Assembly: GCA_013141175.1 (NCBI GenBank)
Contig: JABFRN010000001.1
Location: 2,185,444 to 2,249,443 of the forward strand
Source: Lysobacter sp.
Lineage (GTDB): Bacteria > Pseudomonadota > Gammaproteobacteria > Xanthomonadales > Xanthomonadaceae
Direction of reading: 5' to 3'
DNA: 64,000 bases
Below are positions 1-64,000 of the stretch, piece by piece. The notes under the pieces were generated by a model. It was not told the origin of the DNA. It worked only from the letters and a program-made list of their open reading frames with translations, and did not search any database. Both the position numbers and the translations under genes were made by a program. Numbering within the stretch: the stretch's first letter is position 1; each line of letters starts with the position of its first letter.

Positions 1-519
1 GACGTGGTCGGCTGGCACGGCAACCACGCGCCGTACAAATACGATCTGCGCCGCTTCAACACCATCGGCTCGATCAGCTACGACCATCCCGATCCGAGCA
101 TCTTCCTGGTGCTCAGTTCGCCGACCGATTCGGCCGGTGTCGGCAATCTGGATTTCGTGATCTTCCCGCCACGCATCCTCGCGATGGAAAACACCTTCCG
201 TCCGCCATGGTTCCACCGCAACATCGCCAGCGAGTTCATGGGCCTGATCCACGGCGTCTACGACGCGAAGGCCGATGGTTTCGCGCCCGGCGGCTGTTCG
301 ATCCACAACTGCATGACCGGACACGGCCCGGACGCGGCGACGTTCGAGAAGGCATCGAATAGCGACACTTCCAAACCCGATTACATCCGCGACACCATGG
401 CCTTCATGTTCGAGACCCGCGCCACGATCCGCCCGACCCGGCAGGCGCTGGACGCCGCGCATCGCCAGCGCGAGTACCAGCAGTGCTGGGCCGGGTTGCA
501 GAAGCACTATCGCGGCTGA
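1..519 (+). CDS. hmgA: Homogentisate 1,2-dioxygenase, C-terminal part (5' end outside window)
   Basis: The frame is open from the first base, so the gene starts upstream of the window; about 172 C-terminal residues of a roughly 430-residue enzyme are present. The family opens the ring of homogentisate to maleylacetoacetate in tyrosine and phenylalanine breakdown, using ferrous iron. The visible part carries the conserved stretches [20 protein letters not shown] and [12 protein letters not shown], then [16 protein letters not shown], which contain the family's iron-ligand histidines and glutamate. The reading frame ends in a normal TGA. Its partner genes (hppD, maiA/fahA) are not visible. The assignment is from memory of the family and is secure. 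Confidence 0.95.
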
Positions 520-554
520 CCGGTCCGATCCGCTGCGGACGCGCCGCGCGCCCG

Positions 555-583
555 TGCCCCTGCGATGCCATCTGGCATAGAAT
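555..583 (+). promoter_or_regulatory. Possible sigma-70-type promoter for the antiporter genes
   Basis: TAGAAT at 578-583, preceded by TGGCA, resembles an extended -10 box about 30 bases before the ATG at 614. The -35 region is GC-rich and weak, so this is a tentative call. Confidence 0.3.
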
Positions 584-613
584 CGGTCGGACGACTTCGA
601 GGGAGACGGCGCG

Positions 614-1564
614 ATGATCATGGCACTCGGCTGGTGCGTACTGGCGTTGGTGATGCTGGCGCTGGGCGGCGATTCGGTGTTGAAGGGTGCCTCCGGGCTG
701 TCGCGCCGCTTCGGCTGGTCGCCGTTCGTGACCGGGCTGTTGCTGGTCGCCTTCGGCACCTCGATTCCCGAGCTCGCGGTCAACGCGCGCGCGTTCGTCA
801 CCGGCAGCCAGAGTCTCGCGCTCGGCAATGCCATCGGCAGCAATATCGTCAACTTCGGTCTCACCCTTGGTCTCGCCGCGATCGTCGCGCCGCTGGTGGT
901 GCGCTGGCGTGCGCTGGCGCCGCTGCTGATCTGCCTGATCGCCGCCACCATCGCCCTGATCGCGCTCGGCTACGACGGCGTGCTGACCCGCGTCGAAGGC
1001 CTGATCTTCGTCGCCGCATTCTTCGTGGTGGTGACCATCGCGGTGATCCGCAGCCGGCGCGAAACGCCCGAACTGCAGGATGAGATTTCCGGCTATCTCA
1101 AGACCGGCGATGGCCTCGGCCTGAATCTGCTGCGTTTCGGCATCGGCGCCGTGCTGCTGTATTTCGGCGCGGCCTGGCTGGTGCAGCACGCGCCGATCGT
1201 CGGTACCGCCTGGGGCATGACCCCGCTGCTCACCGGCCTGATCGTCATTGCCATCGCCACCGCGCTGCCCGAGGCGGTCGCTGCGATGTCCGCCGCCCGT
1301 CGCGGGCAGGGCGACATGGTGGTCGGCCACGTCATCGGTTCCAGCCTGTTCAATCTGCTGATCGTGGTCGGCAGCATGGCCGCGCTGCGCGATCTGCCGA
1401 TTCCCGCTTCGTTCGTCGGCTTCGAATTGCCGGCGGCTTTGGCCGTCTCGCTGCTGCTGTATCCGATGCTGCGCCGCGATCTTCAGATCAGCCGTCCGGA
1501 AGGCTGGGTGCTGTTCGTCAGCTTCATCGCCTGGGTGGTGTTCGAGCTGATGCTGTCGCGCTGA
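614..1564 (+). CDS. Calcium/sodium:cation antiporter, CaCA family (YrbG-like)
   Basis: A 316-residue inner membrane protein with about ten hydrophobic segments. The two inverted alpha repeats that define the CaCA exchangers are visible: GTSIPELAVN followed by GNAIGSNIVN near residues 55-85, and ATALPEAVAAM followed by GHVIGSSLFNL near residues 215-250. The acidic residues in these repeats normally bind the cation. The ATG is preceded by GGGAG at about 600. The gene ends 7 bases before nhaA, and a third antiporter follows, so the three probably serve ion homeostasis together. Family level is secure; the ion exchanged (Ca2+/Na+ or K+) cannot be read from sequence. Confidence 0.9.
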   Translation: MIMALGWCVLALVMLALGGDSVLKGASGLSRRFGWSPFVTGLLLVAFGTSIPELAVNARAFVTGSQSLALGNAIGSNIVNFGLTLGLAAIVAPLVVRWRALAPLLICLIAATIALIALGYDGVLTRVEGLIFVAAFFVVVTIAVIRSRRETPELQDEISGYLKTGDGLGLNLLRFGIGAVLLYFGAAWLVQHAPIVGTAWGMTPLLTGLIVIAIATALPEAVAAMSAARRGQGDMVVGHVIGSSLFNLLIVVGSMAALRDLPIPASFVGFELPAALAVSLLLYPMLRRDLQISRPEGWVLFVSFIAWVVFELMLSR

Positions 1565-1571
1565 AACGTCG

Positions 1572-2810
1572 ATGACCGACGCTCCGGGCGGCATCGTCCG
1601 TACATTGCCCAGCCGTGCGGTGCGCGGTCTGCAGGAATTCTTCCGGCTGGAAGCCGCAGGCGGCATTCTGCTGATCGCTGCCGCCGCGCTGGCGATGATC
1701 TGCGCCAATTCGCCGCTGTCGTCGCTGTACGACGGTTTCCGCGAGCTGCCGGTGCAGGTGCGCGTCGGCCAACTCGATCTCGCCAAGCCGCTGCTGCTGT
1801 GGATCAACGACGGGCTGATGGCGATCTTCTTCCTGCTGGTTGCGCTGGAGATCAAGCGCGAAGTGCGCAGCGGGCAGCTGTCGAGCCGCGCGCAGCTGCT
1901 GCAGCCGCTGCTGTGCGCGTTCGCGGGCGTGGCGGTGCCGGCGCTGATCTACAGTGCGATCAATCGTGGCGATGCGCAGGCGATGCAGGGCTGGGCGATT
2001 CCCGCCGCCACCGATATCGCGTTCGCGCTCGGCATCCTCTCGCTGCTCGGTTCGCGCGCGCCGGTGGCGATGAAACTGCTGCTGTCGACCATCGCGGTGC
2101 TCGACGATCTGGTGGCGATCATCATCATCGCGCTGTTCTACACCAGCGAGCTTTCCGCAGCGGCGCTGATCGGCGCGGGCATCGCGATCGCGGTCATGTT
2201 CGCGTTGAACCGTCGCGGCGTGCGCTCGCTCACCCCGTATCTGCTGCTGGGCGCGGTGGTCTGGGTCTGCGTGCTGAAGTCGGGCGTGCATGCGACGCTG
2301 GCGGGCGTGGTCACCGGTTTGATGATCCCGCACGTCGACAAGCACGATGCGGTCGACGACGAAGTCGAGCACTCGCCGCTGGAGCATCTCGAACACGCGC
2401 TGCATCCATGGGTCGCCTACGGCATCCTGCCGCTGTTCGCGTTCGCCAACGCCGGGCTCGCGCTCGGCGGCGTCGCGCTCGAAGACGCGCTCGCGCCGGT
2501 GCCGCTCGGCATCGCGCTGGGATTGGTGCTGGGCAAGCCGATCGGCGTGATCGCAGCGGCCACGTTCGGCCACGTCACCCGGCTCGCGCCGTTCGGCGAG
2601 GGACTCGGCTTCAAGGCCATCGTCGGTCTCGGCCTGCTGTGCGGCATCGGCTTCACCATGAGCCTGTTCATCGCCTCGCTGGCGTTCGCCGACGACGGCG
2701 CCCTGTTCGAGGCGAGCGTGCTCGGCGTGCTGGTGGCCTCGGTGATCGCGGCCGTGTCCGGCTATGCGTGGTTGCGCATGGCGCTGCCGGAACCGGCCAG
2801 CGAAGCTTAG
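1572..2810 (+). CDS. nhaA: Na+/H+ antiporter NhaA
   Basis: A 412-residue polytopic membrane protein, within the usual 380-430 range. The opening LQEFFRLEAAGGILLIAAA and the motif IAVLDDLVAIIIIALFY are diagnostic; the paired aspartates in the latter correspond to the ion-binding pair of E. coli NhaA. Later segments such as KSGVHATLAGVVTGLMIP are also typical. NhaA exports Na+ in exchange for two protons and supports growth at alkaline pH. No clear Shine-Dalgarno precedes the ATG, which lies just 7 bases after the preceding stop, so translational coupling with the upstream antiporter is likely. Confidence 0.95.
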   Translation: MTDAPGGIVRTLPSRAVRGLQEFFRLEAAGGILLIAAAALAMICANSPLSSLYDGFRELPVQVRVGQLDLAKPLLLWINDGLMAIFFLLVALEIKREVRSGQLSSRAQLLQPLLCAFAGVAVPALIYSAINRGDAQAMQGWAIPAATDIAFALGILSLLGSRAPVAMKLLLSTIAVLDDLVAIIIIALFYTSELSAAALIGAGIAIAVMFALNRRGVRSLTPYLLLGAVVWVCVLKSGVHATLAGVVTGLMIPHVDKHDAVDDEVEHSPLEHLEHALHPWVAYGILPLFAFANAGLALGGVALEDALAPVPLGIALGLVLGKPIGVIAAATFGHVTRLAPFGEGLGFKAIVGLGLLCGIGFTMSLFIASLAFADDGALFEASVLGVLVASVIAAVSGYAWLRMALPEPASEA

Positions 2811-2886
2811 CCCGTCGCTGCCCGACGACGTTACACTGCCCGCATCGATGTCGCTGCGAGCGTCGCGCATGTTCCCGCTGTCACGC

Positions 2887-4287
2887 ATGTCTTACGTCCG
2901 CTATCCGCTCGCGACCGCGCTGCTGTCGATGCCGGGCGTCGCGTTCGCCTCCGGTGCGGGCCTGGACTTCACCGCGCACTGGGCCGGGTATGCGGCCATC
3001 GCGGTGTTCGTCGGCGCCTACCTGCTGGTGATCGCGGAGGAGTACACGCAGCTGCGCAAATCGCAGCCGGTGATGCTGGCGGCGGGCGCCATCTGGACCA
3101 TTCTGGCGATCGCTTCCGCGCAGCAGGGCCAGTCCGAACTCGCCCACCATGCGGTGCGCGACTATCTGCTCGAATTCGCCGAACTGCTGCTGTTCCTGCT
3201 TGCGGCGATGACCTACGTCAACGCGATGAGCGAGCGCCATCTCTTCGAAGCGCTGCGCGTGCGGCTGCTGCGGCGCGGGTTCGGCTATCGTGCGCTGTTC
3301 TGGGTCACCGGTGGTTTGGCCTTCGCGCTGTCGCCGCTGATCGACAATCTCACCACAGCGCTGGTGATGTGTGCGGTGGTGCTGGCGGTGGGGCGCGACA
3401 GTCCGAAGTTCGTGGCGATGGCCTGCATCAACATCGTCGTCGCCGCCAATGCCGGCGGTGCGTTCACGCCGTTCGGCGACATCACCACGCTGATGGTGTG
3501 GCAGAGCGGTCGGGTCGAATTCTGGACGTTCTTCGCGCTGTTCCTGCCGGCGCTGGTGAACTGGCTGGTGCCGGCGGTCTGCATGCACTTCGCGGTGCCT
3601 ACCGGCGCGCCGGAAGCGACCACCGACGAGGTGTCGCCCAAGCGCGGCGCGGGCGCGATCGTCGCATTGTTCGCGGTCACCATCGCGCTGGCGGTCGGCT
3701 TCCACCAGTTCCTGCATCTGCCGCCGTTCATGGGCATGATGACCGGATTGGCGCTGCTGAAACTCTACGGTTGGCGGCTCTCGCGCACCGCGCGCAAGAT
3801 CGAAGCCGACGAATTCGACCGTCAGGGCGCGCCCGGCGATGTCGATGCCTTCGACAGTTACGAACAGGTCGCGCGCGCCGAATGGGACACGCTGCTGTTC
3901 TTCTTCGGCGTGATCATGTGCGTGGGCGCGCTCGGATATTGCGGTTATCTCGCGCTGGGCTCGCAGTATTTCTACGGCGAGCTGGGCGCGACCAGAGCCA
4001 ATATCCTGATCGGCCTGATGTCGGCGGTCCTCGACAATATCCCGATGATGGTCGCGGTGCTGCAGATGGATCCCGACATGAGCGTGGGCCAGTGGCTGTT
4101 GGTGACGTTGACCGCAGGCGTCGGCGGCAGCCTGCTGTCGATCGGTTCCGCCGCGGGCGTCGCGCTGATGGGCCAGGCGCGCGGGCAGTACACGTTCTTC
4201 AGCCACCTCAAATGGACGTGGGCGATCGCGTTGGGTTACGCCGCGAGCATCGCGGTGCATATCGCAGTGAACGCAAGGTATTTCTGA
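2887..4287 (+). CDS. nhaD: NhaD-type Na+/H+ antiporter (SLC13-like fold)
   Basis: About 466 residues with some 12 hydrophobic segments. The motif SPLIDNLTTALVM with AANAGGAFTPFGDITTLMVW, and later LDNIPMMVAVLQM with GGSLLSIGSAAGVALMG, form the paired re-entrant loops typical of NhaD and the ion transporter superfamily. The start is uncertain: ATG codons at 2848, 2869 and 2887 are in frame and none has a strong Shine-Dalgarno. I prefer 2887 because the protein then begins with a signal-like stretch (LATALLSMPGVAFASG) before the first transmembrane helix. The stop overlaps the next ATG by one base (TGATG). This is a second Na+/H+ antiporter directly behind nhaA. Confidence 0.85.
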   Translation: MSYVRYPLATALLSMPGVAFASGAGLDFTAHWAGYAAIAVFVGAYLLVIAEEYTQLRKSQPVMLAAGAIWTILAIASAQQGQSELAHHAVRDYLLEFAELLLFLLAAMTYVNAMSERHLFEALRVRLLRRGFGYRALFWVTGGLAFALSPLIDNLTTALVMCAVVLAVGRDSPKFVAMACINIVVAANAGGAFTPFGDITTLMVWQSGRVEFWTFFALFLPALVNWLVPAVCMHFAVPTGAPEATTDEVSPKRGAGAIVALFAVTIALAVGFHQFLHLPPFMGMMTGLALLKLYGWRLSRTARKIEADEFDRQGAPGDVDAFDSYEQVARAEWDTLLFFFGVIMCVGALGYCGYLALGSQYFYGELGATRANILIGLMSAVLDNIPMMVAVLQMDPDMSVGQWLLVTLTAGVGGSLLSIGSAAGVALMGQARGQYTFFSHLKWTWAIALGYAASIAVHIAVNARYF

Positions 4288-5144
4288 TGAAGACCGCACT
4301 CGTGTTCGGCGCCAGCGGGCAGATCGGTCTGCCGCTGCTCGATCGCCTGCGCGACGACGGCTGGCGCGTGTACGCGGTGTCGCGCAGCGCGCACCCTGAG
4401 CAACCCGGGCTGACCTGGTTGCAGGGCGATCTGGCGCGCGTGGAAGGGTTGCCTCGACACTCGCATGCGATCTTCAGCTGCGGCCCGCTCGATCTGTTCG
4501 CACAGTGGTATGCGCGCACCGAGGTGGAATCGCCGCGCGTCGTCGCGTTCGGTTCGACCAGCATCGACGTGAAGCGCGGTTCCGCGGACGCCGAGGAGCG
4601 CGAGTTGGCCGGGCGGCTGCGCGAAGGCGAGCGCGTGCTGTTCGAAGTCGGATCGAAACGCGGCGTCGCGGTGACGATCCTGCGGCCGACCTTGGTCTAC
4701 GGCGTGGGCCGCGACCGCAATCTGCACCGTATCGCGCAGGTCGCGCGCCGTTTCGGCCGGGTCGTGCTGCCGCGCGATGCCAATGGCCTGCGCCAGCCGG
4801 TGCATGTGCACGATCTGGCCGATGCCGCGTTCCGCTGCATCGACGCCGAGGCATCGTTCGGTCGCAGCTATGCGCTGCCCGGCGGCGAAACGCTGACCTA
4901 TCGCGAGATGGTGGCCAGAGTGCTGGCGGCGCTGTCGCCGCCGCCGAGGCTGCACGAGGTGACTTCGCCGGTGTTCAATGTGGTCCTTGCGGCTGCGCAT
5001 GCGGCGGGTTTTGCGCTGGATTTCAACGAGGCGGCGGTGGCGCGGATGCGCAGCGATCTGGTGTTCGATCCGGCGGATGCGCAGCGCGATTTCGGTTATT
5101 CACCGCGGGGTTTCAGGCCGAATGCGGCGATGTTTCCGGTGTAG
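4287..5144 (+). CDS. NAD(P)-dependent epimerase/dehydratase-like protein
   Basis: A 285-residue protein with an N-terminal Rossmann motif GASGQIGLPLLD at about residues 7-18. It resembles atypical or extended short-chain dehydrogenase/reductase proteins of the NAD-dependent epimerase group. The SDR segment RPTLVYGVGRDRN and the later QPVHVHDLADA follow. The canonical YxxxK pair is not obvious, which suggests an atypical SDR. Its start codon overlaps the NhaD stop, so it is probably cotranscribed with the antiporters, but its substrate is unknown. The gene ends about 60 bases before a long inverted repeat. Confidence 0.8.
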   Translation: MKTALVFGASGQIGLPLLDRLRDDGWRVYAVSRSAHPEQPGLTWLQGDLARVEGLPRHSHAIFSCGPLDLFAQWYARTEVESPRVVAFGSTSIDVKRGSADAEERELAGRLREGERVLFEVGSKRGVAVTILRPTLVYGVGRDRNLHRIAQVARRFGRVVLPRDANGLRQPVHVHDLADAAFRCIDAEASFGRSYALPGGETLTYREMVARVLAALSPPPRLHEVTSPVFNVVLAAAHAAGFALDFNEAAVARMRSDLVFDPADAQRDFGYSPRGFRPNAAMFPV

Positions 5145-5202
5145 GAATAATCAGGGTTTCTGTTGGCTTTGAATTCGCTCATGGTTTTTTCGTGATTGAT
5201 GT

Positions 5203-5844
5203 CTGAATTTTCGGGGCGCAGCCGACGTCTGTTATGGGTAAAGCCTGGAGCCTTTTTCGCGCTGGTGCGCGAGTTACTTTCTTTGGCGCAAAGAAAGTAA
5301 CCAAAGAAAACACCTCAAGTCCAATTCAAACCTACGATCTGAGGCGAAGCCGGGATTTTCCGATGAGACATCCTTGTCTCATCGGAAAACGATGCACATC
5401 CTGTGCATCGCCCTCCGGGTCTCCAATCAGGGGATAGCGTGCCGTGTCTGCAAGATTATCGGGACGTTGCCCTCTGTTGGCATCCAAGCAGTAGTTCCGC
5501 CGCTTGCTTTCGTTTTCATGCATCGCAGCTGCAGCATGTCGTGATGTCGTCCGCTCGTTGTCAAAATTCCAACAATCCGCATCGTCCCATTGATGTCCAG
5601 ACCGTGGCGTCGTCGGACTAGGTTGCAGACCCGGAGGGCGGCGCACAGGACGTGCGCCGTTTTTCGATGAGGCAGGACGCCTCATCGAAAAATCCCGGCT
5701 TCGCTTCAGCTGGCAGTTTAGAATTGGACCTGAATGCTTTCTTTGGTTACTTTCTTTGCGCCAAAGAAAGTAACTCGCGCACCAGCGCGAAAAAGGCTCC
5801 AGGCTTTACCCATAACAGACATCGGCTGCGCCCCGAAAATTCAG
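5203..5844. repeat. Long inverted repeat element, copy A (arms of about 220 bp, 204-bp centre)
   Basis: The left arm (5203-5422) is repeated in reverse complement at 5627-5844 with high identity. Each arm carries several smaller dyads in the same order: a CGCGCTGGTGCGCG hairpin, one centred on TTTCTTTGGCGCAAAGAAA, one on GATGAGACA...TGTCTCATC, and one on GATGCACATCC...TGTGCATC. The centre (5423-5626) is not palindromic, but its edges match those of copy B at 44617-45191. The element sits between two convergent genes. No transposase is present. Short open frames run through both arms; they follow the repeat and I do not regard them as genes. It could be a non-autonomous mobile element or a structured RNA/terminator repeat. 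Confidence 0.85.
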
Positions 5845-5943
5845 TCGGAAATCACAAGCTGGTTCCAGTCGCCGCACCGAAGGTCATGCGCAAAGTCATG
5901 ACCCACACGAGTTCGCAAAGCGCCGAAATAACAACGCCGCCGA

Positions 5944-6576
5944 TCAGAGCTGGAAATCGCCCGGATTGGTCTTCACGTTCTGCTTGAAGCTCAGCACCGA
6001 AACGAACACCCGTGTCTGATCGTGCAGCAGGAATTCGAAACCGATCGGCTGGCCGGCCGACGAAAACCACGCCAGCCCACTCGTCACGCCGCTGCCCCAG
6101 GTCTTCGGCGTGAAGCGCGCGCCGCTGATCTTGCTGCCCTTCGACAACACCAGATCCTTCGGGGCGCTGAAGCGCAGCAGTTCGCCGGCGGATCCGAGCA
6201 GCGCGATCGCGAGCGGATCGGTGATCTTGTCTGCGGCGTCCTTGCCGGAGATACCGGTGGCCAGATCGAGCCAATTCACGATGCCGGCTTGCGCCACCGC
6301 ACGGAATTCGTCCTTCGCGCCGGGGTGCAGCACGAGACGGAAACGATCCGGGCGCTCGAACAACAGCGTCGCGGGATAGCGCTGCGGCGCGCCGACCTTG
6401 CCGTACTTGTCCGGCGGTGCGTACAGATCGACGGAGACATTGAGCGCACCGCTGTAGGTGGTCTTGTCGAAGGTGTAGAGCTGGCTGGTGGCGGAGGCTG
6501 CGTGCGCGGACAGCGCGGAACCCAGGGTCAGCGTCACTGCGAGTGCGATGCAGGAGAGCGATCGAATCATGTTCAT
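5944..6576 (-). CDS. Periplasmic LolA-like protein of unknown function
   Basis: A 210-residue protein with a clear signal peptide ending SALSAHA near residue 27. The body has alternating beta-strand character and ends with SVLSFKQNVKTNPGDFQL, which resembles the carboxyl end of LolA/LolB-like and DUF2092-type proteins; PATLLFERPDRFRLVLHPG recalls the LolA pattern of a small molecule or lipid held in a half-barrel. This is a fold-level guess. It is a monocistronic gene, convergent with the upstream block across the long inverted repeat. The start ATG at 6576 gives a normal signal peptide. Confidence 0.6.
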   Translation of the reverse strand: MNMIRSLSCIALAVTLTLGSALSAHAASATSQLYTFDKTTYSGALNVSVDLYAPPDKYGKVGAPQRYPATLLFERPDRFRLVLHPGAKDEFRAVAQAGIVNWLDLATGISGKDAADKITDPLAIALLGSAGELLRFSAPKDLVLSKGSKISGARFTPKTWGSGVTSGLAWFSSAGQPIGFEFLLHDQTRVFVSVLSFKQNVKTNPGDFQL

Positions 6577-6723
6577 GGCGGCATCTCGTGGAAAGTGGGA
6601 GGAAGGTGGTGTGGATCAGAGGCCGTGTCCGGAACGGGCGGTCATGGTTCGCGTCGGTGCGAAGGCCTGCGCGATGCGACGCGGCGGGAGTGATCTTCAG
6701 GCCACAGCGTCATGTGACGAATG

Positions 6724-7539
6724 TCAGCGACAAGACATCCGTGCCAGCGTGCGCAGCGGCGGTGGCGGTACGTTGTTGTCCATCGTGCCCGTCGAGTCGC
6801 AACGCGTGCCGGGAGCCGGGCTGACAGGCCTGACTTCAACCGTGCGCGCGTTTTCGACGCTGGTGGGCACGCCGGGCATCGCGTTCAGACATTCGCCGGG
6901 CGACATCGTCTGCGTGAACGATGTGCCATCCGCGCCGCCGGACAAGGTCACGACCACGGCCACCGAATTGACGTTGCACAGATCGGTGAGTCGCAGGTTC
7001 GACGAGAATTGCGGCGGACCGGGCAATGGCTGCGAGCTGTTGACCGGCGCGCTCCCTGCGCACATGCCGCCGTGGACCAACTCCTGGTTGACTGTGGCGA
7101 TGCGCCTGGCGATTCTCGTCTGGTTGAGGCTTTCTCGTTGCAGGAAGACGCGACCCTCGGGCTGGATTTCGGCGGTCGGCACCAGCACGCTGTCGCGGTC
7201 TGGGTCGAACAGCACGCTCACCTGTTCCGCGTCGGGTGCAGTGAAACTCACGTTGCCGGTGTAGTTCGTGATCGATTGCGCCGGAAACGCTGCGGGCGTG
7301 CTGCTGAGGGCGACGGTCGGAAAGAAACTCGCGCAGCTGGCATCGGGCGGACACACGTCGGTGCCGAGGAAATCGACGGAGGCGGTGAGCGTATCGCCGG
7401 GGCAATAGTTGTTCGGCTCCAGGCGGGCATATCCAGGCCCCGTCAGATTCCCGCGGTGGATGATGCAGCCTGTGGCGACCACGACCGAGCAGATGGCGAT
7501 CATCGGGATGCGGAACCAGTGGCTTTGAAGGATGTGCAT
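6724..7539 (-). CDS. Secreted lipoprotein of unknown function (tandem paralogue 1)
   Basis: A 271-residue protein beginning with a lipoprotein signal; the lipobox VATGC places the lipidated cysteine at residue 25. I chose the ATG at 7539 because it gives this signal and because the adjacent paralogue has the same layout; the frame stays open further upstream without a signal. The mature part has several cysteines, the phrase CPGDTLTASVDFLG, and a C-terminal tail PPPPLRTLARMSCR. The gene at 7778-8587 has the same length, lipobox, cysteine pattern and tail, so the two arose by tandem duplication. I do not recognise the family. The two lie head-to-tail on the minus strand, about 240 bases apart. 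Confidence 0.75.
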   Translation of the reverse strand: MHILQSHWFRIPMIAICSVVVATGCIIHRGNLTGPGYARLEPNNYCPGDTLTASVDFLGTDVCPPDASCASFFPTVALSSTPAAFPAQSITNYTGNVSFTAPDAEQVSVLFDPDRDSVLVPTAEIQPEGRVFLQRESLNQTRIARRIATVNQELVHGGMCAGSAPVNSSQPLPGPPQFSSNLRLTDLCNVNSVAVVVTLSGGADGTSFTQTMSPGECLNAMPGVPTSVENARTVEVRPVSPAPGTRCDSTGTMDNNVPPPPLRTLARMSCR

Positions 7540-7777
7540 GCGGTTGCCCTGTTGATGAGTGCGGTTGTTCGAAAATGCGTACAAACAGCTAACACGTCGA
7601 AACAATGCGCCACAGGTCATCGAAATGATGTTCGTCCGATCAGGATGTTCTGCCCGATCGAATCCAATACCGTATCGCTGCTGCATGCAGCGAACGTTTG
7701 CGCTTCGGCGAAGGACAAGACGCGGGCCGCATCGCGACGCCCGCGTGATCGCGCATGGAGATGTCGCCGTGTTCCGC

Positions 7778-8587
7778 TCAGGCGCAGCCTCTGCGCGCCA
7801 GCGTCCGCAGCGGCGGTGGCGGCGTGCTGGGGCCGGTCGCGCTGCAGCGTGTCGAAGGATCCGCGACCAGCGATCTGACTTCGACGACAGTGGACGCGTT
7901 GATGCCCGCAGGCACGCCCGGCATGCCGGTATTCAGGCATTCGCGCGGCGCCAATGTCTGCGTGTACGTCGTGCCCGGCGCGCTGCCGCTGAGCGTCACC
8001 GACACCGGCACGCCGTTGATGTTGCACAGCTCGGCCAAGCGCAGATTCGGCGAACGCCGGGGGTCGCCGTTCAAGTTGGCCGGTGCGTTCACCGGCGTCG
8101 AACCGTCGCACATGCCGGCATGCTGCAGTTCGGTTTCGCTCGATCCGGTGATCCGCCGGATCGTCTGCGCCTGGGTGCGCGGAACGCTGCGCGAAACGTT
8201 CACTACGCGTCCTTCTGCATCGGTGCGGCTGGTCAGTACCAGTACCGCGTCGCGATCGATGCCGTAGTTCAAGGTGACGACATCGGCGGCCGGAACGAAA
8301 TCGACGCCGCCCACGTAATTGCGGATCGACTGTGGCGGGAACGATTCCGGCGTACTCGTCATGGTCACGGTCGGAAACTGCATCTCGCAGGCGGTGGCGT
8401 CGCGACAGGTTTCGCTGCCCAGGTAATCGAAGCTGGCGCGGACCGTGTCGCCGGGACAGAATTCCGACGGCGTCGCGTTCGCGATGCTCGGCAGCGGACT
8501 GCGTTCGAGGCGGCAGCCGTTGGCGACCACGACCGCGCAAGCGGCGATCGTGCAGTAGCGGAAGAGTTTGCTGTGGGGCGTGCGCAT
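7778..8587 (-). CDS. Secreted lipoprotein of unknown function (tandem paralogue 2)
   Basis: A 269-residue paralogue of the preceding entry. The ATG at 8587 has a GGAG six bases upstream and yields a lipobox VANGC with the cysteine at residue 25, as in the neighbour. Shared features include CPGDTVRASFDYLG, QSIRNYVGGVDF, an NLRLAELCNINGVPVSVTLSG block, and the tail PPPPLRTLARRGCA. The mature domain looks beta-rich, perhaps immunoglobulin-like, but there is no catalytic motif. The conserved C-terminal cysteine within a proline/arginine tail is the oddest feature. An anchored surface or periplasmic binding role is only a guess. Confidence 0.75.
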   Translation of the reverse strand: MRTPHSKLFRYCTIAACAVVVANGCRLERSPLPSIANATPSEFCPGDTVRASFDYLGSETCRDATACEMQFPTVTMTSTPESFPPQSIRNYVGGVDFVPAADVVTLNYGIDRDAVLVLTSRTDAEGRVVNVSRSVPRTQAQTIRRITGSSETELQHAGMCDGSTPVNAPANLNGDPRRSPNLRLAELCNINGVPVSVTLSGSAPGTTYTQTLAPRECLNTGMPGVPAGINASTVVEVRSLVADPSTRCSATGPSTPPPPLRTLARRGCA

Positions 8588-8712
8588 GTCCAACTCCGGG
8601 GGAATGGATGCCGATCCATCGGCCTTGATGAGGAAACCTCACCCGAAGTCACGTAAGCGGTCCGGTGAACCGGACACCCGCCGCGCGGCGATGACGCCGA
8701 ACGTCATGCATG

Positions 8713-9600
8713 TCAGTGCGTCGACAGGGCCTTCGCACGGGCGCGCAGCGCGATGACCAGCACGCCGCCGAGCACCATCGCACCGCCGATCCACAGCTGC
8801 GGACCCGGGCGGTCGCCCCAGACCAGGATGCCCAACGCCACGGCGAACACCGGCGTCAGCAGCAGATACGGCATGACCGTGGCCACCGGATGACGCTGGA
8901 CGAGGCGATAGAACACGCTGTGTCCGATCAGCGATGCGAAGACCGCCGAGTAGAGCGCCGCGCCCCAACTGCTCCAGTGCGCATCGCGCAGCGCGGCGAA
9001 GCCGTCGGGCTCGATCAGCGCGCTGATGATCAGCAGCGGTGCGATGCCGATCAGCGCAGTCCAGCCCTGCAGGTTCAATGCGTCGATCCCGCTCAGGCCG
9101 CGCATGAACACCGTTCCCAACGCGATCAGGAAGGCCGCCAACAGCATCATCGCCAGCGACGCAGGGTGATCCAGCACCAGCGGATCGAAGCCCAGCACCA
9201 GCACGCCGGCGAAGCTCAGCGCGATCGCCGAACCGGTGCGCCATGCGAAGCGTTCGCCCAGCAGCCACCACGCCAGCAGCACCGACATCGGGATATAGCT
9301 CTGCATCACGATCGCGGGCGAGGAGAGATCGCCGGCCATGCGCAACGCCCACAGGCTGGTGCCGAAATGCAGCGCGCCGTTGAGCAGCGCCACCGCGATC
9401 AGCCGTGGCCACTGCGCGCGCGGTGGCAGTCTGACGAATGCGCACAGCAACACCGCGAGCATGCCCATCCGCAGCGCGCTGAACAGGAACGGCGGAATCT
9501 CGCGCAGCGCATGCGCGGAGGTCAGGAAATTGCCGGCCCAGACGGTGCAGATCAACAGCGCCAGCGCAATGTCGCGCCGGCCGAAGTGGCGCTCAGGCAT
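8713..9600 (-). CDS. EamA/DMT-superfamily permease
   Basis: A 295-residue inner membrane protein with ten hydrophobic helices arranged as two EamA repeats. Typical segments are the first helix with ICTVWAGNFL and the second-repeat segment PVFAVALGILVWGDRPG. Members export amino acids, metabolites or drugs; the substrate cannot be deduced. The ATG at 9600 lies 39 bases after the stop of the Mpo1-like gene, so the order purC, mpo1-like, eamA suggests one minus-strand transcription unit. Confidence 0.85.
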   Translation of the reverse strand: MPERHFGRRDIALALLICTVWAGNFLTSAHALREIPPFLFSALRMGMLAVLLCAFVRLPPRAQWPRLIAVALLNGALHFGTSLWALRMAGDLSSPAIVMQSYIPMSVLLAWWLLGERFAWRTGSAIALSFAGVLVLGFDPLVLDHPASLAMMLLAAFLIALGTVFMRGLSGIDALNLQGWTALIGIAPLLIISALIEPDGFAALRDAHWSSWGAALYSAVFASLIGHSVFYRLVQRHPVATVMPYLLLTPVFAVALGILVWGDRPGPQLWIGGAMVLGGVLVIALRARAKALSTH

Positions 9601-9639
9601 CGTCACGCATTCGCGGCCTGCGCATCGGGCCGTTCGGCA

Positions 9640-10137
9640 TCAGAATTTCCAGCCGAGCTTGCGATAGGCCTTGCCGAGCACCCAGGCCGGTCCGATCAGC
9701 AGGTACACCACATCGGTGAAGAAGCTCGGCTTCTTGCCTTCGATCTTGTGGCCGATGAACTGCGCGATCCACGCCAGCACGAACACCGCGATCGCGACCT
9801 GCAGCATCCGCGTGCCGCCCAGAGTCGCGTACAGCCAGCGGTTGAACCACAGCATCGCGATCAGCACCGCGAGCATGCCGAAGCCGAGCGGACGCGAGGC
9901 GCGGTAATAGAACATCCACGCGAAGAACGCGGCGATCGCGGCCCAGAACCCTGCGCTGAACCACGTGCCCGGCACCGGAATGCACCACAGCAGCGCGGTC
10001 ACCGTCCACAGGATCGTCGGTACGGCGATGACGTGGATCTTCTGGTTGGTCGGGTTGATGTGATCCGACGAGTATTTGTCGAACCAGCGGTCGATGGGGC
10101 GTTCGAGGTGCGCTTCAGTTCCGGTATTCGCATTCAT
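9640..10137 (-). CDS. DUF962/Mpo1-family membrane protein
   Basis: A 165-residue protein with four hydrophobic helices. The motif DHINPTNQKIHVIAVP near residues 25-40 and AWIAQFIGHKIEGKKPSFF in the last third are hallmarks of the DUF962 family, which includes yeast Mpo1, an Fe2+-dependent dioxygenase that oxidises 2-hydroxy fatty acids. The histidines in those two motifs are the presumed metal ligands. The ATG at 10137 has GGAC upstream; the gene begins 49 bases after the purC stop. A role in fatty acid alpha-oxidation is an inference from the yeast homologue. Confidence 0.85.
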   Translation of the reverse strand: MNANTGTEAHLERPIDRWFDKYSSDHINPTNQKIHVIAVPTILWTVTALLWCIPVPGTWFSAGFWAAIAAFFAWMFYYRASRPLGFGMLAVLIAMLWFNRWLYATLGGTRMLQVAIAVFVLAWIAQFIGHKIEGKKPSFFTDVVYLLIGPAWVLGKAYRKLGWKF

Positions 10138-10186
10138 CGCAATGTCCTCGAAGTGTTTGTCGATGTGGTGTCGTGGAATGATCGCG

Positions 10187-11116
10187 TCAATCGACGCTGA
10201 TGCCCGCCAACCGCTGCAACGCTTCCGCATATTTGGCGCGGGTGCGATCGATCACGTCCTGCGGCAGGCGCGGGCCCGGTGCGGTCTTGTTCCAGTCCAG
10301 CGTTTCCAGATGGTCGCGGACGAACTGCTTGTCGTAGCTCGGCGGACTGATGCCGACTTCGTATTCGTCGGCGGGCCAGTAGCGCGACGAATCCGGGGTC
10401 AGCATTTCGTCCATCACGTACAGGCGGCCGTCGGCGTCGGTGCCGAATTCGAATTTGGTGTCGGCCAGCAGGATGCCGCGCTGTGCGGCGTAGGCGGCGG
10501 CGTAGCGGTAGAGGCGCAGGGTCGCGTCGCGCACCTGTTCGGCCAGCTCGGCGCCGACGGTTTTCACCATCGTATCGAAATCGATGTTCTCGTCGTGGTC
10601 GCCGACGGCGGCCTTGGTCGAGGGCGTGAAGATCGGTTCCTGCAACTGTTCCGCCTGACGCAGTCCGTTCGGAAGCGTGATGCCGCTGACCCGGCCGGTG
10701 CGCTGGTAGTCCTTCCAACCGCTGCCGATCAGATAGCCGCGGGCGATGGCTTCCACCGGCACCGGCTTGAGTTTCTTCGTCACCACCGCGCGCCTGGCGT
10801 ACAGCGCGGCGTCCACGCCGGCCGGCAGCACGCTGGCGACGTCGATATCGGTCAGATGGTTGGGCAGGATGTGCGCGGTCTTGTCGAACCAGAAGTTGCT
10901 GATCTGGCAAAGCATCTCGCCCTTGCCGGGAATCGGGTCGGGCAGCACCACATCGAACGCGCTGAGCCGGTCGGTGGCCACCATCAGCAACAGCGGGCCT
11001 TGGTCGCGCGCTTCGGCAGGCAGTCTGTCCGGCGCGAGATCGAAGACATCGCGGACCTTGCCGCGATGGCGCAGGGTCAGGCCGGGCAGGTCGGATTCGA
11101 GCAGAGTGGTCGCCAC
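10187..11116 (-). CDS. purC: Phosphoribosylaminoimidazole-succinocarboxamide synthase (SAICAR synthetase)
   Basis: A 309-residue enzyme of de novo purine synthesis that joins aspartate to CAIR with ATP. The GTG at 11116 is chosen because the family begins with [11 protein letters not shown] followed by [10 protein letters not shown]. Conserved blocks include [41 protein letters not shown] and DTKFEFG. The length matches the roughly 300-residue form common in Xanthomonadales. The gene is divergent from the J-domain gene at 11239 and followed by the Mpo1-like gene. purD and purH lie far away at 55-59 kb. Confidence 0.95.
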
Positions 11117-11238
11117 GCGCAGTCCATCGGAAGCGGTCGGGCCGCCTAGTGTAAGGCCGTGCGGCCCGGGATGACGGCCCCTGCCGAGCGGTTTCGCGGA
11201 CGCTCGTCTCATCGGTCGGGACCTGTAAACTGGCCGCC

Positions 11239-11568
11239 ATGACGCGCTGGTACGGAAAAGCATTGGGATTCATCGCGGGCTGGCTGCTGCTGCGGCATCC
11301 GGCGGGCGGCCTGCTCGGCCTGCTGCTGGGTCACGCCTTCGATGCCGACTGGTTCAAGAGCAACCGCGACACGCCCTACCGCGTGCTGGGCGTGACCGAG
11401 GATGCCTCCGACGCCGAAGTCGAACAGGCCTATCGGCGGCTGATCAGCCAATATCACCCCGACAAGCTGGTGGGCGTGGCGGATGAGCTGCGGCGCTTGG
11501 CGGAAGAGAAGGCGAGTGAGATCAACGGCGCCTACGATCGCATCCAGACCCTGCGCCGCGCACGCTGA
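11239..11568 (+). CDS. J-domain protein with N-terminal membrane segment (DjlA-like, short)
   Basis: A 109-residue protein. Residues 8-31 form a hydrophobic, glycine-rich helix ([21 protein letters not shown]). A C-terminal J domain follows (residues about 45-109), with the invariant HPD in SQYHPDKL. The J domain stimulates the ATPase of DnaK. The topology recalls DjlA, a membrane-tethered J protein, but the central TerB-like region is missing, so this is a miniature version. The following gene is convergent, and the protein seems to be expressed alone. Confidence 0.85.
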
Positions 11569-11628
11569 AGAAATACGGGGCCGCCGCCGAAGCGGCGATC
11601 CCGTGCGCATACCGATCCGTGCTGCGGA

Positions 11629-12465
11629 TCAGAAGCGATAAGTCGCGGTGAGGCGCACGCTGTCCAGATCGAAGTCGTCGTCGCTGCGGCGGAAGTCGGT
11701 GCCGTTCGGGTTCTGGCGGATGAAGGGATTGGTGGCCGGCGCCGGACCCTGTGCGCGCACGCGGTATCCGTCGTCGCTCAGCTGGGTGCGGATGTATTCC
11801 ACGCCCACCGCGAACGCGCCGATCCGGCGCTCGTAGCCGATACCGATCTGAGCGCCGGAAGCGTTGCCGTCGCCGTTGTTGCTGAAGGTGTTGACGCCGT
11901 TGCTGGTCAGGAACGTGTTCTCGATCCTGGCGCGTGCGTAGCCACCGGTGACATACACCAGGTTCTCGCCGCTGTCGCCGAACGCGGCGCCGACGCGGGC
12001 GCGGATCGCGGCCATGCCGTCGACCTTGCGGAGCATGGTGTAGCGCGCCGGAGTGGTGCTGAATGACGAGACGGCATCGCGCGCGTCGTCCATGCCGTAT
12101 TCGCCGACCACGCCCACCACCCAGTTGCCGAATTGCCAGTCGTAGCCGCCGCGAAGACCCCAGTCGGCGCCGCCGCTGTTGCTTTCACAGCCGGCGGCCG
12201 GGGTCGCGCCGCGCGCCACGCCGTTGCACGAGCCGGGCGAGAACGCATCGGCATTCGCAGCGGTGGTCACGGTGTCGCCGAATTGGCCGTCGAGGTTGGT
12301 GTCGAACAGGAACCGGTCGGAACCGTCGTCGGGATCCATGATCTGGCCGACGAAACCGCCGATGTAGCCACCGGTCCATTCGTCGGAAGATTGCGCCAGC
12401 GCCGGCTGTGCGGCAGAGGCGGTGAGCAGAGCGAGGATGACGGGGGCGTGCTTGGGCAGGGTCAT
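11629..12465 (-). CDS. Outer membrane beta-barrel protein
   Basis: A 278-residue protein with a signal peptide ending AQPALAQ near residue 25, then [12 protein letters not shown], typical of the first strand of small porin-like barrels. Repeated strand pairs follow ([35 protein letters not shown]), and the chain ends in LTATYRF with a terminal phenylalanine, the recognition signal for BAM assembly. The ATG at 12465 has GGAGAA seven bases upstream. It is divergent from rpe. An eight-stranded barrel of the Omp25/OmpA-like type is likely; the function is unknown. Confidence 0.85.
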
Positions 12466-12674
12466 TGGGTTTCTCCTTGGGGGATCGTGCGGGCGGCGTA
12501 ATCCGCCCATCCGTGCGACGCGACCAGTCTCCGGCGGGTGCGCGCTCGTCATGGAATACGGGCGCCTGCCGGATCCGGATGCACCCGGCGGGAATGCCCG
12601 GCGTGAACCACGGATATGAACATCCGGTCCGGCGCGTACATCCGCGCTTGGCCCGTCCCCTTGCGGAGGCGACA

Positions 12675-13394
12675 ATGACCGCTTGCCCGCCCGAGCTCCG
12701 CCCCATGCAATCCACTGTCATCGCCCCATCCATCCTGTCCGCCAACTTCGCGAAGCTCGGCGAGGAGGTCGATGCGGTCCTCGCGGCCGGCGCCGATTGG
12801 GTGCATTTCGACGTGATGGACAACCATTACGTGCCCAATCTCACCATCGGGCCGTTGGTCTGCGAGGCGCTGCGCAAACACGGGGTGACCGCGCCGATCG
12901 ATGTGCATCTGATGGTGGAGCCGGTGGATCGGCTGGTGCCGGATTTCGCCAAGGCCGGCGCGTCGCTGATCAGCTTCCATCCCGAAGCCAGCCGCCACGT
13001 GCACCGCACCATTCAACTCATCAAGTCGCAGGGCTGCCAGGCCGGCGTGGTGTTGAATCCGGCGACGCCGGTCGAGGTGTTGGATTACGTGCTGGACGAG
13101 CTCGATCTGGTGCTGCTGATGTCGGTGAACCCGGGTTTCGGCGGCCAGAGCTTCATTCCATCTGCGCTGGATAAATTGCGTGCGGTGCGCCAGCGCATCG
13201 ACGCGGTGACGGCGCGGACCGGCAAGCTGATCCGCCTCGAAATCGACGGCGGCGTGAAGCCCGACAATATCGCCGGGATCGCGCAGGCCGGTGCGGATAC
13301 CTTCGTCGCGGGGTCGGCGATTTTCGGTCAGCGCGATTACGCTGCGGTGGTCGCGCAGATGAAGGCGGCGGTCGCTGCCGTACGCCGCGCGTGA
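12675..13394 (+). CDS. rpe: Ribulose-phosphate 3-epimerase
   Basis: A TIM-barrel enzyme interconverting ribulose-5-phosphate and xylulose-5-phosphate in the pentose phosphate pathway. Diagnostic blocks are [54 protein letters not shown] and [12 protein letters not shown], which include the metal-binding histidines and aspartates. Two starts are possible: ATG 12675, with GGAGG five bases upstream (giving 239 residues), and ATG 12705, closer to the usual family start. I favour 12675 on the ribosome-binding site. The stop overlaps the next gene by four bases. Confidence 0.95.
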
Positions 13395-14365
13395 ACCAAC
13401 CCGGTGGGACCCACGCCACGATCGGCACACACGCGGTCTGGCTGATCCTCAACGGCAAACAGGCGCACGACGCCGAGGTGAGGCTGGCCGTCGCCGCGAT
13501 GCGCGAACGCGGCGTGTCGCTGGCGGTCCGCGTCACCTGGGAAGCGGGAGACGCGGCGCGCTTCGTCGACGAAGCCATCGCCGCCAACGCGCGCACCGTG
13601 ATCGCCGGCGGTGGCGACGGCTCGCTGCGAGAGGTCGCGGCGGCGCTGGCGCAGCGCGATGCGCCCGCCGATGCGCTGCCGTCGCTGGCGGTGCTGTCCC
13701 TGGGGACCGCCAATGATTTCGCCACCGCAGCGGGGATTCCCGTCGATGCCGAAGCAGCGCTCGATCTGGCCTGCACGTCGATGGCGCAGCCGGTGGATCT
13801 GCTGCGCATCGATGCCGATGGCGAGCAGCAATGGTGCATCAATCTGGCGTCCGGCGGTTTCGGTACCACCGTCACCACCGAGACCGGGGAAGGCCTGAAG
13901 AAGATGCTGGGCGGTCTGGCTTACGTGGTCAGCGGCTTGGCGCGCATCGGCAGCGTCGAACCCATCCGCGCGCGTTTCGAAGCCGTGGATTTCGCATGGG
14001 CGGGCGATTTCATCGCGCTGGGCATCGGCAACGGCCGCCAGGCCGGAGGTGGCCAGGTCCTGTGCCCGCAGGCGTGCATCGACGACGGCCTGTTGGATGT
14101 CACCCTGGTGCCGACGATCGAAGGCGAATTCGCCGCCACCATCGGCACGCTGATTGCCGAAGGCAAGCAGGCCGCGCTGGAACGCGTGTCGACGCAAGTG
14201 CGGTCGCCGTGGCTGCGGATCGCCGCCGACCCACCGCTCACCCTCAACCTGGACGGCGAGCCCGTCGCAGCGCGCGCGTTCCGGATCGAATGCATCCCCG
14301 GACGCCTGCGGATGCATCTGCCTGCCGGCTGCGTGCTGCTGACCGCGCATGCCGAGCCGGGCTGA
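13391..14365 (+). CDS. YegS/DAGK-family lipid kinase
   Basis: A 324-residue protein starting at a GTG that overlaps the rpe stop (GTGA). The glycine-rich ATP-binding motif [17 protein letters not shown] near residues 70-86 and [16 protein letters not shown] near 110 are typical of diacylglycerol kinase catalytic domains. The YegS-type C-terminal beta-sandwich follows, with LNLDGEPV near the end. These enzymes phosphorylate lipids such as phosphatidylglycerol or diacylglycerol. The overlap implies translational coupling with rpe; why these two functions are linked is not evident. Confidence 0.9.
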
Positions 14366-14412
14366 GTGGCGCGCGGCCATACACGTGAGCGCCATGCCTT
14401 CGGCGCAGAAAG

Positions 14413-14436
14413 AAAACGCCGGCAAGCCGGCGTTTT
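14413..14436. terminator. Intrinsic terminator after the rpe-lipid kinase pair
   Basis: An 11-bp perfect stem (AAAACGCCGGC / GCCGGCGTTTT) with a two-base loop ends in a T run. It lies 48 bases after the lipid kinase stop. Confidence 0.8.
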
Positions 14437-14600
14437 CCAGGAAGGATCGGAGGCAATCCCGCCTCCTTCGTTCGTCCCTGCGATGGCCTTCGATTCTCCG
14501 CCGCGCCGATGACCGCGCGGTGACAGCAGGCGGTCGTTTCCATGTCGTCCTGCGCCCGAGGGTGCGGCAGCGGGCCGAAATCGCTAGCATGTGGAGGAAC

Positions 14601-14675
14601 ATGAACGAGACCACCGATCATCATCGCCCGGCCGCAACACCCGCCGTGAGCGCGAACGGGCGATGGCGCCGCTGA
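14601..14675 (+). CDS. Candidate trpE leader peptide, 24 codons
   Basis: ATG 14601 is preceded by an excellent Shine-Dalgarno (TGGAGGA ending at 14597), unusual for a random reading frame. It encodes 24 residues beginning [10 protein letters not shown] and ending NGRWRR, and stops 46 bases before trpE. The single Trp codon (14664-14666) falls inside the 5' arm of a possible hairpin (14662-14668 pairing with 14683-14689). Classical trp attenuators use two or more adjacent Trp codons, so one codon is weak support. It may be a ribosome-mediated attenuator, an unrelated small gene, or nothing. Confidence 0.35.
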
Positions 14676-14689
14676 GCCGGCCCGCCATC
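14662..14689 (+). promoter_or_regulatory. Hairpin in the trpE leader
   Basis: GATGGCG and CGCCATC can pair around a 14-base GC-rich loop, 32 bases before the trpE start and overlapping the end of the 24-codon frame. No T run follows, so it is not a typical terminator by itself. Confidence 0.35.
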
Positions 14690-14721
14690 CTCCCGCATCG
14701 TTTCATTCAAGGATTTTCCGC

Positions 14722-16209
14722 GTGATCTCGTTCGAACAGTTCCAGCAATACGCCGACGACGGCCATACCCTGATTCCCGTGGTGCGCGAGGTGCTGTCCG
14801 ACCTCGATACGCCGCTCTCGGTCTATCTCAAGCTGGCCGATGGCCCGTACACCTATCTGTTCGAATCGGTCGAAGGCGGCGAGCGCTTCGGCCGCTACTC
14901 GATCATCGGCCTGCCCGCGCATCGCGTGTACGCGTTCGCCGGGCATACGCTGTACGTCACCCAGTTGGGCGATTTGATGGAGGCGCGTGAGGTCGAAGAC
15001 CCGCTGGCCGAAGTCGAACGCCTGCGCACCGCACAGAAGATTCCGCGCCTCGCGGGCCTGCCCGGTTTCACCGGCGGTCTGGTCGGCTGGTTCGGTTTCG
15101 AATGCATCGAATACATCGAACCGCGACTGCGCGGCGGCGGCGTGCATCCGGACCGCCGTGACGAACTGGGCACGCCCGATATCCTGTTGATGGAAAGCCG
15201 CGAGGTCGCGGTGTTCGACAACCTCAAGGGCCGACTGTATCTCATCGTCCACGCAGACCCGCGCGAACCGCAGGCCTGGGCGCGCGCGAACCGGCGGCTG
15301 GATGCGCTCACCTATCGTCTGCGCCAGGGCGGCGCCGGGTATCCGGAAACCCTGGATTCGACCGGCCTGAGCGAAGCGGATTTCGTCTCCGGCTTCACCC
15401 GCGAAGGTTTCATCGCCGCGGTCGAGAAATCGAAGGAATACATCCGTGCCGGCGACATTTTCCAGGTCGTGCTCAGCCAGCGGCTGTCGGTGCCGTTCCG
15501 CGCGCGCCCGGTCGATGTCTATCGCGCGCTGCGCGCGCTCAATCCGTCGCCGTACATGTATTTCCTCGATGTCGGCGGCACCCAGGTGGTGGGCTCGTCG
15601 CCGGAAATCCTGGTGCGCCTGGAGGACGGAAAAGTCACGGTGCGCCCGATCGCCGGCACCCGCCCGCGCGGCAAGACGCCCGAAGCGGACGCCGCGCTGG
15701 AAGCGGAATTGCTGGCCGATCCCAAAGAGCGCGCCGAACACCTGATGTTGATCGATCTGGGCCGCAACGATGTCGGTCGGGTCAGCGAGCCGGGCACGGT
15801 GGAAGTGGGCGATCGCTTCGTGATCGAGCGCTACAGCCACGTCATGCATATCGTCAGCGAAGTCACCGGCCGGTTGAAGGAAGGCCTGAACTACGCCGAC
15901 GTGCTGCGCGCGACCTTTCCGGCCGGCACCGTCAGTGGTGCGCCGAAGATCCGCGCGCTGGAAGTCATCCGGGAACTTGAGCCGGTGAAGCGCAACGTCT
16001 ACGCCGGCAGCATCGGTTACATCAGCTGGCACGGCGACGCCGACACCGCCATCGCGATCCGCACCGCCGTGATCCAGGACGGCAAACTGCACGTGCAGGC
16101 CGGCGCGGGCATCGTCTACGACTCCGACCCGCAGAAAGAGTGGGAAGAAACCATGAACAAGGGCCGCGCGCTGTTCCGAGCGGTGGAAGAGGCGGCGCGG
16201 GGGTTGTAG
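14722..16209 (+). CDS. trpE: Anthranilate synthase component I
   Basis: A 495-residue enzyme that converts chorismate to anthranilate, using ammonia supplied by TrpG. Visible hallmarks are the N-terminal tryptophan-binding region with [18 protein letters not shown], and the chorismate-binding C-terminal domain with [35 protein letters not shown] and [15 protein letters not shown]. The start is GTG 14722 with AAGGA upstream. No trpG follows; the next gene is convergent, so trpG/D/C must be elsewhere. The leader region may control it (see 14601-14689). Confidence 0.95.
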
Positions 16210-16284
16210 GCGCCTGTCCACGCGTTTTCTGGATTCGCGAACAGAAAACCATGCACCGGCCCTGAGCGCCGCGCGGACCCACGA

Positions 16285-17835
16285 TCAGAGCGTGCGAGCC
16301 CCCCGGCTCATGCCTGGTTGCCCGGCGTCCTGCTGTTGCGGAGATTGTGTCGTCGCGAGCGATTGCTGGTGGCTTTCGATCGACGCCAGGCTCTGCTCGA
16401 AGGGCCGCTCGCGGCCTTCCGCGATCCCGACCGCGACCCGGTTGACCCATGGCATCGTCGGGTCCTTGCCTTCGATCGGGATCACCGACTTGCCGTCGGT
16501 GCTGGCCACGACCAGATCGATGGTCTTCAGCCCGCCGCGCGTCGCGCGATCGGCGACGGCAGCGCTGAGGTTGTCGCGGTCGCGCGTTTCTTCGATGCCG
16601 AGTCCGTGCCACAGCGGCGCGAGGCGACTGTTGGCCTGTCGCAACAGATCGGATCCGGCGCCGCTTTTTGAATCGGGCGCATCCTTCGGCATGGCTTCGC
16701 CGGCAGCGGTTCCCGGCTTGGACGGCGCGATCGCGGGCTTGGGCATCAGCTTGTCTGTTTCGATCTTCACCCGCCCGTTGTCGCTGGTGTCGTAGAAGAC
16801 GCCCGGGGGCTTGATTTGATTGAGCAGGGGCGCAAGCTGCTCGCGATCGAGACCGAGGCGTTTCAGGTCGATCAGCACCTCGGACTTGTTGCCCGCATCG
16901 CGCTCGACCTGCAATATCTGCTTGATGACATCAGCGCCACTCTTGTTCTGGTAACTGACCAGAACGTCGCTGTAGTTGTATTGCCGGCGTTCGTAGAATG
17001 ACGTTTCAAGCGTCCGCTGGTTCGTCTCGCTCACGGGCAGCAATCCGTTGCCGGAAGGATCCAAAGACAGGCCCGGCCTCAATTTCCAGGCATCCTTCGA
17101 ACCGGCGGGCGCAGGCTCGAAGAAATCGTTCCTTTCGCGAGCAGGCATCTTCTCCGCGACCGCATTCGGCGTTCGCATGTTCTTGTCGAGCGTCAGCGCG
17201 ATCGCATTGTAGAATCCGAATTGTGCCTTTGTTTCACTGGGCTTGATCTCGGCCAGTCGGCTCTGCGCCACGCCCGTGTAGTCGTGTTCTCGATCTGGGC
17301 TGCTGAGAACGTCCCCGCGTTCGCGGATGTACTTCGCGAAGCGGACTTGGGATCCTTCCCTGTCCTGGGAATGTTCTTTCTCGTGGCCGATCGTGCCGAC
17401 AAGCTTGTAGAAAGCGACACTTTGCCCTTCAGCGCTGTAGGCCCAGACGGGATGGACACTCAGGGTCTTTTGGGATGGGCTGTAAGTGCCGGCGTTGGTA
17501 TCGCTGATCGGCGAAAGATCGAATTTCTCGATCCGTCCTTCGCTGATTTTATTGACGATATCCGCGCGCAGCTCGCTCGATGATTCGATCGCGCGCTCGA
17601 GGTTGTTGCGCATCCTGGCGGCGATCGCCTGCCGTTCCTGCTCGGTGTCCTGCCTGGGCGGAAGCGACTTCGATTCGAGCTCCTTGTTGAAGCTCTTGAT
17701 CAGGTTCTCGTCGGCGGCAAGCCGCTTCTGGAAGTCGTCGAGAAGCGTGTCAAGCGGGTCGCGTTGTTTTGGTGTCGCCGGGTCGCCAGGGACGGTCCTG
17801 TCGCCGTCCTTCATGCGCTCTGCGGGCGTGGACAT
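16285..17835 (-). CDS. Putative type IV secretion effector: HExxH metallopeptidase-like domain plus XVIPCD
   Basis: A 516-residue protein; ATG 17835 has GGAGGG ten bases upstream. There is no signal peptide. Residues 1-110 are helical and charged. The motif GTIGHEKEHSQD carries a zinc-type HExxH (151-155), and SETKAQFGFYNAI (Glu201) aligns with the paralogue's DEAGAHIGGFNAI, suggesting a glutamate third ligand. The last 110 residues (SDLLRQANSRLAPLWHG to VNRVAVGIAEGRERPFEQS, then Q-rich) match the XVIPCD, the tail that docks on VirD4 in Xanthomonadales killing systems. The gene is a paralogue of 18152-19501 but has no adjacent immunity gene. Peptidase activity and target are inference. Confidence 0.75.
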   Translation of the reverse strand: MSTPAERMKDGDRTVPGDPATPKQRDPLDTLLDDFQKRLAADENLIKSFNKELESKSLPPRQDTEQERQAIAARMRNNLERAIESSSELRADIVNKISEGRIEKFDLSPISDTNAGTYSPSQKTLSVHPVWAYSAEGQSVAFYKLVGTIGHEKEHSQDREGSQVRFAKYIRERGDVLSSPDREHDYTGVAQSRLAEIKPSETKAQFGFYNAIALTLDKNMRTPNAVAEKMPARERNDFFEPAPAGSKDAWKLRPGLSLDPSGNGLLPVSETNQRTLETSFYERRQYNYSDVLVSYQNKSGADVIKQILQVERDAGNKSEVLIDLKRLGLDREQLAPLLNQIKPPGVFYDTSDNGRVKIETDKLMPKPAIAPSKPGTAAGEAMPKDAPDSKSGAGSDLLRQANSRLAPLWHGLGIEETRDRDNLSAAVADRATRGGLKTIDLVVASTDGKSVIPIEGKDPTMPWVNRVAVGIAEGRERPFEQSLASIESHQQSLATTQSPQQQDAGQPGMSRGARTL

Positions 17836-18151
17836 GGTCGCGTCCCTCCATTTTTTCCCTCTTGTTTCATGCCGACTGAAGGCTGTCAAGACGTCGCCGA
17901 CATCCGGCGCGGATGATTTGCGTGCCTGCGATTGCCGCAGCGCTCAACTGGAAGCCAACCGGCCTGCATTCCGGTCTGCGATCCTGCTCGCCGATCCGTT
18001 TGCCTGCTTTCGGGCAAGGCGTTTCATGAGGGCTTTCAGCAGCGTGGGCTTTCGGCCGTGCGGATGCGGCGTGTCCTGGCGCAAAAAGAAAACGCCCCGC
18101 ATCGAGCGGGGCGTTCCGTGTTGCGATCGGCAAAGGATTTTCGCCGTACGG
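17836..18151. other. Intergenic region between two effector genes
   Basis: These 316 bases hold the upstream region of the first effector and the terminator of the second (18083-18115). I see no immunity gene or other convincing reading frame here. Confidence 0.6.
18083..18115 (-). terminator. Intrinsic terminator of the second effector gene
   Basis: A 10-bp perfect stem (AACGCCCCGC / GCGGGGCGTT, 18091-18115) with a five-base loop is followed on the minus strand by a T-rich run (TTTTCTTTTT). Confidence 0.85.
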
Positions 18152-19501
18152 TCACATCGCCTGGCTGCGCTGCGGCTGCGGCGTTTCCGCTGTCGCGACC
18201 TTCGCGCTTTCCGGCATCTCCTCAAGCGTTTTGGACGCGGGCTGCAGTTTCGCGGTATCGACATCCACGGCGGTGCGCTTGGCCTGATCGGTGGACGGGT
18301 CGCCCTGGAAGGCGATGATGCTGCCGTTGCTGCCTTTCACCGCGCCGCTGATTTCGGTCATCCCGGCCTTGTCCGCCTGCGCCGCCATCGTTGCCGCCAC
18401 GTTGCGCAGCTCCTGTCCGCCGACGCCGCTGTCCAGCTTTTCCAGCGCTGCCATCGCCTGGCCGTAGAGTGCGGGTTCCGGTTTCGGTGCGCCTGCGGTT
18501 TCCGGTGCGCCCGCGGAAACATCGATCGGTTTTTTCGGACTGGTGTCGGTGTATTTCAGCCCGGTGTCCATCAGCGACTTGTCCAGGCCGATGTCCTTGA
18601 GGTTCAACTGCACTTCGGGCGCGACCGCTTTGGGATCGAGCTTCCTGGCGTCGGCCAGCGCCTGCTTTTCGGTGTCGTTGATGACGTTGACCGCCCACTC
18701 GCCGTAGTAGTTCGGGTAGTCCTGGTTGCCTTTGGCGCCGAGGCCCGCCGAACTCGGCGGCTGGTCGAAATAGTACTTGCCCATCGCCTTGACGTTCTCG
18801 GGAGAGTCCCTGAGCGTCATGTCGGATTCCATCGTCAGTCCCGGCTTCAGCGCGTAGGTGAACGCGGGCGCTTTGCCGCCGCGATCGATGAAGTCCTCCA
18901 TCCGGCCGGGATGCGCGTTGTAAAGCTCCTTCAGGCCGGCGGCGGGATTGTCCTTCATCACCTGCGAAGAGATCGCGTTGAAACCGCCGATGTGCGCGCC
19001 GGCTTCGTCCTCGCGATAGTTCTGGATCAGGGTTTTCACCGTCGCGGTGTAATCGTGCGGACCGGGACCCTTGGCGATCTTGTCGACATCGCTGACGAAT
19101 TTGTCGGTCGCCTTGTCGCTGGCGGTGCTGTTGAACGAGTGCTGGATCTCGTGACCCATCACGAACACCAGCTCGGCGGCGGAGGCCTTGTTCTTGCCCG
19201 CTTTGTTCAGCTCGTCCAGCGGCAGGCTGATGGCCTTGTCGTCGGGGCTGTAGCTGCCTCCGGCGTGCTCGCCCTTGGGGAGCAGCTCGAATTTCTCGAG
19301 GTGGCCCTTGGACACGGAATCGACGATGCGGGCTTTCAGATCCGGCGAATGCTCGAGCAGTTCGCGCAGGTTCTTGCCCGGGGTCTGGGTCTTGGTGTCG
19401 TTGGCGGTCTCGAAATCGGTGAGGATCTTCTCGAGCTTGGTTTCCGCCGCCAGCTTGGCTTCGGCCATTTTTTTCAGGACGTCGTCGGGAACTGCTGCCA
19501 T
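18152..19501 (-). CDS. Putative type IV secretion effector: HExxH metallopeptidase-like domain plus XVIPCD
   Basis: A 449-residue paralogue of the protein at 16285-17835. The catalytic-looking motif VMGHEIQHSFN places HExxH at residues 117-121; REDEAGAHIGGFNAI gives Glu166 in an ExxA context, a common third zinc ligand. The C-terminal part (ALYGQAMAALEKLDSG, then GMTEISGAVKGSNGSIIAFQG, ending Q-rich) fits the XVIPCD pattern. No signal peptide is present, as expected for VirD4-dependent substrates. The start lies 11 bases after the stop of a lipoprotein gene that probably encodes its immunity protein. A peptidoglycan or periplasmic protein target is suggested only by that location. Confidence 0.75.
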   Translation of the reverse strand: MAAVPDDVLKKMAEAKLAAETKLEKILTDFETANDTKTQTPGKNLRELLEHSPDLKARIVDSVSKGHLEKFELLPKGEHAGGSYSPDDKAISLPLDELNKAGKNKASAAELVFVMGHEIQHSFNSTASDKATDKFVSDVDKIAKGPGPHDYTATVKTLIQNYREDEAGAHIGGFNAISSQVMKDNPAAGLKELYNAHPGRMEDFIDRGGKAPAFTYALKPGLTMESDMTLRDSPENVKAMGKYYFDQPPSSAGLGAKGNQDYPNYYGEWAVNVINDTEKQALADARKLDPKAVAPEVQLNLKDIGLDKSLMDTGLKYTDTSPKKPIDVSAGAPETAGAPKPEPALYGQAMAALEKLDSGVGGQELRNVAATMAAQADKAGMTEISGAVKGSNGSIIAFQGDPSTDQAKRTAVDVDTAKLQPASKTLEEMPESAKVATAETPQPQRSQAM

Positions 19502-19512
19502 GGTCGTATCCC

Positions 19513-20127
19513 TCAGGCGTTGATGATGAGTTTGGAAACGCAGGCGTGCTCGGCCTTGGCGTCGTTTTCGCCGCGCACGTAGATCTGCACGGACACGTCG
19601 TCGCGCGCGAAGTCCCAGTATTCGATGCGGTCATGCTTGCCGCGCGTGGCGCTGGACGCGAAGCCGGCGGCGCGCAGCGTGGCGGCATAGTCGTCGAAGT
19701 CGAGCGCGCAGATCGGCGCCATGTCGGCGTTGCTGCGGCTTTCGTCGTCGAACGAGAACATGATCCGCGAGGGCTTTTTGCCCGCGCCTTCGGGCAATGA
19801 CACGAGGTTGTAGGCCCACGCGTCGGTGAGCTGGCCGCTGAAGCCGTATTCGTTGGTGTCGTCGGGATTGAATTCGACCTTGATGCCGGTGAGCTGTTCG
19901 ATGCGGGCCGGGGCGATGTCGTCCGGTCCGTGGACGTTCTCGACGAGCTTCAGCACGCGTTGGCCGATGTCTTCCGCGTTGGTGGGAGTGTGCAGTTGGG
20001 TCATGGGAAACCTGTTCGCGTGGTGGGATGGGGAACCCGTCGGGTCGGGTCGGGCGGTCGGGGAGTCGCACGCGGCGCAGGCCAGCGCCAGGAGGCAGGT
20101 GGCCAATCCGGATGCGGCACGATTCAT
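19513..20127 (-). CDS. Candidate immunity lipoprotein for the adjacent effector
   Basis: A 204-residue protein from ATG 20127. It begins with a lipoprotein signal (LALACAAC, cysteine near residue 20), giving a periplasmic anchored protein. An in-frame ATG at 20004 would make a cytoplasmic version, but known partners of XVIPCD effectors are often lipoproteins. The body has no catalytic motif; it is acidic and beta-rich, with SRIMFSFDDESRSN and DDVSVQIYVRGEND. The gene lies 11 bases upstream of the second effector in the same orientation. Function is inferred from position; it might protect against both paralogous effectors. Confidence 0.6.
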   Translation of the reverse strand: MNRAASGLATCLLALACAACDSPTARPDPTGSPSHHANRFPMTQLHTPTNAEDIGQRVLKLVENVHGPDDIAPARIEQLTGIKVEFNPDDTNEYGFSGQLTDAWAYNLVSLPEGAGKKPSRIMFSFDDESRSNADMAPICALDFDDYAATLRAAGFASSATRGKHDRIEYWDFARDDVSVQIYVRGENDAKAEHACVSKLIINA

Positions 20128-20265
20128 GCGATTACCGTGTGGGCGGGGCGATTGCGGTTCGGTCTGCCCCTTCGAACGCAGCAACCTGCTGGGGATTGAA
20201 CGGAATGGGCGGCTGGAATCGGCCAAATGCCGCGACCGTTCGTCGGCGGTTGTCCTGCCTGGCCC

Positions 20266-20309
20266 AGCATGCTCGGGAACGGCATGCTCCGGAACGGCAT
20301 GCTCAGAAC
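20266..20309. repeat. Three tandem 15-bp units
   Basis: Units at 20266-20280, 20281-20295 and 20296-20309 share the core GCATGCTC followed by GGAAC or GAAC. Each contains the palindrome GCATGC. The array overlaps the last codon of the SLC13 gene. Confidence 0.7.
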
Positions 20310-22144
20310 AACAGGTTGACCACCAGCACGACGATGCCGGTGTAGAGCAGGCACAGCGGGCCGCCGACTTTCCACAGTTCTTTCGCGGTGTAGCCGGCGG
20401 GGCCGGTGATCATCGACATCACCGGATTGGACGCGGTCATGAAATTGTTCGAGGCCGACAGCGCCACGATCAGTGCGAACGAAGTGGGGTCGCTGCCGGA
20501 GGCCAGCGCCAGATTGATCGCGATCGGCACCATCACGATGGTGGCGCCGACATGGCTGATCACCAGCGAGAACGCGGTGGTCAGCAGGCCCAGCGCGATC
20601 TCCAGCAGCCAGTGCGGCGTGCCCTCGGGCAGGCGATCCAGCGAATGCGCCGCGACCCAGGCGGCGGCGCCGCTGGAATCCATCGCCCAGCCCAGCGGAA
20701 TCAGGCAGGCCATCAGGAACACGGTCTTCCAGTTGATCGCGGCGTAGGCCTCGTCCATCTTCAGCACGCCGGTGATCAGCATGCCGGCAACGCCGGTCAT
20801 CAGCGCCACCGACGCGGGGATGCGCGACGACAGCGCGATCAGCATGGTGATGCCGAAGATGGTCATGGCGATCTTGAACTTGTGCGGGCGCTGCTCGGCT
20901 TTCGGGTAATCGGTGACCGGCACGAAATCGCGGTTGCTCGCGGCCTGCGCCAGGTCCTGCCAGATGCTGTGCAGCACCAGCAGGTCGCCGGCGCGCAGCG
21001 GCTGCTCGCGCACGTTCTCGCGCAGCACCTGCTTGTCGCGGTTGATCGCGAGCAGCCGCAGGTTGTGCAGCTTGCGCAGTTGCAGCTGGGTGGCGGTCTT
21101 GCCGATGAAGGTGGACGTGGGCGGAACGACCGCTTCGGAAATGCCGGCGCGCGCCGGGTTGAACAGGTCGGCGAATTCGCGCAGCCGCGAGCTGCTGCGC
21201 AGGAAGCGGTTCTGTGCGAAATCGACGATGGCCTGGCGCGGGCCCATCACGCCGAGCACGCTGCCCACCCAGATCCGCGCATCGCCCGGCGGCGCCAGCC
21301 GCGAGTCGTTGCCGGTCTTCAGCGCGAGGATCAGCGGCGCGTCGTGCAGGTCTTCGGTTTCGCGCAGCGACATGCCCACCAGCGGGCTGTCGGCGGTGAC
21401 GGTGAGCTCGTAGACATCGCCGTCGATGCCGTAGGCGCTGGCGAAATAACTTTCGGTGCGCGCCGGGGTGACCCCGGCATCGGCGGCGTTTTCGTGCAGG
21501 CGCTTGCCGCCGAAGAAATGGAAATACGCCAGACCCGCCGCCAGCAGCGCCAAGCCGATCGGCATGGGCGCGAACATCGGCAGCGGTTTCAACGTGGTCA
21601 AACCGGACGGCAGGTTGGCGTTGGCCGAAACCAGCAGATCGTTGAGCAGGATCAGCGGCGAATTGCCGACCATGGTCAGCGCGCCGCCCATCATGATCCC
21701 GGTCGCGATCGGAAACAGCAGCTGCGACAACGGCAGTCCGGTGCGCGACGACAAGCGCGACGCCACCGGCAGATACAGCGCCATCACCGACGGATTCTGC
21801 ATCACGGCGGAGTTGATGCCGGCGATGGTCGAAGTGAACAGCAGCAGGCGATGCTCGACGCCGTGCGCGCGGCGCAGCAGCCACGCAGCGAGTCGATTCA
21901 GCGCGCCGGTTCGATCGAGCCCGGCGCCGAGGATCATGGTCGCGATCACGCTCATGACCGCGTTGCCCGAGAAGCCGTTGAACAGATCTTCCGGCGCGAC
22001 CAGTCCGGTCAGGCCCAGCAGCACCAGCACCACCAGCGCGACCACATCCGCGCGCAGGCGCTCGAACAGGAACAGCACCATCGTCAGCACCGTCAGCCCG
22101 AGGACGAGCTGCATATCGCTGGTGAGGGTGAGGGTGTTCTCCAT
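20303..22144 (-). CDS. SLC13/DASS-family permease with two RCK_C (TrkA-C) domains
   Basis: A 613-residue inner membrane protein. The N-terminal half (residues about 10-215) has membrane segments with NSAVMQNPSVMALYLPVA and MMGGALTMVGNSPLILLNDL, the paired substrate-binding hairpin of ion transporter superfamily permeases. The centre (about 235-410) is soluble and contains two TrkA-C-like modules, one near VYELTVTADSPLVGMSLRE and one near STFIGKTATQLQLRKLHNL. The C-terminal half repeats the membrane fold with SHVGATIVMVPIAINLA and SASNNFMTASNPVM. Such proteins take up dicarboxylates, sulfate or similar anions; substrate unknown. It ends 3 bases before trmB in gene order. Confidence 0.9.
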   Translation of the reverse strand: MENTLTLTSDMQLVLGLTVLTMVLFLFERLRADVVALVVLVLLGLTGLVAPEDLFNGFSGNAVMSVIATMILGAGLDRTGALNRLAAWLLRRAHGVEHRLLLFTSTIAGINSAVMQNPSVMALYLPVASRLSSRTGLPLSQLLFPIATGIMMGGALTMVGNSPLILLNDLLVSANANLPSGLTTLKPLPMFAPMPIGLALLAAGLAYFHFFGGKRLHENAADAGVTPARTESYFASAYGIDGDVYELTVTADSPLVGMSLRETEDLHDAPLILALKTGNDSRLAPPGDARIWVGSVLGVMGPRQAIVDFAQNRFLRSSSRLREFADLFNPARAGISEAVVPPTSTFIGKTATQLQLRKLHNLRLLAINRDKQVLRENVREQPLRAGDLLVLHSIWQDLAQAASNRDFVPVTDYPKAEQRPHKFKIAMTIFGITMLIALSSRIPASVALMTGVAGMLITGVLKMDEAYAAINWKTVFLMACLIPLGWAMDSSGAAAWVAAHSLDRLPEGTPHWLLEIALGLLTTAFSLVISHVGATIVMVPIAINLALASGSDPTSFALIVALSASNNFMTASNPVMSMITGPAGYTAKELWKVGGPLCLLYTGIVVLVVNLLF

Positions 22145-22147
22145 CGC

Positions 22148-22927
22148 TCAGTCGGTGATCTGTCGGGTCGTCTGGTCGATGGTCGGGTGGGTGGTCATGC
22201 CGTCGGCGTCCTTGTCGTACAACAGATCCCACACCCCGTGGCCGAGTTTCTGGCCGCGCGTCTCGAAATGCGTCTGCGGTCGCCAATCGGGGCGCGATAC
22301 GTGACCGCGCGCACCGGCGCGATTGCGCAGCCCGGGCGTGGCGTCCAGCACGTCCCACATCTGTCCGGCGTAATCCTGCCAATCGGTGGCGAGGTGCAGA
22401 CGGCCGCCGACGCGCAGTTTGCGGGCCAGCAGCGCAGCGAATTCCGGCTGCACCAGGCGGCGCTTGTTGTGGCGCTTCTTGTGCCACGGGTCGGGGAAGT
22501 AGATGCGGATTTCATCCATGCTGCCGTCGGCGATTTCATGGGACAGCACTTCCACCGCATCGTGGCGGTAGACGCGGACGTGATCGCTGCCGTCGTCGCT
22601 CAATGCATTCAACAGCCGGCCGACGCCGGGCGCATGCACTTCGATGCCGATGTAATCGCGCGACGGATCCTGCCTCGCGGCGAAACGCAGCGCCTCGCCG
22701 TTGCCGAAACCGATCTCGACCACGCGCGGCGCACTGCGGCCGAAGATCGCGTCGTAATCGCGCGCGCCGGCGGTGTAGTCCAGACCGAAGCGCGGCCAGA
22801 GTTCGTCGAACGCACGCTGTTGCGCCGGGCTGAAACGGCCTTGGCGCAGCACGAAGCTGCGGATCTTGCGTTGGCCGGGTTCGACCGTGAAGGGTTGGTC
22901 GTATGCCTGATCGGTGGCCATCGGCAT
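22148..22927 (-). CDS. trmB: tRNA (guanine-N7-)-methyltransferase
   Basis: A 259-residue SAM-dependent enzyme that makes 7-methylguanosine at position 46 of tRNAs. Motif I is [16 protein letters not shown], and the signature [20 protein letters not shown] is unmistakable, with the catalytic aspartate and substrate-binding basic residues. ATG 22927 overlaps the stop of the small upstream gene (TGATG); an ATG at 22921 is an alternative. Position between a toxin pair and the SLC13 permease suggests a shared transcript rather than a functional link. Confidence 0.95.
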
Positions 22928-23142
22928 CACGTGCCGCGCTTGCGGGATTTTGGGCCGGCCGGCTTGGCTTTCTCGGCCAAGGCCAGCAGCCCCAGCAGGG
23001 CTTCGTTGACGGCGTCCGCGTTAGGGAATGCCTGTGCGACACGGTCGTCCAGCAACACGAGATTCGTGCCTTTCGCGTATTTGCCCAAGTACTTGCCACG
23101 GACGCCGATGCCGAGGTCTTCACGCTTGTATTCGACCCGCAT
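22927..23142 (-). CDS. Small protein paired with BrnT-like toxin (candidate antitoxin)
   Basis: A 71-residue protein of the type [21 protein letters not shown] followed by [19 protein letters not shown], often found next to BrnT-like genes. It differs from classical BrnA, which has a ribbon-helix-helix domain. ATG 23142 follows AGGA; an in-frame ATG at 23160 would add six residues and overlap the toxin stop. The C-terminus is lysine/arginine rich. An antitoxin role is inferred from pairing; the overlapping trmB start suggests the whole row is cotranscribed. Confidence 0.65.
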
Positions 23143-23156
23143 GGCTTCAGTCCTGC

Positions 23157-24245
<1,089 letters not shown>

Positions 24246-24297
24246 TTATCGCCGATCGGTGCGCCGAACGCCGCTCCTGCAGGGGGCTCCGGGCCGA

Positions 24298-24498
24298 TCA
24301 CCCGCCGCCCAGCGCATGCACGATCTCGACCACGTCACCGTCCGCCAAGAGATGGCTGGCATGACGGCTGCGGGGGACGATCTCGCCATTCACCTCCACC
24401 GCGACCCGGCGCTCGGCCAGACCTTGGGCGAGGAGCAGGTCGGCGATGGTGCCGTGGGCGGCAAGGGCGAGGGGTGTGCCGTTCAGTCTGATATCCAT
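24298..24498 (-). CDS. thiS: Sulfur carrier protein ThiS
   Basis: A 66-residue ubiquitin-like protein starting [16 protein letters not shown] and ending [10 protein letters not shown]. The C-terminal glycines are adenylated and thiocarboxylated to deliver sulfur to ThiG. The motif [16 protein letters not shown] is typical of the family. It lies directly upstream of thiG and is divergent from the autotransporter gene. No obvious TPP riboswitch is seen in the 190 bases between the divergent genes. Confidence 0.93.
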
Positions 24499-24692
24499 TC
24501 GCGGATTGTCCCCCGTGCCCGGCGTCCTGCCCAGCGCCAGCGCGGGAACCATCGATCTCCGGGGGACTTGTCACACTTGAGTCACAAAGGGCTTCGTGAA
24601 AGGATGCGGCCACCATCCGGCGCCGTATCGCAGGAGCGCCGGGGCATTTCGCGGAAATTTCCGCCATTTTTTCAACCGTTCGGGAGTGGGGT

Positions 24693-26546
24693 ATGTCTTT
24701 CAATCGTGGGGCCAAACGGCCCATCCGCAGTCTTCTTACGGTCGCCCTGATCGCGGCGACTGCAGCAGTGGCCGCACCGGTCTTCGCGGCCGGTCCTTAT
24801 TCGCAGACGGTGTTCTTCGGCGACAGCCTGACCGACGCCGGCTTCTTCCGCCCGCTGCTGCCGGCCAGCGTCCGTCCGGTCACCGGCCAGTTCACCACCA
24901 ACCCGGGATTCGTCTGGTCGCAGTACCTGGCCGATTTCTACGGCACCACCGCCGGCCCCAACGGTAATGGCCAGACCGGCACCAACTACGCCGCTGGCGG
25001 CGCCCGCGTGGGCATCAACACCACCGGTGCGCTGGGCCCGATCCCCTCGCTCGCCACCCAGGTCACCAACCATCTCGCCGCCAACGGCGGACGCGCGGAC
25101 AGTCGTGCGCTGTACACCGTCTGGGGCGGCGCCAACGATCTGTTCGCGATCACCAATGCCGGCGCGCCGGCCAGCACCACCATCGCCAGTGCGGTGGCTT
25201 CGGAAGTCGGCATCGTCGGCCAACTGCAGGGTGCCGGCGCCAAGTACATCCTGGTCGCGACCGTGCCGGATCTCGGTCTGACGCCGGCCTTCCGTGCCCA
25301 GGGCGCGACGGCGCAGGCGCAGGGCACCGCGCTCACCACCACTTACAACAGTGCGCTCTTCGGTGCCCTGGCCAGCAATGGCCTGCGCGTGATCCCGCTC
25401 GACACCTTCAACCTGATCCGCGAAATCACCGCATCGCCGGCCGCGTACGGCTTCACCAACATCACGGGCACCGCCTGCCAGCCGCAGATCACCGCGAACT
25501 CGCTGACCTGCAACCCGACCAGCCTGGTGTCGCCGGATGCGCCGAACAGCTATCTGTTCGCCGATGGCGTGCATCCGACCAGCCGCGCGCACCAGATCCT
25601 GTCGCAGTACGCAGTCTCGGTGCTGGAAGCGCCGCGCCAGATCGCGCTGCTGCCGCACGCGACGGCCACGGTCGGCCGCGCCCGCGCCGATCGCGTTTCC
25701 GGCCATCTCGCCGGCAAGCCCGACAGCGACGGCATGCGCTGGTGGGTCGACGGCCGCGCCGATTTCCAGCGTTACGGCGACGGCAACACCTACGACGGCG
25801 TCGGCCCGGCCTTCACCGGCGGCGTCGATTGGACCCGCGGCAACTTCGTCTACGGCGGTTTCGGCGGCATCGGCCGCAACAGCTACGACTTCGGCCGTCG
25901 CGGCGGCGATTTCGACCAGACCGACGCCACGCTCGGCGGTTTCGCCGGCTGGTATGGCGAAAACGCCTGGGTCAACGGCCAGCTCAGCTACTCGATGGTC
26001 AGCTACGACGTGAATCGCGAAGTGTGGCTCGGCCCGGTCATGCGCAGCCATACCGGCTCGCCCGACGGCAGCAACCTCAGCTTCGGCGTCAGCACGGGTT
26101 ACAACTTCACCGGCGAAGCGCTCAGCCACGGCCCCGTCGTCAGCGTGTTGGCGCAGCAGGTCGATGTCGACGGCTATGCCGAAAACCAGCCGACCCTGTC
26201 CACCTCGCTGGCCTACCCGGACCAGAGCTTCGATTCGCTGATCACCAGCCTCGGCTGGCAGGCCAGCTACAAGATCAACGACCACCTGACGCCCTATGGC
26301 CGCTTGACCTGGGACGTGGAGCATGAAGACCAGGCCAAAGAAGCGTTCGCGCGCTCGCAGTCGATCGCCGGCAGCCTGCCCTACGCCGTACCGGGCCAGA
26401 CCTTCGACGACACCTACGTGACCCTGCAGATGGGCGCCCGTACCGAACTGTTCGGTCTGGACGCGAACATCGGTCTCAACGTGAGTGCGGCGCAGGACCG
26501 CGGCAACGACGCCACCCTGTTCGCCACCTTCGGCAAGCAGTTCTGA
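24693..26546 (+). CDS. GDSL-type esterase autotransporter (EstA-like)
   Basis: A 617-residue surface enzyme. A signal peptide ends PVFAAG near residue 33. The SGNH hydrolase passenger spans about 36-320: block I FFGDSLTDAG (Ser45), an NYAAGGARV block, block III GGANDLF (Asn148), and block V DGVHPTSRAH (Asp291, His294). The remainder is a 12-stranded-type autotransporter barrel ending in a terminal phenylalanine (LFATFGKQF). Homologues such as Pseudomonas EstA hydrolyse short-chain esters and affect rhamnolipid production and motility. The gene is preceded by GGGAG, divergent from thiS, and followed by tRNA-Gly. Confidence 0.93.
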   Translation: MSFNRGAKRPIRSLLTVALIAATAAVAAPVFAAGPYSQTVFFGDSLTDAGFFRPLLPASVRPVTGQFTTNPGFVWSQYLADFYGTTAGPNGNGQTGTNYAAGGARVGINTTGALGPIPSLATQVTNHLAANGGRADSRALYTVWGGANDLFAITNAGAPASTTIASAVASEVGIVGQLQGAGAKYILVATVPDLGLTPAFRAQGATAQAQGTALTTTYNSALFGALASNGLRVIPLDTFNLIREITASPAAYGFTNITGTACQPQITANSLTCNPTSLVSPDAPNSYLFADGVHPTSRAHQILSQYAVSVLEAPRQIALLPHATATVGRARADRVSGHLAGKPDSDGMRWWVDGRADFQRYGDGNTYDGVGPAFTGGVDWTRGNFVYGGFGGIGRNSYDFGRRGGDFDQTDATLGGFAGWYGENAWVNGQLSYSMVSYDVNREVWLGPVMRSHTGSPDGSNLSFGVSTGYNFTGEALSHGPVVSVLAQQVDVDGYAENQPTLSTSLAYPDQSFDSLITSLGWQASYKINDHLTPYGRLTWDVEHEDQAKEAFARSQSIAGSLPYAVPGQTFDDTYVTLQMGARTELFGLDANIGLNVSAAQDRGNDATLFATFGKQF

Positions 26547-26576
26547 TGCCGGGCGGCATCGCGGCCCCCGGCGATG

Positions 26577-26605
26577 TTTCCGGAGGCCGCGACAGCCGCT
26601 AAGAT
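26577..26605 (+). promoter_or_regulatory. Promoter of tRNA-Gly
   Basis: TTTCCG (26577-26582), a 17-base spacer and TAAGAT (26600-26605) lie so that transcription would begin a few bases before the tRNA. Confidence 0.55.
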
Positions 26606-26615
26606 GAAGCCCTAC

Positions 26616-26689
26616 GCGGGTGTAGTTCAATGGTAGAACTGCAGCTTCCCAAGCTGCTAGCGTGGGTTCGATTCCCATCACCCGCTCCA
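26616..26689 (+). tRNA. tRNA-Gly (anticodon CCC)
   Basis: A 74-base cloverleaf with encoded CCA. The acceptor arms GCGGGTG and CACCCGC pair; the anticodon stem GCAGC/GCTGC encloses the loop TTCCCAA, giving anticodon CCC; the T loop is GTTCGATTC. It decodes GGG codons. The lower-GC DNA beginning just after it suggests that its 3' end has served as an integration site. Confidence 0.95.
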
Positions 26690-26696
26690 AGTACAC

Positions 26697-26730
26697 AAAA
26701 ACGGCGGCCCGCAGGGGTCGCCGTTTTTTT
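26697..26730 (+). terminator. Intrinsic terminator of tRNA-Gly
   Basis: AAAAACGGCG pairs with CGCCGTTTTT around a 12-base loop and is followed by a run of seven T. Confidence 0.85.
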
Positions 26731-26966
26731 GTGCGTTCGCTTCAGGCCAATAAAGTGGTGACGCAGTGAAAGGTATTTGCGGTGCCTGCCGGGGCGAGCT
26801 GGGATAGCGGCTGGGTCGTGATCTTGTTAGAGAACGGCTGTCGGAAAGATGCCGTGAAGGTAGGTGAGAAATTTCTGGTTGTAGGTGTCCCGGTTTTCGC
26901 TGGCAATGGGGCTGTGACTGGAACGATGCGACGCAATAGTCCCTCCACCAAGAGCCTCGCTTCCAT
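26731..26966. other. Start of lower-GC island, no convincing gene
   Basis: Composition drops sharply after the tRNA terminator. Two overlapping short open frames on opposite strands (about 63 and 75 codons) lack recognisable features, and I do not call them. No integrase is present. Confidence 0.5.
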
Positions 26967-27006
26967 CACATAAATTTATGTGTCATTCTACATGAGACTA
27001 TGTAGA
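26967..27006 (+). promoter_or_regulatory. Two adjacent dyads, probable operator of the restriction-like locus
   Basis: CACATAAATTTATGTG (26967-26982) is a perfect 16-bp palindrome. TCTACAT and ATGTAGA (26987-26993 and 27000-27006) form a second dyad with a six-base spacer. Their centres are about 22 bp apart, two helical turns, and they lie just upstream of the HTH regulator gene. This looks like autoregulation of the type used by restriction-modification controller proteins. Confidence 0.55.
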
Positions 27007-27021
27007 TCAAATCGACGTGGT

Positions 27022-27306
27022 ATGCCATATTCGGTATTTCTTGCGGAGTTGCAGAGGATTGGCCTAAGCGTTCGCGCGTTTGCCGAACTGATAGGCATGA
27101 ATCCAAATTCGATTTCCAACTACGCGCGCGGTGGCGAACTTCCCGCCCATATTGCGCTGATTGCCGTTCTCGTCGTCGCGGTCAGTGAGATGGGTGGAGA
27201 CTATCGTCAGGCCATGTCCAAGGTCACGCTCACGCCAAAAAAACCGCGTGGTGGTGCCCGACGAGGGCGCTTTGGAGGTGACCCGCAGCAGGGCATGGAG
27301 TTCTGA
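27022..27306 (+). CDS. XRE-like helix-turn-helix regulator
   Basis: A 94-residue protein from ATG 27022; in-frame GTG 26980 and ATG 26992 are alternatives but would put the dyads inside the gene. Residues about 5-40 (FLAELQRIGLSVRAFAELIG then MNPNSISNYARG) form a clear helix-turn-helix. The C-terminus is basic. It precedes a DNA methylase and a nuclease on the same strand and probably controls them through the dyads at 26967-27006. Confidence 0.75.
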   Translation: MPYSVFLAELQRIGLSVRAFAELIGMNPNSISNYARGGELPAHIALIAVLVVAVSEMGGDYRQAMSKVTLTPKKPRGGARRGRFGGDPQQGMEF

Positions 27307-27309
27307 GTT

Positions 27310-27393
27310 ATGACGAAATCCCAGCAAAAAAACAAAAGGGAGCTCACGGCATATGCCATGCCTCTTTCAAGCTATACGAGTAGAGCAAGCTGA
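27310..27393 (+). CDS. Candidate 27-residue protein coupled to the methylase gene
   Basis: This short frame begins four bases after the regulator stop, follows a GGAG, and its TGA overlaps the methylase ATG (TGATG). It encodes a basic N-terminus (MTKSQQKNKRE) and a neutral tail. No family is recognised. It may be a real small protein, or merely a translational relay that delivers ribosomes to the methylase start, which has a poor ribosome-binding site. Confidence 0.4.
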   Translation: MTKSQQKNKRELTAYAMPLSSYTSRAS

Positions 27394-30300
27394 TGGCTGA
27401 CATCACCGCATCGCTTGGTGACTTTGGTGCCGACCCAGCAGCATTGCACTTATTCGACGTTGACGGCCCAGAACTGTTGCCTTACGCAACAATTTTAGCT
27501 GCACGGCGTGGTGGCGATACGGCGCTTAGCGTTATCAGCGCGGTCTATGAATGGCAGGGTGCGCCTCTGATATTTCTTGTGAACGCTGACTCACTTGAAG
27601 GGGAGAGCCAACTTCATCGCATACGTCGCCTACTCGCCATGCGTGGGGATGCTCCCTATCTTGGTGTCATAGCGCCAGGACATCTTGACGTATACCGCAT
27701 TGAGCTCGACAAGAGATCCCTTCAACAAGCCAAGATTGAGGTGGGGAGTAATGGTCGCAATAAATTTGCAACGCTTTCGCGACTTGGCAATCTACGCCCA
27801 GGCGCCGCGATCAGCCAGCGAGGCTGGATTTCGAATGTTGTTTTGAACCTTCTCACCAGCTCAATTAATGGGCTTATAGAATTGGGAAAAATTTCGGACG
27901 AGGATGCCATCTCCTTAGTTGGTAGAGCGCTGTTTACTCGGTTCCTTGCTGATCGCGACTTATTGCCCAACGGGATGTCCGTGACAGGGACTGCAGCCAG
28001 CCTTTTCGACAATCGTTCGACAGCAGAAAGCACATCGAAATGGCTTGACTCTACGTTCAATGGCGATTTGTTACCGCTATCGAAAACCGTTTTCGCAAAA
28101 CTTCCGAAGCAGGCATACTCTATTTTGGGAGATGTGCTGAGGCGAGCACCAGATAGCCAACTTTTTCTTGGCTGGGAGGAGAAGTGGGATAATCTTGATT
28201 TCGCCCACATTCCCGTAGGCGTCTTAAGTCAGGCCTATGAGCTCTACCTGCGCAATCATGCGCCTGATCGACAAAGGCGCGAGGGAGGGTACTACACTCC
28301 GCGCACTATTGCGGATCTGATGGTCAGAGCGTCCTTTCGGGCACTGGAGCGCAACGGCGCTAGCAGCGGCGCCAAGGTTCTCGATCCTGCAGCAGGAGCA
28401 GGTGTCTTTCTGCTGACTGCGTTTCGCGAGCTCGTGGGCGAGCGTTGGCGTGTCGATGGGAAGCGGCCCAGCACGGGGATTCTCAGATCGATTCTCTACC
28501 GCCAAATAACCGGCTTTGACATCAATGAGGCTGCTCTGCGGTTTGCTGCGCTGGGCCTATATCTCATATCAATTGAGCTTGATCCTAACCCTAGACCAGT
28601 TGATAGACTGGGTTTCAAGAATCTTCGCGGAACCGTACTACATAGACTGGAAGCAGATGGTCAGACTAGTGGCTCGCAACTCGGCAGCCTCGGCCCACTC
28701 GTTGGTAAGCAGCATGTCGGAAAGTACGATCTAATTATCGGCAATCCACCATGGGCTAGTAGTACAAAGTTGCGCGATTGGCATTTAGTGCGTGCAACTG
28801 TTGCCCGCATTGCAGTCAGCAGAAATACCACTAACCCAAGCCCTCCTTTACCTAATGAGGGGCTTGATCTTCCCTTTGTTTGGCGAGCCATGGAGTGGGC
28901 AAAACCGAACGGCCAGATTGCATTCGCGCTCCATGCCCGGATTCTCTTCCAGCAGGGCGACGGGATGGCGGAGGCTCGCCGGGCATTGTTCGAGGCGCTT
29001 GACGTCACATCAATCATCAATGGCGTTGAATTGAGGCAAACCAAGGTATGGCCTGAAATTTCAGCGCCATTCTGCATTCTGATTGCAACAAATAAGGTGC
29101 CTGGTGTCGGTGCCGGCTTTCGCCTCATTAGCCCTAGATTGGAACAGGCGCTGAATGATGCGGGCAATATGCGAATCGATGCGCTCAACGCTGAACTTGT
29201 TCCATCATCAAAGCTTGGTGAAATGCCAGATATTCTGAAGATCTTGTTCAGAGGAACGAAAGCAGATCTTGGGATAGTGGAGCGCATCCGCGCACAAGGG
29301 CATCCCACGTTGGAAGCTTATTGGCGCCGGAACATTGGCGAGACGAATCGAGGCCTACTAAAAGGAAGTGGAAACGGTTATCAACGGCTTCGGCAGAGCA
29401 GCCGGGTGCGCATGAAAGGCGATGGTTTGCCAGGAGTAGATGCGCGCTATCTCCACGGTCTGCTGGAACTGACCGGCGAAAGCTTTACTGGCCCGTTCAT
29501 TGATAGCAGTGTCTTAGATGCTTTCTCACACAAACGCATCCATGACCCTAGAGCTATCGAGCTTTTCGCTGGGCCACTAGTCATCGTTCACAAGTCCCCG
29601 CCTGCTGCAACAGGGCGGATCGGGGTTGCTGTTTCCGATGGTGGCGTGATTTTCAACGAAACGTTTTACGGATACAGCCCACATAAACACCCCGAGGCTG
29701 CCACATTCGTACGTTATATCACCCTCATACTAGGGAGCAAGCTGGCAGCTTGGATGGCCCTCGTCACCAGCGGCGAATTTGGCTTCGAGCGTGAGGTCAT
29801 TGAGAAATCAACTATTGACCGTATACCCATCCCCGACTTCGGTGCAATAGCTCTCGTTCAGCGCACTGAAATCTTCCAGCTGTTCGATAAGTTGTGCATT
29901 GGAGAAGCTTCTTGGAGTGATGTCGATGAATGGGTGGCCCATCTTTATGGACTTGGGGGGCGCGACTTGCAGGTTATCTCAGACACACTTGACTACAACC
30001 TGCCTTTCTCCGAGAACAAGCGCAAGGCCCAGAGCCCACCAGAATCTGTGGGTAAGACAAACTTCCGAAATGTTCTTACTAAAGAAATTTCCCCTTGGTG
30101 TAAGCGATTCGGCACATCATTTGTAGTGCATGAGGTAACTCAGCTCACTAGCTCACCTTGGCACGGCATTGAGTTGCGGTTCGGCGATATCAGGCCATCA
30201 CAAACAGTTTCTGCAAGTGATTGGGCAGGGTTGCTGCGCGCTGCAGATGAGGTTGCGGGTTCGGAAATCATGATTCAAGCCGATGAAAACAGATTATTGA

Positions 30301-30410
30301 TAGGGCGGCTTGCCCAGCAACGCTACTGGACTACAACCCAGGCACGTCTGTTAGCGCAACGAATCATCTGGTCACACTTGGATGTGTTAAGAGGACAAGC
30401 CCGGACATGA
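27393..30410 (+). CDS. Large N6-adenine DNA methyltransferase (Eco57I/type IIG-like)
   Basis: A 1005-residue protein. The central methylase domain has GGYYTPRTIADLMV, motif I LDPAAGAGVFLL (Asp331 on) and motif IV IGNPPW (451-454), typical of gamma-class N6-adenine methylases. Residues 1-150 form a separate domain with PYLGVIAPGHLDVYRIE, of a kind found in front of Eco57I-like enzymes. The last 400 residues include a probable target-recognition region and a C-terminal domain. I see no nuclease motif in it; the nuclease seems to be the next gene, which overlaps by four bases. GC content is well below the surrounding DNA, pointing to transfer. BREX or DISARM partners are absent. Confidence 0.85.
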   Translation: MADITASLGDFGADPAALHLFDVDGPELLPYATILAARRGGDTALSVISAVYEWQGAPLIFLVNADSLEGESQLHRIRRLLAMRGDAPYLGVIAPGHLDVYRIELDKRSLQQAKIEVGSNGRNKFATLSRLGNLRPGAAISQRGWISNVVLNLLTSSINGLIELGKISDEDAISLVGRALFTRFLADRDLLPNGMSVTGTAASLFDNRSTAESTSKWLDSTFNGDLLPLSKTVFAKLPKQAYSILGDVLRRAPDSQLFLGWEEKWDNLDFAHIPVGVLSQAYELYLRNHAPDRQRREGGYYTPRTIADLMVRASFRALERNGASSGAKVLDPAAGAGVFLLTAFRELVGERWRVDGKRPSTGILRSILYRQITGFDINEAALRFAALGLYLISIELDPNPRPVDRLGFKNLRGTVLHRLEADGQTSGSQLGSLGPLVGKQHVGKYDLIIGNPPWASSTKLRDWHLVRATVARIAVSRNTTNPSPPLPNEGLDLPFVWRAMEWAKPNGQIAFALHARILFQQGDGMAEARRALFEALDVTSIINGVELRQTKVWPEISAPFCILIATNKVPGVGAGFRLISPRLEQALNDAGNMRIDALNAELVPSSKLGEMPDILKILFRGTKADLGIVERIRAQGHPTLEAYWRRNIGETNRGLLKGSGNGYQRLRQSSRVRMKGDGLPGVDARYLHGLLELTGESFTGPFIDSSVLDAFSHKRIHDPRAIELFAGPLVIVHKSPPAATGRIGVAVSDGGVIFNETFYGYSPHKHPEAATFVRYITLILGSKLAAWMALVTSGEFGFEREVIEKSTIDRIPIPDFGAIALVQRTEIFQLFDKLCIGEASWSDVDEWVAHLYGLGGRDLQVISDTLDYNLPFSENKRKAQSPPESVGKTNFRNVLTKEISPWCKRFGTSFVVHEVTQLTSSPWHGIELRFGDIRPSQTVSASDWAGLLRAADEVAGSEIMIQADENRLLIGRLAQQRYWTTTQARLLAQRIIWSHLDVLRGQART

Positions 30411-31117
30411 AGTCTTCCGCCATTCGTCCCCGCCCAGATCAGATTGGTGAGTTGACGCGTGGCTTGCGACTGCCACTACCCGCTATCGATGTGGCATATC
30501 TAGAGATTATTGCCGAAAGTCTATCTCGCGCGTTCGATGATGTTCGTGCCAACAGCCCGGTGGTGGTGGCTTCTGGCAGCGAGGCGGAAGTGACAGCCTT
30601 GCTGGAAACGCGTCTGAATGCATTGCTTGAACAGGATCCTTTTTGGGGGCAGCTGGTGATGTGCGTCGTTAGGGGAAAGGAGACCGTTAGCTTTGACGGC
30701 TCGCATCTTGAGAAGCGGCCAGACCTTTCGATCTATCTCTCTAATCGAGAACGTAACTTTCCATTGATCGCTGAGGCCAAGATCCTTGATTCCACCGCAG
30801 CGAAAACTGAAACAATGTACTGCAATAAAGGATTGTGCCGTTTTCTGGACGGTGACTACGCATGGGCAAACCAGGAAGCCTTCATGGTTGCCTATGTCCG
30901 CGATGGCTCCTCGATCAATGGCAAGCTAGTTCCATTCCTAGCAAGTGCCATGATGAAGACACCACCTCTCTACTCGGTGGAAGTGCTTCCCTATCCTCCT
31001 AAGAGCGGAGTTGGGCATCTTGCTTGCTCAAGGCATAGCAGGAGCTTTGTCTACAACAACCAAACGCCACCTGCGAGTCCAGGCCCGATCAATATTTTGC
31101 ATCTGTGGTTATCGTAG
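30407..31117 (+). CDS. Putative PD-(D/E)xK restriction-type nuclease
   Basis: A 236-residue protein whose ATG overlaps the methylase stop (ATGA). The segment KRPDLSIYL followed by PLIAEAKIL gives Asp106, Glu123 and Lys125, a classic PD-(D/E)xK arrangement. The remainder matches no family I recognise. Coupling to an adenine methylase argues that it is the cutting partner of a two-gene restriction-modification system. It could instead be a modification-dependent or abortive nuclease. Confidence 0.65.
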   Translation: MKSSAIRPRPDQIGELTRGLRLPLPAIDVAYLEIIAESLSRAFDDVRANSPVVVASGSEAEVTALLETRLNALLEQDPFWGQLVMCVVRGKETVSFDGSHLEKRPDLSIYLSNRERNFPLIAEAKILDSTAAKTETMYCNKGLCRFLDGDYAWANQEAFMVAYVRDGSSINGKLVPFLASAMMKTPPLYSVEVLPYPPKSGVGHLACSRHSRSFVYNNQTPPASPGPINILHLWLS

Positions 31118-31277
31118 TGAACAGACTGAGCGTCAGGCCGCATCAGCCATCTCTGTACTGAACGCGGGCCGCCACTTAAATCATTCAAGTGACCGTCCCG
31201 GATGCGGACATCATCCGCTAATTCAATGGCCTCTTGGCAGCCCGCCGGGGAACAGCAGTTGCAGATCCGTCCGCGAT

Positions 31278-32074
31278 AGAAACCTAGGACACCCACTTTT
31301 TTAATCCGTAGCCGTGCGGTCGATTGACGCAATGTGCCATAGCGTGCGCTTAGCATTTCGCTCTTCCGGTTCAATGCCCGAGGAAGGCGAACAACGGCTT
31401 CACTGGTCGTCGAACCAAAGCCATCGAACAATCGCACCACCCCAACACACCCACCCATCACCCGCGCTCCAGCACCCCACAACGCCGCAACACCGCACGA
31501 CAAGTCGGCGGCGAAACATCCAGATCCAAACGCAGTTGCACGACATCTTCAGTGCAGACCGGGGCGGCGTTCCGATGCAAGAGCGTGATCCGTCCTCCGA
31601 AACCGGGATCGCCCAGCGCGGCTTCGGCCAGCAGATGCAGCACGTGCACCAGATAGCGTGGCCAGTCGAGTCCGGTGACGTCCACTTCCAATTCCCAGCG
31701 TCCCTCGCTGTCGTCCCAGATCACGTCGGTCGCGGTGTCTGCGGCGGGGCCATCGCGGGTGCGTAGCGGAACCAGCAGGTCTGCGATGCGGGGATGCCGG
31801 GCTTCGGCATCGATCAAGGCAAAACCCAGTGCGTCCGACTCGATGCAGGTCAACAACGGTGCGACGGCGGTGCGGGTGGGATTGCCGCGAACAGACGTAC
31901 TTTTGTGAAATTGGCCAGCCAGGCCGAGCGTTCGCTGGCGGGCTGTTTCGCCAGCAGGCGAGCGAGGCCGCGTGCCAGGGCCTGCATGTCGGGTTTGCGC
32001 AGGCCCCGTGCGTGCAGGAAGTAGAGGCGGAAACCCAGCCGGATTTCGGCGCTGCTGGCGCCGACGGCAACGCG
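31278..32074 (-). pseudogene. Decayed, fused copy of the last two genes of the GH3 operon
   Basis: On the minus strand this segment contains a fragment of the ArgRS-like gene (SSAEIRLGFRLYFLHARGLRKPD) joined directly to the unknown last gene (MQALARGLARLLA and onwards). The intact versions are at 36928-38034 and 36287-36928. The junction lies at a 9-bp sequence, TGTCGGGTT, which occurs at 36817-36825 and 37143-37151 in the intact copy, so a 326-bp deletion between these short repeats explains the fusion. A one-base loss near 31887 shifts the frame; the remaining 130 codons to 31458 stay open. The direct repeat begins at AGAAACCTAGG (31278) and matches 36095 onward. Confidence 0.85.
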
Positions 32075-32084
32075 CTGGTGGAAC

Positions 32085-34498
32085 TCAGGCCATCCGCAGT
32101 CCCTTCGGCCCGGGATCATCTTGCGTCGGATTGTTCTGTGCCTGTGCCAGCATCTGTGCCTGCTGCTGAGCCAATATGTCGACCTTCTGCAGCGATTGTT
32201 CGACCGGGCGATCGATCGCTTGCGCCACATCGGTCATCGCGCGGCGCGCCGCCGGATCGGACGGGTCTTGCCCTTGCACGACGAACAGCAGCGCTCCGGC
32301 GGCGACCTGCGACCCATCCTGCTGGCGCTTGCCGGTCTCATTGATCGCGAGATGGTCGGCGGAGGTGATGCCGGCCGCTTTGGCGTCGTGGAATGCGCCC
32401 ATCGCCAGTCGTTCGCTGGTCGCATCGAAGCCGCGTCCGCGTTCCGTATCGATGCCCGCCACGCCACGCTCGATCTGTTGGTAGAGACGATGATCGGGAC
32501 AGTTGGGATCACGCGGGTCTGGAAGGCGAGTCGCCAACGATGCCAAGGATATCGCCGTCGTCATCGAATCAGCGCGAGCGTCGTGGTTCTGTTCCGAATG
32601 GCGTTCGGTCGCATGCGGTGTCGCGCCCATGCGCGTCTGCGCATGCTCGATATCGTCTGGCGCCGTAACGGCAGCAATCGTGTAAGTCTTACCGTCTGTG
32701 TCCAGGCGCAGGCTGGCCAACTCGTGCCGGCCATCGGCCTGTGGTCGTGCTTGCAATGCGGTCGTCGCCGGGTCCAGTCCATTCGCATCCCATGTCGCAC
32801 GCACGGCGACGGCCGCGGCGGAGACCTGCTCGGCACTCGCATCGACGCCCGCGTTGCGATACGCGCCCGCGACCGTATCGCGCAAGCGCGCATCGGCGTC
32901 CATCGGCGGCACGGGCGGGATCTCGCGCGGAGGCGGCAGGCGCGCCTGCAATACCTCGCGGGTCGCTTCCAGTTCGTCGTGCAGTCGGCCACTTGCGGTG
33001 GCGTCGACGAGCATGCCGTCGCTGACCCAGCGGCCATTCGCCTGTCGTTGATACCGATCACCGTCCGAAGCCACCAGCGTGTCGGTATCGGTGCATGGCG
33101 CACGGCGTCGGGCATCTCGCCATGCGCCTTCCAGCCGTTGCGGATGTAGGCATCTTCGTAGCGCGCCGCGATCGAGGCCGGGCTGTTCGTCGCGTTCTCC
33201 ACCACGATCTGCGCCGCTTGCCGGTCCAGGCGCTCGGCGCGCGCTGCATCGGCGGTTTCGGTCGAATACGGCGTCATCCCGCGCTCGACGAACGGGCCGT
33301 AGACCTTGCGTTCCCACTGCCCATTCTCGGGATCGCGTTCCCAATTCGATGGCTGACTGCTCGGCGCATCGCCCGCTTCGGCGGGCAGCGAGAACGGCTC
33401 GCGCTGCGACGGCGGGCCGCGCAGAACCAATTCCACTGAGGCACTGGTCGCTTGATAGTTGAGCGCGTTTTCGGTTGCAGGTGAAGCGCGCAGATCGCCG
33501 CGCCGGGCATTGTCAATGCTGTCGTCGGTGCTGTCGATCGGCGCGCTTCGTCGCCAGCCCTCGGTGGGCTTGTCCGGGTCGTAGCTCCAGGATTGGCCGG
33601 CGAGTTCCTGGTTGTAGATGCGACGGTTGTCGGTCCACTCGGCGATTTTCTCGCCCGCGAAGACGCCCGCGACACCGCCGATGGCCCCGGTGACCAACAG
33701 GCCAGGACCCGATTCGACGCCTGCGACAGCACCGGCTGCCATGCCGATGCCGGCACCCGCCCAGCCACCGACGCTGCGCGCGCCGAAGTGGATCAACTCC
33801 GACTCGGCGCCCGTGCGATTGCCTTCACCCGCCAATCGATGCGCCGTGCGGACGCTGTCGGCACCGTCATAGACTTCCAGCGCGAGTCCGGCGACGCCGA
33901 GAGCACGCCCAGCTTGTATGTGTGCAGGGCGAACGCGATGGGGCGCGTCGATCTCCGGCGACGCAAAGTCGTATCTGGACGCACGCAGACGCGGGCTGTC
34001 TTGAAATACCTGTTGCGCGTCGTAGCCGGCACTGTAGCGAGCGTGGTCTTCGGTGCTGATGAATTTCTGTTCGTACGCCTCATCCAGCAATTCTTTACTC
34101 ATCGATCGATGCGCGTCGGGATGGTGACGCATGATCTGCTCGGAATCGAAATACTTGTCGTCCGCCCAGAGGCGGGTGACACGGCCAGCTTGGTTCTCGC
34201 GCTCGGCGACTTCGAGCATGGAAATTTCGCCAGCGTTGACGCGAGTGATTTGGCCGGTTCGTAGTTTGTGTTCGGTGTCGGGGGCAGAGACTATGGTGAC
34301 TTTTCTGTCGGCGATGTATTGCAGAAGTTCGTGCTTGAGCGGGCCGTCTTCGATTTCGTCCAAGACCGTTTTTGTGATTGCAAAATTGCGATCCTGTTCC
34401 TTTGCCGCATCCAGATAAGTATCAAGCAGTTCCGGGCCGCCTGCACGATAGGCGTAAACAAGGCTGTTGGTATCAGCGAGGAAGTATCCGTTGCTCAT
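32085..34498 (-). pseudogene. Type IV secretion effector with N-terminal PIN nuclease and C-terminal XVIPCD, frameshifted
   Basis: The first 469 codons and the last 334 lie in two frames that meet at 33089-33094, where one C seems to be lost; joined, they encode about 804 residues. Residues 1-125 look like a PIN nuclease: LADTNSLVYAY (Asp9), VLDEIED (Glu48), AGEISML (Glu91) and WADDKYF (Asp113). Residues about 220-290 are a glycine-rich helical stretch (GAGIGMAAGAVAGV). A central module with LVASDGDRYQRQANGRW is common in such effectors. The end (PDHRLYQQIERGVAG to AIDRPVEQSLQKVD, Q-rich) is an XVIPCD. It is either a pseudogene or a sequencing error; three small genes upstream may include its immunity gene. 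Confidence 0.75.
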
Positions 34499-34511
34499 TG
34501 AGGTTCCTTTC

Positions 34512-34931
34512 TCATCCGATTAAATGGGCGCGGGCGTAATCACGGACTTTGCCGAACAACGTACCTAAATCAACGAATTCAAGGCCTGGAAGCCAACGGT
34601 CTGCAAGTCGACGCGCTCTCCAAGCCAACTCACCTTCAATTTCATTATTCTCACGTTCCTGTCTCAAGAACTCGGCAAAGTCATCGGGCATTTCCTGCTT
34701 GAAGTGCTCGACGAATGCAGCGACTTCCTCGTCGGTCCATTGGCGCCATTTCGCACGTTCTGTCATGACTTCTTCGTAATCAGCCACCATTTCGTCAAAT
34801 ATCTGTTCGTTAGATTTTCTGCGTTTCCAAGGGCGGTTGAGATACCGCAGGATGTTCGCCTTCAAATTCTCATCTGTTAGCGCATCGATCTTGCCTTGCA
34901 GTTCGGGGCTTATGTGGTTGTCTGCGTTCAT
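34512..34931 (-). CDS. Small cytoplasmic protein upstream of the PIN effector (candidate immunity)
   Basis: A 139-residue, strongly charged protein without signal peptide, beginning MNADNHISPELQGKID and predicted largely helical (AAFVEHFKQEMPDDFAEFLR). It ends 13 bases before the effector start and is on the same strand. A cytoplasmic inhibitor would suit a nuclease toxin, unlike the lipoprotein next to the HExxH effectors. I do not recognise the family; the immunity role is inferred from position only. Confidence 0.55.
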   Translation of the reverse strand: MNADNHISPELQGKIDALTDENLKANILRYLNRPWKRRKSNEQIFDEMVADYEEVMTERAKWRQWTDEEVAAFVEHFKQEMPDDFAEFLRQERENNEIEGELAWRARRLADRWLPGLEFVDLGTLFGKVRDYARAHLIG

Positions 34932-35040
34932 GGCGGCACTCTTGTTTGAGCAAGGATTGATTTCAATTGATTTCTCATATGCGCCATGCGCATGCATATT
35001 GCGGGCTTGAACGGGGAATGGATGACGCTCAGGCGATCCA

Positions 35041-35433
35041 TCAGGAGATACACTGCTGGCAGAGATACCTCCCGCTTCTGTCCGCTTCGATGGCGCAGCC
35101 GCATTGTTTGCAGCGGTTCTGCAGATAACCGGGAATCCCATAACAGCGCCAGGAGACATCGTTCGACGGCGCGTAGTGCTCAAGATCGGCATCCTCTTCC
35201 GTCATATCGAAAAAAAAGTCCACACGCCTTCCATCGCTCGCAACAATCCACTCAATGTAGTCCCATTCATTAGCGTCGTTGAAGACTGCGATACGCCATC
35301 CGTTGCTCGCGTTGTACCCGACCACACCCGCATAGACCCACTGAGGCTCTTGCATGGGCGTCAGCACGATCTCTCCAGATTCGATCGCGCGAAGGAATGA
35401 AAAAATATCTTCTTTGCTGATGGCTAGCGTCAT
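35041..35433 (-). CDS. Uncharacterised protein with C-terminal zinc ribbon
   Basis: A 130-residue protein. Its first 95 residues form an alpha/beta domain rich in aromatic residues (WVYAGVVGYNASNGWRIAVF, EWDYIEWIV), a pattern seen in small immunity or polymorphic-toxin-associated proteins. The end carries CKQCGCAI and LCQQC, a likely zinc-binding knuckle. The start overlaps the stop of the 64-codon gene upstream by four bases (ATGA). GC content is lower than the surroundings. Function unknown. Confidence 0.6.
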   Translation of the reverse strand: MTLAISKEDIFSFLRAIESGEIVLTPMQEPQWVYAGVVGYNASNGWRIAVFNDANEWDYIEWIVASDGRRVDFFFDMTEEDADLEHYAPSNDVSWRCYGIPGYLQNRCKQCGCAIEADRSGRYLCQQCIS

Positions 35434-35624
35434 ACGTCTCCCTTCTGCGCAGGCAGGCCACCGGCGGGCAGCGACCCGAGCACGTGCATCGTCCGTTCGT
35501 TGATCGCATCCACATCCCGCAGCAACTGCAGGTCGTTCAACGGGTCGCTGCGGTTCGTGCGCAGACCGGGGCGAGATGTGTGCTGATCGTGATCCTGTGT
35601 GGGCATCTGCGATTCCTTCGGCAT
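35430..35624 (-). CDS. Small hypothetical protein at the head of the effector operon
   Basis: A 64-residue protein from ATG 35624 (ATG 35606 is an alternative). It is hydrophilic, with RSDPLNDLQLLRDVDAINER in the middle and a glycine/proline-rich end. It overlaps the next gene by four bases, so it begins a row of four coupled genes ending with the PIN effector. No family is recognised. Confidence 0.45.
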   Translation of the reverse strand: MPKESQMPTQDHDQHTSRPGLRTNRSDPLNDLQLLRDVDAINERTMHVLGSLPAGGLPAQKGDV

Positions 35625-35717
35625 GCCCTGAATGTTACCCGGCGAGGGGGGCTCGATGGGTGGCTGGTGGAATTCCCTGCACATTCCCCCAAAAAAGTCC
35701 TTCCAAAACAATGCCTT

Positions 35718-35776
35718 GACGGGAAGAAATAAAAAGCCCGTTTTCTGCCTGTCCTTCTTCCTGCTTTCTTCCCGTC
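35718..35776. repeat. Perfect 12-bp inverted repeat with 35-bp spacer
   Basis: GACGGGAAGAAA (35718-35729) is mirrored by TTTCTTCCCGTC (35765-35776). It lies between the divergent effector operon and the HTH gene and could be an operator or the footprint of a recombinase. Confidence 0.65.
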
Positions 35777-35787
35777 CGATCCATAGT

Positions 35788-36066
35788 GTGTGTCTCGCCC
35801 GCTGCAACCGCAGCCTGTCGAGAACCAAGCCATGCAAGACCGTACCGCCGCGCACGCCGCCCCCGGGGGAAGCGCGCGCCTTCGATGAGAACCAACTCGC
35901 CCGACGCTGGGACATCTCCGTCCATACGCTGCAGCAAAGGCGCCGGATGGGTATCGGTCCGATCTACCTGAAGCTCGGCAACCGCGTCAGTTACCGCCGC
36001 GAGGACATCGAACAGTACGAACGTCAGGCGCTGCGTCGCGGCACCGGCGAACGCGCGTTCGCGTGA
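35788..36066 (+). CDS. AlpA/excisionase-like helix-turn-helix protein, start uncertain
   Basis: The recognisable part reads DENQLARRWDISVHTLQQRR then IGPIYLKLGNRVSYRREDIEQYE, an HTH_17/MerR-type winged helix as in AlpA and excisionase proteins of integrative elements. No ATG lies in this frame close upstream; I give the in-frame GTG at 35788. An ATG at 35832 opens a frame (MQDRTAAHAAPGG) that would suit such proteins but ends after 18 codons in a GC-rich tract near 35880, so a small frameshift is possible. Its stop is 28 bases before the second direct repeat. Confidence 0.5.
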   Translation: MCLARCNRSLSRTKPCKTVPPRTPPPGEARAFDENQLARRWDISVHTLQQRRRMGIGPIYLKLGNRVSYRREDIEQYERQALRRGTGERAFA

Positions 36067-36094
36067 GGACGACAGAAACCACAGAAACCTAGGA

Positions 36095-36826
36095 AGAAAC
36101 CTAGGACACCCACTTTTTTAATCCGTAGCCGTGCAGTCGATCGACGCAACGCGCCATAGCGTGCGGTTCGCATTTCGTTCTTCAGGTTCAAGACTCCGAG
36201 CAAAGCGAACAACGGTTTCGATTGGATGTCACTGGTCGTAGAACCAAGCTGTCGAACAATCCATAGCACCCCAACACACCCGCCCATCACCCGCAATCCA
36301 CCACCCCACAACGCCGCAACACCGCACGACAAGTCGGCGGCGAAGTATCCAGATCCAAACGCAGTTGCACGACGTCTTCCGTGCAGACCGGGGCGGCGTT
36401 CCGGTGCAAGAGCGTGATTCGTCCTCCGAAGCCGGGATCGCCCAACGCGGCTTCGGCCAGCAGATGCAGCACGTGCACCAGATAGCGTGGCCAGTCGAGT
36501 CCGGTCACGTCCACTTCGAGTTCCCAGCGTCCGTCGCTGTCGTCCCAGATCACGTCGGTCGCGGTGTCTGCGGCGGGGCCATCGCGGGTGCGTAGCGGAA
36601 CCAGCAGGTCTGCGATGCGGGGATGCCGGGCTTCGGCATCGATCAAGGCAAAACCCAGTGCGTCCGACTCGATGCAGGTCAACAACGGTGCGACGGCGGT
36701 GCGGGTGGGATTGCCTGCGAACAGACGCACTTTGGTGAAGTTGGCCAACCAGGCGGAGCGTTCGCTGGCGGGCTGTTGCGCCAGCAGGCGAGCGAGGCCG
36801 CGTGCCAAGGCCTGCATGTCGGGTTC
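36095..36826. repeat. Direct repeat, intact copy (matches 31278-31993)
   Basis: From AGAAACCTAGG at 36095 the sequence parallels 31278 onward through the whole unknown last gene of the operon. Homology resumes at about 37143-37236, matching 31986-32074. Together the two copies flank about 4 kb carrying the PIN effector row and the HTH gene. A further partial AGAAACCT lies just before it (36083). Confidence 0.85.
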
Positions 36827-36928
36827 GCGCACGACGACGAACAGGGTGCGGCGCTCCGAGACTTCTGTAGCGGCGTGTGCGACCGACGCCAGGCGCCGGG
36901 CCATCAGGAGTTCATGCAGGGATGGCAT
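36287..36928 (-). CDS. Unknown protein, last gene of the GH3 operon
   Basis: A 213-residue protein. ATG 36928 overlaps the stop of the ArgRS-like gene (TAATG), so the two are translationally coupled; ATG 36940 is an alternative. It is a soluble protein with an N-terminal helical region (MPSLHELLMARRLASVAHAA) and an alpha/beta remainder (FALIDAEARHPRIADLLVPL, GRWELEVDVTGLDWPRYLVH). I know no family for it. Its tight coupling suggests a subunit or partner of the ArgRS-like protein. A decayed copy lies at 31278-32074. Confidence 0.7.
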   Translation of the reverse strand: MPSLHELLMARRLASVAHAATEVSERRTLFVVVREPDMQALARGLARLLAQQPASERSAWLANFTKVRLFAGNPTRTAVAPLLTCIESDALGFALIDAEARHPRIADLLVPLRTRDGPAADTATDVIWDDSDGRWELEVDVTGLDWPRYLVHVLHLLAEAALGDPGFGGRITLLHRNAAPVCTEDVVQLRLDLDTSPPTCRAVLRRCGVVDCG

Positions 36929-38034
36929 TACAGCAGGCATTGCAGCACCGCGTGTCGAAGGCCGGGCGCGGCTTTCTTCTGTTCCAGCACCGCAAGGGCG
37001 CCGTAGACATTCGCACTGCCATCGCGCTTCATGAGTTTTTCGAGCGCGGTGCGGTCGTCGGTCGTCAGCGGCGCTGGCTCGTGCACGTCGAGCAGGCGTC
37101 GTGCGCGTTCCAGGCATGCGCCGAGGCCTTCGTCCGAGTAACTGTCGGGTTTGCGCAGGCCCAATGCGTGCAGGAAGTAGAGGCGGAAGCCCAGTCGGAT
37201 TTCGGCGCTGCTGGCGCCGCCGGCCACGCGCTGGAGCAGACGCGCGCCGGTGTATTGCTCCCATCCCCCCTGTTTGGCGCTGAGCACCTGCCCATCGAGC
37301 GGCACGCGCGTGAACCCGACGCGGCGGCATTGCACGCCAAGCCGTTGCAGCACGCGCATCAATGCCTCGTAGTCGCGTTCGATGCCGGAATCATGGTAGA
37401 GGCAGACACTGTCGTGATGCGGCGCGCGATCGAGCAGATCGCGCAGGATGGCGAGGATGTAGTTGGACAGCCCGTGCTCCGACATCAGCAGGCGCAGAGG
37501 ACGCCCTTCGTCTGTCAGGTCGAGATGGACGCCGCCGCCGAAGCGGCGCTGGTCCAACAGCATGTCGTGCGCGTCGAGCCGTTCAAGTACCGCTTCCTGA
37601 TCGAGGCCGAACGGCGCGGAATGGAACAGCGCATCACCGGCCAGGCCAAGGGTGGCGAACACCTCGCCCCACAGCGCGAGGATCCGGCCCGATGCGGGAT
37701 GGACGTAGCCCTCCGTTTCGATACGGCGGGCATAGGTGGCGATCCGATCGGCGGAAGGCAGTGTGCCGGTGCGGTGACAGTCGATATACAGCGCGCCGAT
37801 GTCGCCTTCGCCCATGGTGCTGAAATCGACACCGCTGTGTTCGCGGTCGAGATAATCCCAGAAGCGGATGGTCTGCAGCGAGATATCCCAGGGACGGCGG
37901 TTGTGCCAGATCGCGCCGGGCGTGAACAGGCCTTCGAAACGCTGCATGAAATCCAGCAGCAATACGCCTTTGAGATGCGACGGGGTGAGCGGCTTGGTGG
38001 GTGTGATGCCGATGGGCGCGTAGAGCGTGCTCAT
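36928..38034 (-). CDS. Class I (arginyl)-tRNA-synthetase-like protein with altered signature motifs
   Basis: A 368-residue protein. Its N-terminus ITPTKPLTPSHLKGVLLLD parallels the ArgRS stretch PTGPLHVGHLRGA, with the HxGH motif changed to TPSH. Further on, GVHLDLTDEGRPLRLLMSEH followed by YHDSGIERDYEALMRVLQRLG resembles the catalytic core of ArgRS, and DGQVLSAKQGGW lies where KMSKS/RKG should be. It lacks the usual N- and C-terminal tRNA-binding domains (true ArgRS has about 560-580 residues). It might activate an amino acid for a small molecule rather than for tRNA. This is my own alignment by eye and needs a profile search. It overlaps the genes on both sides. Confidence 0.5.
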   Translation of the reverse strand: MSTLYAPIGITPTKPLTPSHLKGVLLLDFMQRFEGLFTPGAIWHNRRPWDISLQTIRFWDYLDREHSGVDFSTMGEGDIGALYIDCHRTGTLPSADRIATYARRIETEGYVHPASGRILALWGEVFATLGLAGDALFHSAPFGLDQEAVLERLDAHDMLLDQRRFGGGVHLDLTDEGRPLRLLMSEHGLSNYILAILRDLLDRAPHHDSVCLYHDSGIERDYEALMRVLQRLGVQCRRVGFTRVPLDGQVLSAKQGGWEQYTGARLLQRVAGGASSAEIRLGFRLYFLHALGLRKPDSYSDEGLGACLERARRLLDVHEPAPLTTDDRTALEKLMKRDGSANVYGALAVLEQKKAAPGLRHAVLQCLL

Positions 38035-38603
38035 GCCGCCGGACCATCCTTGGCGAAGTCTTCGCGCAGCCAGGCACGGAGTTGCGCTTGCACCCGCTCC
38101 GGCGCTTCGCTGTTGTCGACGATGCGATGCGCCAGGCGTCGCCCCAACTGCAGTTCGTCCTCGAAGCTGGCGAGACGCGAGCCGATGTCGCCATCGCGTT
38201 CGACGCGCGCGCGCAGGTGGGCCTCCACGCGCGCGCGCGGCGCCTCGACCTGATAGACGATATGCGCAGGAAAATAGTGGGGCAGGCGCTGCAGCAGCAT
38301 CGCGCGCAACATCAGGACGCGAATACTGTTGCCATCGTCCTCCAGCGCTTCCCTCGGCAGGCCGTAACGCGCCTCGAGGCCGAACAGTTGCACGGTCTCC
38401 AGGAAAAACCCCGCCTGCTCGCGCGCCGTGAATTCGTCGTCGTCGATGAAGACATGGTCGGCGTTGGCAGGGTCCTCGTAGTGCCGCGACTTGCGCGTGG
38501 TCCAGGTGGGCACCAGCCGCACCTGGCCTTCCTGGCGCAACGGCGCGAACAGCGTGCTCTTGCCGACGCCGGAGGGGCCGATCACCACCAGGATCTTGGA
38601 CAT
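38031..38603 (-). CDS. P-loop kinase, guanylate-kinase-like
   Basis: A 190-residue protein beginning MSKILVVIGPSGVGKSTLF, a Walker A motif at residues 9-17. The following VPTWTTRKSRHYEDPANADHVF is a guanylate-kinase-type nucleotide-binding segment (compare SYTTRPPRPGE). Unlike the housekeeping Gmk it has a long charged helical end (ERDGDIGSRLASFEDELQ). It overlaps the next gene by four bases and begins 8 bases after the previous stop, so it belongs to the operon. It may phosphorylate a pathway intermediate rather than GMP. Confidence 0.75.
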   Translation of the reverse strand: MSKILVVIGPSGVGKSTLFAPLRQEGQVRLVPTWTTRKSRHYEDPANADHVFIDDDEFTAREQAGFFLETVQLFGLEARYGLPREALEDDGNSIRVLMLRAMLLQRLPHYFPAHIVYQVEAPRARVEAHLRARVERDGDIGSRLASFEDELQLGRRLAHRIVDNSEAPERVQAQLRAWLREDFAKDGPAA

Positions 38604-38611
38604 CGATGGAC

Positions 38612-39244
38612 TCACGCGGGCAGCAGGGGTTGCAGCGCGATGACTGCGACGACGGGCACGAAGAAGTTGTCCACGCCTTTGTGCGAGAAGGCTTCGACCA
38701 GCGTCAGGATCGCGCTGACCGCGACCCCGGTCAGCAGCGCCGCCATCGGCGGCAGGCCTGCGAACACTGCGGTCGGCCACAGGATGGCCAATCCGGACAG
38801 GAAGAACGCCACGCTGCCGACATAGGATTTGGCATGGCCGAACAGCGTGTAGCGACGCTGCCCGTAAGCGCTCCCGATCAGGCTGGCCAACGTGTCGGAG
38901 ATGCACAGGACAAGATAAGCGGCAAGGAAAGCGGGATACGGAACGCCGATCGCTGCGACCGCGACCACCGACAGCGGCAGCATGAGATCGCCGTAGGATG
39001 TCCGCTCCACCGCCATGACGGAGCGCATCAGCACCGTGCGGCGCAACAGTGCGAGTGCGATGACACTGCCCACCGCGATCAGCAGGAGCTGGTGATGATC
39101 GATACCGAACAGCGGGAACGCAGCAATCAGCAGACAGGTGCTGACATGCACGGATTTGCGCGAGACCTCTGCGGAGGCGCCGCAGCGATGCACGATGTCG
39201 CCGAGCAGACAGCAGGCGATGATGCCCAGGACGAAGAGGATCAC
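38612..39244 (-). CDS. Membrane protein related to phytol/dolichol kinases and CDP-diglyceride synthases
   Basis: A 210-residue protein with six or seven hydrophobic helices. It starts at a GTG overlapping the GH3-like gene stop (GTGA). The motifs SRKSVHVSTCLLIA, then CISDTLASLIGSAYGQRRY and GHAKSYVGSVAFFLSG, are typical of phytol/farnesol kinase-like proteins: the first holds the conserved RKxxH, the later ones the D..A...G and K(S/T) patterns of CTP-using lipid kinases. A CTP-dependent polyprenol or diacylglycerol kinase is plausible; the substrate is unknown. Confidence 0.75.
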   Translation of the reverse strand: MILFVLGIIACCLLGDIVHRCGASAEVSRKSVHVSTCLLIAAFPLFGIDHHQLLLIAVGSVIALALLRRTVLMRSVMAVERTSYGDLMLPLSVVAVAAIGVPYPAFLAAYLVLCISDTLASLIGSAYGQRRYTLFGHAKSYVGSVAFFLSGLAILWPTAVFAGLPPMAALLTGVAVSAILTLVEAFSHKGVDNFFVPVVAVIALQPLLPA

Positions 39245-40824
39245 CGCGCCGGACTCACGATGCGGTCCTTGACCTGCGGCGGACGCAGACCCGCAGCGAC
39301 GCGGTCGCACCACTGCCGCGTGAAATGATCGGGCGGCACCTGCCGTACCTCGCCCAGCGGCGTGCCGGCGATCGCCGCGTCCGCAGCATAGGCTTGGCGC
39401 AGCGTCGCCTCGCAGATGACGGCGTCTTGCGTGTCGTCGCAGGCGATCAGCAGGTCGAGTACGCCTCCCGCCGCAGGCACGAACGTGAAGTTGCGCACGC
39501 GCAAGTCGTGCTCGGTGCTGTGACGGCGGATGAAGCGCAGCAGCGCCGACTCGGGCACGGACGCGACCGGCGTGATGCGTCCGGCATAGGCGACGGTGGG
39601 CACTGCGCCCGCGTGACCCGTCACTTCCAGCAGGTCGCCCAGCACGTAGCGGCAGAAGCCTCCGGCTTGCGTTGCCACGACGGCATAGGACGCGCCCTCG
39701 CGCAGTTCGTCGAGCCGCAGCGGCGTCTGCGTCGTGCCGTCCTGCACATCCAGGAACTCGAAGAATGCGGCGTTGTAGGCCATGACGCCGCGCAGGCCGT
39801 CCGGCAGCAGGTGCAGGGCCAGCGGCACTTCCGAGGCGGCCAGCGGCGCCGGCACCACTACAACATCGGTGCCGTAGTCTGCGAGAACCTGCGGCAAATA
39901 GACTCCGGCGATACCTTCGTCCCAGCAGATCAGGCGTTCGACCCGTGGCCACACATCCATCGGCAGCAGGCGTCCGCGCGCGGCGCGGCGCGCAGCGAGC
40001 TGCGCGGCCAGTGCGGGATCGGGCGCCATCACCGGGCGACCCGCGAACGTGCCGGCGGCGACGTCGGCGCACAGGCGCTCGGCATTGGTCTCGATCAGAT
40101 GCGGCACGGCAGCGAGGATGGCGGGATTGATACCGACGAACTGGCGGATGTCATGGCCTGCCGCCATGCGGATGCGGAAGTAAAGGCGCTCGAGGTCGGC
40201 TGCGATGTCCGCCGGCACCGTGGCCCAGGGACCTTGCGTACCCGGCTCCATCAGGGCCTCGCTGCCGAACTCGTTCGCCAGATTCACCTGGCTGAGACCG
40301 ACATGCGGCATGCCACCGGTGAGAACCGAGGTGTCGCGCAGCGGATCCCACTTGAAGTTGATGGTGAGGTCGCGACTGGCCATCAGCCCCGGATGGGCGC
40401 GCATGGTGCCCTCGAGATACGTCATGTAGAAAGGATTGAACGCTTCCGCAAAATAAGCGCGCGGCAGTGGCAGCACCTTGGCCTTGCCGGCGGTGCTGCC
40501 GCTGCTGGAAATGAAACGGAAGACATCGCCGGGGAACAGCACATCGCGCTCGCCGGCGACAATGCGGTCGACATACGGGCGCAGGTCCTCGTAGCGGCGC
40601 AACGGGACCCGACGCCGGAAGTCGGCCAGGTTGTTGATGTGCTCGAAACCATGTTCGCGACCGAAGGCGGTGCCGCGGCCACGCTCGACAAGGCGCGAGA
40701 GCACCTCATCCTGAGTGCGCGTCGCGGTGTCGAGGCCGCCGATGAATTGCGCATAGTGTTGGCCGTGTCCAATGCCCATGACGGATGCTTCCAGCTCGAA
40801 TGGATGAATCTTCCGGACTTTCAT
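39241..40824 (-). CDS. GH3-family acyl-adenylating amide synthetase-like protein
   Basis: A 527-residue protein. ATG 40824 is preferred; GTG 40830 is in frame. Family signs are the N-terminal TAFGREHGFEHINNLADFRR, the ATP loop FISSSGSTAGKAKVLPL near residue 105, MAYNAAFFEFLD in the centre, and YAVVATQAGGFCRYVLGDLLEV. Plant GH3 enzymes adenylate jasmonate, auxin or benzoate and join them to amino acids; bacterial members are little studied. It heads a minus-strand operon of five overlapping or closely spaced genes. The acid and amine used are not deducible. Confidence 0.85.
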   Translation of the reverse strand: MKVRKIHPFELEASVMGIGHGQHYAQFIGGLDTATRTQDEVLSRLVERGRGTAFGREHGFEHINNLADFRRRVPLRRYEDLRPYVDRIVAGERDVLFPGDVFRFISSSGSTAGKAKVLPLPRAYFAEAFNPFYMTYLEGTMRAHPGLMASRDLTINFKWDPLRDTSVLTGGMPHVGLSQVNLANEFGSEALMEPGTQGPWATVPADIAADLERLYFRIRMAAGHDIRQFVGINPAILAAVPHLIETNAERLCADVAAGTFAGRPVMAPDPALAAQLAARRAARGRLLPMDVWPRVERLICWDEGIAGVYLPQVLADYGTDVVVVPAPLAASEVPLALHLLPDGLRGVMAYNAAFFEFLDVQDGTTQTPLRLDELREGASYAVVATQAGGFCRYVLGDLLEVTGHAGAVPTVAYAGRITPVASVPESALLRFIRRHSTEHDLRVRNFTFVPAAGGVLDLLIACDDTQDAVICEATLRQAYAADAAIAGTPLGEVRQVPPDHFTRQWCDRVAAGLRPPQVKDRIVSPAR

Positions 40825-40989
40825 GGGCACCCATCGTTTGCGTGACGCATGGTGCCCGCCGGACTATACAAGCAACACGTCTTCCGTGTGAACCATGCGG
40901 GTTTCGGGTTTCTCCTCGCGCGTCGGCATATCCCGACCCGGCATCAAGGCCGGAAGAGGGCGTGCCTGGCCTGGGCCACGCCGTGCGGC

Positions 40990-41117
40990 ACACTGGAGTT
41001 TTATCCGGCTCGTTGAGCGGATGTCTGAGCGGTATCGGGAACGGGAAAGGGTGATCCGTTTCCCTCGCCTGTTCCCGGGATGCCAACGGCGGCCCTCACT
41101 GGCCGCCGTTCTTGTTT
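40990..41117 (+). ncRNA. Structured region ending in an intrinsic terminator, candidate small RNA or rimK leader
   Basis: The 388-base gap between the divergent GH3-like and rimK-like genes holds no convincing frame. ATCC...GGAT with an inner GCTC/GAGC, then CGGGAAC...GTTCCCG with a nested GGGAAA/TTTCCC, and finally AACGGCGGCC/GGCCGCCGTT (41085-41110) followed by CTTGTTT form successive hairpins. The last looks like a true terminator on the plus strand, about 100 bases before rimK. A terminated RNA or an attenuator would explain it. No strong promoter is seen, and the 5' end is a guess. Confidence 0.35.
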
Positions 41118-41212
41118 GCGAACCTTGTGTGCGGACGTCGCGTTTCGCGCAGGAACTGTCATCATCGTTGCGGCAGGCTTTAGCTGCCGTCCGCACGCGC
41201 CCGGAGCGCCGC

Positions 41213-42118
41213 ATGAAGCTCGCCATTCTGTCCCGCAACAGCAAACTCTATTCGACCCGCCGGCTGGTGGAGGCCGCGCGTGCGCACGGGCACACCGCGC
41301 GGGTGCTCGATCCGCTGCGCTGCTACATGCGCATCGCGTCCGACGGGTTCGACATGCATTACAAAGGTCGCCCGCTGGCCGGTTACCAGGCGGTGCTGCC
41401 GCGGATCGGTGCGTCGATCACCCGGTATGGTTCAGCGGTCCTGCACCAGTTCGAGCTGATGGGCAGCTACACCCCGAACCCCGCCGATGCCATCGCCCGC
41501 GCCCGCGACAAGCTGCGCGCGCACCAGCTGTTGGCGGCGCAGGGCATCGGCATGCCGACCACGGTCTTCGGCGACAACCCGGACGACACCGTCGACCTGC
41601 TGTCGATGCTCGGTGCGCCGCCGCACGTGATCAAGCTCAACGAGAGTTCGCAGGGCGCCGGGGTGATCCTGACCGAGAAGCCGTCGGCGTCGCGCAGCGT
41701 GGTCGAAACCCTGCGCGGGCTCTACGCGAATTTCCTGGTGCAGGAGTTCATCGCCGAAGCCGAAGGCGCCGACCTGCGCTGTTTCGTGGTCGGCGACGAG
41801 GTGGTTGCGTCGATGCGCCGGCAGGCGCCGAAGGGCGACTTCCGCTCCAATCTGCATCGCGGCGGTACCGCTGAGGCGGTGCAGGCGACCGAAGATGAGC
41901 GCGCGGTGGCGATCCGTGCCGCCAAGGTGCTCGGCTTGGGCGTGGCGGGCGTGGACCTGATCCGCGCCCGGCGCGGCCCACTGGTGCTGGAGGTCAATGC
42001 CTCGCCGGGGCTGGAAGGGATCGAGGCGGCCACAGGGGTGGATATTGCCGGAAAAATCATCGATCTTCTGGCAAATGGCGTTCAAATGAGCGCAACACAC
42101 AAAGCCCCGAAACGGTGA
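41213..42118 (+). CDS. rimK: RimK-like ATP-grasp ligase
   Basis: A 301-residue ATP-grasp protein that starts [20 protein letters not shown], as RimK does. Other marks are [20 protein letters not shown], the ATP-grasp segment [17 protein letters not shown], then [21 protein letters not shown] and [18 protein letters not shown]. coli RimK adds glutamates to the C-terminus of ribosomal protein S6 and makes poly-glutamate. The ATG follows a small CGGCAG/CTGCCG hairpin. A ligase next to the GH3 operon may be coincidence; it is divergent from it. Confidence 0.93.
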
Positions 42119-42181
42119 CGGGAGCCCGAAAGGATCCTGTCATCTGTTTTTAACGGCCCTTTAATCGCCCCGGGCGTAGCG

Positions 42182-42298
42182 TGTACTGACCGAATTCTGT
42201 CACCACACCCACCCTCGTCAGGGCGATGCAGAACCGGTAATCGGGGTTACACCCAATTGTTCGGCCCGGGCGGCCCATGCCGTCCGGGCCATTTTTTT
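42182..42298 (+). ncRNA. Candidate small RNA between rimK and the two-component system
   Basis: Three successive structures are visible. First, CCGAATTCTG pairs with CAGAACCGG around a C-rich loop (CACCACACCCACCC). Second, GTAA/TTAC closes a G-rich loop. Third, a long stem from GGCCCGG (42263) to CCGGGCC (42290) ends in seven T. C-rich exposed loops are common in regulatory RNAs of this group. The alternative is a plain rimK terminator. The promoter is not clear, so the 5' end is a guess. Confidence 0.4.
42263..42298 (+). terminator. Intrinsic terminator
   Basis: GGCCCGG pairs with CCGGGCC, extended inward by CGGC/GCCG, and is followed by ATTTTTTT. It serves rimK or the candidate small RNA. 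Confidence 0.85.
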
Positions 42299-42503
42299 CG
42301 ATCGCGAAACGGGCAAGTTGTCCCCAAGCCACCGCCCCCAAGCCGACGATGATGCATCGCGCACGGCGTACCTGTCGCAGGTGCAGTCGCATGAGCGCCG
42401 TGTGCCAGAATTGCAGGCGCGCTGCCCATGGCTCGCGCCGGGGACTTTGGGAACCGAACGCACGCCGACCGGTCACAGCAGCACCTTTGAGGATCCACCG
42501 CCC

Positions 42504-43187
42504 ATGCGCATACTCGTGATCGAAGACAATCAGGACATCGCCGCCAATCTGGGCGATTACCTCGAAGACCGCGGCCATACCGTCGACTTCGCCGCCGATG
42601 GCATCACCGGCCTGCATCTGGCCATCGTCCACGAATTCGATGCGATCGTGCTCGACCTCAACCTGCCCGGCATGGATGGTCTGGAGGTCTGCCGCAAGCT
42701 GCGCGGCGAGGCCCGCAAGCAGACCCCGGTGCTGATGCTCACCGCCCGCGACACTCTCGACAACAAGGTCGCCGGCTTCGAGTCCGGCGCCGACGATTAC
42801 CTGATCAAGCCGTTCGCGCTGCAGGAAGTCGAAGTCCGCCTCAATGCCCTGGCGCGACGCGGCAAGGGCAACCAGACCCGGGTGCTGGAAGTGGGCGATC
42901 TGGAATACAACCTCGACACGCTCGAGGTACGCCGCCAGGGCAAGCTGCTGCAGCTCAATCCGACCGCGCTCAAGATCCTGCAGTCGCTGATGGAAGCGTC
43001 GCCCGCTGTCGTCACCCGGCAGGAGCTGGAAACGCGCGTGTGGGGTGAAGAGCTGCCCGATTCCGACAGCCTGCGCGTGCATATCCACGGCCTGCGCGCG
43101 ATGGTCGACAAACCATTCCCGGTGCCGCTGATCCAGACCCGTCACGGCATCGGTTACCGCATCGCCGTGCCCGATGCCAGCGCCTGA
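42504..43187 (+). CDS. OmpR/PhoB-family response regulator
   Basis: A 227-residue protein. The receiver domain (1-115) begins MRILVIEDNQDIAANL, with the phospho-accepting aspartate in IVLDLNLPGMDGLE and the conserved lysine in YLIKPFALQE. The winged-helix effector domain (about 130-225) ends RTRHGIGYRI. GAGGA lies upstream of ATG 42504. It overlaps the sensor kinase gene by 14 bases. The regulon is unknown. Confidence 0.93.
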   Translation: MRILVIEDNQDIAANLGDYLEDRGHTVDFAADGITGLHLAIVHEFDAIVLDLNLPGMDGLEVCRKLRGEARKQTPVLMLTARDTLDNKVAGFESGADDYLIKPFALQEVEVRLNALARRGKGNQTRVLEVGDLEYNLDTLEVRRQGKLLQLNPTALKILQSLMEASPAVVTRQELETRVWGEELPDSDSLRVHIHGLRAMVDKPFPVPLIQTRHGIGYRIAVPDASA

Positions 43188-44502
43188 GATCGCGCCATCG
43201 CGGCGGCGTAGACCGGCTTACCGTCGGCGGCTGCGCAGCCGCATCATCCTGTCGTTCGTATTGCTGGGGTTCGGGCTGACCACGCTGTTCGCGATCGCGA
43301 CGCAGTGGACGCGCAATCGGGTCGAGAACGCGCTGGTCGAAGACCTGATGAACCGCAACATCGAAGAGGCGGCGAAGCAGTTCAAGAACGATCCGTCCAA
43401 TCCGCAGTTCGCCGTCGATCAGATCCGCGCTTTCGTTTACACGCCGGAAAAATTCGACTCCGTGAGGATCAATCGGCCGGAGTGGTACGCGCTGTCGGAC
43501 GGCATCACCAGCATCACCGGCACCGATGAAACCGGCAATCCGCTCAGTTACAAACTGGCGGTCCGCAAGACGCCCGATGCCTGGTTCTTCCTCGCCTACG
43601 ACATGACCCGCGCCAGTCGCGGCGACGCGCAGTTCAACCGCGCGATCTTCGGCTCGGTCGGGCTGTTCTCGCTGTTCTCGCTGCTGGTCGGCTGGTGGGC
43701 GGCGTCGCGGGTGATGAGCCCGGTGACCGAACTCGCGCAGCGCCTGCGTCGCTCGGGCCGCAGTGCCGAACCGGAAGCGCTGGCGTCGCACTTCGCGGAG
43801 GACGAGGTCGGCGAGCTTGCGAAAGCGCTGGATGATTACGCCGAACGCCTGACCGACGTGGTCAAGCGCGACCGCGAGTTCAACGCCGACGTGAGCCATG
43901 AATTGCGCACGCCGCTGGCGGTGATTCGCGGCGCATCCGAGCTGTTGCTCGCCAAGCCCGACATGGACGACAAGACCCGGGCACGCTTGCAGCGGGTGCA
44001 ACGCGCCGAGCAGCAGTGCACCGATCTGATCAGCGCGCTGCTGCTGCTGTCGCGCAACGAGCGCGGCCACGGCGCCGCCGATGTCGGCCGTCTTGCGGAG
44101 CAACTGCTCGACGCGCACCGCACCCAGCTCGGCGGCAAGCCGCTGACGCTGCGCATGGAAGGCGCGGTCGGCCAGGTGGTCGTCGATGCGCCGGACGCGG
44201 CCGTGACCGTGGCGCTCAGCAACCTGATCGGCAACGCGGTGAAGTACACGCAGCAGGGCGAAGTGGTGGTGCGCCTCGGCGACAACGCCGTCGAAGTGAT
44301 CGACAGCGGTCCTGGTCTCAGCGCCGAAGACGCGGCGCGGCTGTTCGAGCGTGGGTATCGCGGCAGTCATGCCGAACATACCCAAGGCGGCGGGATTGGT
44401 CTTTCGATCGTGCGTCGTCTTTGTGCGCTGTACGGTTGGCGCGTGCGGGTGGTGCCGGGGCAGGAGCGTGGCGTGATTGCGACGTTGACGTTCGGGGTTT
44501 GA
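43174..44502 (+). CDS. Membrane sensor histidine kinase
   Basis: A 442-residue kinase. It has two membrane helices (about residues 24-44 and 160-180) flanking a 115-residue periplasmic sensor domain. A HAMP-like linker, a dimerisation domain with NADVSHELRTPLAVIRG (phospho-accepting His), and an ATPase domain with NLIGNAVKYT, VIDSGPGLS and GGGIGLSIV follow. It overlaps the response regulator gene upstream, so the two form a pair. The stimulus is unknown. It ends about 115 bases before inverted repeat copy B. Confidence 0.93.
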   Translation: MPAPEIAPSRRRRPAYRRRLRSRIILSFVLLGFGLTTLFAIATQWTRNRVENALVEDLMNRNIEEAAKQFKNDPSNPQFAVDQIRAFVYTPEKFDSVRINRPEWYALSDGITSITGTDETGNPLSYKLAVRKTPDAWFFLAYDMTRASRGDAQFNRAIFGSVGLFSLFSLLVGWWAASRVMSPVTELAQRLRRSGRSAEPEALASHFAEDEVGELAKALDDYAERLTDVVKRDREFNADVSHELRTPLAVIRGASELLLAKPDMDDKTRARLQRVQRAEQQCTDLISALLLLSRNERGHGAADVGRLAEQLLDAHRTQLGGKPLTLRMEGAVGQVVVDAPDAAVTVALSNLIGNAVKYTQQGEVVVRLGDNAVEVIDSGPGLSAEDAARLFERGYRGSHAEHTQGGGIGLSIVRRLCALYGWRVRVVPGQERGVIATLTFGV

Positions 44503-44616
44503 TCAGCTGCTTTTTATACCCAGATCCCCGCTTCCGAGAACTGCGGAAACCAGCGTTTCCGAATATCTTCGATATCCGAATTAGGCTCTGTTGTTCTAGG
44601 CGCTTTATAGCGTATC

Positions 44617-45191
44617 GGTAACGCATGGCGCCTTTTTCGCGCTGGTGCGCGAGTGACTTTCTTTTTGAAAAGAAAGTCACCAAAGAAAACACTTCAAGTC
44701 CACTTCTAAACTGCCATCTGAGGCAAAGCCGGGATTTTTCGATGAGACATCCTTGTCTCATCGAAAAACGATGCACATCCTGTGCATCGCCCTCTGGGTC
44801 TACGATCAAGGGATGGTACTCCACGTCTGCAATCTTATCGGGACGATCGCCTCTATCCACATGCGAAAAGTGGCTTAGACATTTTCATTCCTGCTCGCTC
44901 TCAGCGGCTTTCAAACTACCGTGCGATCGCATGCAAGTTGCCAGTATTCCCGAAAACTGTTTCGTCCCCACGACATTAAAACTACCGTGCTGTCGGACTG
45001 AATTGGAGACCCGGAGGGCGGCGCACAGGACGTGCGCCGTTTTTCGATGAGACAAGGATGTCTCATCGAAAAATCCCGGCTTCGCCTCAGATGGCAGTTT
45101 AGAAGTGGACTTGAAGTGTTTTCTTTGGTGACTTTCTTTTCAAAAAGAAAGTCACTCGCGCACCAGCGCGAAAAAGACGCCATGCTTTACC
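44617..45191. repeat. Long inverted repeat element, copy B (arms of about 185 bp, 205-bp centre)
   Basis: The left arm (44617-44801) is mirrored at 45007-45191. The arms match those of copy A at 5203-5844, with the same order of inner dyads (GTGCGCGAGTGACTTTC... in place of GTTAC). The centre has the same length as in copy A (205 against 204) and shares TCTGCAA..TTATCGGGACG near the left edge and GTCGGACT near the right edge, although the middle has diverged. It again lies between convergent genes. No transposase is present, and open frames in it follow the repeat. Confidence 0.85.
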
Positions 45192-45275
45192 CGTGAACTA
45201 ATAATCACCAATATCGGCAGTGCCACGAAACTTCCAGCGAAGATTCAAGAAAGGCCGGTAACAATCAAACAGTGC

Positions 45276-46193
45276 TCACACCCTTTCCAACCACCCATAC
45301 TTGTCCGCAGTCTTGCCATCGAACAACCCGAAGAACAATTCCTGCAAATGGCGCGTCATGGGCCCGGGTTTACCCGCACCCACCTGACGACCATCGACCG
45401 AACGGATCGGGGTGATCTCCGCAGCCGTGCCGCACATGAAGAGTTCGTCGCACAGATAGAGATATTCGCGCGGCAGATCGCGTTCGAAGACTTCGATACC
45501 TGCGTCGCGTGCGAGGGTGATGATGGTGTTTCGGGTCAGGCCGTTGAGCAGCGCGGCGCTGACCGGAGTGGTGTGCAGCGCGCCGTCGAACACGAGAAAG
45601 AGATTCTCGCCGGCGCCTTCACTGAGCAGGCCGGTCGAAGCCAGCGCGATGCCTTCACCGAAGCCGAGGCGGCGCGCTTCGCGTGCGACCAGTTGCCCGG
45701 AGAGATAGTTGCCGCCGGCTTTCGCGCCGGCCGGCAGCGTGTTGGGCGCGAAACGCTGCCAGCTGGAGACGCAGGCGTCGATACCTTCTTCCAGCACGGT
45801 CGCGCCGAGGTATTGGCCCATCTTCCAGGTGGCCACCGCCATGTCGGTGGGCGTATCGGCGGAGAGGCCGAACCCGCCGAGGCCGCGATATGCGACCGGG
45901 CGCAGATAATCGGTGGTGAAGCCGTTGGCCTTGATCACCTCGCGACAGGCCGCGTTGATGTCGTCCAGACCATACGGCATCGACATGTCGTAGATCTTCG
46001 CGGAGGCGTACAGGCGCTTGTTGTGATCGGTCAGACGGAAAATCGCCGGGCCGTCAGGCGTGTCGTAACAGCGGATGCCCTCGAACACCGACGATCCGTA
46101 ATGGACGACGTGGGACATGACGTGGGTGGTCGCCTCGGCCCAGGGCTTGATGCTGCCGTTGTGCCAGATCCATTCGGGGTAACGCTGGGTCAT
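45276..46193 (-). CDS. ilvE: Branched-chain amino acid aminotransferase
   Basis: A 305-residue PLP enzyme of the class IV aminotransferases that performs the last step of leucine, isoleucine and valine synthesis. Diagnostic stretches are HVVHYGSSVFEGIRCY, LPAGAKAGGNYLSGQL with the PLP-binding lysine, LLSEGAGENLF, and CGTAAEITPIRSVDGRQVG. It ends FFGLFDGKTADKYGWLERV, as in E. coli IlvE. It appears monocistronic; a terminator-like stem at 46269-46295 separates it from the upstream protease gene. Confidence 0.95.
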   Translation of the reverse strand: MTQRYPEWIWHNGSIKPWAEATTHVMSHVVHYGSSVFEGIRCYDTPDGPAIFRLTDHNKRLYASAKIYDMSMPYGLDDINAACREVIKANGFTTDYLRPVAYRGLGGFGLSADTPTDMAVATWKMGQYLGATVLEEGIDACVSSWQRFAPNTLPAGAKAGGNYLSGQLVAREARRLGFGEGIALASTGLLSEGAGENLFLVFDGALHTTPVSAALLNGLTRNTIITLARDAGIEVFERDLPREYLYLCDELFMCGTAAEITPIRSVDGRQVGAGKPGPMTRHLQELFFGLFDGKTADKYGWLERV

Positions 46194-46268
46194 GTCGATG
46201 TCCGTCTGCTGGGTGTCGGTGCGACCGGTATTTTAGGCGATGCGCAACAGGGCCGACAGTCCGCGCCT

Positions 46269-46295
46269 GAAAAGACGGGGCCTTGCGGCCCCGTC
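46269..46295 (-). terminator. Intrinsic terminator of the metalloprotease gene
   Basis: GACGGGGCC pairs with GGCCCCGTC around a four-base loop; on the minus strand TTTT follows. It lies 27 bases after the protease stop. Confidence 0.8.
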
Positions 46296-46321
46296 CCGGT
46301 CTTGCGGAAAACCAGTCGTCA

Positions 46322-47593
46322 TCAGCGGAAGGCGGCGATGGTCGCCTTGGTGGTGTTCAACACGCGCTGGTTGTGCGCCCGCGTGGTGTTGCCCATCGCC
46401 TGCCCGCCATAGGTCTTGGCCGGGTTGGACCAGTAGTTGATGCGCGGGCAGCCGCCGGTGGTGCAGGCATAGGCCATGATCGTGCGCCAGGCATTGGTCG
46501 GCGAACGATAGCCGTGGCCGTAGGCGTACGGGGTCAGGGTCGGATCGGTGGCGATGTCGTGACGCGCCGACTGCAGGTGGCCGATTTCGTGCGCGAACGA
46601 GTAGTACCCCGTGGCGCAGCCGTAGTGCGCGACCGCGAACGCGGTGGCGGCGGTGGAGCCGATGCCCGACGCCAGGCCGCAGGACGAGGCGTTGTTGATC
46701 AACAGCATCATGACATCGGCCGTGACCGTGTTGCGGGTGGCGTGGTACGAATCCATGAAGCCGTCGGTGGTGCCGCGGAAGCGCGTCAGATCGGTGCTGA
46801 AGCTGCCGGATTCCACATACGTCGTGGTGTAGCGACCGGCCAGTTGCAGGGTGATCTCGACGCCGCTGTTCGCATAGCCCTGGTTGCTCTCGGCGACGGC
46901 GAGATTCACCAGGCCGACGATGTCGCCGCTGGCGGTAGCGGCCGATTGGGTTGCCACCACCATCACCCGGATCGTACTGATCGCCTGCGGGCCGACGTCG
47001 CCCGCTGCCCTGGCGGCGCGCTGCACGTTGCCCATGTCGATCTGCGGCAGGAAGTTGTAGGCCGCCGGGTGATCCGCAGGCATCTTCATTTCGTCGATGC
47101 GTGCGATCACGTGTCCACCGGAGCGCAACGGACGCAGCGCATACAACTCGCCGTTCTTGCGGATGGTGCCGGTGAGCTTGTCGCCGTTGCGGACGATCAT
47201 CACCGAGTTGTTGGGATCGTCGGCGATCTCACCCGTGGCCTTGCCGCGCAGCGTATCGAGCAGGCCGAAGTTTTTGCCGATGTTGCCGTACCACACCAGC
47301 GTGCCGTCCGGATTGCGCTTGGTATAGCGCATGTGCACGGCGCTGGCGTCGCCGAACCCGAGTTGCAGCGTGTCGCTCTTGGCGCTGATCTGGCTGGCAT
47401 CGGCCTGCACCATCTGCAGCGACTCCGTGGCGCGGCTTTCGGCCAATGCGCGATAGCTGGCGTCCGCGCCGATGCCGGCCGGTGCAGCTTTCATGGCGGA
47501 AAACAGGGGCTGTTTGGCGGCCTGACTGGCGGACGCGGCGAAACCCAGCGCCGCGATCGTGCCGATGGCGATGAACATGATCGAACGTTTCAT
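46322..47593 (-). CDS. Secreted metzincin metalloprotease
   Basis: A 423-residue protein from ATG 47593 with a signal peptide ending ASASQAA near residue 25. Residues about 30-190 look like a propeptide. The catalytic domain contains YSFAHEIGHLQSARHD, the HExxHxxxxxH zinc site with Asp after it, and the Met-turn RTIMAYACTTG. Similar enzymes are extracellular M12-type proteases of Lysobacter and Xanthomonas. Two cysteines flank the Met-turn. The gene is monocistronic with a terminator behind it. Confidence 0.88.
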   Translation of the reverse strand: MKRSIMFIAIGTIAALGFAASASQAAKQPLFSAMKAAPAGIGADASYRALAESRATESLQMVQADASQISAKSDTLQLGFGDASAVHMRYTKRNPDGTLVWYGNIGKNFGLLDTLRGKATGEIADDPNNSVMIVRNGDKLTGTIRKNGELYALRPLRSGGHVIARIDEMKMPADHPAAYNFLPQIDMGNVQRAARAAGDVGPQAISTIRVMVVATQSAATASGDIVGLVNLAVAESNQGYANSGVEITLQLAGRYTTTYVESGSFSTDLTRFRGTTDGFMDSYHATRNTVTADVMMLLINNASSCGLASGIGSTAATAFAVAHYGCATGYYSFAHEIGHLQSARHDIATDPTLTPYAYGHGYRSPTNAWRTIMAYACTTGGCPRINYWSNPAKTYGGQAMGNTTRAHNQRVLNTTKATIAAFR

Positions 47594-47912
47594 GCGATGA
47601 CCTCTCCTTGATCCTTCCATTGCGGCGTCCGAGCCGGTGGATATGCAATGTCGGGACGTGATGATGGTTGGTCTGGAGTGACCCGGACACCTTGCCCAAC
47701 GCCATGGATCGCACGGTGCAGTGCCGCGTGCAAGCCGCAACGCAGCAATCCGCCTGCGTATGTCTCAGGACGGTTGCCGATACTGTCTCAGTACCCGATG
47801 GCATTCGGCTTGAGCGCCGAATCCCGATGTCCGTCTCCCTGCGTCCGCGAGAGGAGGGCTTCGGTCGCCGCCCTTCATCCCAGTACGCGGTGTGCCTGGC
47901 CCGGCATGGGTT
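47594..47912. other. Intergenic region, nothing recognised
   Basis: These 319 bases separate two minus-strand genes and should hold the promoter of the metalloprotease. I see no gene, repeat or strong hairpin. Confidence 0.5.
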
Positions 47913-48557
47913 CTACAGCGTGATCCACCAGCAATCGAGGTGCCGGCGCAGACCCAAGACCGTGCGCGAAGGCGTGCTGCCCTTGCCGAGCGTCTGCTCC
48001 AGACGAAGGCCGACCGGTGGCCTGCGGATCACGCGCGGTGGTTGCGGAGCGGCGTCGTCGGTGCCGGCAGGCGGAGCGGTGGTGAATGTCGGGGCCGGTG
48101 AAACGAACGGGGCGACAGGAGCGGCCTCGGGATCCGTCACCGGCGCTTCCGTGACCATGCCCCGCAGCGGCACGATGTCCACCAGCGGACGATCCACGAT
48201 CGCCTGCAGCTGGTCGAGGATGCGGTCGCCGCTTGCGGAGTTCTGCCCGACCCAGTGGTAGACCGCGCCGAGCCGGTTCACATCGCGGTTGTCGATGGCT
48301 GCGGTGATCTCGTAGACCAGATCCTGCAGATTGCGCGCACAGCCGCCGCGACGCAGCCCGTACGCGCCGGCGATGGCGGCACGCGGCAGGCGTTCGCTGG
48401 CGCCGATGGTCTCGCAGGGGCGGTCGGTGTAGATCGTATTGCCGCCGGGGCCATTGCAGCGATTCAGCGGCTGCTGCGCGCGTGCGCTACCCGGCCACAG
48501 TGCGCATGCCGCGAGCAGCGGGAGGAGGATGAGAAGCGCGCGGCCGGAGGTGGACAT
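47913..48557 (-). CDS. Periplasmic DUF4124-like protein
   Basis: A 214-residue protein with a signal peptide ending GSARAQQ near residue 28, then NRCNGPGGNTIYTDRPC, which matches the short DUF4124-like motif (cysteine-bounded, with YxDRPC). A helical part (CARNLQDLVYEITAAIDNRD) and a proline-rich linker follow, ending in HLDCWWITL. Similar proteins are common and uncharacterised in Xanthomonadaceae. The function is unknown. Confidence 0.65.
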   Translation of the reverse strand: MSTSGRALLILLPLLAACALWPGSARAQQPLNRCNGPGGNTIYTDRPCETIGASERLPRAAIAGAYGLRRGGCARNLQDLVYEITAAIDNRDVNRLGAVYHWVGQNSASGDRILDQLQAIVDRPLVDIVPLRGMVTEAPVTDPEAAPVAPFVSPAPTFTTAPPAGTDDAAPQPPRVIRRPPVGLRLEQTLGKGSTPSRTVLGLRRHLDCWWITL

Positions 48558-48607
48558 TGCCCGAGGCTAGCATTCGGGAAGTGAATGCCGGGCGGTCGAC
48601 TTTGCAT

Positions 48608-49030
48608 TCAACCCGGTGCGAGCCAGACGAAGGGTGCCCATGGCAGGTTACGCGCGATTCCGTAGGTGGGCAGCAGGACCAGCCAGAAACGTGGTTCGGC
48701 CAGAACGAGCATCAATGGGCGGAACACGCGTGGTTTCCAACCCCAATACCACCCCAGCATGACTGGCGTCAGCGCCAGCAGGGCCATCATCAGCGGATTC
48801 ATCGAGAAAGCGCGCGCGACATCGCCGTGCGCCAGCGCATGCATGCCTCGAGTCAAGCCGCATCCGATGCACCAGTAGCCGGTAAGGCTATGGAACATGC
48901 ATTTCGGGAACAGATTGCTCGGTGCGCTGGGATCGAACGTCCGCAATAGCCAGAACGCCATGGCTCCCGCTGCCGCGAGTGCCATGGCTTGCAGGGTCAT
49001 CACCGTGAAAGAGGGTCTGGAAGAGACCAT
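48608..49030 (-). CDS. DUF2752 membrane protein
   Basis: A 140-residue protein with three hydrophobic helices. The signature FPKCMFHSLTGYWCIGCGLTR, followed by GMHALAHGDVARAF and then NP, identifies DUF2752. The cysteines in this motif are invariant in the family, whose function is unknown. Its ATG lies one base after the stop of a CD225-family gene; the two families often occur together. Confidence 0.85.
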   Translation of the reverse strand: MVSSRPSFTVMTLQAMALAAAGAMAFWLLRTFDPSAPSNLFPKCMFHSLTGYWCIGCGLTRGMHALAHGDVARAFSMNPLMMALLALTPVMLGWYWGWKPRVFRPLMLVLAEPRFWLVLLPTYGIARNLPWAPFVWLAPG

Positions 49031-49031
49031 T

Positions 49032-49367
49032 TCAACGGTTGCGCTGTGCCTGTTCGATGCCCTGCCTGATCGATTCTTCGAGGCCGCCGACACCGCTGGT
49101 TGCGATGCTGAAGGCAAGCCAGAACAAGCCGATGATCGCGCAGGCAGTGGTGATCCAGCAAAGAATCTTCGCGGTATTCGAAGCGGACTGCGCCCCGGCG
49201 ATGTCGCCTGCATTCAACTTCGAATTGACCTGGGAGGAGAAGACGATGGCGGCGATACCGGTGAAGAGCCCGGGGATGCCGCAACACAGGCAGAGGCTGA
49301 AGACCGTCGCGATGATCGCCCAGGCCAGATGATTGGGGATGGAGCCGGGTGCGGCGGTCGTGTTCAT
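49032..49367 (-). CDS. CD225/dispanin-family membrane protein
   Basis: A 111-residue protein. It opens with PNHLAWAIIATVFSLCLCCG and GIAAIVFSSQVNSKLNAGD, the first membrane segment and cytoplasmic loop typical of CD225/IFITM-like proteins. A second hydrophobic helix follows (ILCWITTACAIIGLFWLAF). The ATG at 49367 has a GGAGA behind it. It is coupled to DUF2752 downstream. In bacteria the function is not established. Confidence 0.85.
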   Translation of the reverse strand: MNTTAAPGSIPNHLAWAIIATVFSLCLCCGIPGLFTGIAAIVFSSQVNSKLNAGDIAGAQSASNTAKILCWITTACAIIGLFWLAFSIATSGVGGLEESIRQGIEQAQRNR

Positions 49368-49521
49368 GCGGAATCTCCGGAAATCGGGCGGATAGGTGGG
49401 GCGAGAGAAGCTAGCGGACCACCCGTCTCGGGGCGACCGTGGCGTACTGTCTTCCACATTGTGCCGATTCCGTCGCCGGGCGCAATCGGTTGCGGGCCTG
49501 GAATGAGGTGGCGGTCGCAGC

Positions 49522-51441
49522 TCAGGCCGCGTCGCCGCGCAGCGCGCGGACCTTGGCTTCGAGCGTCGCCACCGCGACCCCGCGTCCGTCGATGGGCGGC
49601 CCGGCCACCACTTCCACATGCGCACGGAACCGGCGCGGCAGGCGCATCTGGCGCATGCGCCCGTCGCGCTTGCTCCACATGCTGGTCCACATGTTCTTCA
49701 GCGCCATCGGCACCACCGGCACCGGGCGTCGTTCCAGCGCACGCAGCACGCCCGCCTTGAACGGGGCGATCGCGCCATCGCGGGTCAGCGCGCCCTCCGG
49801 GAAGATGCAGACCAGCTGACCGTCGGCCAGCGCCGCGTCGATCTCCTCGAACGCGCGCCGCATCACCTCTGGATCCTCCTTTGCGCCGGCGATGGGAATC
49901 GCCTTGCTGGTGCGGAAGATCCAGCGCATCACCGGCACATTGAAGATCTTGTAGTACATGACGAAGCGCACCGGCCGCGGGATGCTGGCCGACAGGATCA
50001 GCGCGTCCATGTAGCTGACGTGGTTGCACACGATCAGCGCCGGGCCTTCGTCGGGAACGTGCTGCTCGATGCCGTGCAGCTGCAGCCGGTAGAGCGCGCG
50101 CACGAACATCCAGCTGAGAAAGCGCATCAGGAATTCGGGCACGATCGTGAAGATCCAGATCGCCACCAGCGTGTTGGCGATGGCCAGGCAGAGGAACAGC
50201 TGCGGAATGCCGAGGCCGGGCATCCTGATCGTGGTCGAGCCGATCGTGAACTGTTCCATCTGCAGCGCGATGCCCAGCACCGCAGCCAGCACGATGAAGA
50301 ACGCGTTCTGGATGTTCACGCCGGAGATCACCCGGGACAGTTCCTGCTTGGGCGTGCGGCTCTGGATCAGCGCGAACAGCGGCACGAGGAAGAAGCCGGC
50401 GAACATGCCCACGCCGAACAGGTCCAGCGACACCCGCCAGCTGCCGGCCTGATGCAGGAAGCCCGCGATGTCCAGCCCGGCGACGCCGGCGACGCCACTG
50501 CGCGCGAAGTAGAGGTCGAACAGGAAAAAGCTCATGCCGAACGCGCCCAGCGGCACCAGCCCGATCTCGACCGTGCGCGCCGACAGCTTTTCGCACAACA
50601 ACGAACCGATCCCGGTACCGATCGAAAACACCCCCAGCGCGAACAGATACAGGGTTTCGTCGCCGCCCAGGTATTTTTCGGCGTAGTTCGGCAACTGCGC
50701 GGTGAGCGCGGTACCGATGAACCAGAACCAGGACACGCCGAGCATCGCGTTGCGCACCGCGAGTTGCTTGCGCGCCAGGGCCATCACCCGCAGCGACTCC
50801 GGGATCGGATTGACGTGGACCTTGAGCTCCGGCGCGCCGGCATCGACCTTGGGCACGAGACGGCTGACCGCATTGCCTGCGATCGCCAGCAGAACGATCG
50901 CGACCGCAGCGGTTTCCGGGCCATGGCTGCCGGCGAGTTTGAAGATCATCCCGCCCACGATCATGCCCATCAGGATCGACACCGAGGTGCCCATCTCGAC
51001 CAGGCCGTTGCCGCCGGTCAGCTCTTCGGGCTTCAGCACCGACGGCAGGATCGAATACTTGACCGGACCGAACAGCGCGGACTGCACGCCGGTGCCGAAC
51101 AGCGCCACCAGCAGCAGCGGCATGTTCTGCAGCAGGAAGCCCACCGCCGCCACCGACATGATCGCGATTTCCATCGTGGTGGTGATGCGGATCAGCCGCG
51201 ATTTTTCGAGCTTCTCCGCTATCTGGCCGGCGGTGGCCGAAAACAGGAAGAACGGCAGGATGAACAGCGCCGGCGCGAGATTGGTGTACAGCGTCTTCTG
51301 TTGTTCGTCGATGCCCAGCCAGAACAACAGACCGATGATGGCCTGACGGTAGACATTGTCGTTGAACGCGCCCAGCGATTGGACGACGAAAAAAGGCAGG
51401 AAGCGGCGCTGCCGCAACAGTTCGAACTGGTTGTAGGCCAT
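49522..51441 (-). CDS. MFS lysophospholipid transporter fused to PlsC acyltransferase
   Basis: A 639-residue protein from ATG 51441. Residues 1-420 form a 12-helix major facilitator of the LplT type, with VQSLGAFNDNVYRQAIIGL at the start. Residues about 430-639 are a PlsC acyltransferase, with the catalytic IVCNHVSYMDAL (HxxxxD) and FPEGALTRDG. LplT flips lysophospholipids and the acyltransferase re-acylates them. The third Aas-like domain (acyl-ACP synthetase) found in some fusions is absent. Two tandem 21-bp repeats lie about 50-95 bases upstream. Confidence 0.88.
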   Translation of the reverse strand: MAYNQFELLRQRRFLPFFVVQSLGAFNDNVYRQAIIGLLFWLGIDEQQKTLYTNLAPALFILPFFLFSATAGQIAEKLEKSRLIRITTTMEIAIMSVAAVGFLLQNMPLLLVALFGTGVQSALFGPVKYSILPSVLKPEELTGGNGLVEMGTSVSILMGMIVGGMIFKLAGSHGPETAAVAIVLLAIAGNAVSRLVPKVDAGAPELKVHVNPIPESLRVMALARKQLAVRNAMLGVSWFWFIGTALTAQLPNYAEKYLGGDETLYLFALGVFSIGTGIGSLLCEKLSARTVEIGLVPLGAFGMSFFLFDLYFARSGVAGVAGLDIAGFLHQAGSWRVSLDLFGVGMFAGFFLVPLFALIQSRTPKQELSRVISGVNIQNAFFIVLAAVLGIALQMEQFTIGSTTIRMPGLGIPQLFLCLAIANTLVAIWIFTIVPEFLMRFLSWMFVRALYRLQLHGIEQHVPDEGPALIVCNHVSYMDALILSASIPRPVRFVMYYKIFNVPVMRWIFRTSKAIPIAGAKEDPEVMRRAFEEIDAALADGQLVCIFPEGALTRDGAIAPFKAGVLRALERRPVPVVPMALKNMWTSMWSKRDGRMRQMRLPRRFRAHVEVVAGPPIDGRGVAVATLEAKVRALRGDAA

Positions 51442-51493
51442 GCGCGCTCCGCGAGGCCGGTCCCTGCCGGCGAGGTTCCGGCGGAGACTACCA

Positions 51494-51535
51494 GTTTGTT
51501 GAAAAACGCACAGGGTTTGTTGAAAAGCGCACAGG
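51494..51535. repeat. Tandem 21-bp repeat upstream of the MFS-PlsC gene
   Basis: Two adjacent copies of GTTTGTTGAAAA(A/G)CGCACAGG differ at one base. Their 21-bp phasing (two helical turns) and position in the promoter region suggest a regulator site. Confidence 0.7.
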
Positions 51536-51666
51536 TGTGCGTTCGAATCGCCGGTCCGGTACATGCCCGGACCGGCTTCCGGCAAATCGATCGCGGACGC
51601 CCTTGCTGCGCAGTGGCGGCATCTCCACCCCTCTCCAGGCTGTTTTCAATCGCCTGCCGGCTGGTG

Positions 51667-53808
51667 TCAGTACGCCGTGGTCGCCGCACGGCCGCGACGC
51701 GCTAGCGGCGCGGTTCCGGCCAATGCGACCAGCAGCGCCGACAGCATGCCTTCGCTGCGTTTCCACGACCAGAACAAGGGCGCCTGCAACTGCACGCGAT
51801 GCCAGCGCCGATGCTGTCGCTGCACGGCCGGCAATGCGTTCGTATGCGCGCACCATCGTGTCAACGCGCGCTCGGATGGACCTGCCGGCTGCGGTTGCGC
51901 AGGGCAGGACGGCAGGAAGTCGACCAGATACACCGCATCGACGGTGCGGACCAGCGCATCGGGCAAACCCAGCGGCGAAATGCCCTGCGCCAACAGGCTG
52001 TCGCGGAGGCGCATGGCGTGCCGGCGCGGATCGAGCAGGCAATGACTTTCGACCCCGGGATCGCACTCCGCGCATTCGAGGAATGCCCGGCGCAGCCCGT
52101 TGTCGTACGCGCTCCAGCCTGCGTGCGTATACACCGATTTGCGAACGGGCATCGATTGTCGTGCGCGCAGGATCCGGCGCGGCAGTTCCGATAGGCGGTC
52201 CGCGCCCACCGCCCGTCCATCGCTCATGCCTTGTAGTGCGATCTCGAAATCATCCGCGTCCGCGCGCAGGCCGGTGACGATCAGGTCGCCGACGGCGTCG
52301 GTTCCGCACGGGTCTCCGCCCCGCGCCGCCAGCCCGGCGCGCAGGAGGTCGGTGTAATCGGCATGGCGCTGCGGATGCTCTACCACCGACAGCACGTCGA
52401 TCAGATGCGCGGGTGAGCGCCCCAGGACCGCGCGTTCGCGATTTTCGCTGCGCAGCACGGCGAAGTCGGGTTCCGGCCACAGCGGCGGCAATGCCGGCGC
52501 CAGCAATGCAGTGGACGTACGCGGATCGATGCCGGTCCGCAGCACCACGATCACGCAGATGCGCGCGTCCGTGGCGATGGCGTGCGCCGGTAACGTATCG
52601 ATGACCACGCGCGCCGCGATGGCGGACTTGTCCAGTCCGTACGCAGTCAAGGCATGGCGTACGCCACGAACGACGTGCGGTGCGTCGCACAACACCAGCA
52701 GTTTCGGCCGGCGTACGGAATCGATGGCGACGAAGCCGGCGTCGCGTCGAGACAGCGCTTCGATTCCGATGCCGAGCAGACTGCGATGGGCACGCGACAG
52801 CCGCGGACGCAGCCCCACGGGTCGCGGGGGAGTCTCGCGCAAAGGCGGCATGCGCAGGTGCTGCGTCGGTTCCAGCATCGGCAGCTTCACTGCGCCATCG
52901 CGAATCGCGCGTTGCAGCGGGAATTCGGCGATCGGCGCCGAACCGGCGCAGGGCGCCGTCGATGCCTGCGAAAGCGCCAGGTCGATCCATAGCAACGAAG
53001 CGTGCCGCGAGGATTCGGGATCGTCGTGCGCATGCGTCGCCCCACCGAGCATCCTGGCGCCGACGCCCGCGACCAGCGTGATCGGCGGAGAGCTTGGCGT
53101 GGTTTCGCTGGCGACGTCGACGAAGCACATCGCGTCCTCGTGCTTCGCAGATCGCGTCTGTCGAGCCAGCCAATCGCCGAACGAATCGCGCAACGATGGC
53201 GGCAGGAACAATGCCGCATGCCGGATCGGACTGCTCCGTACGGCATCGCGCTGTCCCCGGGCATCGGCCGCGCCGAACAGCGCATCCTGCAGGCGCACCC
53301 GTACCGGATCGGTGGCGGCGGACAGCAGGAAATGGCTGCTGAAACGGGGGTCGTCGTGCCCGGATGCGCGCGCCGCGATATGGTTCGCCCATTGCCATAT
53401 CAGCAGCGCCTGGGCCACCCATCGCAGCCCACTGCCGGGCGCCATCCGCAGGACATAGCCTGCGTATCGCGTCGGGCAGGCGCTTGCGGCTGGCGCATCG
53501 AGCCGGGCACGAGCGGGATCGCAGGCGAGCCGGTAGAGCCATTCGGGATCGTCGGTCTGCAGGAGCTCGTGCGCGAGCACCGTGTGCAGGATCGCCTGCT
53601 TCTGCCCCGCATGGAAGTTGTCGACGCGCGTGTTGCAGTATTCGACCGCGCACCACCAGCGCAACAGCGCAGCGCTGGTGGGCGTGAGCCGCGATGCGAG
53701 GATGGCATCCGGAAGCGCTGCAGGCCCTCGCTCCAGCTCGGCCAGCAGCTTGCGTGCGCAGTAATCCAGCGCGGCGTGCAACGGCGGCGTGTGCGTGCTC
53801 ATGTCCAT
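51667..53808 (-). CDS. Degenerate type III restriction (Res-like) protein without helicase motifs
   Basis: A 713-residue protein from ATG 53808 (GGGAG upstream). The fold of Res-type SF2 helicases is still traceable: TSAALLRWW and NFHAGQKQAILHTVLAHELL (residues 44-84), RPKLLVLCDAPHVV (about 367-380), ICVIVVLRTGIDPRTS (417-432), LWPEPDF (443-449) and DVLSVVEHPQ (471-480). Every catalytic motif is altered: Walker A reads MAPGSGLRW (122-130) where ATGTGKT is expected, the DEAH region reads FVDVASET (229-236), and motif VI reads LAPALPPLW instead of QxxGRGLR. The frame is intact and GC is normal, so it may be a conserved pseudoenzyme. No methylase partner is near. Confidence 0.65.
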   Translation of the reverse strand: MDMSTHTPPLHAALDYCARKLLAELERGPAALPDAILASRLTPTSAALLRWWCAVEYCNTRVDNFHAGQKQAILHTVLAHELLQTDDPEWLYRLACDPARARLDAPAASACPTRYAGYVLRMAPGSGLRWVAQALLIWQWANHIAARASGHDDPRFSSHFLLSAATDPVRVRLQDALFGAADARGQRDAVRSSPIRHAALFLPPSLRDSFGDWLARQTRSAKHEDAMCFVDVASETTPSSPPITLVAGVGARMLGGATHAHDDPESSRHASLLWIDLALSQASTAPCAGSAPIAEFPLQRAIRDGAVKLPMLEPTQHLRMPPLRETPPRPVGLRPRLSRAHRSLLGIGIEALSRRDAGFVAIDSVRRPKLLVLCDAPHVVRGVRHALTAYGLDKSAIAARVVIDTLPAHAIATDARICVIVVLRTGIDPRTSTALLAPALPPLWPEPDFAVLRSENRERAVLGRSPAHLIDVLSVVEHPQRHADYTDLLRAGLAARGGDPCGTDAVGDLIVTGLRADADDFEIALQGMSDGRAVGADRLSELPRRILRARQSMPVRKSVYTHAGWSAYDNGLRRAFLECAECDPGVESHCLLDPRRHAMRLRDSLLAQGISPLGLPDALVRTVDAVYLVDFLPSCPAQPQPAGPSERALTRWCAHTNALPAVQRQHRRWHRVQLQAPLFWSWKRSEGMLSALLVALAGTAPLARRGRAATTAY

Positions 53809-54014
53809 CCGCCTGCTCCCCATGCGTGTGGTGCGTTCCGCCCGGCCGCGACGGGTGCGGTCGAGTCGCCATCGTGATTCCGGCAGGCCCCGCCTTGATC
53901 GCCCCTGTGCCGACTGCCCTTGTTCTGTTTCTTCCGTTGGCCGGACATGGCCGCTTTCCCTGTCGTTGTCGAGGTGCACGCTAACAAAAAGTTTGATACT
54001 GTACAAATCACAAC

Positions 54015-54051
54015 TTTCCAACGCCGGCGTGCACCGGCCTAACGTCAGGTG
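54015..54051 (+). promoter_or_regulatory. Promoter of the first HTH gene, possibly leaderless
   Basis: CTTTCCA, 19 bases, then TAACGT (54040-54045) lies six bases before ATG 54052. The same arrangement occurs before the paralogous gene (54512-54548). Confidence 0.4.
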
Positions 54052-54444
54052 ATGAACAATGAACAAGTCGCGTTCAGCGAACGGCTGCGCGAAGCCCTGC
54101 GACGGGCGGGGCTCGTTGAGAGTCCCGTCGAACTCGTCCGCCTGCTCGCGCGCTTCGGCGGGGAGCCCGTCTCCCAGCAAGCCGTTTCCGGTTGGTTGAA
54201 GGGTCGCGCCATGCCAAGGCAGGCCAACCTGCGAGCGCTGGCGAAGATGCTGTCGGTCGAACCACAGCAGCTCCAGTACGGCGACGACAAGCGGGTGCGC
54301 GAGCATCGCGGCGAATGGCGGCTCGATCCGCGCGACCAGCTGGCGATCGAGGCTTTCCTGCAGTTGCCGCCCGCCCAGCGCAAGCTGTTGCGGCATGTGA
54401 TCGATGAATTCGTGAAGTCCGGCGGGCCGGGGAAAAAGGGCTAG
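54052..54444 (+). CDS. XRE-like HTH regulator (tandem paralogue 1)
   Basis: A 130-residue protein. Residues about 6-60 form a helix-turn-helix (SERLREALRRAGLVESPVEL, EPVSQQAVSGWLKG) and the rest is helical (LDPRDQLAIEAFLQLP). It shares about two thirds of its residues with the next gene, including RAMPRQANLRALAKML and QLQYGDDKRVRE. It is divergent from the Res-like gene and may regulate it. A GTG at 54049 is an alternative start. No Shine-Dalgarno is evident. Confidence 0.8.
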   Translation: MNNEQVAFSERLREALRRAGLVESPVELVRLLARFGGEPVSQQAVSGWLKGRAMPRQANLRALAKMLSVEPQQLQYGDDKRVREHRGEWRLDPRDQLAIEAFLQLPPAQRKLLRHVIDEFVKSGGPGKKG

Positions 54445-54511
54445 CGGGTGGGGGGCTGTTGGAGCGGATGTTGCATCACAACATAAACTGAGCGTGATCG
54501 ACAATCACGTC

Positions 54512-54548
54512 TTTCACATCGCGGCCGGTGCCGACCTAACGTCGGCGC
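54512..54548 (+). promoter_or_regulatory. Promoter of the second HTH gene, possibly leaderless
   Basis: TTTCAC, 19 bases, then TAACGT (54537-54542), with the ATG six bases on. CCTAACGTC is shared with the first copy at the same distance (five bases) from the ATG. The dyad GCCGAC/GTCGGC surrounds it. Confidence 0.4.
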
Positions 54549-54953
54549 ATGAAGACCGAACAAGATGCTTTCAGCGAGCGCCTCCGCGCCGCATTGCGCC
54601 AAGCCGGCACGAGCGAGAGTCCGGCCGAACTCGTCAAACTGCTCGCCCGTTTCGGTGGCGAGCCGGTATCGCAGCAGGCCATTCCCGGCTGGCTCAATGG
54701 CCGTGCCATGCCCCGTCAGGCCAATCTTCGCGCCTTGGCGAAGATGCTGTCGATCGAGCCGCAACAATTGCAGTACGGCGACGACAAGCGGGTGCGGGAG
54801 AGTCGCGGCGAGTGGCGGATGAATCCCCACGACCAGCTCGCGATCGAAACCTTCCTCAAGCTGTCTGCATCGCAACGCAAGCTGGTGCGCAGCCTGATCG
54901 AGGAGTTGTCGAAATATCAGGCACCCGCAAAGCCGGCGAAACGCGGACGTTGA
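54549..54953 (+). CDS. XRE-like HTH regulator (tandem paralogue 2)
   Basis: A 134-residue duplicate of the preceding regulator, with the same HTH (EPVSQQAIPGWLNGRAMPRQ) and the same C-terminal helical region, ending in a lysine-rich tail. The 104 bases between the stops and starts carry a duplicated promoter. It ends 13 bases from the convergent purD stop. Such paired repressors are common in the group; the targets are unknown. Confidence 0.8.
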   Translation: MKTEQDAFSERLRAALRQAGTSESPAELVKLLARFGGEPVSQQAIPGWLNGRAMPRQANLRALAKMLSIEPQQLQYGDDKRVRESRGEWRMNPHDQLAIETFLKLSASQRKLVRSLIEELSKYQAPAKPAKRGR

Positions 54954-54966
54954 TTCCGGGCGCGGC

Positions 54967-56253
54967 TCAGGCCTCGCGCGCTATCGCGCGCCAACCGATG
55001 TCGTGGCGATGGAATTCGCCGGGCCAGGAAATGTTTTCCATCGCCGCATAGGCCCCGCGCTGCGCATCCGCCACCGTGGCGCCCAGCGCGCAGACGCAGA
55101 GCACGCGACCGCCGCTGGTGACGACGTTGCGATCATCGTCGAGCCGCGTGCCGGCGTGGAAGACCTTGGTGCCCGCAGCCTGCGGCACGGATAGTCCCCG
55201 GATGACATCGCCGGTCTTCGGCGTATCGGGATAGTGCGCCGCTGCCATGACGACGCCCAACGACGGCTGCGGGTTCCAGCGCGCTTCGACCGCGTGCAGC
55301 CGCTCGTCGATGGCCGCTTCGACCAGATCCAGCAGATCCGAGTCCAATCTCAGCATCACCGGCTGCGTTTCCGGATCGCCGAAGCGCACGTTGAATTCGA
55401 TCACTTTCGGCATGCCGGCCGCGTCGATCATCAGCCCTGCATAGAGAAAACCGGTGAACGGCACGCCATCGGCGGCCATGCCGCGCACGGTCGGTTCGAC
55501 GACTTCGCGCATGACGCGTGCATGCACCTCGGGCGTCACCACCGGCGCGGGCGAATACGCGCCCATGCCACCGGTGTTCGGCCCGGTGTCGCCGTCGCCC
55601 ACGCGCTTGTGGTCCTGCGATGTGGCCATCGGCAGCGCGGTGACGCCGTCCACCATCGAGATGAAACTCGCCTCCTCGCCGTCGAGGAATTCCTCGATGA
55701 CCACCCGCGAACCGGCACTGCCGAACGCGTTGCCCGAAAGCATGTCGCGCACTGCGTCTTCGGCTTCCGGAAGCGTCATCGCCACGATCACGCCCTTGCC
55801 GGCGGCCAGGCCATCGGCCTTGACCACGATCGGCGCGCCTTTGCTGCGGACGTATTCGAGTGCCGCATCGACTTCGGTATGCACGGCGTAGTACGCAGTC
55901 GGGATGCCGTGGCGATCGAGGAAATCCTTCGCGAATGCCTTGCTGCCTTCGAGCTGCGCGGCGGCGGCGGTGGGGCCGAAGATGCGCAGGCCTTCGCTGC
56001 GGAAACGATCGACGACACCCGCGACCAGCGGTCCTTCGGGGCCGACCACGGTGACGGCGACACCTTCCGCGCGCACCAGCGCGACAAGGCCGTCGATATC
56101 GGTGGCCTTCACATCGACATTGCGGCACTTCGCCTCCGTCGCCGTGCCGGCGTTGCCCGGCGCGACCAGCACTTCGCCGACGCGCCCGGATTGCGCGAGT
56201 TTCCAGGCGAGGGCGTGTTCACGGCCGCCGGCGCCGATGACCAGGAGTTTCAT
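54967..56253 (-). CDS. purD: Phosphoribosylamine-glycine ligase (GAR synthetase)
   Basis: A 428-residue ATP-grasp enzyme joining phosphoribosylamine and glycine in purine synthesis. It starts MKLLVIGAGGREHALAWKLA; other marks are VVGPEGPLVAGVVD, VKADGLAAGKGVIVAMT, GDGDTGPNTGGMGAYSP and EFNVRFGDPETQPVMLRL. The length is normal. It lies behind purH and two other genes on the same strand, a variant of the purH-purD pair of gammaproteobacteria. Confidence 0.96.
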   Translation of the reverse strand: MKLLVIGAGGREHALAWKLAQSGRVGEVLVAPGNAGTATEAKCRNVDVKATDIDGLVALVRAEGVAVTVVGPEGPLVAGVVDRFRSEGLRIFGPTAAAAQLEGSKAFAKDFLDRHGIPTAYYAVHTEVDAALEYVRSKGAPIVVKADGLAAGKGVIVAMTLPEAEDAVRDMLSGNAFGSAGSRVVIEEFLDGEEASFISMVDGVTALPMATSQDHKRVGDGDTGPNTGGMGAYSPAPVVTPEVHARVMREVVEPTVRGMAADGVPFTGFLYAGLMIDAAGMPKVIEFNVRFGDPETQPVMLRLDSDLLDLVEAAIDERLHAVEARWNPQPSLGVVMAAAHYPDTPKTGDVIRGLSVPQAAGTKVFHAGTRLDDDRNVVTSGGRVLCVCALGATVADAQRGAYAAMENISWPGEFHRHDIGWRAIAREA

Positions 56254-56295
56254 GGGCAGATCGCTCGTGAGGAGGGCAGTGCGTTGAGGGTCGGA

Positions 56296-57105
56296 TCAGA
56301 AACCTTCGTCGCAGCCGTCGCGACGCAGCGCTTCGGCAGGGGCGCGATAGACGCCGTTGGCGAACGGGATCGGAATGCTGCGCGCGACTTTCTTGCCGCC
56401 GCGTTCGCCGGTCACCTTCACGACGAGATCGTAGAAACCGTGGTGGTAGCGGTGCTTGTCGGTGCGCAGCGTGCAATCGAGCGAGATCGATTGCTTGCGG
56501 CATGTGCGGTCTTCGGCTGGATCGCACGCGCCGGTGTTGCTCAGGTGCGTCGACACGGTGAGCATTTTCACGAAGCGATCGCTTTCCGCATGGTGCAGCG
56601 AGACGTTTTCGGTCGCCCAGCCCATGTTGGCGTATCCCGAGGTCAGCACGAACGCGGCGCGGCCGGGACCGATCTCGAAGAAGCGCACCTCCCCGGGCGT
56701 GCCCCAGCCGCCGGATTCGATGCCGCGCTCGCTTGCGCCGATGCGCGCCTGCGTCTGCGCGCCGCGCGGATCGAGCATCAGGAAGAGATCGACTTCACCG
56801 GATTGGGCATGACCGCCGTCCGCGAACGAGGTGCACACCGCCACGCGCCGGGGACCGGTGCTGCCCGCGCCGCTGTCGGCGCAGACTTTGCGCGATGTCG
56901 GCGCGATCTCTTCGCTGTCGTTGGCGATGGCAGCCGCCGGCCAATCGCCCTGCAGCGTCGCTTTTTCGCGATAGACCTCGCGCAGCAGGCGCAGGACCTC
57001 TGCGTCCGACACATGGCCGGGCGCCTGCGTCGTCAGTGCGAACGCGGGCGTTGCGAGAAGGATCGTGCCGTAGGCGAGCGAGAACACAACGGAGCGCGGA
57101 TGCAT
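56296..57105 (-). CDS. Secreted hypothetical protein between purH and purD
   Basis: A 269-residue protein from ATG 57105, with a signal peptide ending LLATPAFALT near residue 22. The mature part has several cysteines, an alpha/beta region and a stretch FFEIGPGRAAFVLTSGYANM. No family is recognised and there is no catalytic motif. The upstream frame stays open to 57138 but without a signal. It sits 42 bases before purD and is probably cotranscribed. Confidence 0.7.
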   Translation of the reverse strand: MHPRSVVFSLAYGTILLATPAFALTTQAPGHVSDAEVLRLLREVYREKATLQGDWPAAAIANDSEEIAPTSRKVCADSGAGSTGPRRVAVCTSFADGGHAQSGEVDLFLMLDPRGAQTQARIGASERGIESGGWGTPGEVRFFEIGPGRAAFVLTSGYANMGWATENVSLHHAESDRFVKMLTVSTHLSNTGACDPAEDRTCRKQSISLDCTLRTDKHRYHHGFYDLVVKVTGERGGKKVARSIPIPFANGVYRAPAEALRRDGCDEGF

Positions 57106-57134
57106 GCCATGGTTCCTGTGGGTTGTGGTGAGTG

Positions 57135-57647
57135 TCATGGTGCGACGGATCCGGGCAATTGCGCGACCTGCAGAGAGACCAGTTTGGTCCCGTCGGCCAC
57201 GCGTTGCCTGCCGACTTCCACGAATCCGAAGCGGAGGTGGAATGCGTTCGAGGCGGGATTGGGCGGATCGAGGTTGTATTCGCAGGCGACGATACCGATG
57301 CCCTCCGCCCGCGACCGCGAGAACAGGTCCTCGTAGAGAAGACGTCCGATGCCCTGTCCCGCGAAGGCGCCGTCGACCACGATCCGGTCGATATACACGA
57401 AATGCGGATAACGGCCGGCGAACCAGCCGAAGTTGTCGTTGGCGTATTCGGCGCCATCGCGCATCGAGAGCAGGAATCCGACGAGCCGGCCATCGGCCAG
57501 CGCGACACGGTGCTGGAACGCGAGCGTGTGCAACCGCTGCAGCCGATCGAGATCCATCGCGCTGGTTTCGCGCACGGCTGCAGCGTTGAGTTCGACGATG
57601 CGATCGAAGTCGGGTTCCTTCGCGTCTCGAATGAGGATCCGGGTCAT
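57135..57647 (-). CDS. GNAT-family N-acetyltransferase
   Basis: A 170-residue protein. The acetyl-CoA-binding motif A is YIDRIVVDGAFAGQGIGRLL near residues 85-105, with the Q/R-x-x-G-x-G/A pattern. Its N-terminus MTRILIRDAKEPDFDRIVEL is typical of the fold. The C-terminal FHLRFGFVEVGRQ matches motif B. It starts 13 bases after the purH stop. The substrate is unknown; small-molecule or protein acetylation are both possible. Confidence 0.88.
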   Translation of the reverse strand: MTRILIRDAKEPDFDRIVELNAAAVRETSAMDLDRLQRLHTLAFQHRVALADGRLVGFLLSMRDGAEYANDNFGWFAGRYPHFVYIDRIVVDGAFAGQGIGRLLYEDLFSRSRAEGIGIVACEYNLDPPNPASNAFHLRFGFVEVGRQRVADGTKLVSLQVAQLPGSVAP

Positions 57648-57660
57648 GCGTGTTCGTCGA

Positions 57661-59247
57661 TCAGTGCCGGAAATGCCGCACGCCCGTGAACACCATCGCG
57701 ATGCCGTGTTCGTCGGCGGCGGCGATCACTTCAGCGTCGCGCATCGAGCCGCCGGGCTGGATCACGGCTTCGATGCCGGCGTCTGCGGCGGCGTCGATAC
57801 CGTCGCGGAACGGAAAGAACGCATCGCTGGCCATCACCGAGCCGGGGACCACGAGGCCGGCATCGCCCGCTTTGATGCCGGCGATCCGCGCCGAGTACAC
57901 CCGGCTCATCTGGCCGGCGCCGACGCCAATGGTGTGCCGGTCCTTCGCATACACGATCGCATTGGACTTCACGTATTTCGCCACGCGCCAGGCGAACAGC
58001 AGGTCGCCGAGCTGTTCGGCGGTGGGCGCAAGCCGGGTCACTGTTTTCAGTTCGTCGACGGAGACCTCGCGGATGTCGGCGGTCTGCATCAGCAGGCCGG
58101 AGCCGACGCGCTTCACGTCGATGTTGTTGCGGCCGTCGCCGTGCGGGATGCGCAGCATGCGCACGTTGGCTTTCTTCTTCGCATAGGCCAGCGCGTCGTC
58201 GTCGTAGTCGGGTGCGATCAGCACTTCGACGAACTGGCGGTCGAGGATGGTTTTCGCGGTCGCGCCGTCGAGTTTGACGTTGAACGCGATGATGCCGCCG
58301 AACGCGGAAGTCGGGTCGGTGGCGTACGCCAGCTCGTAGGCCTGCGCGCAGTCCGTGCTTTCGGCGACGCCGCAAGGATTGGCGTGCTTGACGATGACGC
58401 AGGCCGGCGCTTCGAACTGGCGTACGCATTCCCACGCGGCGTCGGCGTCGCCCAGATTGTTGTAGCTCAGCGCCTTGCCCTGCAGTTGGGTGAATGTGGC
58501 GAGCGTGCCCGGCACCGGCCAGAGATCGCGGTAGAACGCGCCCTGCTGGTGCGGGTTTTCGCCGTAGCGCAGATCCATCACTTTGACGAAGTTGCTGTTG
58601 TTCTGCGCCGGGAACAGCGCAAGGCTGCCATCGTTCTGGATCGACGACAGATAGTTGCTGATGAACGCGTCGTACTGCGCCACGCGGTTGAACGCGGCGA
58701 CCGACAGCGCGAAACGGGTCTTCGCCGAAAGCGAACCCAGATTGGCGTTGAGCTCTTCGAGGATGCCGGCGTATTGCGCCGGGTCGGTGGCGACCGCGAC
58801 GCGCGCGAAGTTTTTCGCGGCGGATCTCAGCATCGCCGGGCCGCCGATGTCGATGTTCTCGATGATCTCGTCCATGGTGCTGTCCGGGTTCGCGGCGACC
58901 GCTTCGAACGGGTACAGGTTCAGCACCAGCAGGTCGATCGCGCCGATGCCGTGTTCGGCCATCACCACGTCGTCGATGCCGGCGCGGCCGAGCAGCCCGC
59001 CGTGGACCAGCGGATGCAGCGTCTTCACGCGGCCGTCCATCATTTCCGGGAAGCCGGTGAACTCGCTGACATCCCGCACCGGCAGGCCTGCTTCGCGAAT
59101 GGCCTTGGCGGTGCCGCCGGTGGACAGCAGTTCGACGTTGCGGGCGGCGAGGGCGCGGGCGAGGTCGAGCAGGCCGGTCTTGTCGGACACGGACAACAGC
59201 GCGCGACGGATCGTGACCGGGGCGCCGGGCAGGTGGTGAGAGGTCAT
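57661..59247 (-). CDS. purH: Bifunctional AICAR formyltransferase/IMP cyclohydrolase
   Basis: A 528-residue enzyme of the last two purine steps. The N-terminal cyclohydrolase domain (1-200) has [31 protein letters not shown] and GRVKTLHP. The C-terminal transformylase has [27 protein letters not shown] and [20 protein letters not shown] 59247 is used; an upstream TTG at 59259 is less likely. It follows fis by 58 bases, a conserved order in gammaproteobacteria. Confidence 0.96.
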
Positions 59248-59305
59248 GAGCGGAGGCAAGGCGGGAAAGCGCGATTATAAGCGGTCCGCGCCACCGGGTC
59301 GGGAC

Positions 59306-59575
59306 TCAGCCGAGCCCGTAGTCCTTCAGTTTCTTGCGCAGGGTGGCGCGATGAATCCCGAGCATCGCCGCAGCGCGACTCTGGTTGCCGTCGCAATGCT
59401 CCAGCACTTCGGCGAACAGCGGAATCTCGAATTCGCGCAGCGCGATCTCGTACAGATTGGATGTGTCGGAACCGTTCAGGTCGCCGATGTAGCGGCGTAC
59501 GGAATTCGCGACATGATCGCGCAGCGGTGTGCGCGCAACAGAGCGGATGGCGGGTTCGTGGCGTTCGGCGTTCAA
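59306..59575 (-). CDS. fis: Fis-family nucleoid-associated regulator
   Basis: An 89-residue protein whose start appears to be TTG 59575, since no ATG lies in frame close upstream. The C-terminal part [37 protein letters not shown] is the classic Fis helix-turn-helix (positions about 53-89), and [13 protein letters not shown] is the preceding dimerisation helix. Fis shapes the chromosome and activates rRNA genes. Gene order prmA, zinc ribbon protein, fis, purH supports the call. The usual dusB is absent here. Confidence 0.9.
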
Positions 59576-59828
59576 GCACGGTCTCTCAGGTGGCGCGTCT
59601 TCGCATCGGCCCCATCCCTGGCCGCGTCCCGCCGCAGGGACGACGAGGGGGAATGAGTCTAGCGTGCGTTGTCGCCGGCTGCCACGACGAATCGTGGAAA
59701 ATCGCGGGTTCGAGGGTGTGTTTCCCGATGAATGGCAACGAGACCTGTGTCGTGGCGATGTTCCGCGCATGTCATGGCCGGACATGCGCCGCTTTCGCGT
59801 TTCCGCCGGCCGTGCGACACGTGCCTGT

Positions 59829-60764
59829 TCAGCGGAAACTGAAATCGTAAGCAACGATGCGCGCGGCCGGTTCGAGGATGTCCATCGCGACGGTCGCGCT
59901 TTCGCCACTTGCGAGTTCCGGCTGGCTGGGTGGACCGCCGAGATACTCTTCGGCGCGGAAACTGCGTTCGCCGGCGGGCCGGCCGTTGACATCGGACAAG
60001 GTCAACCGCAGTGACGGCCAAGGTTGCGACCATCGCGCATCGTTGCGGAACGTCGCCGATACGCGCAGTGCGCCGGGAATATCCGGATGCTGGCGCACAT
60101 CGCGCTGCAGCAGCGTGAAAGCGGCGGGTTCGCGCCACGGCGGCAGCTCGCAGCGCAGCGCCTTGCACACCGCATTCAAGACCGGGCGCCACTGCGGATC
60201 GGCGGCCAAACGCGCGCGATCTGCGAGCAACCATTGCAGCCCAAGCAGCAGTGCGAGCATCGCCGCGATTGCGGGCAGCCAGCGTTCGCGCGGGCTTGCC
60301 GGCGTGCCGCCGGCGCCGCGCACGAAACTCGGCGCGTTGCGCGACCTGCGATTCCCCGGTGCGACCGCAGCAGCGGCGACAGGCACCGCTGCGCCAGCCG
60401 CCGGTTCGGCGACAGCCGGTGCGACGACTTCGGCGCCGCGTTCTTCTTCTCTGTCGAGGGCATCATCGAACGCGTCTTCGCTGGGGGGCGTTTCCGCTTC
60501 GATCCCGTTCGCGATATCGTCGGGAGCATCGGGATCCGCCGCTTCGCGAAACGCGTCGCGCACGGTTGCTTTTTCTTCGGCCGCGTCGTCGGCGCGCGAT
60601 TCCAACAGGTCACCAAGATCGATCGGCAACGGTGCCGTGTCGTCGTCTTCGACGGTGGCATCGCGGCGCAACAGGCTCATGCACTGCGGGCAATGCGTGG
60701 GCGGCAGGTCGGTGACCGGATCGGTTGCGACCAGCGTGCGGCAATAGGGGCAGTTGATGAACAT
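59829..60764 (-). CDS. DUF3426/MJ0042-type zinc ribbon membrane protein
   Basis: A 311-residue protein. The N-terminal zinc ribbon reads [12 protein letters not shown] then [10 protein letters not shown] (two CxxC pairs). A long acidic, low-complexity linker follows (about 40-150), then one membrane helix ([19 protein letters not shown]) and a periplasmic DUF3426 domain with [18 protein letters not shown]. It lies 12 bases after the prmA stop. Its function is not established. Confidence 0.9.
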
Positions 60765-60776
60765 GGCGTTATTCGA

Positions 60777-61730
60777 TCACGGAGCGCGTGCGCCGTCGTC
60801 GATGCGGCTGCCATCGATGCGGCGGCCATCGATACGCACCCAGTCGCCTTCGCGGGTGACGTTCAGAGCGTCGAACCACGCACCGTAGCGTGTCAACAAT
60901 GCGTCCTCCTGTCCGACCAGGATGCCCGACAGCGCGATGCGGCCACCCGGGGCCACGCGCGCGGCGAGCGTGCCGGCCAGTGCATCGAGCGCCGATGCCA
61001 GGATGTTGGCGACGACGATCGGATGGACGGCGGGCGGTTCGTCGCCAGGCAGATGCACCGAGATCCGCGCGCCGACACCATTGCGTTCGGCGTTGTCGTG
61101 GGTGGCGAGAATCGCTTGCGGATCGTTGTCGACGCCGATGGCGCGGCTGGCGCCGAGCTTCAATGCGGCCAGCGCAAGAATGCCGCTGCCGCAGCCGAAA
61201 TCGAGCACGGTGCGACCCTGCAGTTCGCCGCGCGCGGCGAGGTCGTCCAGCCATTGCAGGCACAAAGAAGTGGTCGGGTGCGTGCCCGAGCCGAAGGCCA
61301 GGCCGGGATCGAGCCGGATCACCGCAGCGTCTGCGCCGTCGGCGCCCTCCGGCAGTTCGTGGTTCCACGGCACGATCCAGGTGCGTGCGCCGAAATGCAG
61401 CGGCACGTACTGGTCCATCCATGCCCGCTCCCAGTCCTGGTCCTCGACTTTGCGGAAACCGGCTTGCGACCAGTCCAGTCCGGGGTCGAACGCGTCCAGC
61501 GCGGCGAGCAGCAGCAGCGGGTCGGCATCGGCATCGAACAGCGCCGACAGCGCCACTTCGCCCCAGATCGGCATCTCGCCGACGCCGGGTTCCAGGATCG
61601 CGCGCTCATTCGGCGTCTCGGCATCCGCGTCGAGCAGGGTCACCGCGAGCGCCCCGACATCCTCCAGCGCGTGCTCGTAGCGTGGCTGTTCGGATTCGCG
61701 GCAACGAAGGGAGAGTTCGAGATAGGGCAT
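60777..61730 (-). CDS. prmA: Ribosomal protein L11 methyltransferase
   Basis: A 317-residue enzyme that trimethylates L11. The N-terminal substrate-binding domain is followed by the SAM-binding motif [20 protein letters not shown] and the downstream [15 protein letters not shown]. The stretch [20 protein letters not shown] is characteristic of PrmA. ATG 61730 is preceded by weak purines. A duplicated C-terminal tail ([16 protein letters not shown]) adds a few residues beyond the usual end. Confidence 0.94.
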
Positions 61731-61857
61731 GGCGGCAGGGGGCAGTCGACGAACGGCGGACAGGGACAGCTTACCGGACACCGGAAGCGGGCATCGGTCC
61801 GGACCCGACAGAGACGGCGGTGCTACGATTCCATCGATCCAAAGTCCGGAGCCGTCC

Positions 61858-63483
61858 ATGCGCATTGTTCGCACGTGCTTGTTGACTGTGTTCGCACTGA
61901 CCTGCGGCATGCAGGTCGATGCCGCCCGCCGCATGGACGCGTCCTCCGCCAAGTCGGCCGCTGAAGCACCGCAGCTCATTATCGGCCGATTGGAGCTGGA
62001 GTGGGGCGACCCCGACGCGCAGGCCAAGGCCAGCGATGGGCCCGGTGGTCAGTTCCGCGCGACCCTGGTCGACGATGCCGGCGTGCGTCGTGCGCTCGAC
62101 ACCGCGCAGGCGCTGCAAGCCGCCGAGGATCTGTATGCGCTCTACGGCCGTCGCATCGCGGTCTCGACCGTGCCGGTTGCGGCGAAGTCGAGCGGTGTGC
62201 GAGGTTCTCAGCCTCGTGCATCACGGGTCGGCGCCCGGCGCATCGATGCCATCGTGCCGATCGACGATCTTGCGCCGGCAGCCATGTCCGGTCGCGCCCG
62301 TTCCGTCGCGCAGAGCGCCGAGGCGGTCGCCGGTGTCACCAGTTGGGTGACGCTGATGTGCAAGTTCAACGATATCGTCACCGAGCAGAAGACACTGGCT
62401 TTTTTCCAGTCGCAGTACGGTGGCGCCATCGGCCAGTTGGATCACTATTGGCAGGAAGTGTCCTACGGCAAGATCAATCTTGCCGGCAGCGATGCCTACG
62501 GTTGGGCCACGCTGCCGCTGCCGCGCGGCGATTACGTCACCACCGATGCCAACGGCAAGACCACCGCGGACCTCAGCAAGCTGTTCCAGGACTGCACCGC
62601 TGCGCACGACGCCGCTGTCGACTTCGCGATCAACGGCGGTGTGCAGGGCGTCAACATGATGTTCAACGGCGACCTCGACGGCTACGCCTGGGGCGGCAGC
62701 CGCTGTGCGACGCTCGATGGCATCAACAAATGCTGGAGTACCACGTGGAATCCGCCGTGGTCGTTCGGCAACCTCGCGCCGCTGTCGCACGAAATGGGTC
62801 ATGCCTACGGCCTGCCGCACGCCAACAACTCCGACAACGATTCCGACCCCTACGACAATACGTGGGATGTGATGAGCGACAGTTGGAACAACGGCGTGCC
62901 CAACGCGACCTACGGCACGCTGCCGAAACATATCAACATCTACTCGCGCAATCGCCTGGGCTGGGTTGTCGATGCGCGCAAACTCACCGTGACCGCCGGT
63001 GCGCCGGCGCGTTCGATCACGATCGATCGCGCCAGCCTGGCCGGTTCGGCGAATCGACAGATGCTGATCCTCAACTATCCCGATCAGGCCAACCGTTACT
63101 ACACCCTCGAAGTGCGCAAGCGCGGCGGCAATTACGAGAATCGCCTGGCCGGCGATGCGGTGATCGTCCATGAAGTGCAGACCTCCCGGAAAGAGCCGTC
63201 CTGGAGCATGGATGCCGATACGCCGCCGGCCAACCGCGCCAACAACGAAGGCAGCATGTTCAAGGTCGGTGAAACGTGGGTGTCGTCCGACTACGCGTTT
63301 CGCGTCACGGTGGACTCGCAGACTGCCGAGGGGTTCGTCGTCACCGTGCGTCCCGGCCCGCGCAAGAGCCTGCCCGGGCAACACGTGTCGGCGCCGGGCA
63401 CCGCAAAGCCTGCTTCAGCCGCGACGCCAGCCGCCGATCACCGCGGGACACGCGGGATCGTGGGGCCCGCAGGCCGCCGCTGA
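61858..63483 (+). CDS. Secreted M6-like metzincin metalloprotease
   Basis: A 541-residue protein with a signal peptide ending MQVDAA near residue 22. Residues about 25-155 are probably a propeptide. The catalytic motif is [16 protein letters not shown] (HExxHxxGxxH), with the Met-turn in WDVMSDSW. Catalytic-domain segments such as [13 protein letters not shown] resemble M6 or similar immune-inhibitor proteases. A C-terminal beta domain and a proline/alanine-rich tail follow. It is divergent from prmA. It is unrelated in the propeptide to the metzincin at 46322-47593. Confidence 0.85.
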
Positions 63484-63846
63484 GCTGTCCAGAAAACGGT
63501 TCCAGCGCTGTTTTCGCGTGGCTGCATGCCGGACGGATCCGGCGATGCGCAGCTCGCAGCGTGCCATCGGGGAGGGGTCGGCTACCAGCGTCGGCGGCTC
63601 GCCCCCATGACTTTCTGAATGCCGAAGAGGCGTATCCGGGCATGCCATCGAGCCCGATCCGGTTCCGGGGCGGGTCTTCGCCCGCGATCCCGTCGCACAT
63701 GGGCATCGATTGATGCGCCCGATGATGATGATACCGTCGAACTGCCCGGGGGGATTCCTGGACGGGCGTCGAATCGTTAGCCCCGCTGCACAGACGCGTG
63801 CAGCGTTGCTAATGCCATTGTTGCGGAATATATCAAGGAGAAACCC
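63484..63846. other. Intergenic region, nothing recognised
   Basis: These 363 bases separate the metalloprotease from the last gene. I see no gene; a weak GAAAAC/GTTTTC hairpin follows the protease stop. The promoter of the next gene probably lies at the right end. Confidence 0.5.
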
Positions 63847-64000
63847 ATGTTGAAGTATTCGTCTTATCAGCGTTTTCTGTCCGTCGCCGTCCTGCTCTGC
63901 GCGTTGATCGCGAGCCCGTTCGCGAGTGCTGCGTGCGGTTGCCCAGCCGATATCCATGGTTCGCCCACATTGGGCGGGAATGGGCTGGGCGAATCGTTCC
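63847..64000 (+). CDS. N-terminus of a secreted protein (3' end outside window)
   Basis: ATG 63847 has AGGAG at optimal distance and opens a frame that runs off the window after 51 codons. The start encodes a signal peptide (FLSVAVLLCALIASPFASA), then ACGCPADIHG. Two cysteines follow cleavage directly. The rest is missing, so the function is unknown. Confidence 0.75.
   Translation, partial: MLKYSSYQRFLSVAVLLCALIASPFASAACGCPADIHGSPTLGGNGLGESF

Follow-up and report, generated by a model that had tools for sequence, protein, structure and literature searches.

A conserved five-gene operon of Lysobacter sp. encoding a GH3-family enzyme, two kinase-like proteins, an arginyl-tRNA synthetase-like protein and a DUF6182 protein

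A tightly packed operon of five open genes, arranged in the order A-B-C-D-E on the minus strand (36287-40824), could be identified in the window, the 64,000-nucleotide stretch of Lysobacter sp. DNA that was analyzed. The operon brings together a GH3-family enzyme (gene A), two kinase-like proteins (genes B and C), a protein that looks derived from arginyl-tRNA synthetase (ArgRS; gene D) and a DUF6182 protein (gene E), and it is conserved in other genomes. Judging from these families, it probably makes an amino-acid-containing small molecule or lipid.

Organization of the operon

The ORFs were taken from the window sequence and are listed in Table 1. The GTG start of gene B overlaps the stop of gene A by 4 bases (GTGA), genes C and D also overlap by 4 bases (ATGA), the final base of the gene D stop is also the first base of gene E (TAATG; 1-base overlap), and an 8-base gap separates genes B and C. 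The original prediction of a coupled five-gene operon was borne out, all ORFs being open on the minus strand. Its statement that four of five junctions overlap or span 8 bases or less needs correction, as there are only four junctions between the five genes, each of which qualifies. An alternative start of gene A is possible at an ATG near 40779. The promoter-like site upstream of gene A was the only one found in the region 36000-41300, where shuffled sequences are expected to give 0.5.

Table 1. Coordinates of the operon genes and associated features in the window
Feature	Position	Strand	Description
Gene A	39241-40824	-	GH3-family acyl-adenylating/amide-forming enzyme, 527 aa
Gene B	38612-39244	-	Membrane protein, CTP-transferase/dolichol-phytol-kinase superfamily; GTG start
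Gene C	38031-38603	-	P-loop kinase, guanylate kinase/PhnN type
Gene D	36928-38034	-	Class I aminoacyl-tRNA-synthetase-like, nearest ArgRS
Gene E	36287-36928	-	DUF6182 protein, 213 aa
Promoter-like site, TTCACA-18-TATAGT	40863-40892	-	Upstream of gene A; consensus match only
Degenerate partial copy of operon 3' end	31278-32083	-	Direct repeats

Conservation and distribution

A search for the same neighbourhood, suggested along with the original prediction, revealed the five genes in the same order and orientation in six other genomes (L003, L004, L005, L006, L007 and G007), so the arrangement is not a product of chance. One of these is Lysobacter antibioticus HS124 (L006). The contig end of L005 cuts the GH3 gene, and another GH3 piece is present on another contig of seemingly the same genome. 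Having identical B-E identities, L008-L010 appear to duplicate the loci of L003-L005, and L017 (G712) appears to duplicate L006; these were not counted separately.

Genes A and D co-occur: of 11 genomes of the genus, 5 have both, and the other 6, some of which are incomplete assemblies, have neither. Gene D was rare; of 398 genomes sampled from the order 2 carried it, and of 398 sampled from the phylum 1 did. Genes A, D and E occur together in Lysobacteraceae, in a Rhodanobacteraceae MAG and on one Streptomyces plasmid. When each of the five genes of the window was compared with its counterparts in L003, L006 and L007, the third codon position differed most in all 15 pairs, with codon-position differences of 14/3/53 for gene D against L003, a pattern that fits coding under constraint. 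Gene B appears less constrained than the other four genes, since its residue-changing codons outnumbered the silent ones against both L006 (72 vs 54) and L007 (80 vs 50).

Gene A

The product of gene A matched the Pfam families GH3 (PF03321, 142.2 bits) and GH3_M (PF23571, 58.1 bits), both above the gathering cut-off of 23.6, in agreement with the GH3-like acyl-adenylating enzyme proposed earlier. The nucleotide motifs SSGSTAGKAK, LAASE and GGFCRYVLGD could be recognized by eye in the alignment; the corresponding definitions are SSGTSxGxxK, YGSSE and GLYRYRLGD (PMC12493201). Motif II was the weakest of the three, and motif III has diverged in the Streptomyces row. According to the same source, the GH3-like lyso-ornithine lipid synthetase OlsH is related to GH3 and makes N-acyl ornithine. 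Gene A and OlsH are alike in being bacterial GH3-family enzymes with recognizable nucleotide-binding motifs, and ATP-dependent formation of an acyl-amino-acid amide would be expected of both. Unlike in the OlsH system, no alpha/beta-hydrolase of the OlsI type was found by Pfam among the five proteins, and the partner genes differ. Gene A as an OlsH equivalog was rejected, as it scored 75.9 bits against the cut-off of 620 (NF052613).

Gene D

Gene D gave no Pfam or NCBIfam match. A search against an ArgRS profile, which had been suggested as a check, gave an hhalign score of 45.0, with a probability of only 69.5%, compared to a score of at most 25.8 for reversed or shuffled decoy profiles. The CysRS profile scored 36.5, above the decoys, and the GluRS profile 17.0, not above them. 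The alignment used for hhalign and the genome searches held 6 of 8 rows, with L005 and L011 left out. The proposed class I synthetase-like protein, nearest ArgRS, is in keeping with these scores; a missing structural match to synthetases together with a missing conserved neighbourhood had been named beforehand as the outcome that would count against the proposal. The profile match and the conserved order were both found, although the structural comparison (below) gave no clear answer. Among single sequences, the best score was 35.5 (ArgRS), while 439 other ORFs reached at most 24.6. Since the median single-sequence scores were similar (ArgRS 19.7, CysRS 19.0, GluRS 19.2), it is only the profile comparison that points to ArgRS rather than to a general class I origin. 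A PDB profile search returned the ArgRS 2zue with PTKPL/HxGH aligned, at an E value of 0.41 that is not significant alone. The alignment with ArgRS was colinear from HxGH to KMSKS, starting at residue 8 of D and position 133 of the ArgRS profile; D thus lacks the N-terminal additional domain of ArgRS. The DALR anticodon-binding domain had no Pfam match in D, whose core gives no Pfam match either.

The TPSH and LSAKQ motifs noticed earlier in place of HxGH and KMSKS are both present, as T17-P18-S19-H20 and around S252-A253-K254. The HxGH place reads TPSH in six Lysobacter-type members and TPTH in Streptomyces, so that only the second His is kept; in ArgRS the first His is found in 29 of 30 sequences and the Gly and second His in all 30. 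Residues N180, Y368 and D372 (numbering of the ArgRS of the window's genome), which we take to have a role in the arginine pocket, are invariant in 30 of 30 ArgRS. Their counterparts in D are T11, Y192 and I196, one of three being kept. Because the invariant Asn and Asp are replaced, D is not an ArgRS by sequence, and a genuine ArgRS was rejected on this ground together with the loss of HxGH and of the N-terminal domain. D retains H20, Y192 and a Lys or Arg at 254. With ArgRS (PF00750 class) it thus has in common the colinear profile match and the conserved Tyr, while the missing N-terminal domain, the Thr and Ile for Asn and Asp, TP[ST]H for HxGH and the lack of a Pfam match set it apart.

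The AlphaFold model of D, built from the window and L003-L007 rows only (6 of 8 distinct sequences), was poor, with a mean pLDDT of 49. With this low-confidence model, Foldseek gave ArgRS chains at ranks 1-13 (best E 2.5e-3; rmsd about 18-20 Å) and nothing at E 0.001 or better, and VIA-align ranked unrelated folds above ArgRS.

As HxGH has become TPSH, D may be non-catalytic. As an inactive ArgRS-like protein it could serve as a scaffold or sensor, regulating A, B and C or holding them together, and these three would themselves make an OlsH-like N-acyl amino acid lipid. The degeneration of both HxGH and KMSKS would agree with such a role, as would the relation of the GH3 protein to a maker of N-acyl ornithine (PMC12493201), but we consider it unlikely: with an overall identity of only 36%, the Lysobacter-type members and Streptomyces still share T-P-[ST]-H and S-[AS]-[KR]-x-G-G-W, as though selection were acting on an active site, and gene A lies far below the OlsH cut-off.

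D could also still depend on tRNA, charging a tRNA or using an aminoacyl-tRNA, with the aminoacyl group passed to a lipid or small molecule that A, B and C produce, much like in the synthesis of aminoacyl-phospholipids. Its nearest relative is indeed a tRNA-charging enzyme, and gene B suggests a membrane substrate. The missing N-terminal domain argues against tRNA dependence, Pfam revealed no MprF-type or Fem-type transferase among the five proteins, and the window has a single detected tRNA gene, tRNA-Gly at 26616, which lies far from the operon; we hold this possibility to be rather improbable.

We prefer to see D as a catalytic core acting without tRNA, comparable in working mode to MshC, the cysteine:GlcN-Ins ligase descended from CysRS; each would be a class I synthetase core forming an amide on a small molecule. 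Unlike MshC, D scores higher with ArgRS than with CysRS.

Genes B, C and E

The profile of gene B matched CdsA with a score of 36.7 over 84 columns (reversed and shuffled decoys at most 19.5), spanning the signature SD..A...G...G......K(T/S).xG. This match puts the predicted CTP-type membrane kinase in the CTP-transferase/lipid-kinase superfamily. A PF01148 (CTP_transf_1) match was absent in 6 of 6 gene B members, and B itself had no relevant Pfam match. In Roseinatronobacter, a homologue of B is clustered with genes for DUF3419, UbiA and AMP-binding proteins.

Gene C scored 57.8 bits with TIGR03263 (cut-off 160.45) and 42.1 bits with TIGR02322 (PhnN; cut-off 156), and was rejected as an equivalog of guanylate kinase or PhnN. 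It has the P-loop and family relation in common with both, matched guanylate kinases in the PDB (best E 1.7e-9) and had 33% identity to Paracoccus PhnN, which agrees with the guanylate-kinase-like P-loop protein proposed at the outset.

Two successive kinases acting on prenols, the polyprenol kinases VTE5/FOLK followed by the phytyl-phosphate kinase VTE6, are described in PMC9782597, where the first is a membrane enzyme preferring CTP and VTE6 is reported to be similar to COG1836. The putative pair B and C is likewise a succession of kinases beginning with a membrane enzyme, B being compared at superfamily level only; C is a P-loop protein of guanylate kinase type, unlike VTE6. By this resemblance to phytol/farnesol salvage, the five genes might serve lipid salvage or housekeeping, combining phosphorylation of prenols with acyl amidation and yielding no specialized product, which hardly seems probable given the rarity of the operon in the order and phylum samples and the genus genomes from which A and D are both missing.

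Gene E, which had been thought to match no known family, in fact matches DUF6182 (PF19680), a family without function, with 34.3 bits (gathering score 25). In the alignment used for folding E, L004 and L005 are represented by rows that start within the protein.

Related clusters in Streptomyces

In a single record, a plasmid of Streptomyces sp. NBC_01435 (NZ_CP109493, L013), homologues of D, E and the GH3 protein are adjacent, with 36, 33 and 32% identity, respectively. The E homologue lies directly behind that of D and aligned over 128 columns (E 7e-5; two loci). As in the operon, a P-loop kinase accompanies them, but it is thymidylate-kinase-like and differs from gene C; together with an HMG-CoA-reductase-like/APH phosphotransferase fusion it stands in place of B and C. 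Since an APH and another P-loop kinase replace B and C, a pair of alcohol kinase and P-loop kinase may be a recurring feature built from non-homologous proteins. The window's genome yielded no HMG-CoA reductase when searched, and the Streptomyces pathway therefore cannot be identical. A PPTase and an AMP-binding/PP-binding protein are encoded nearby on the plasmid.

The rubM2-rubP4 cassette of the rubiginone cluster, nine ORFs in 8.8 kb, encodes the GH3 protein RubP3 (567 aa) and the hypothetical proteins RubP1 (254 aa) and RubP2 (373 aa), and the authors give no function for RubP1, RubP2 and RubP4 (PMC8487521), of which S. hundungensis has homologues (AYG79776.1, AYG79777.1 and AYG79781.1). 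In size, RubP1 and RubP2 are like the Streptomyces E and D; unlike the operon, the cassette also contains methyltransferases, an oxidoreductase and a hydrolase. It may be an already printed, unexplained relative of the operon.

Proposed pathway

The reading that we tentatively prefer, with a chance somewhat short of even, is that two adenylating ligases and two kinases together form a small biosynthetic pathway. Gene A would activate a carboxylic acid as acyl-AMP and couple the acyl group to an amino acid or amine. D would be a catalytic core derived from ArgRS, no longer specific for arginine and stripped of the tRNA-contacting domain at the N terminus, probably activating a non-arginine amino acid as aminoacyl-AMP and handing the aminoacyl group, independently of tRNA as in MshC, to the amine or hydroxyl of a small molecule. 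B would phosphorylate a membrane-soluble alcohol, probably from CTP, and C would then phosphorylate the resulting intermediate once more, like the second kinase of the phytol/farnesol pair. E could be an accessory or catalytic protein specific to the pathway, and the product would be a lipid or alcohol that is phosphorylated and conjugated with an amino acid. The gene families, the operon structure, its conservation, the co-occurrence of genes and the residue changes in D are observed; all substrates, the sequence of steps, the tRNA-independence of D and the product, including the amino-acid conjugate or modified lipid suggested at the outset, are what we infer.

A bolder proposal, possible if on balance doubtful, is that D represents a new family of amino-acid ligases, recruited from ArgRS and working without tRNA, which with GH3, DUF6182 and a two-kinase module that can be exchanged for non-homologous enzymes would make an undescribed class of aminoacylated, (di)phosphorylated lipids or terpenoids common to Lysobacter-like bacteria and Streptomyces. 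To our knowledge, few class I synthetase cores have been put to use outside translation. An unexplored pathway is indicated by a synthetase-like family that is unrecognized by Pfam and NCBIfam and, in two phyla, is linked with GH3 and DUF6182, and the operon, being compact and present in L. antibioticus HS124, is directly testable.

Among the matches listed in the literature searched (DUF6182, GH3 clusters, ArgRS-like paralogs), no description of the five-gene operon was found. The search on DUF6182 gave no papers, those on GH3 with HMG-CoA reductase clusters in Streptomyces and on GH3, synthetase and kinase clusters gave none, and that on ArgRS-like or paralog proteins gave nothing relevant among the matches listed. 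A term search of PMC11451712 gave no occurrence of GH3, DUF6182, arginyl or kinase.

Sequences flanking the operon

An X-Tfe XVIPCD gene (T4SS effector-like; 32085-34498) neighbours the operon, and the duplicated operon piece lies beside it. This proximity could hint at a defence, toxin or immunity module, which is nevertheless highly improbable, as PADLOC matches were weak (E 0.001-0.005; three to C and one HEC-01B fragment to D) and absent for A, B and E, and a blastn comparison of window 28-50 kb with L003-L007 found the operon in 5 of 5 with the effector gene unmatched, L004 and L005 having little flank. The degenerate copy, which is the second match of gene D in the window's genome, consists of operon-downstream sequence, most of gene E and the adjoining piece of gene D, with 92-95% identity.

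Operon organization

Reading of the minus strand from 40824 to 36287 revealed five open genes, A to E. The genes overlap by 4 bases at A/B, by 4 bases at C/D, and by 1 base at D/E, and 8 bases separate B from C. With these tight junctions and the same gene order in other genomes, the original prediction of a five-gene coupled operon was borne out. When the window was compared with three loci carrying the same operon, namely L003, L006 (Lysobacter antibioticus HS124), and L007 (a Rhodanobacteraceae MAG), most differences fell at the third codon position in 15 of 15 gene pairs. The least constrained gene was B, in which residue-changing codons exceeded silent codons against L006 and L007.

Features of the operon and its surroundings in the window
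Feature	Position	Strand	Remarks
Gene A	39241-40824	-	GH3
Gene B	38612-39244	-	Small membrane protein
Gene C	38031-38603	-	P-loop protein
Gene D	36928-38034	-	368 residues
Gene E	36287-36928	-	213 residues
Promoter-like site	40863-40892		Just upstream of operon; sole site in scanned stretch; shuffles expect 0.5
X-Tfe type effector-like gene	32085-34498	-	XVIPCD domain, 79 bits; end adjoins partial copy of operon end

Distribution among genomes

With one genome scanned per species, a pattern search identified D in five loci, all of which (5/5) had identical five-gene order and orientation, with A in L005 cut by the contig end; a sixth genome with the operon was G007. Within the genus, D and A occurred in the identical set of 5 of 11 genomes (G000, G002, G005, G006, and G007). 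D was present in 5 of 59 relatives, the window's own genome counted. Of 398 genomes sampled from the order, 2 carried D, namely that of the window and G712, whose locus appears to be the same as L006. Of 398 sampled from the phylum, 1 did, again the window's own, which was also the only one of 200 genomes of the phylum with DUF6182. The operon is real and rare, and D is rare outside the genus.

The RimK-side flank of L003 and L006 matched that of the window, while about 3 kb of this flank in L004 gave no match to the window, and the L007 flanking genes with Pfam matches differed (Sua5/YrdC, a nitric oxide reductase subunit, and an FG-GAP/PI-PLC protein). The gap between RimK and the operon (window 40881-41156) was about 2.4 kb longer in L003 (2529-5155) and about 1.7 kb longer in L006 (3063-5059), where a 398-aa ORF in the extra stretch had no Pfam match.

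Relationship of gene D to class I synthetases

Single-sequence searches with D returned no matches. The best PDB match of a six-member D profile was the Pyrococcus ArgRS 2zue, at an E-value of 0.41, which is not significant by itself; PTKPL and the HxGH position aligned between the two, and the next two matches (E 0.64 and 0.92) were unrelated proteins. Comparison by hhalign scored D at 45.0 against 30 ArgRS from 30 genomes (probability 69.5%, D 8-275), 36.5 against CysRS (D 240-352, the KMSKS side), and 17.0 against GluRS, where reversed or column-shuffled control alignments reached maxima of 23.1, 25.8, and 18.1, respectively. Among 529 ORFs scored against D as single sequences, the top two were ArgRS (35.5 and 31.3) and the third was CysRS (31.1), the best of the 439 other ORFs reaching 24.6. 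The medians were 19.7 for ArgRS, 19.0 for CysRS, 19.2 for GluRS, and 13.8 for other ORFs; since the synthetase medians are nearly equal, the single-sequence signal points to class I synthetases generally, or partly to long proteins, and only the profile favours ArgRS. Foldseek with a poor D model (pLDDT 49) placed ArgRS chains at ranks 1-13 (best E 2.5e-3, rmsd about 18-20 Å), with 0 matches at E 0.001, and VIA-align ranked unrelated folds ahead of ArgRS.

Four residues did not vary in 30/30 ArgRS: an Asn preceding HxGH, the second His of that motif, a Tyr, and an Asp four positions after the Tyr; the Asn, Tyr, and Asp contact arginine. Their equivalents in the profile alignment, T11, H20, Y192, and I196, were invariant across the D family, Streptomyces included. 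The same alignment revealed that D lacks the N-terminal domain of ArgRS, and the place of KMSKS could be read by eye as S-[AS]-[KR]-x-G-G-W. We infer that D is an ArgRS-derived enzyme using another amino acid, possibly working without tRNA. The predicted ArgRS likeness of D was thus supported at the profile level, D itself not being an ArgRS, and the genes are classed here as a compact biosynthetic operon that includes an uncatalogued synthetase-like family.

Genes A, B, C, and E

Pfam analysis revealed GH3 domains in A, whose nucleotide motifs were recognisable, and assigned E, originally thought to match no family, to DUF6182. Against the equivalog of OlsH, a GH3-like lyso-ornithine lipid synthetase (NF052613), A scored 75.9 bits, far below the 620 needed. 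C was of the guanylate kinase/PhnN type, yet under both equivalog cut-offs. B had no relevant Pfam match; its profile scored 36.7 against CdsA over 84 columns of the catalytic signature (decoys ≤19.5). RKxxHV and EAxSxKGxDN are marks of dolichol/phytol kinases. A B homologue with 31% identity belongs to an alphaproteobacterial operon on a Roseinatronobacter plasmid (L108, 523-8507), in which the order is UbiA, PEP/pyruvate-binding, DUF3419, B-like, hypothetical, and AMP-binding, the B-like membrane protein bearing a C-terminal extension; this operon looks like an uncharacterised lipid pathway. BtaA-type lipid enzymes belong to DUF3419.

A related Streptomyces cluster

Homologues of D (36% identity, E 2e-51, against all plasmids), E (33%, E 7e-5, against two loci), and the GH3 protein A (31-32%, E 3e-69, against all plasmids) adjoin each other in L013, a cluster on a 1.04 Mb Streptomyces plasmid (NZ_CP109493). 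Behind the GH3 gene, an HMG-CoA reductase domain (349.5 bits) is fused to an APH phosphotransferase domain (18628-20976), followed by a thymidylate-kinase-like P-loop protein. B and C had no significant match in the stretch (best E 3.1 and 0.23), so A, D, and E make up the core common to both clusters, while the kinase part seems exchangeable. In the opposite direction from D come a PPTase, an AMP-binding/PP-binding protein, and, farther out, sulfate-activation-like genes (APS kinase, PAPS reductase domain, GTP-binding).

Proposed function

A and D would be two adenylating ligases, and B and C would phosphorylate an alcohol twice, as prenol salvage kinases do (PMC9782597); the product may be an amino-acid-conjugated phosphorylated lipid or alcohol. 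The APH domain and other P-loop kinase replacing B and C in L013, a single record, are in line with one conserved chemical logic served by different parts. OlsH demonstrates that N-acyl amino acids are products of bacterial GH3 enzymes, and the authors of that work expect other GH3 specificities beyond planctomycetes (PMC12493201).

In Streptomyces sp. CB02414, the rubiginone cluster includes a nine-ORF, 8.8-kb cassette that also occurs in S. hundungensis and that the authors of the study regard as an insertion; its products include a GH3 protein and three hypothetical proteins (254, 373, and 209 residues) (PMC8487521). Compared by size alone, the 254 and 373 residues are near the Streptomyces E and D, a lead towards a relative of the A-D-E core; if true, the core would also decorate or accompany polyketides, leaving room for a product other than a lipid. 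A further Streptomyces polyketide cluster contains another GH3 gene (L014, 11911-13581) and one for threonyl-tRNA synthetase; counting the rubiginone GH3 (PMC8487521), GH3 genes recur in clusters of this type.

DNA beside the operon

A degenerate partial copy of the operon end (31278-32083, 92-95% identity) lies about 4.8 kb away and consists of downstream sequence, most of E, and then a 92-base piece of D. The effector-like gene stands between the two copies, which makes it likely that the DNA around the operon end was duplicated or recombined. This gene appears frameshifted, as its N-terminal part seems to lie in one frame (32561-34498) and its C-terminal part in a second frame that overlaps the first (32085-33344). 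In the window, 36-42 kb had a G+C content of 63-68%, compared to 51-54% for 28-31 kb and 51% for 34-35 kb; owing to these lower values, the DNA past the far side of the operon (28000-36000) looks foreign or mobile.
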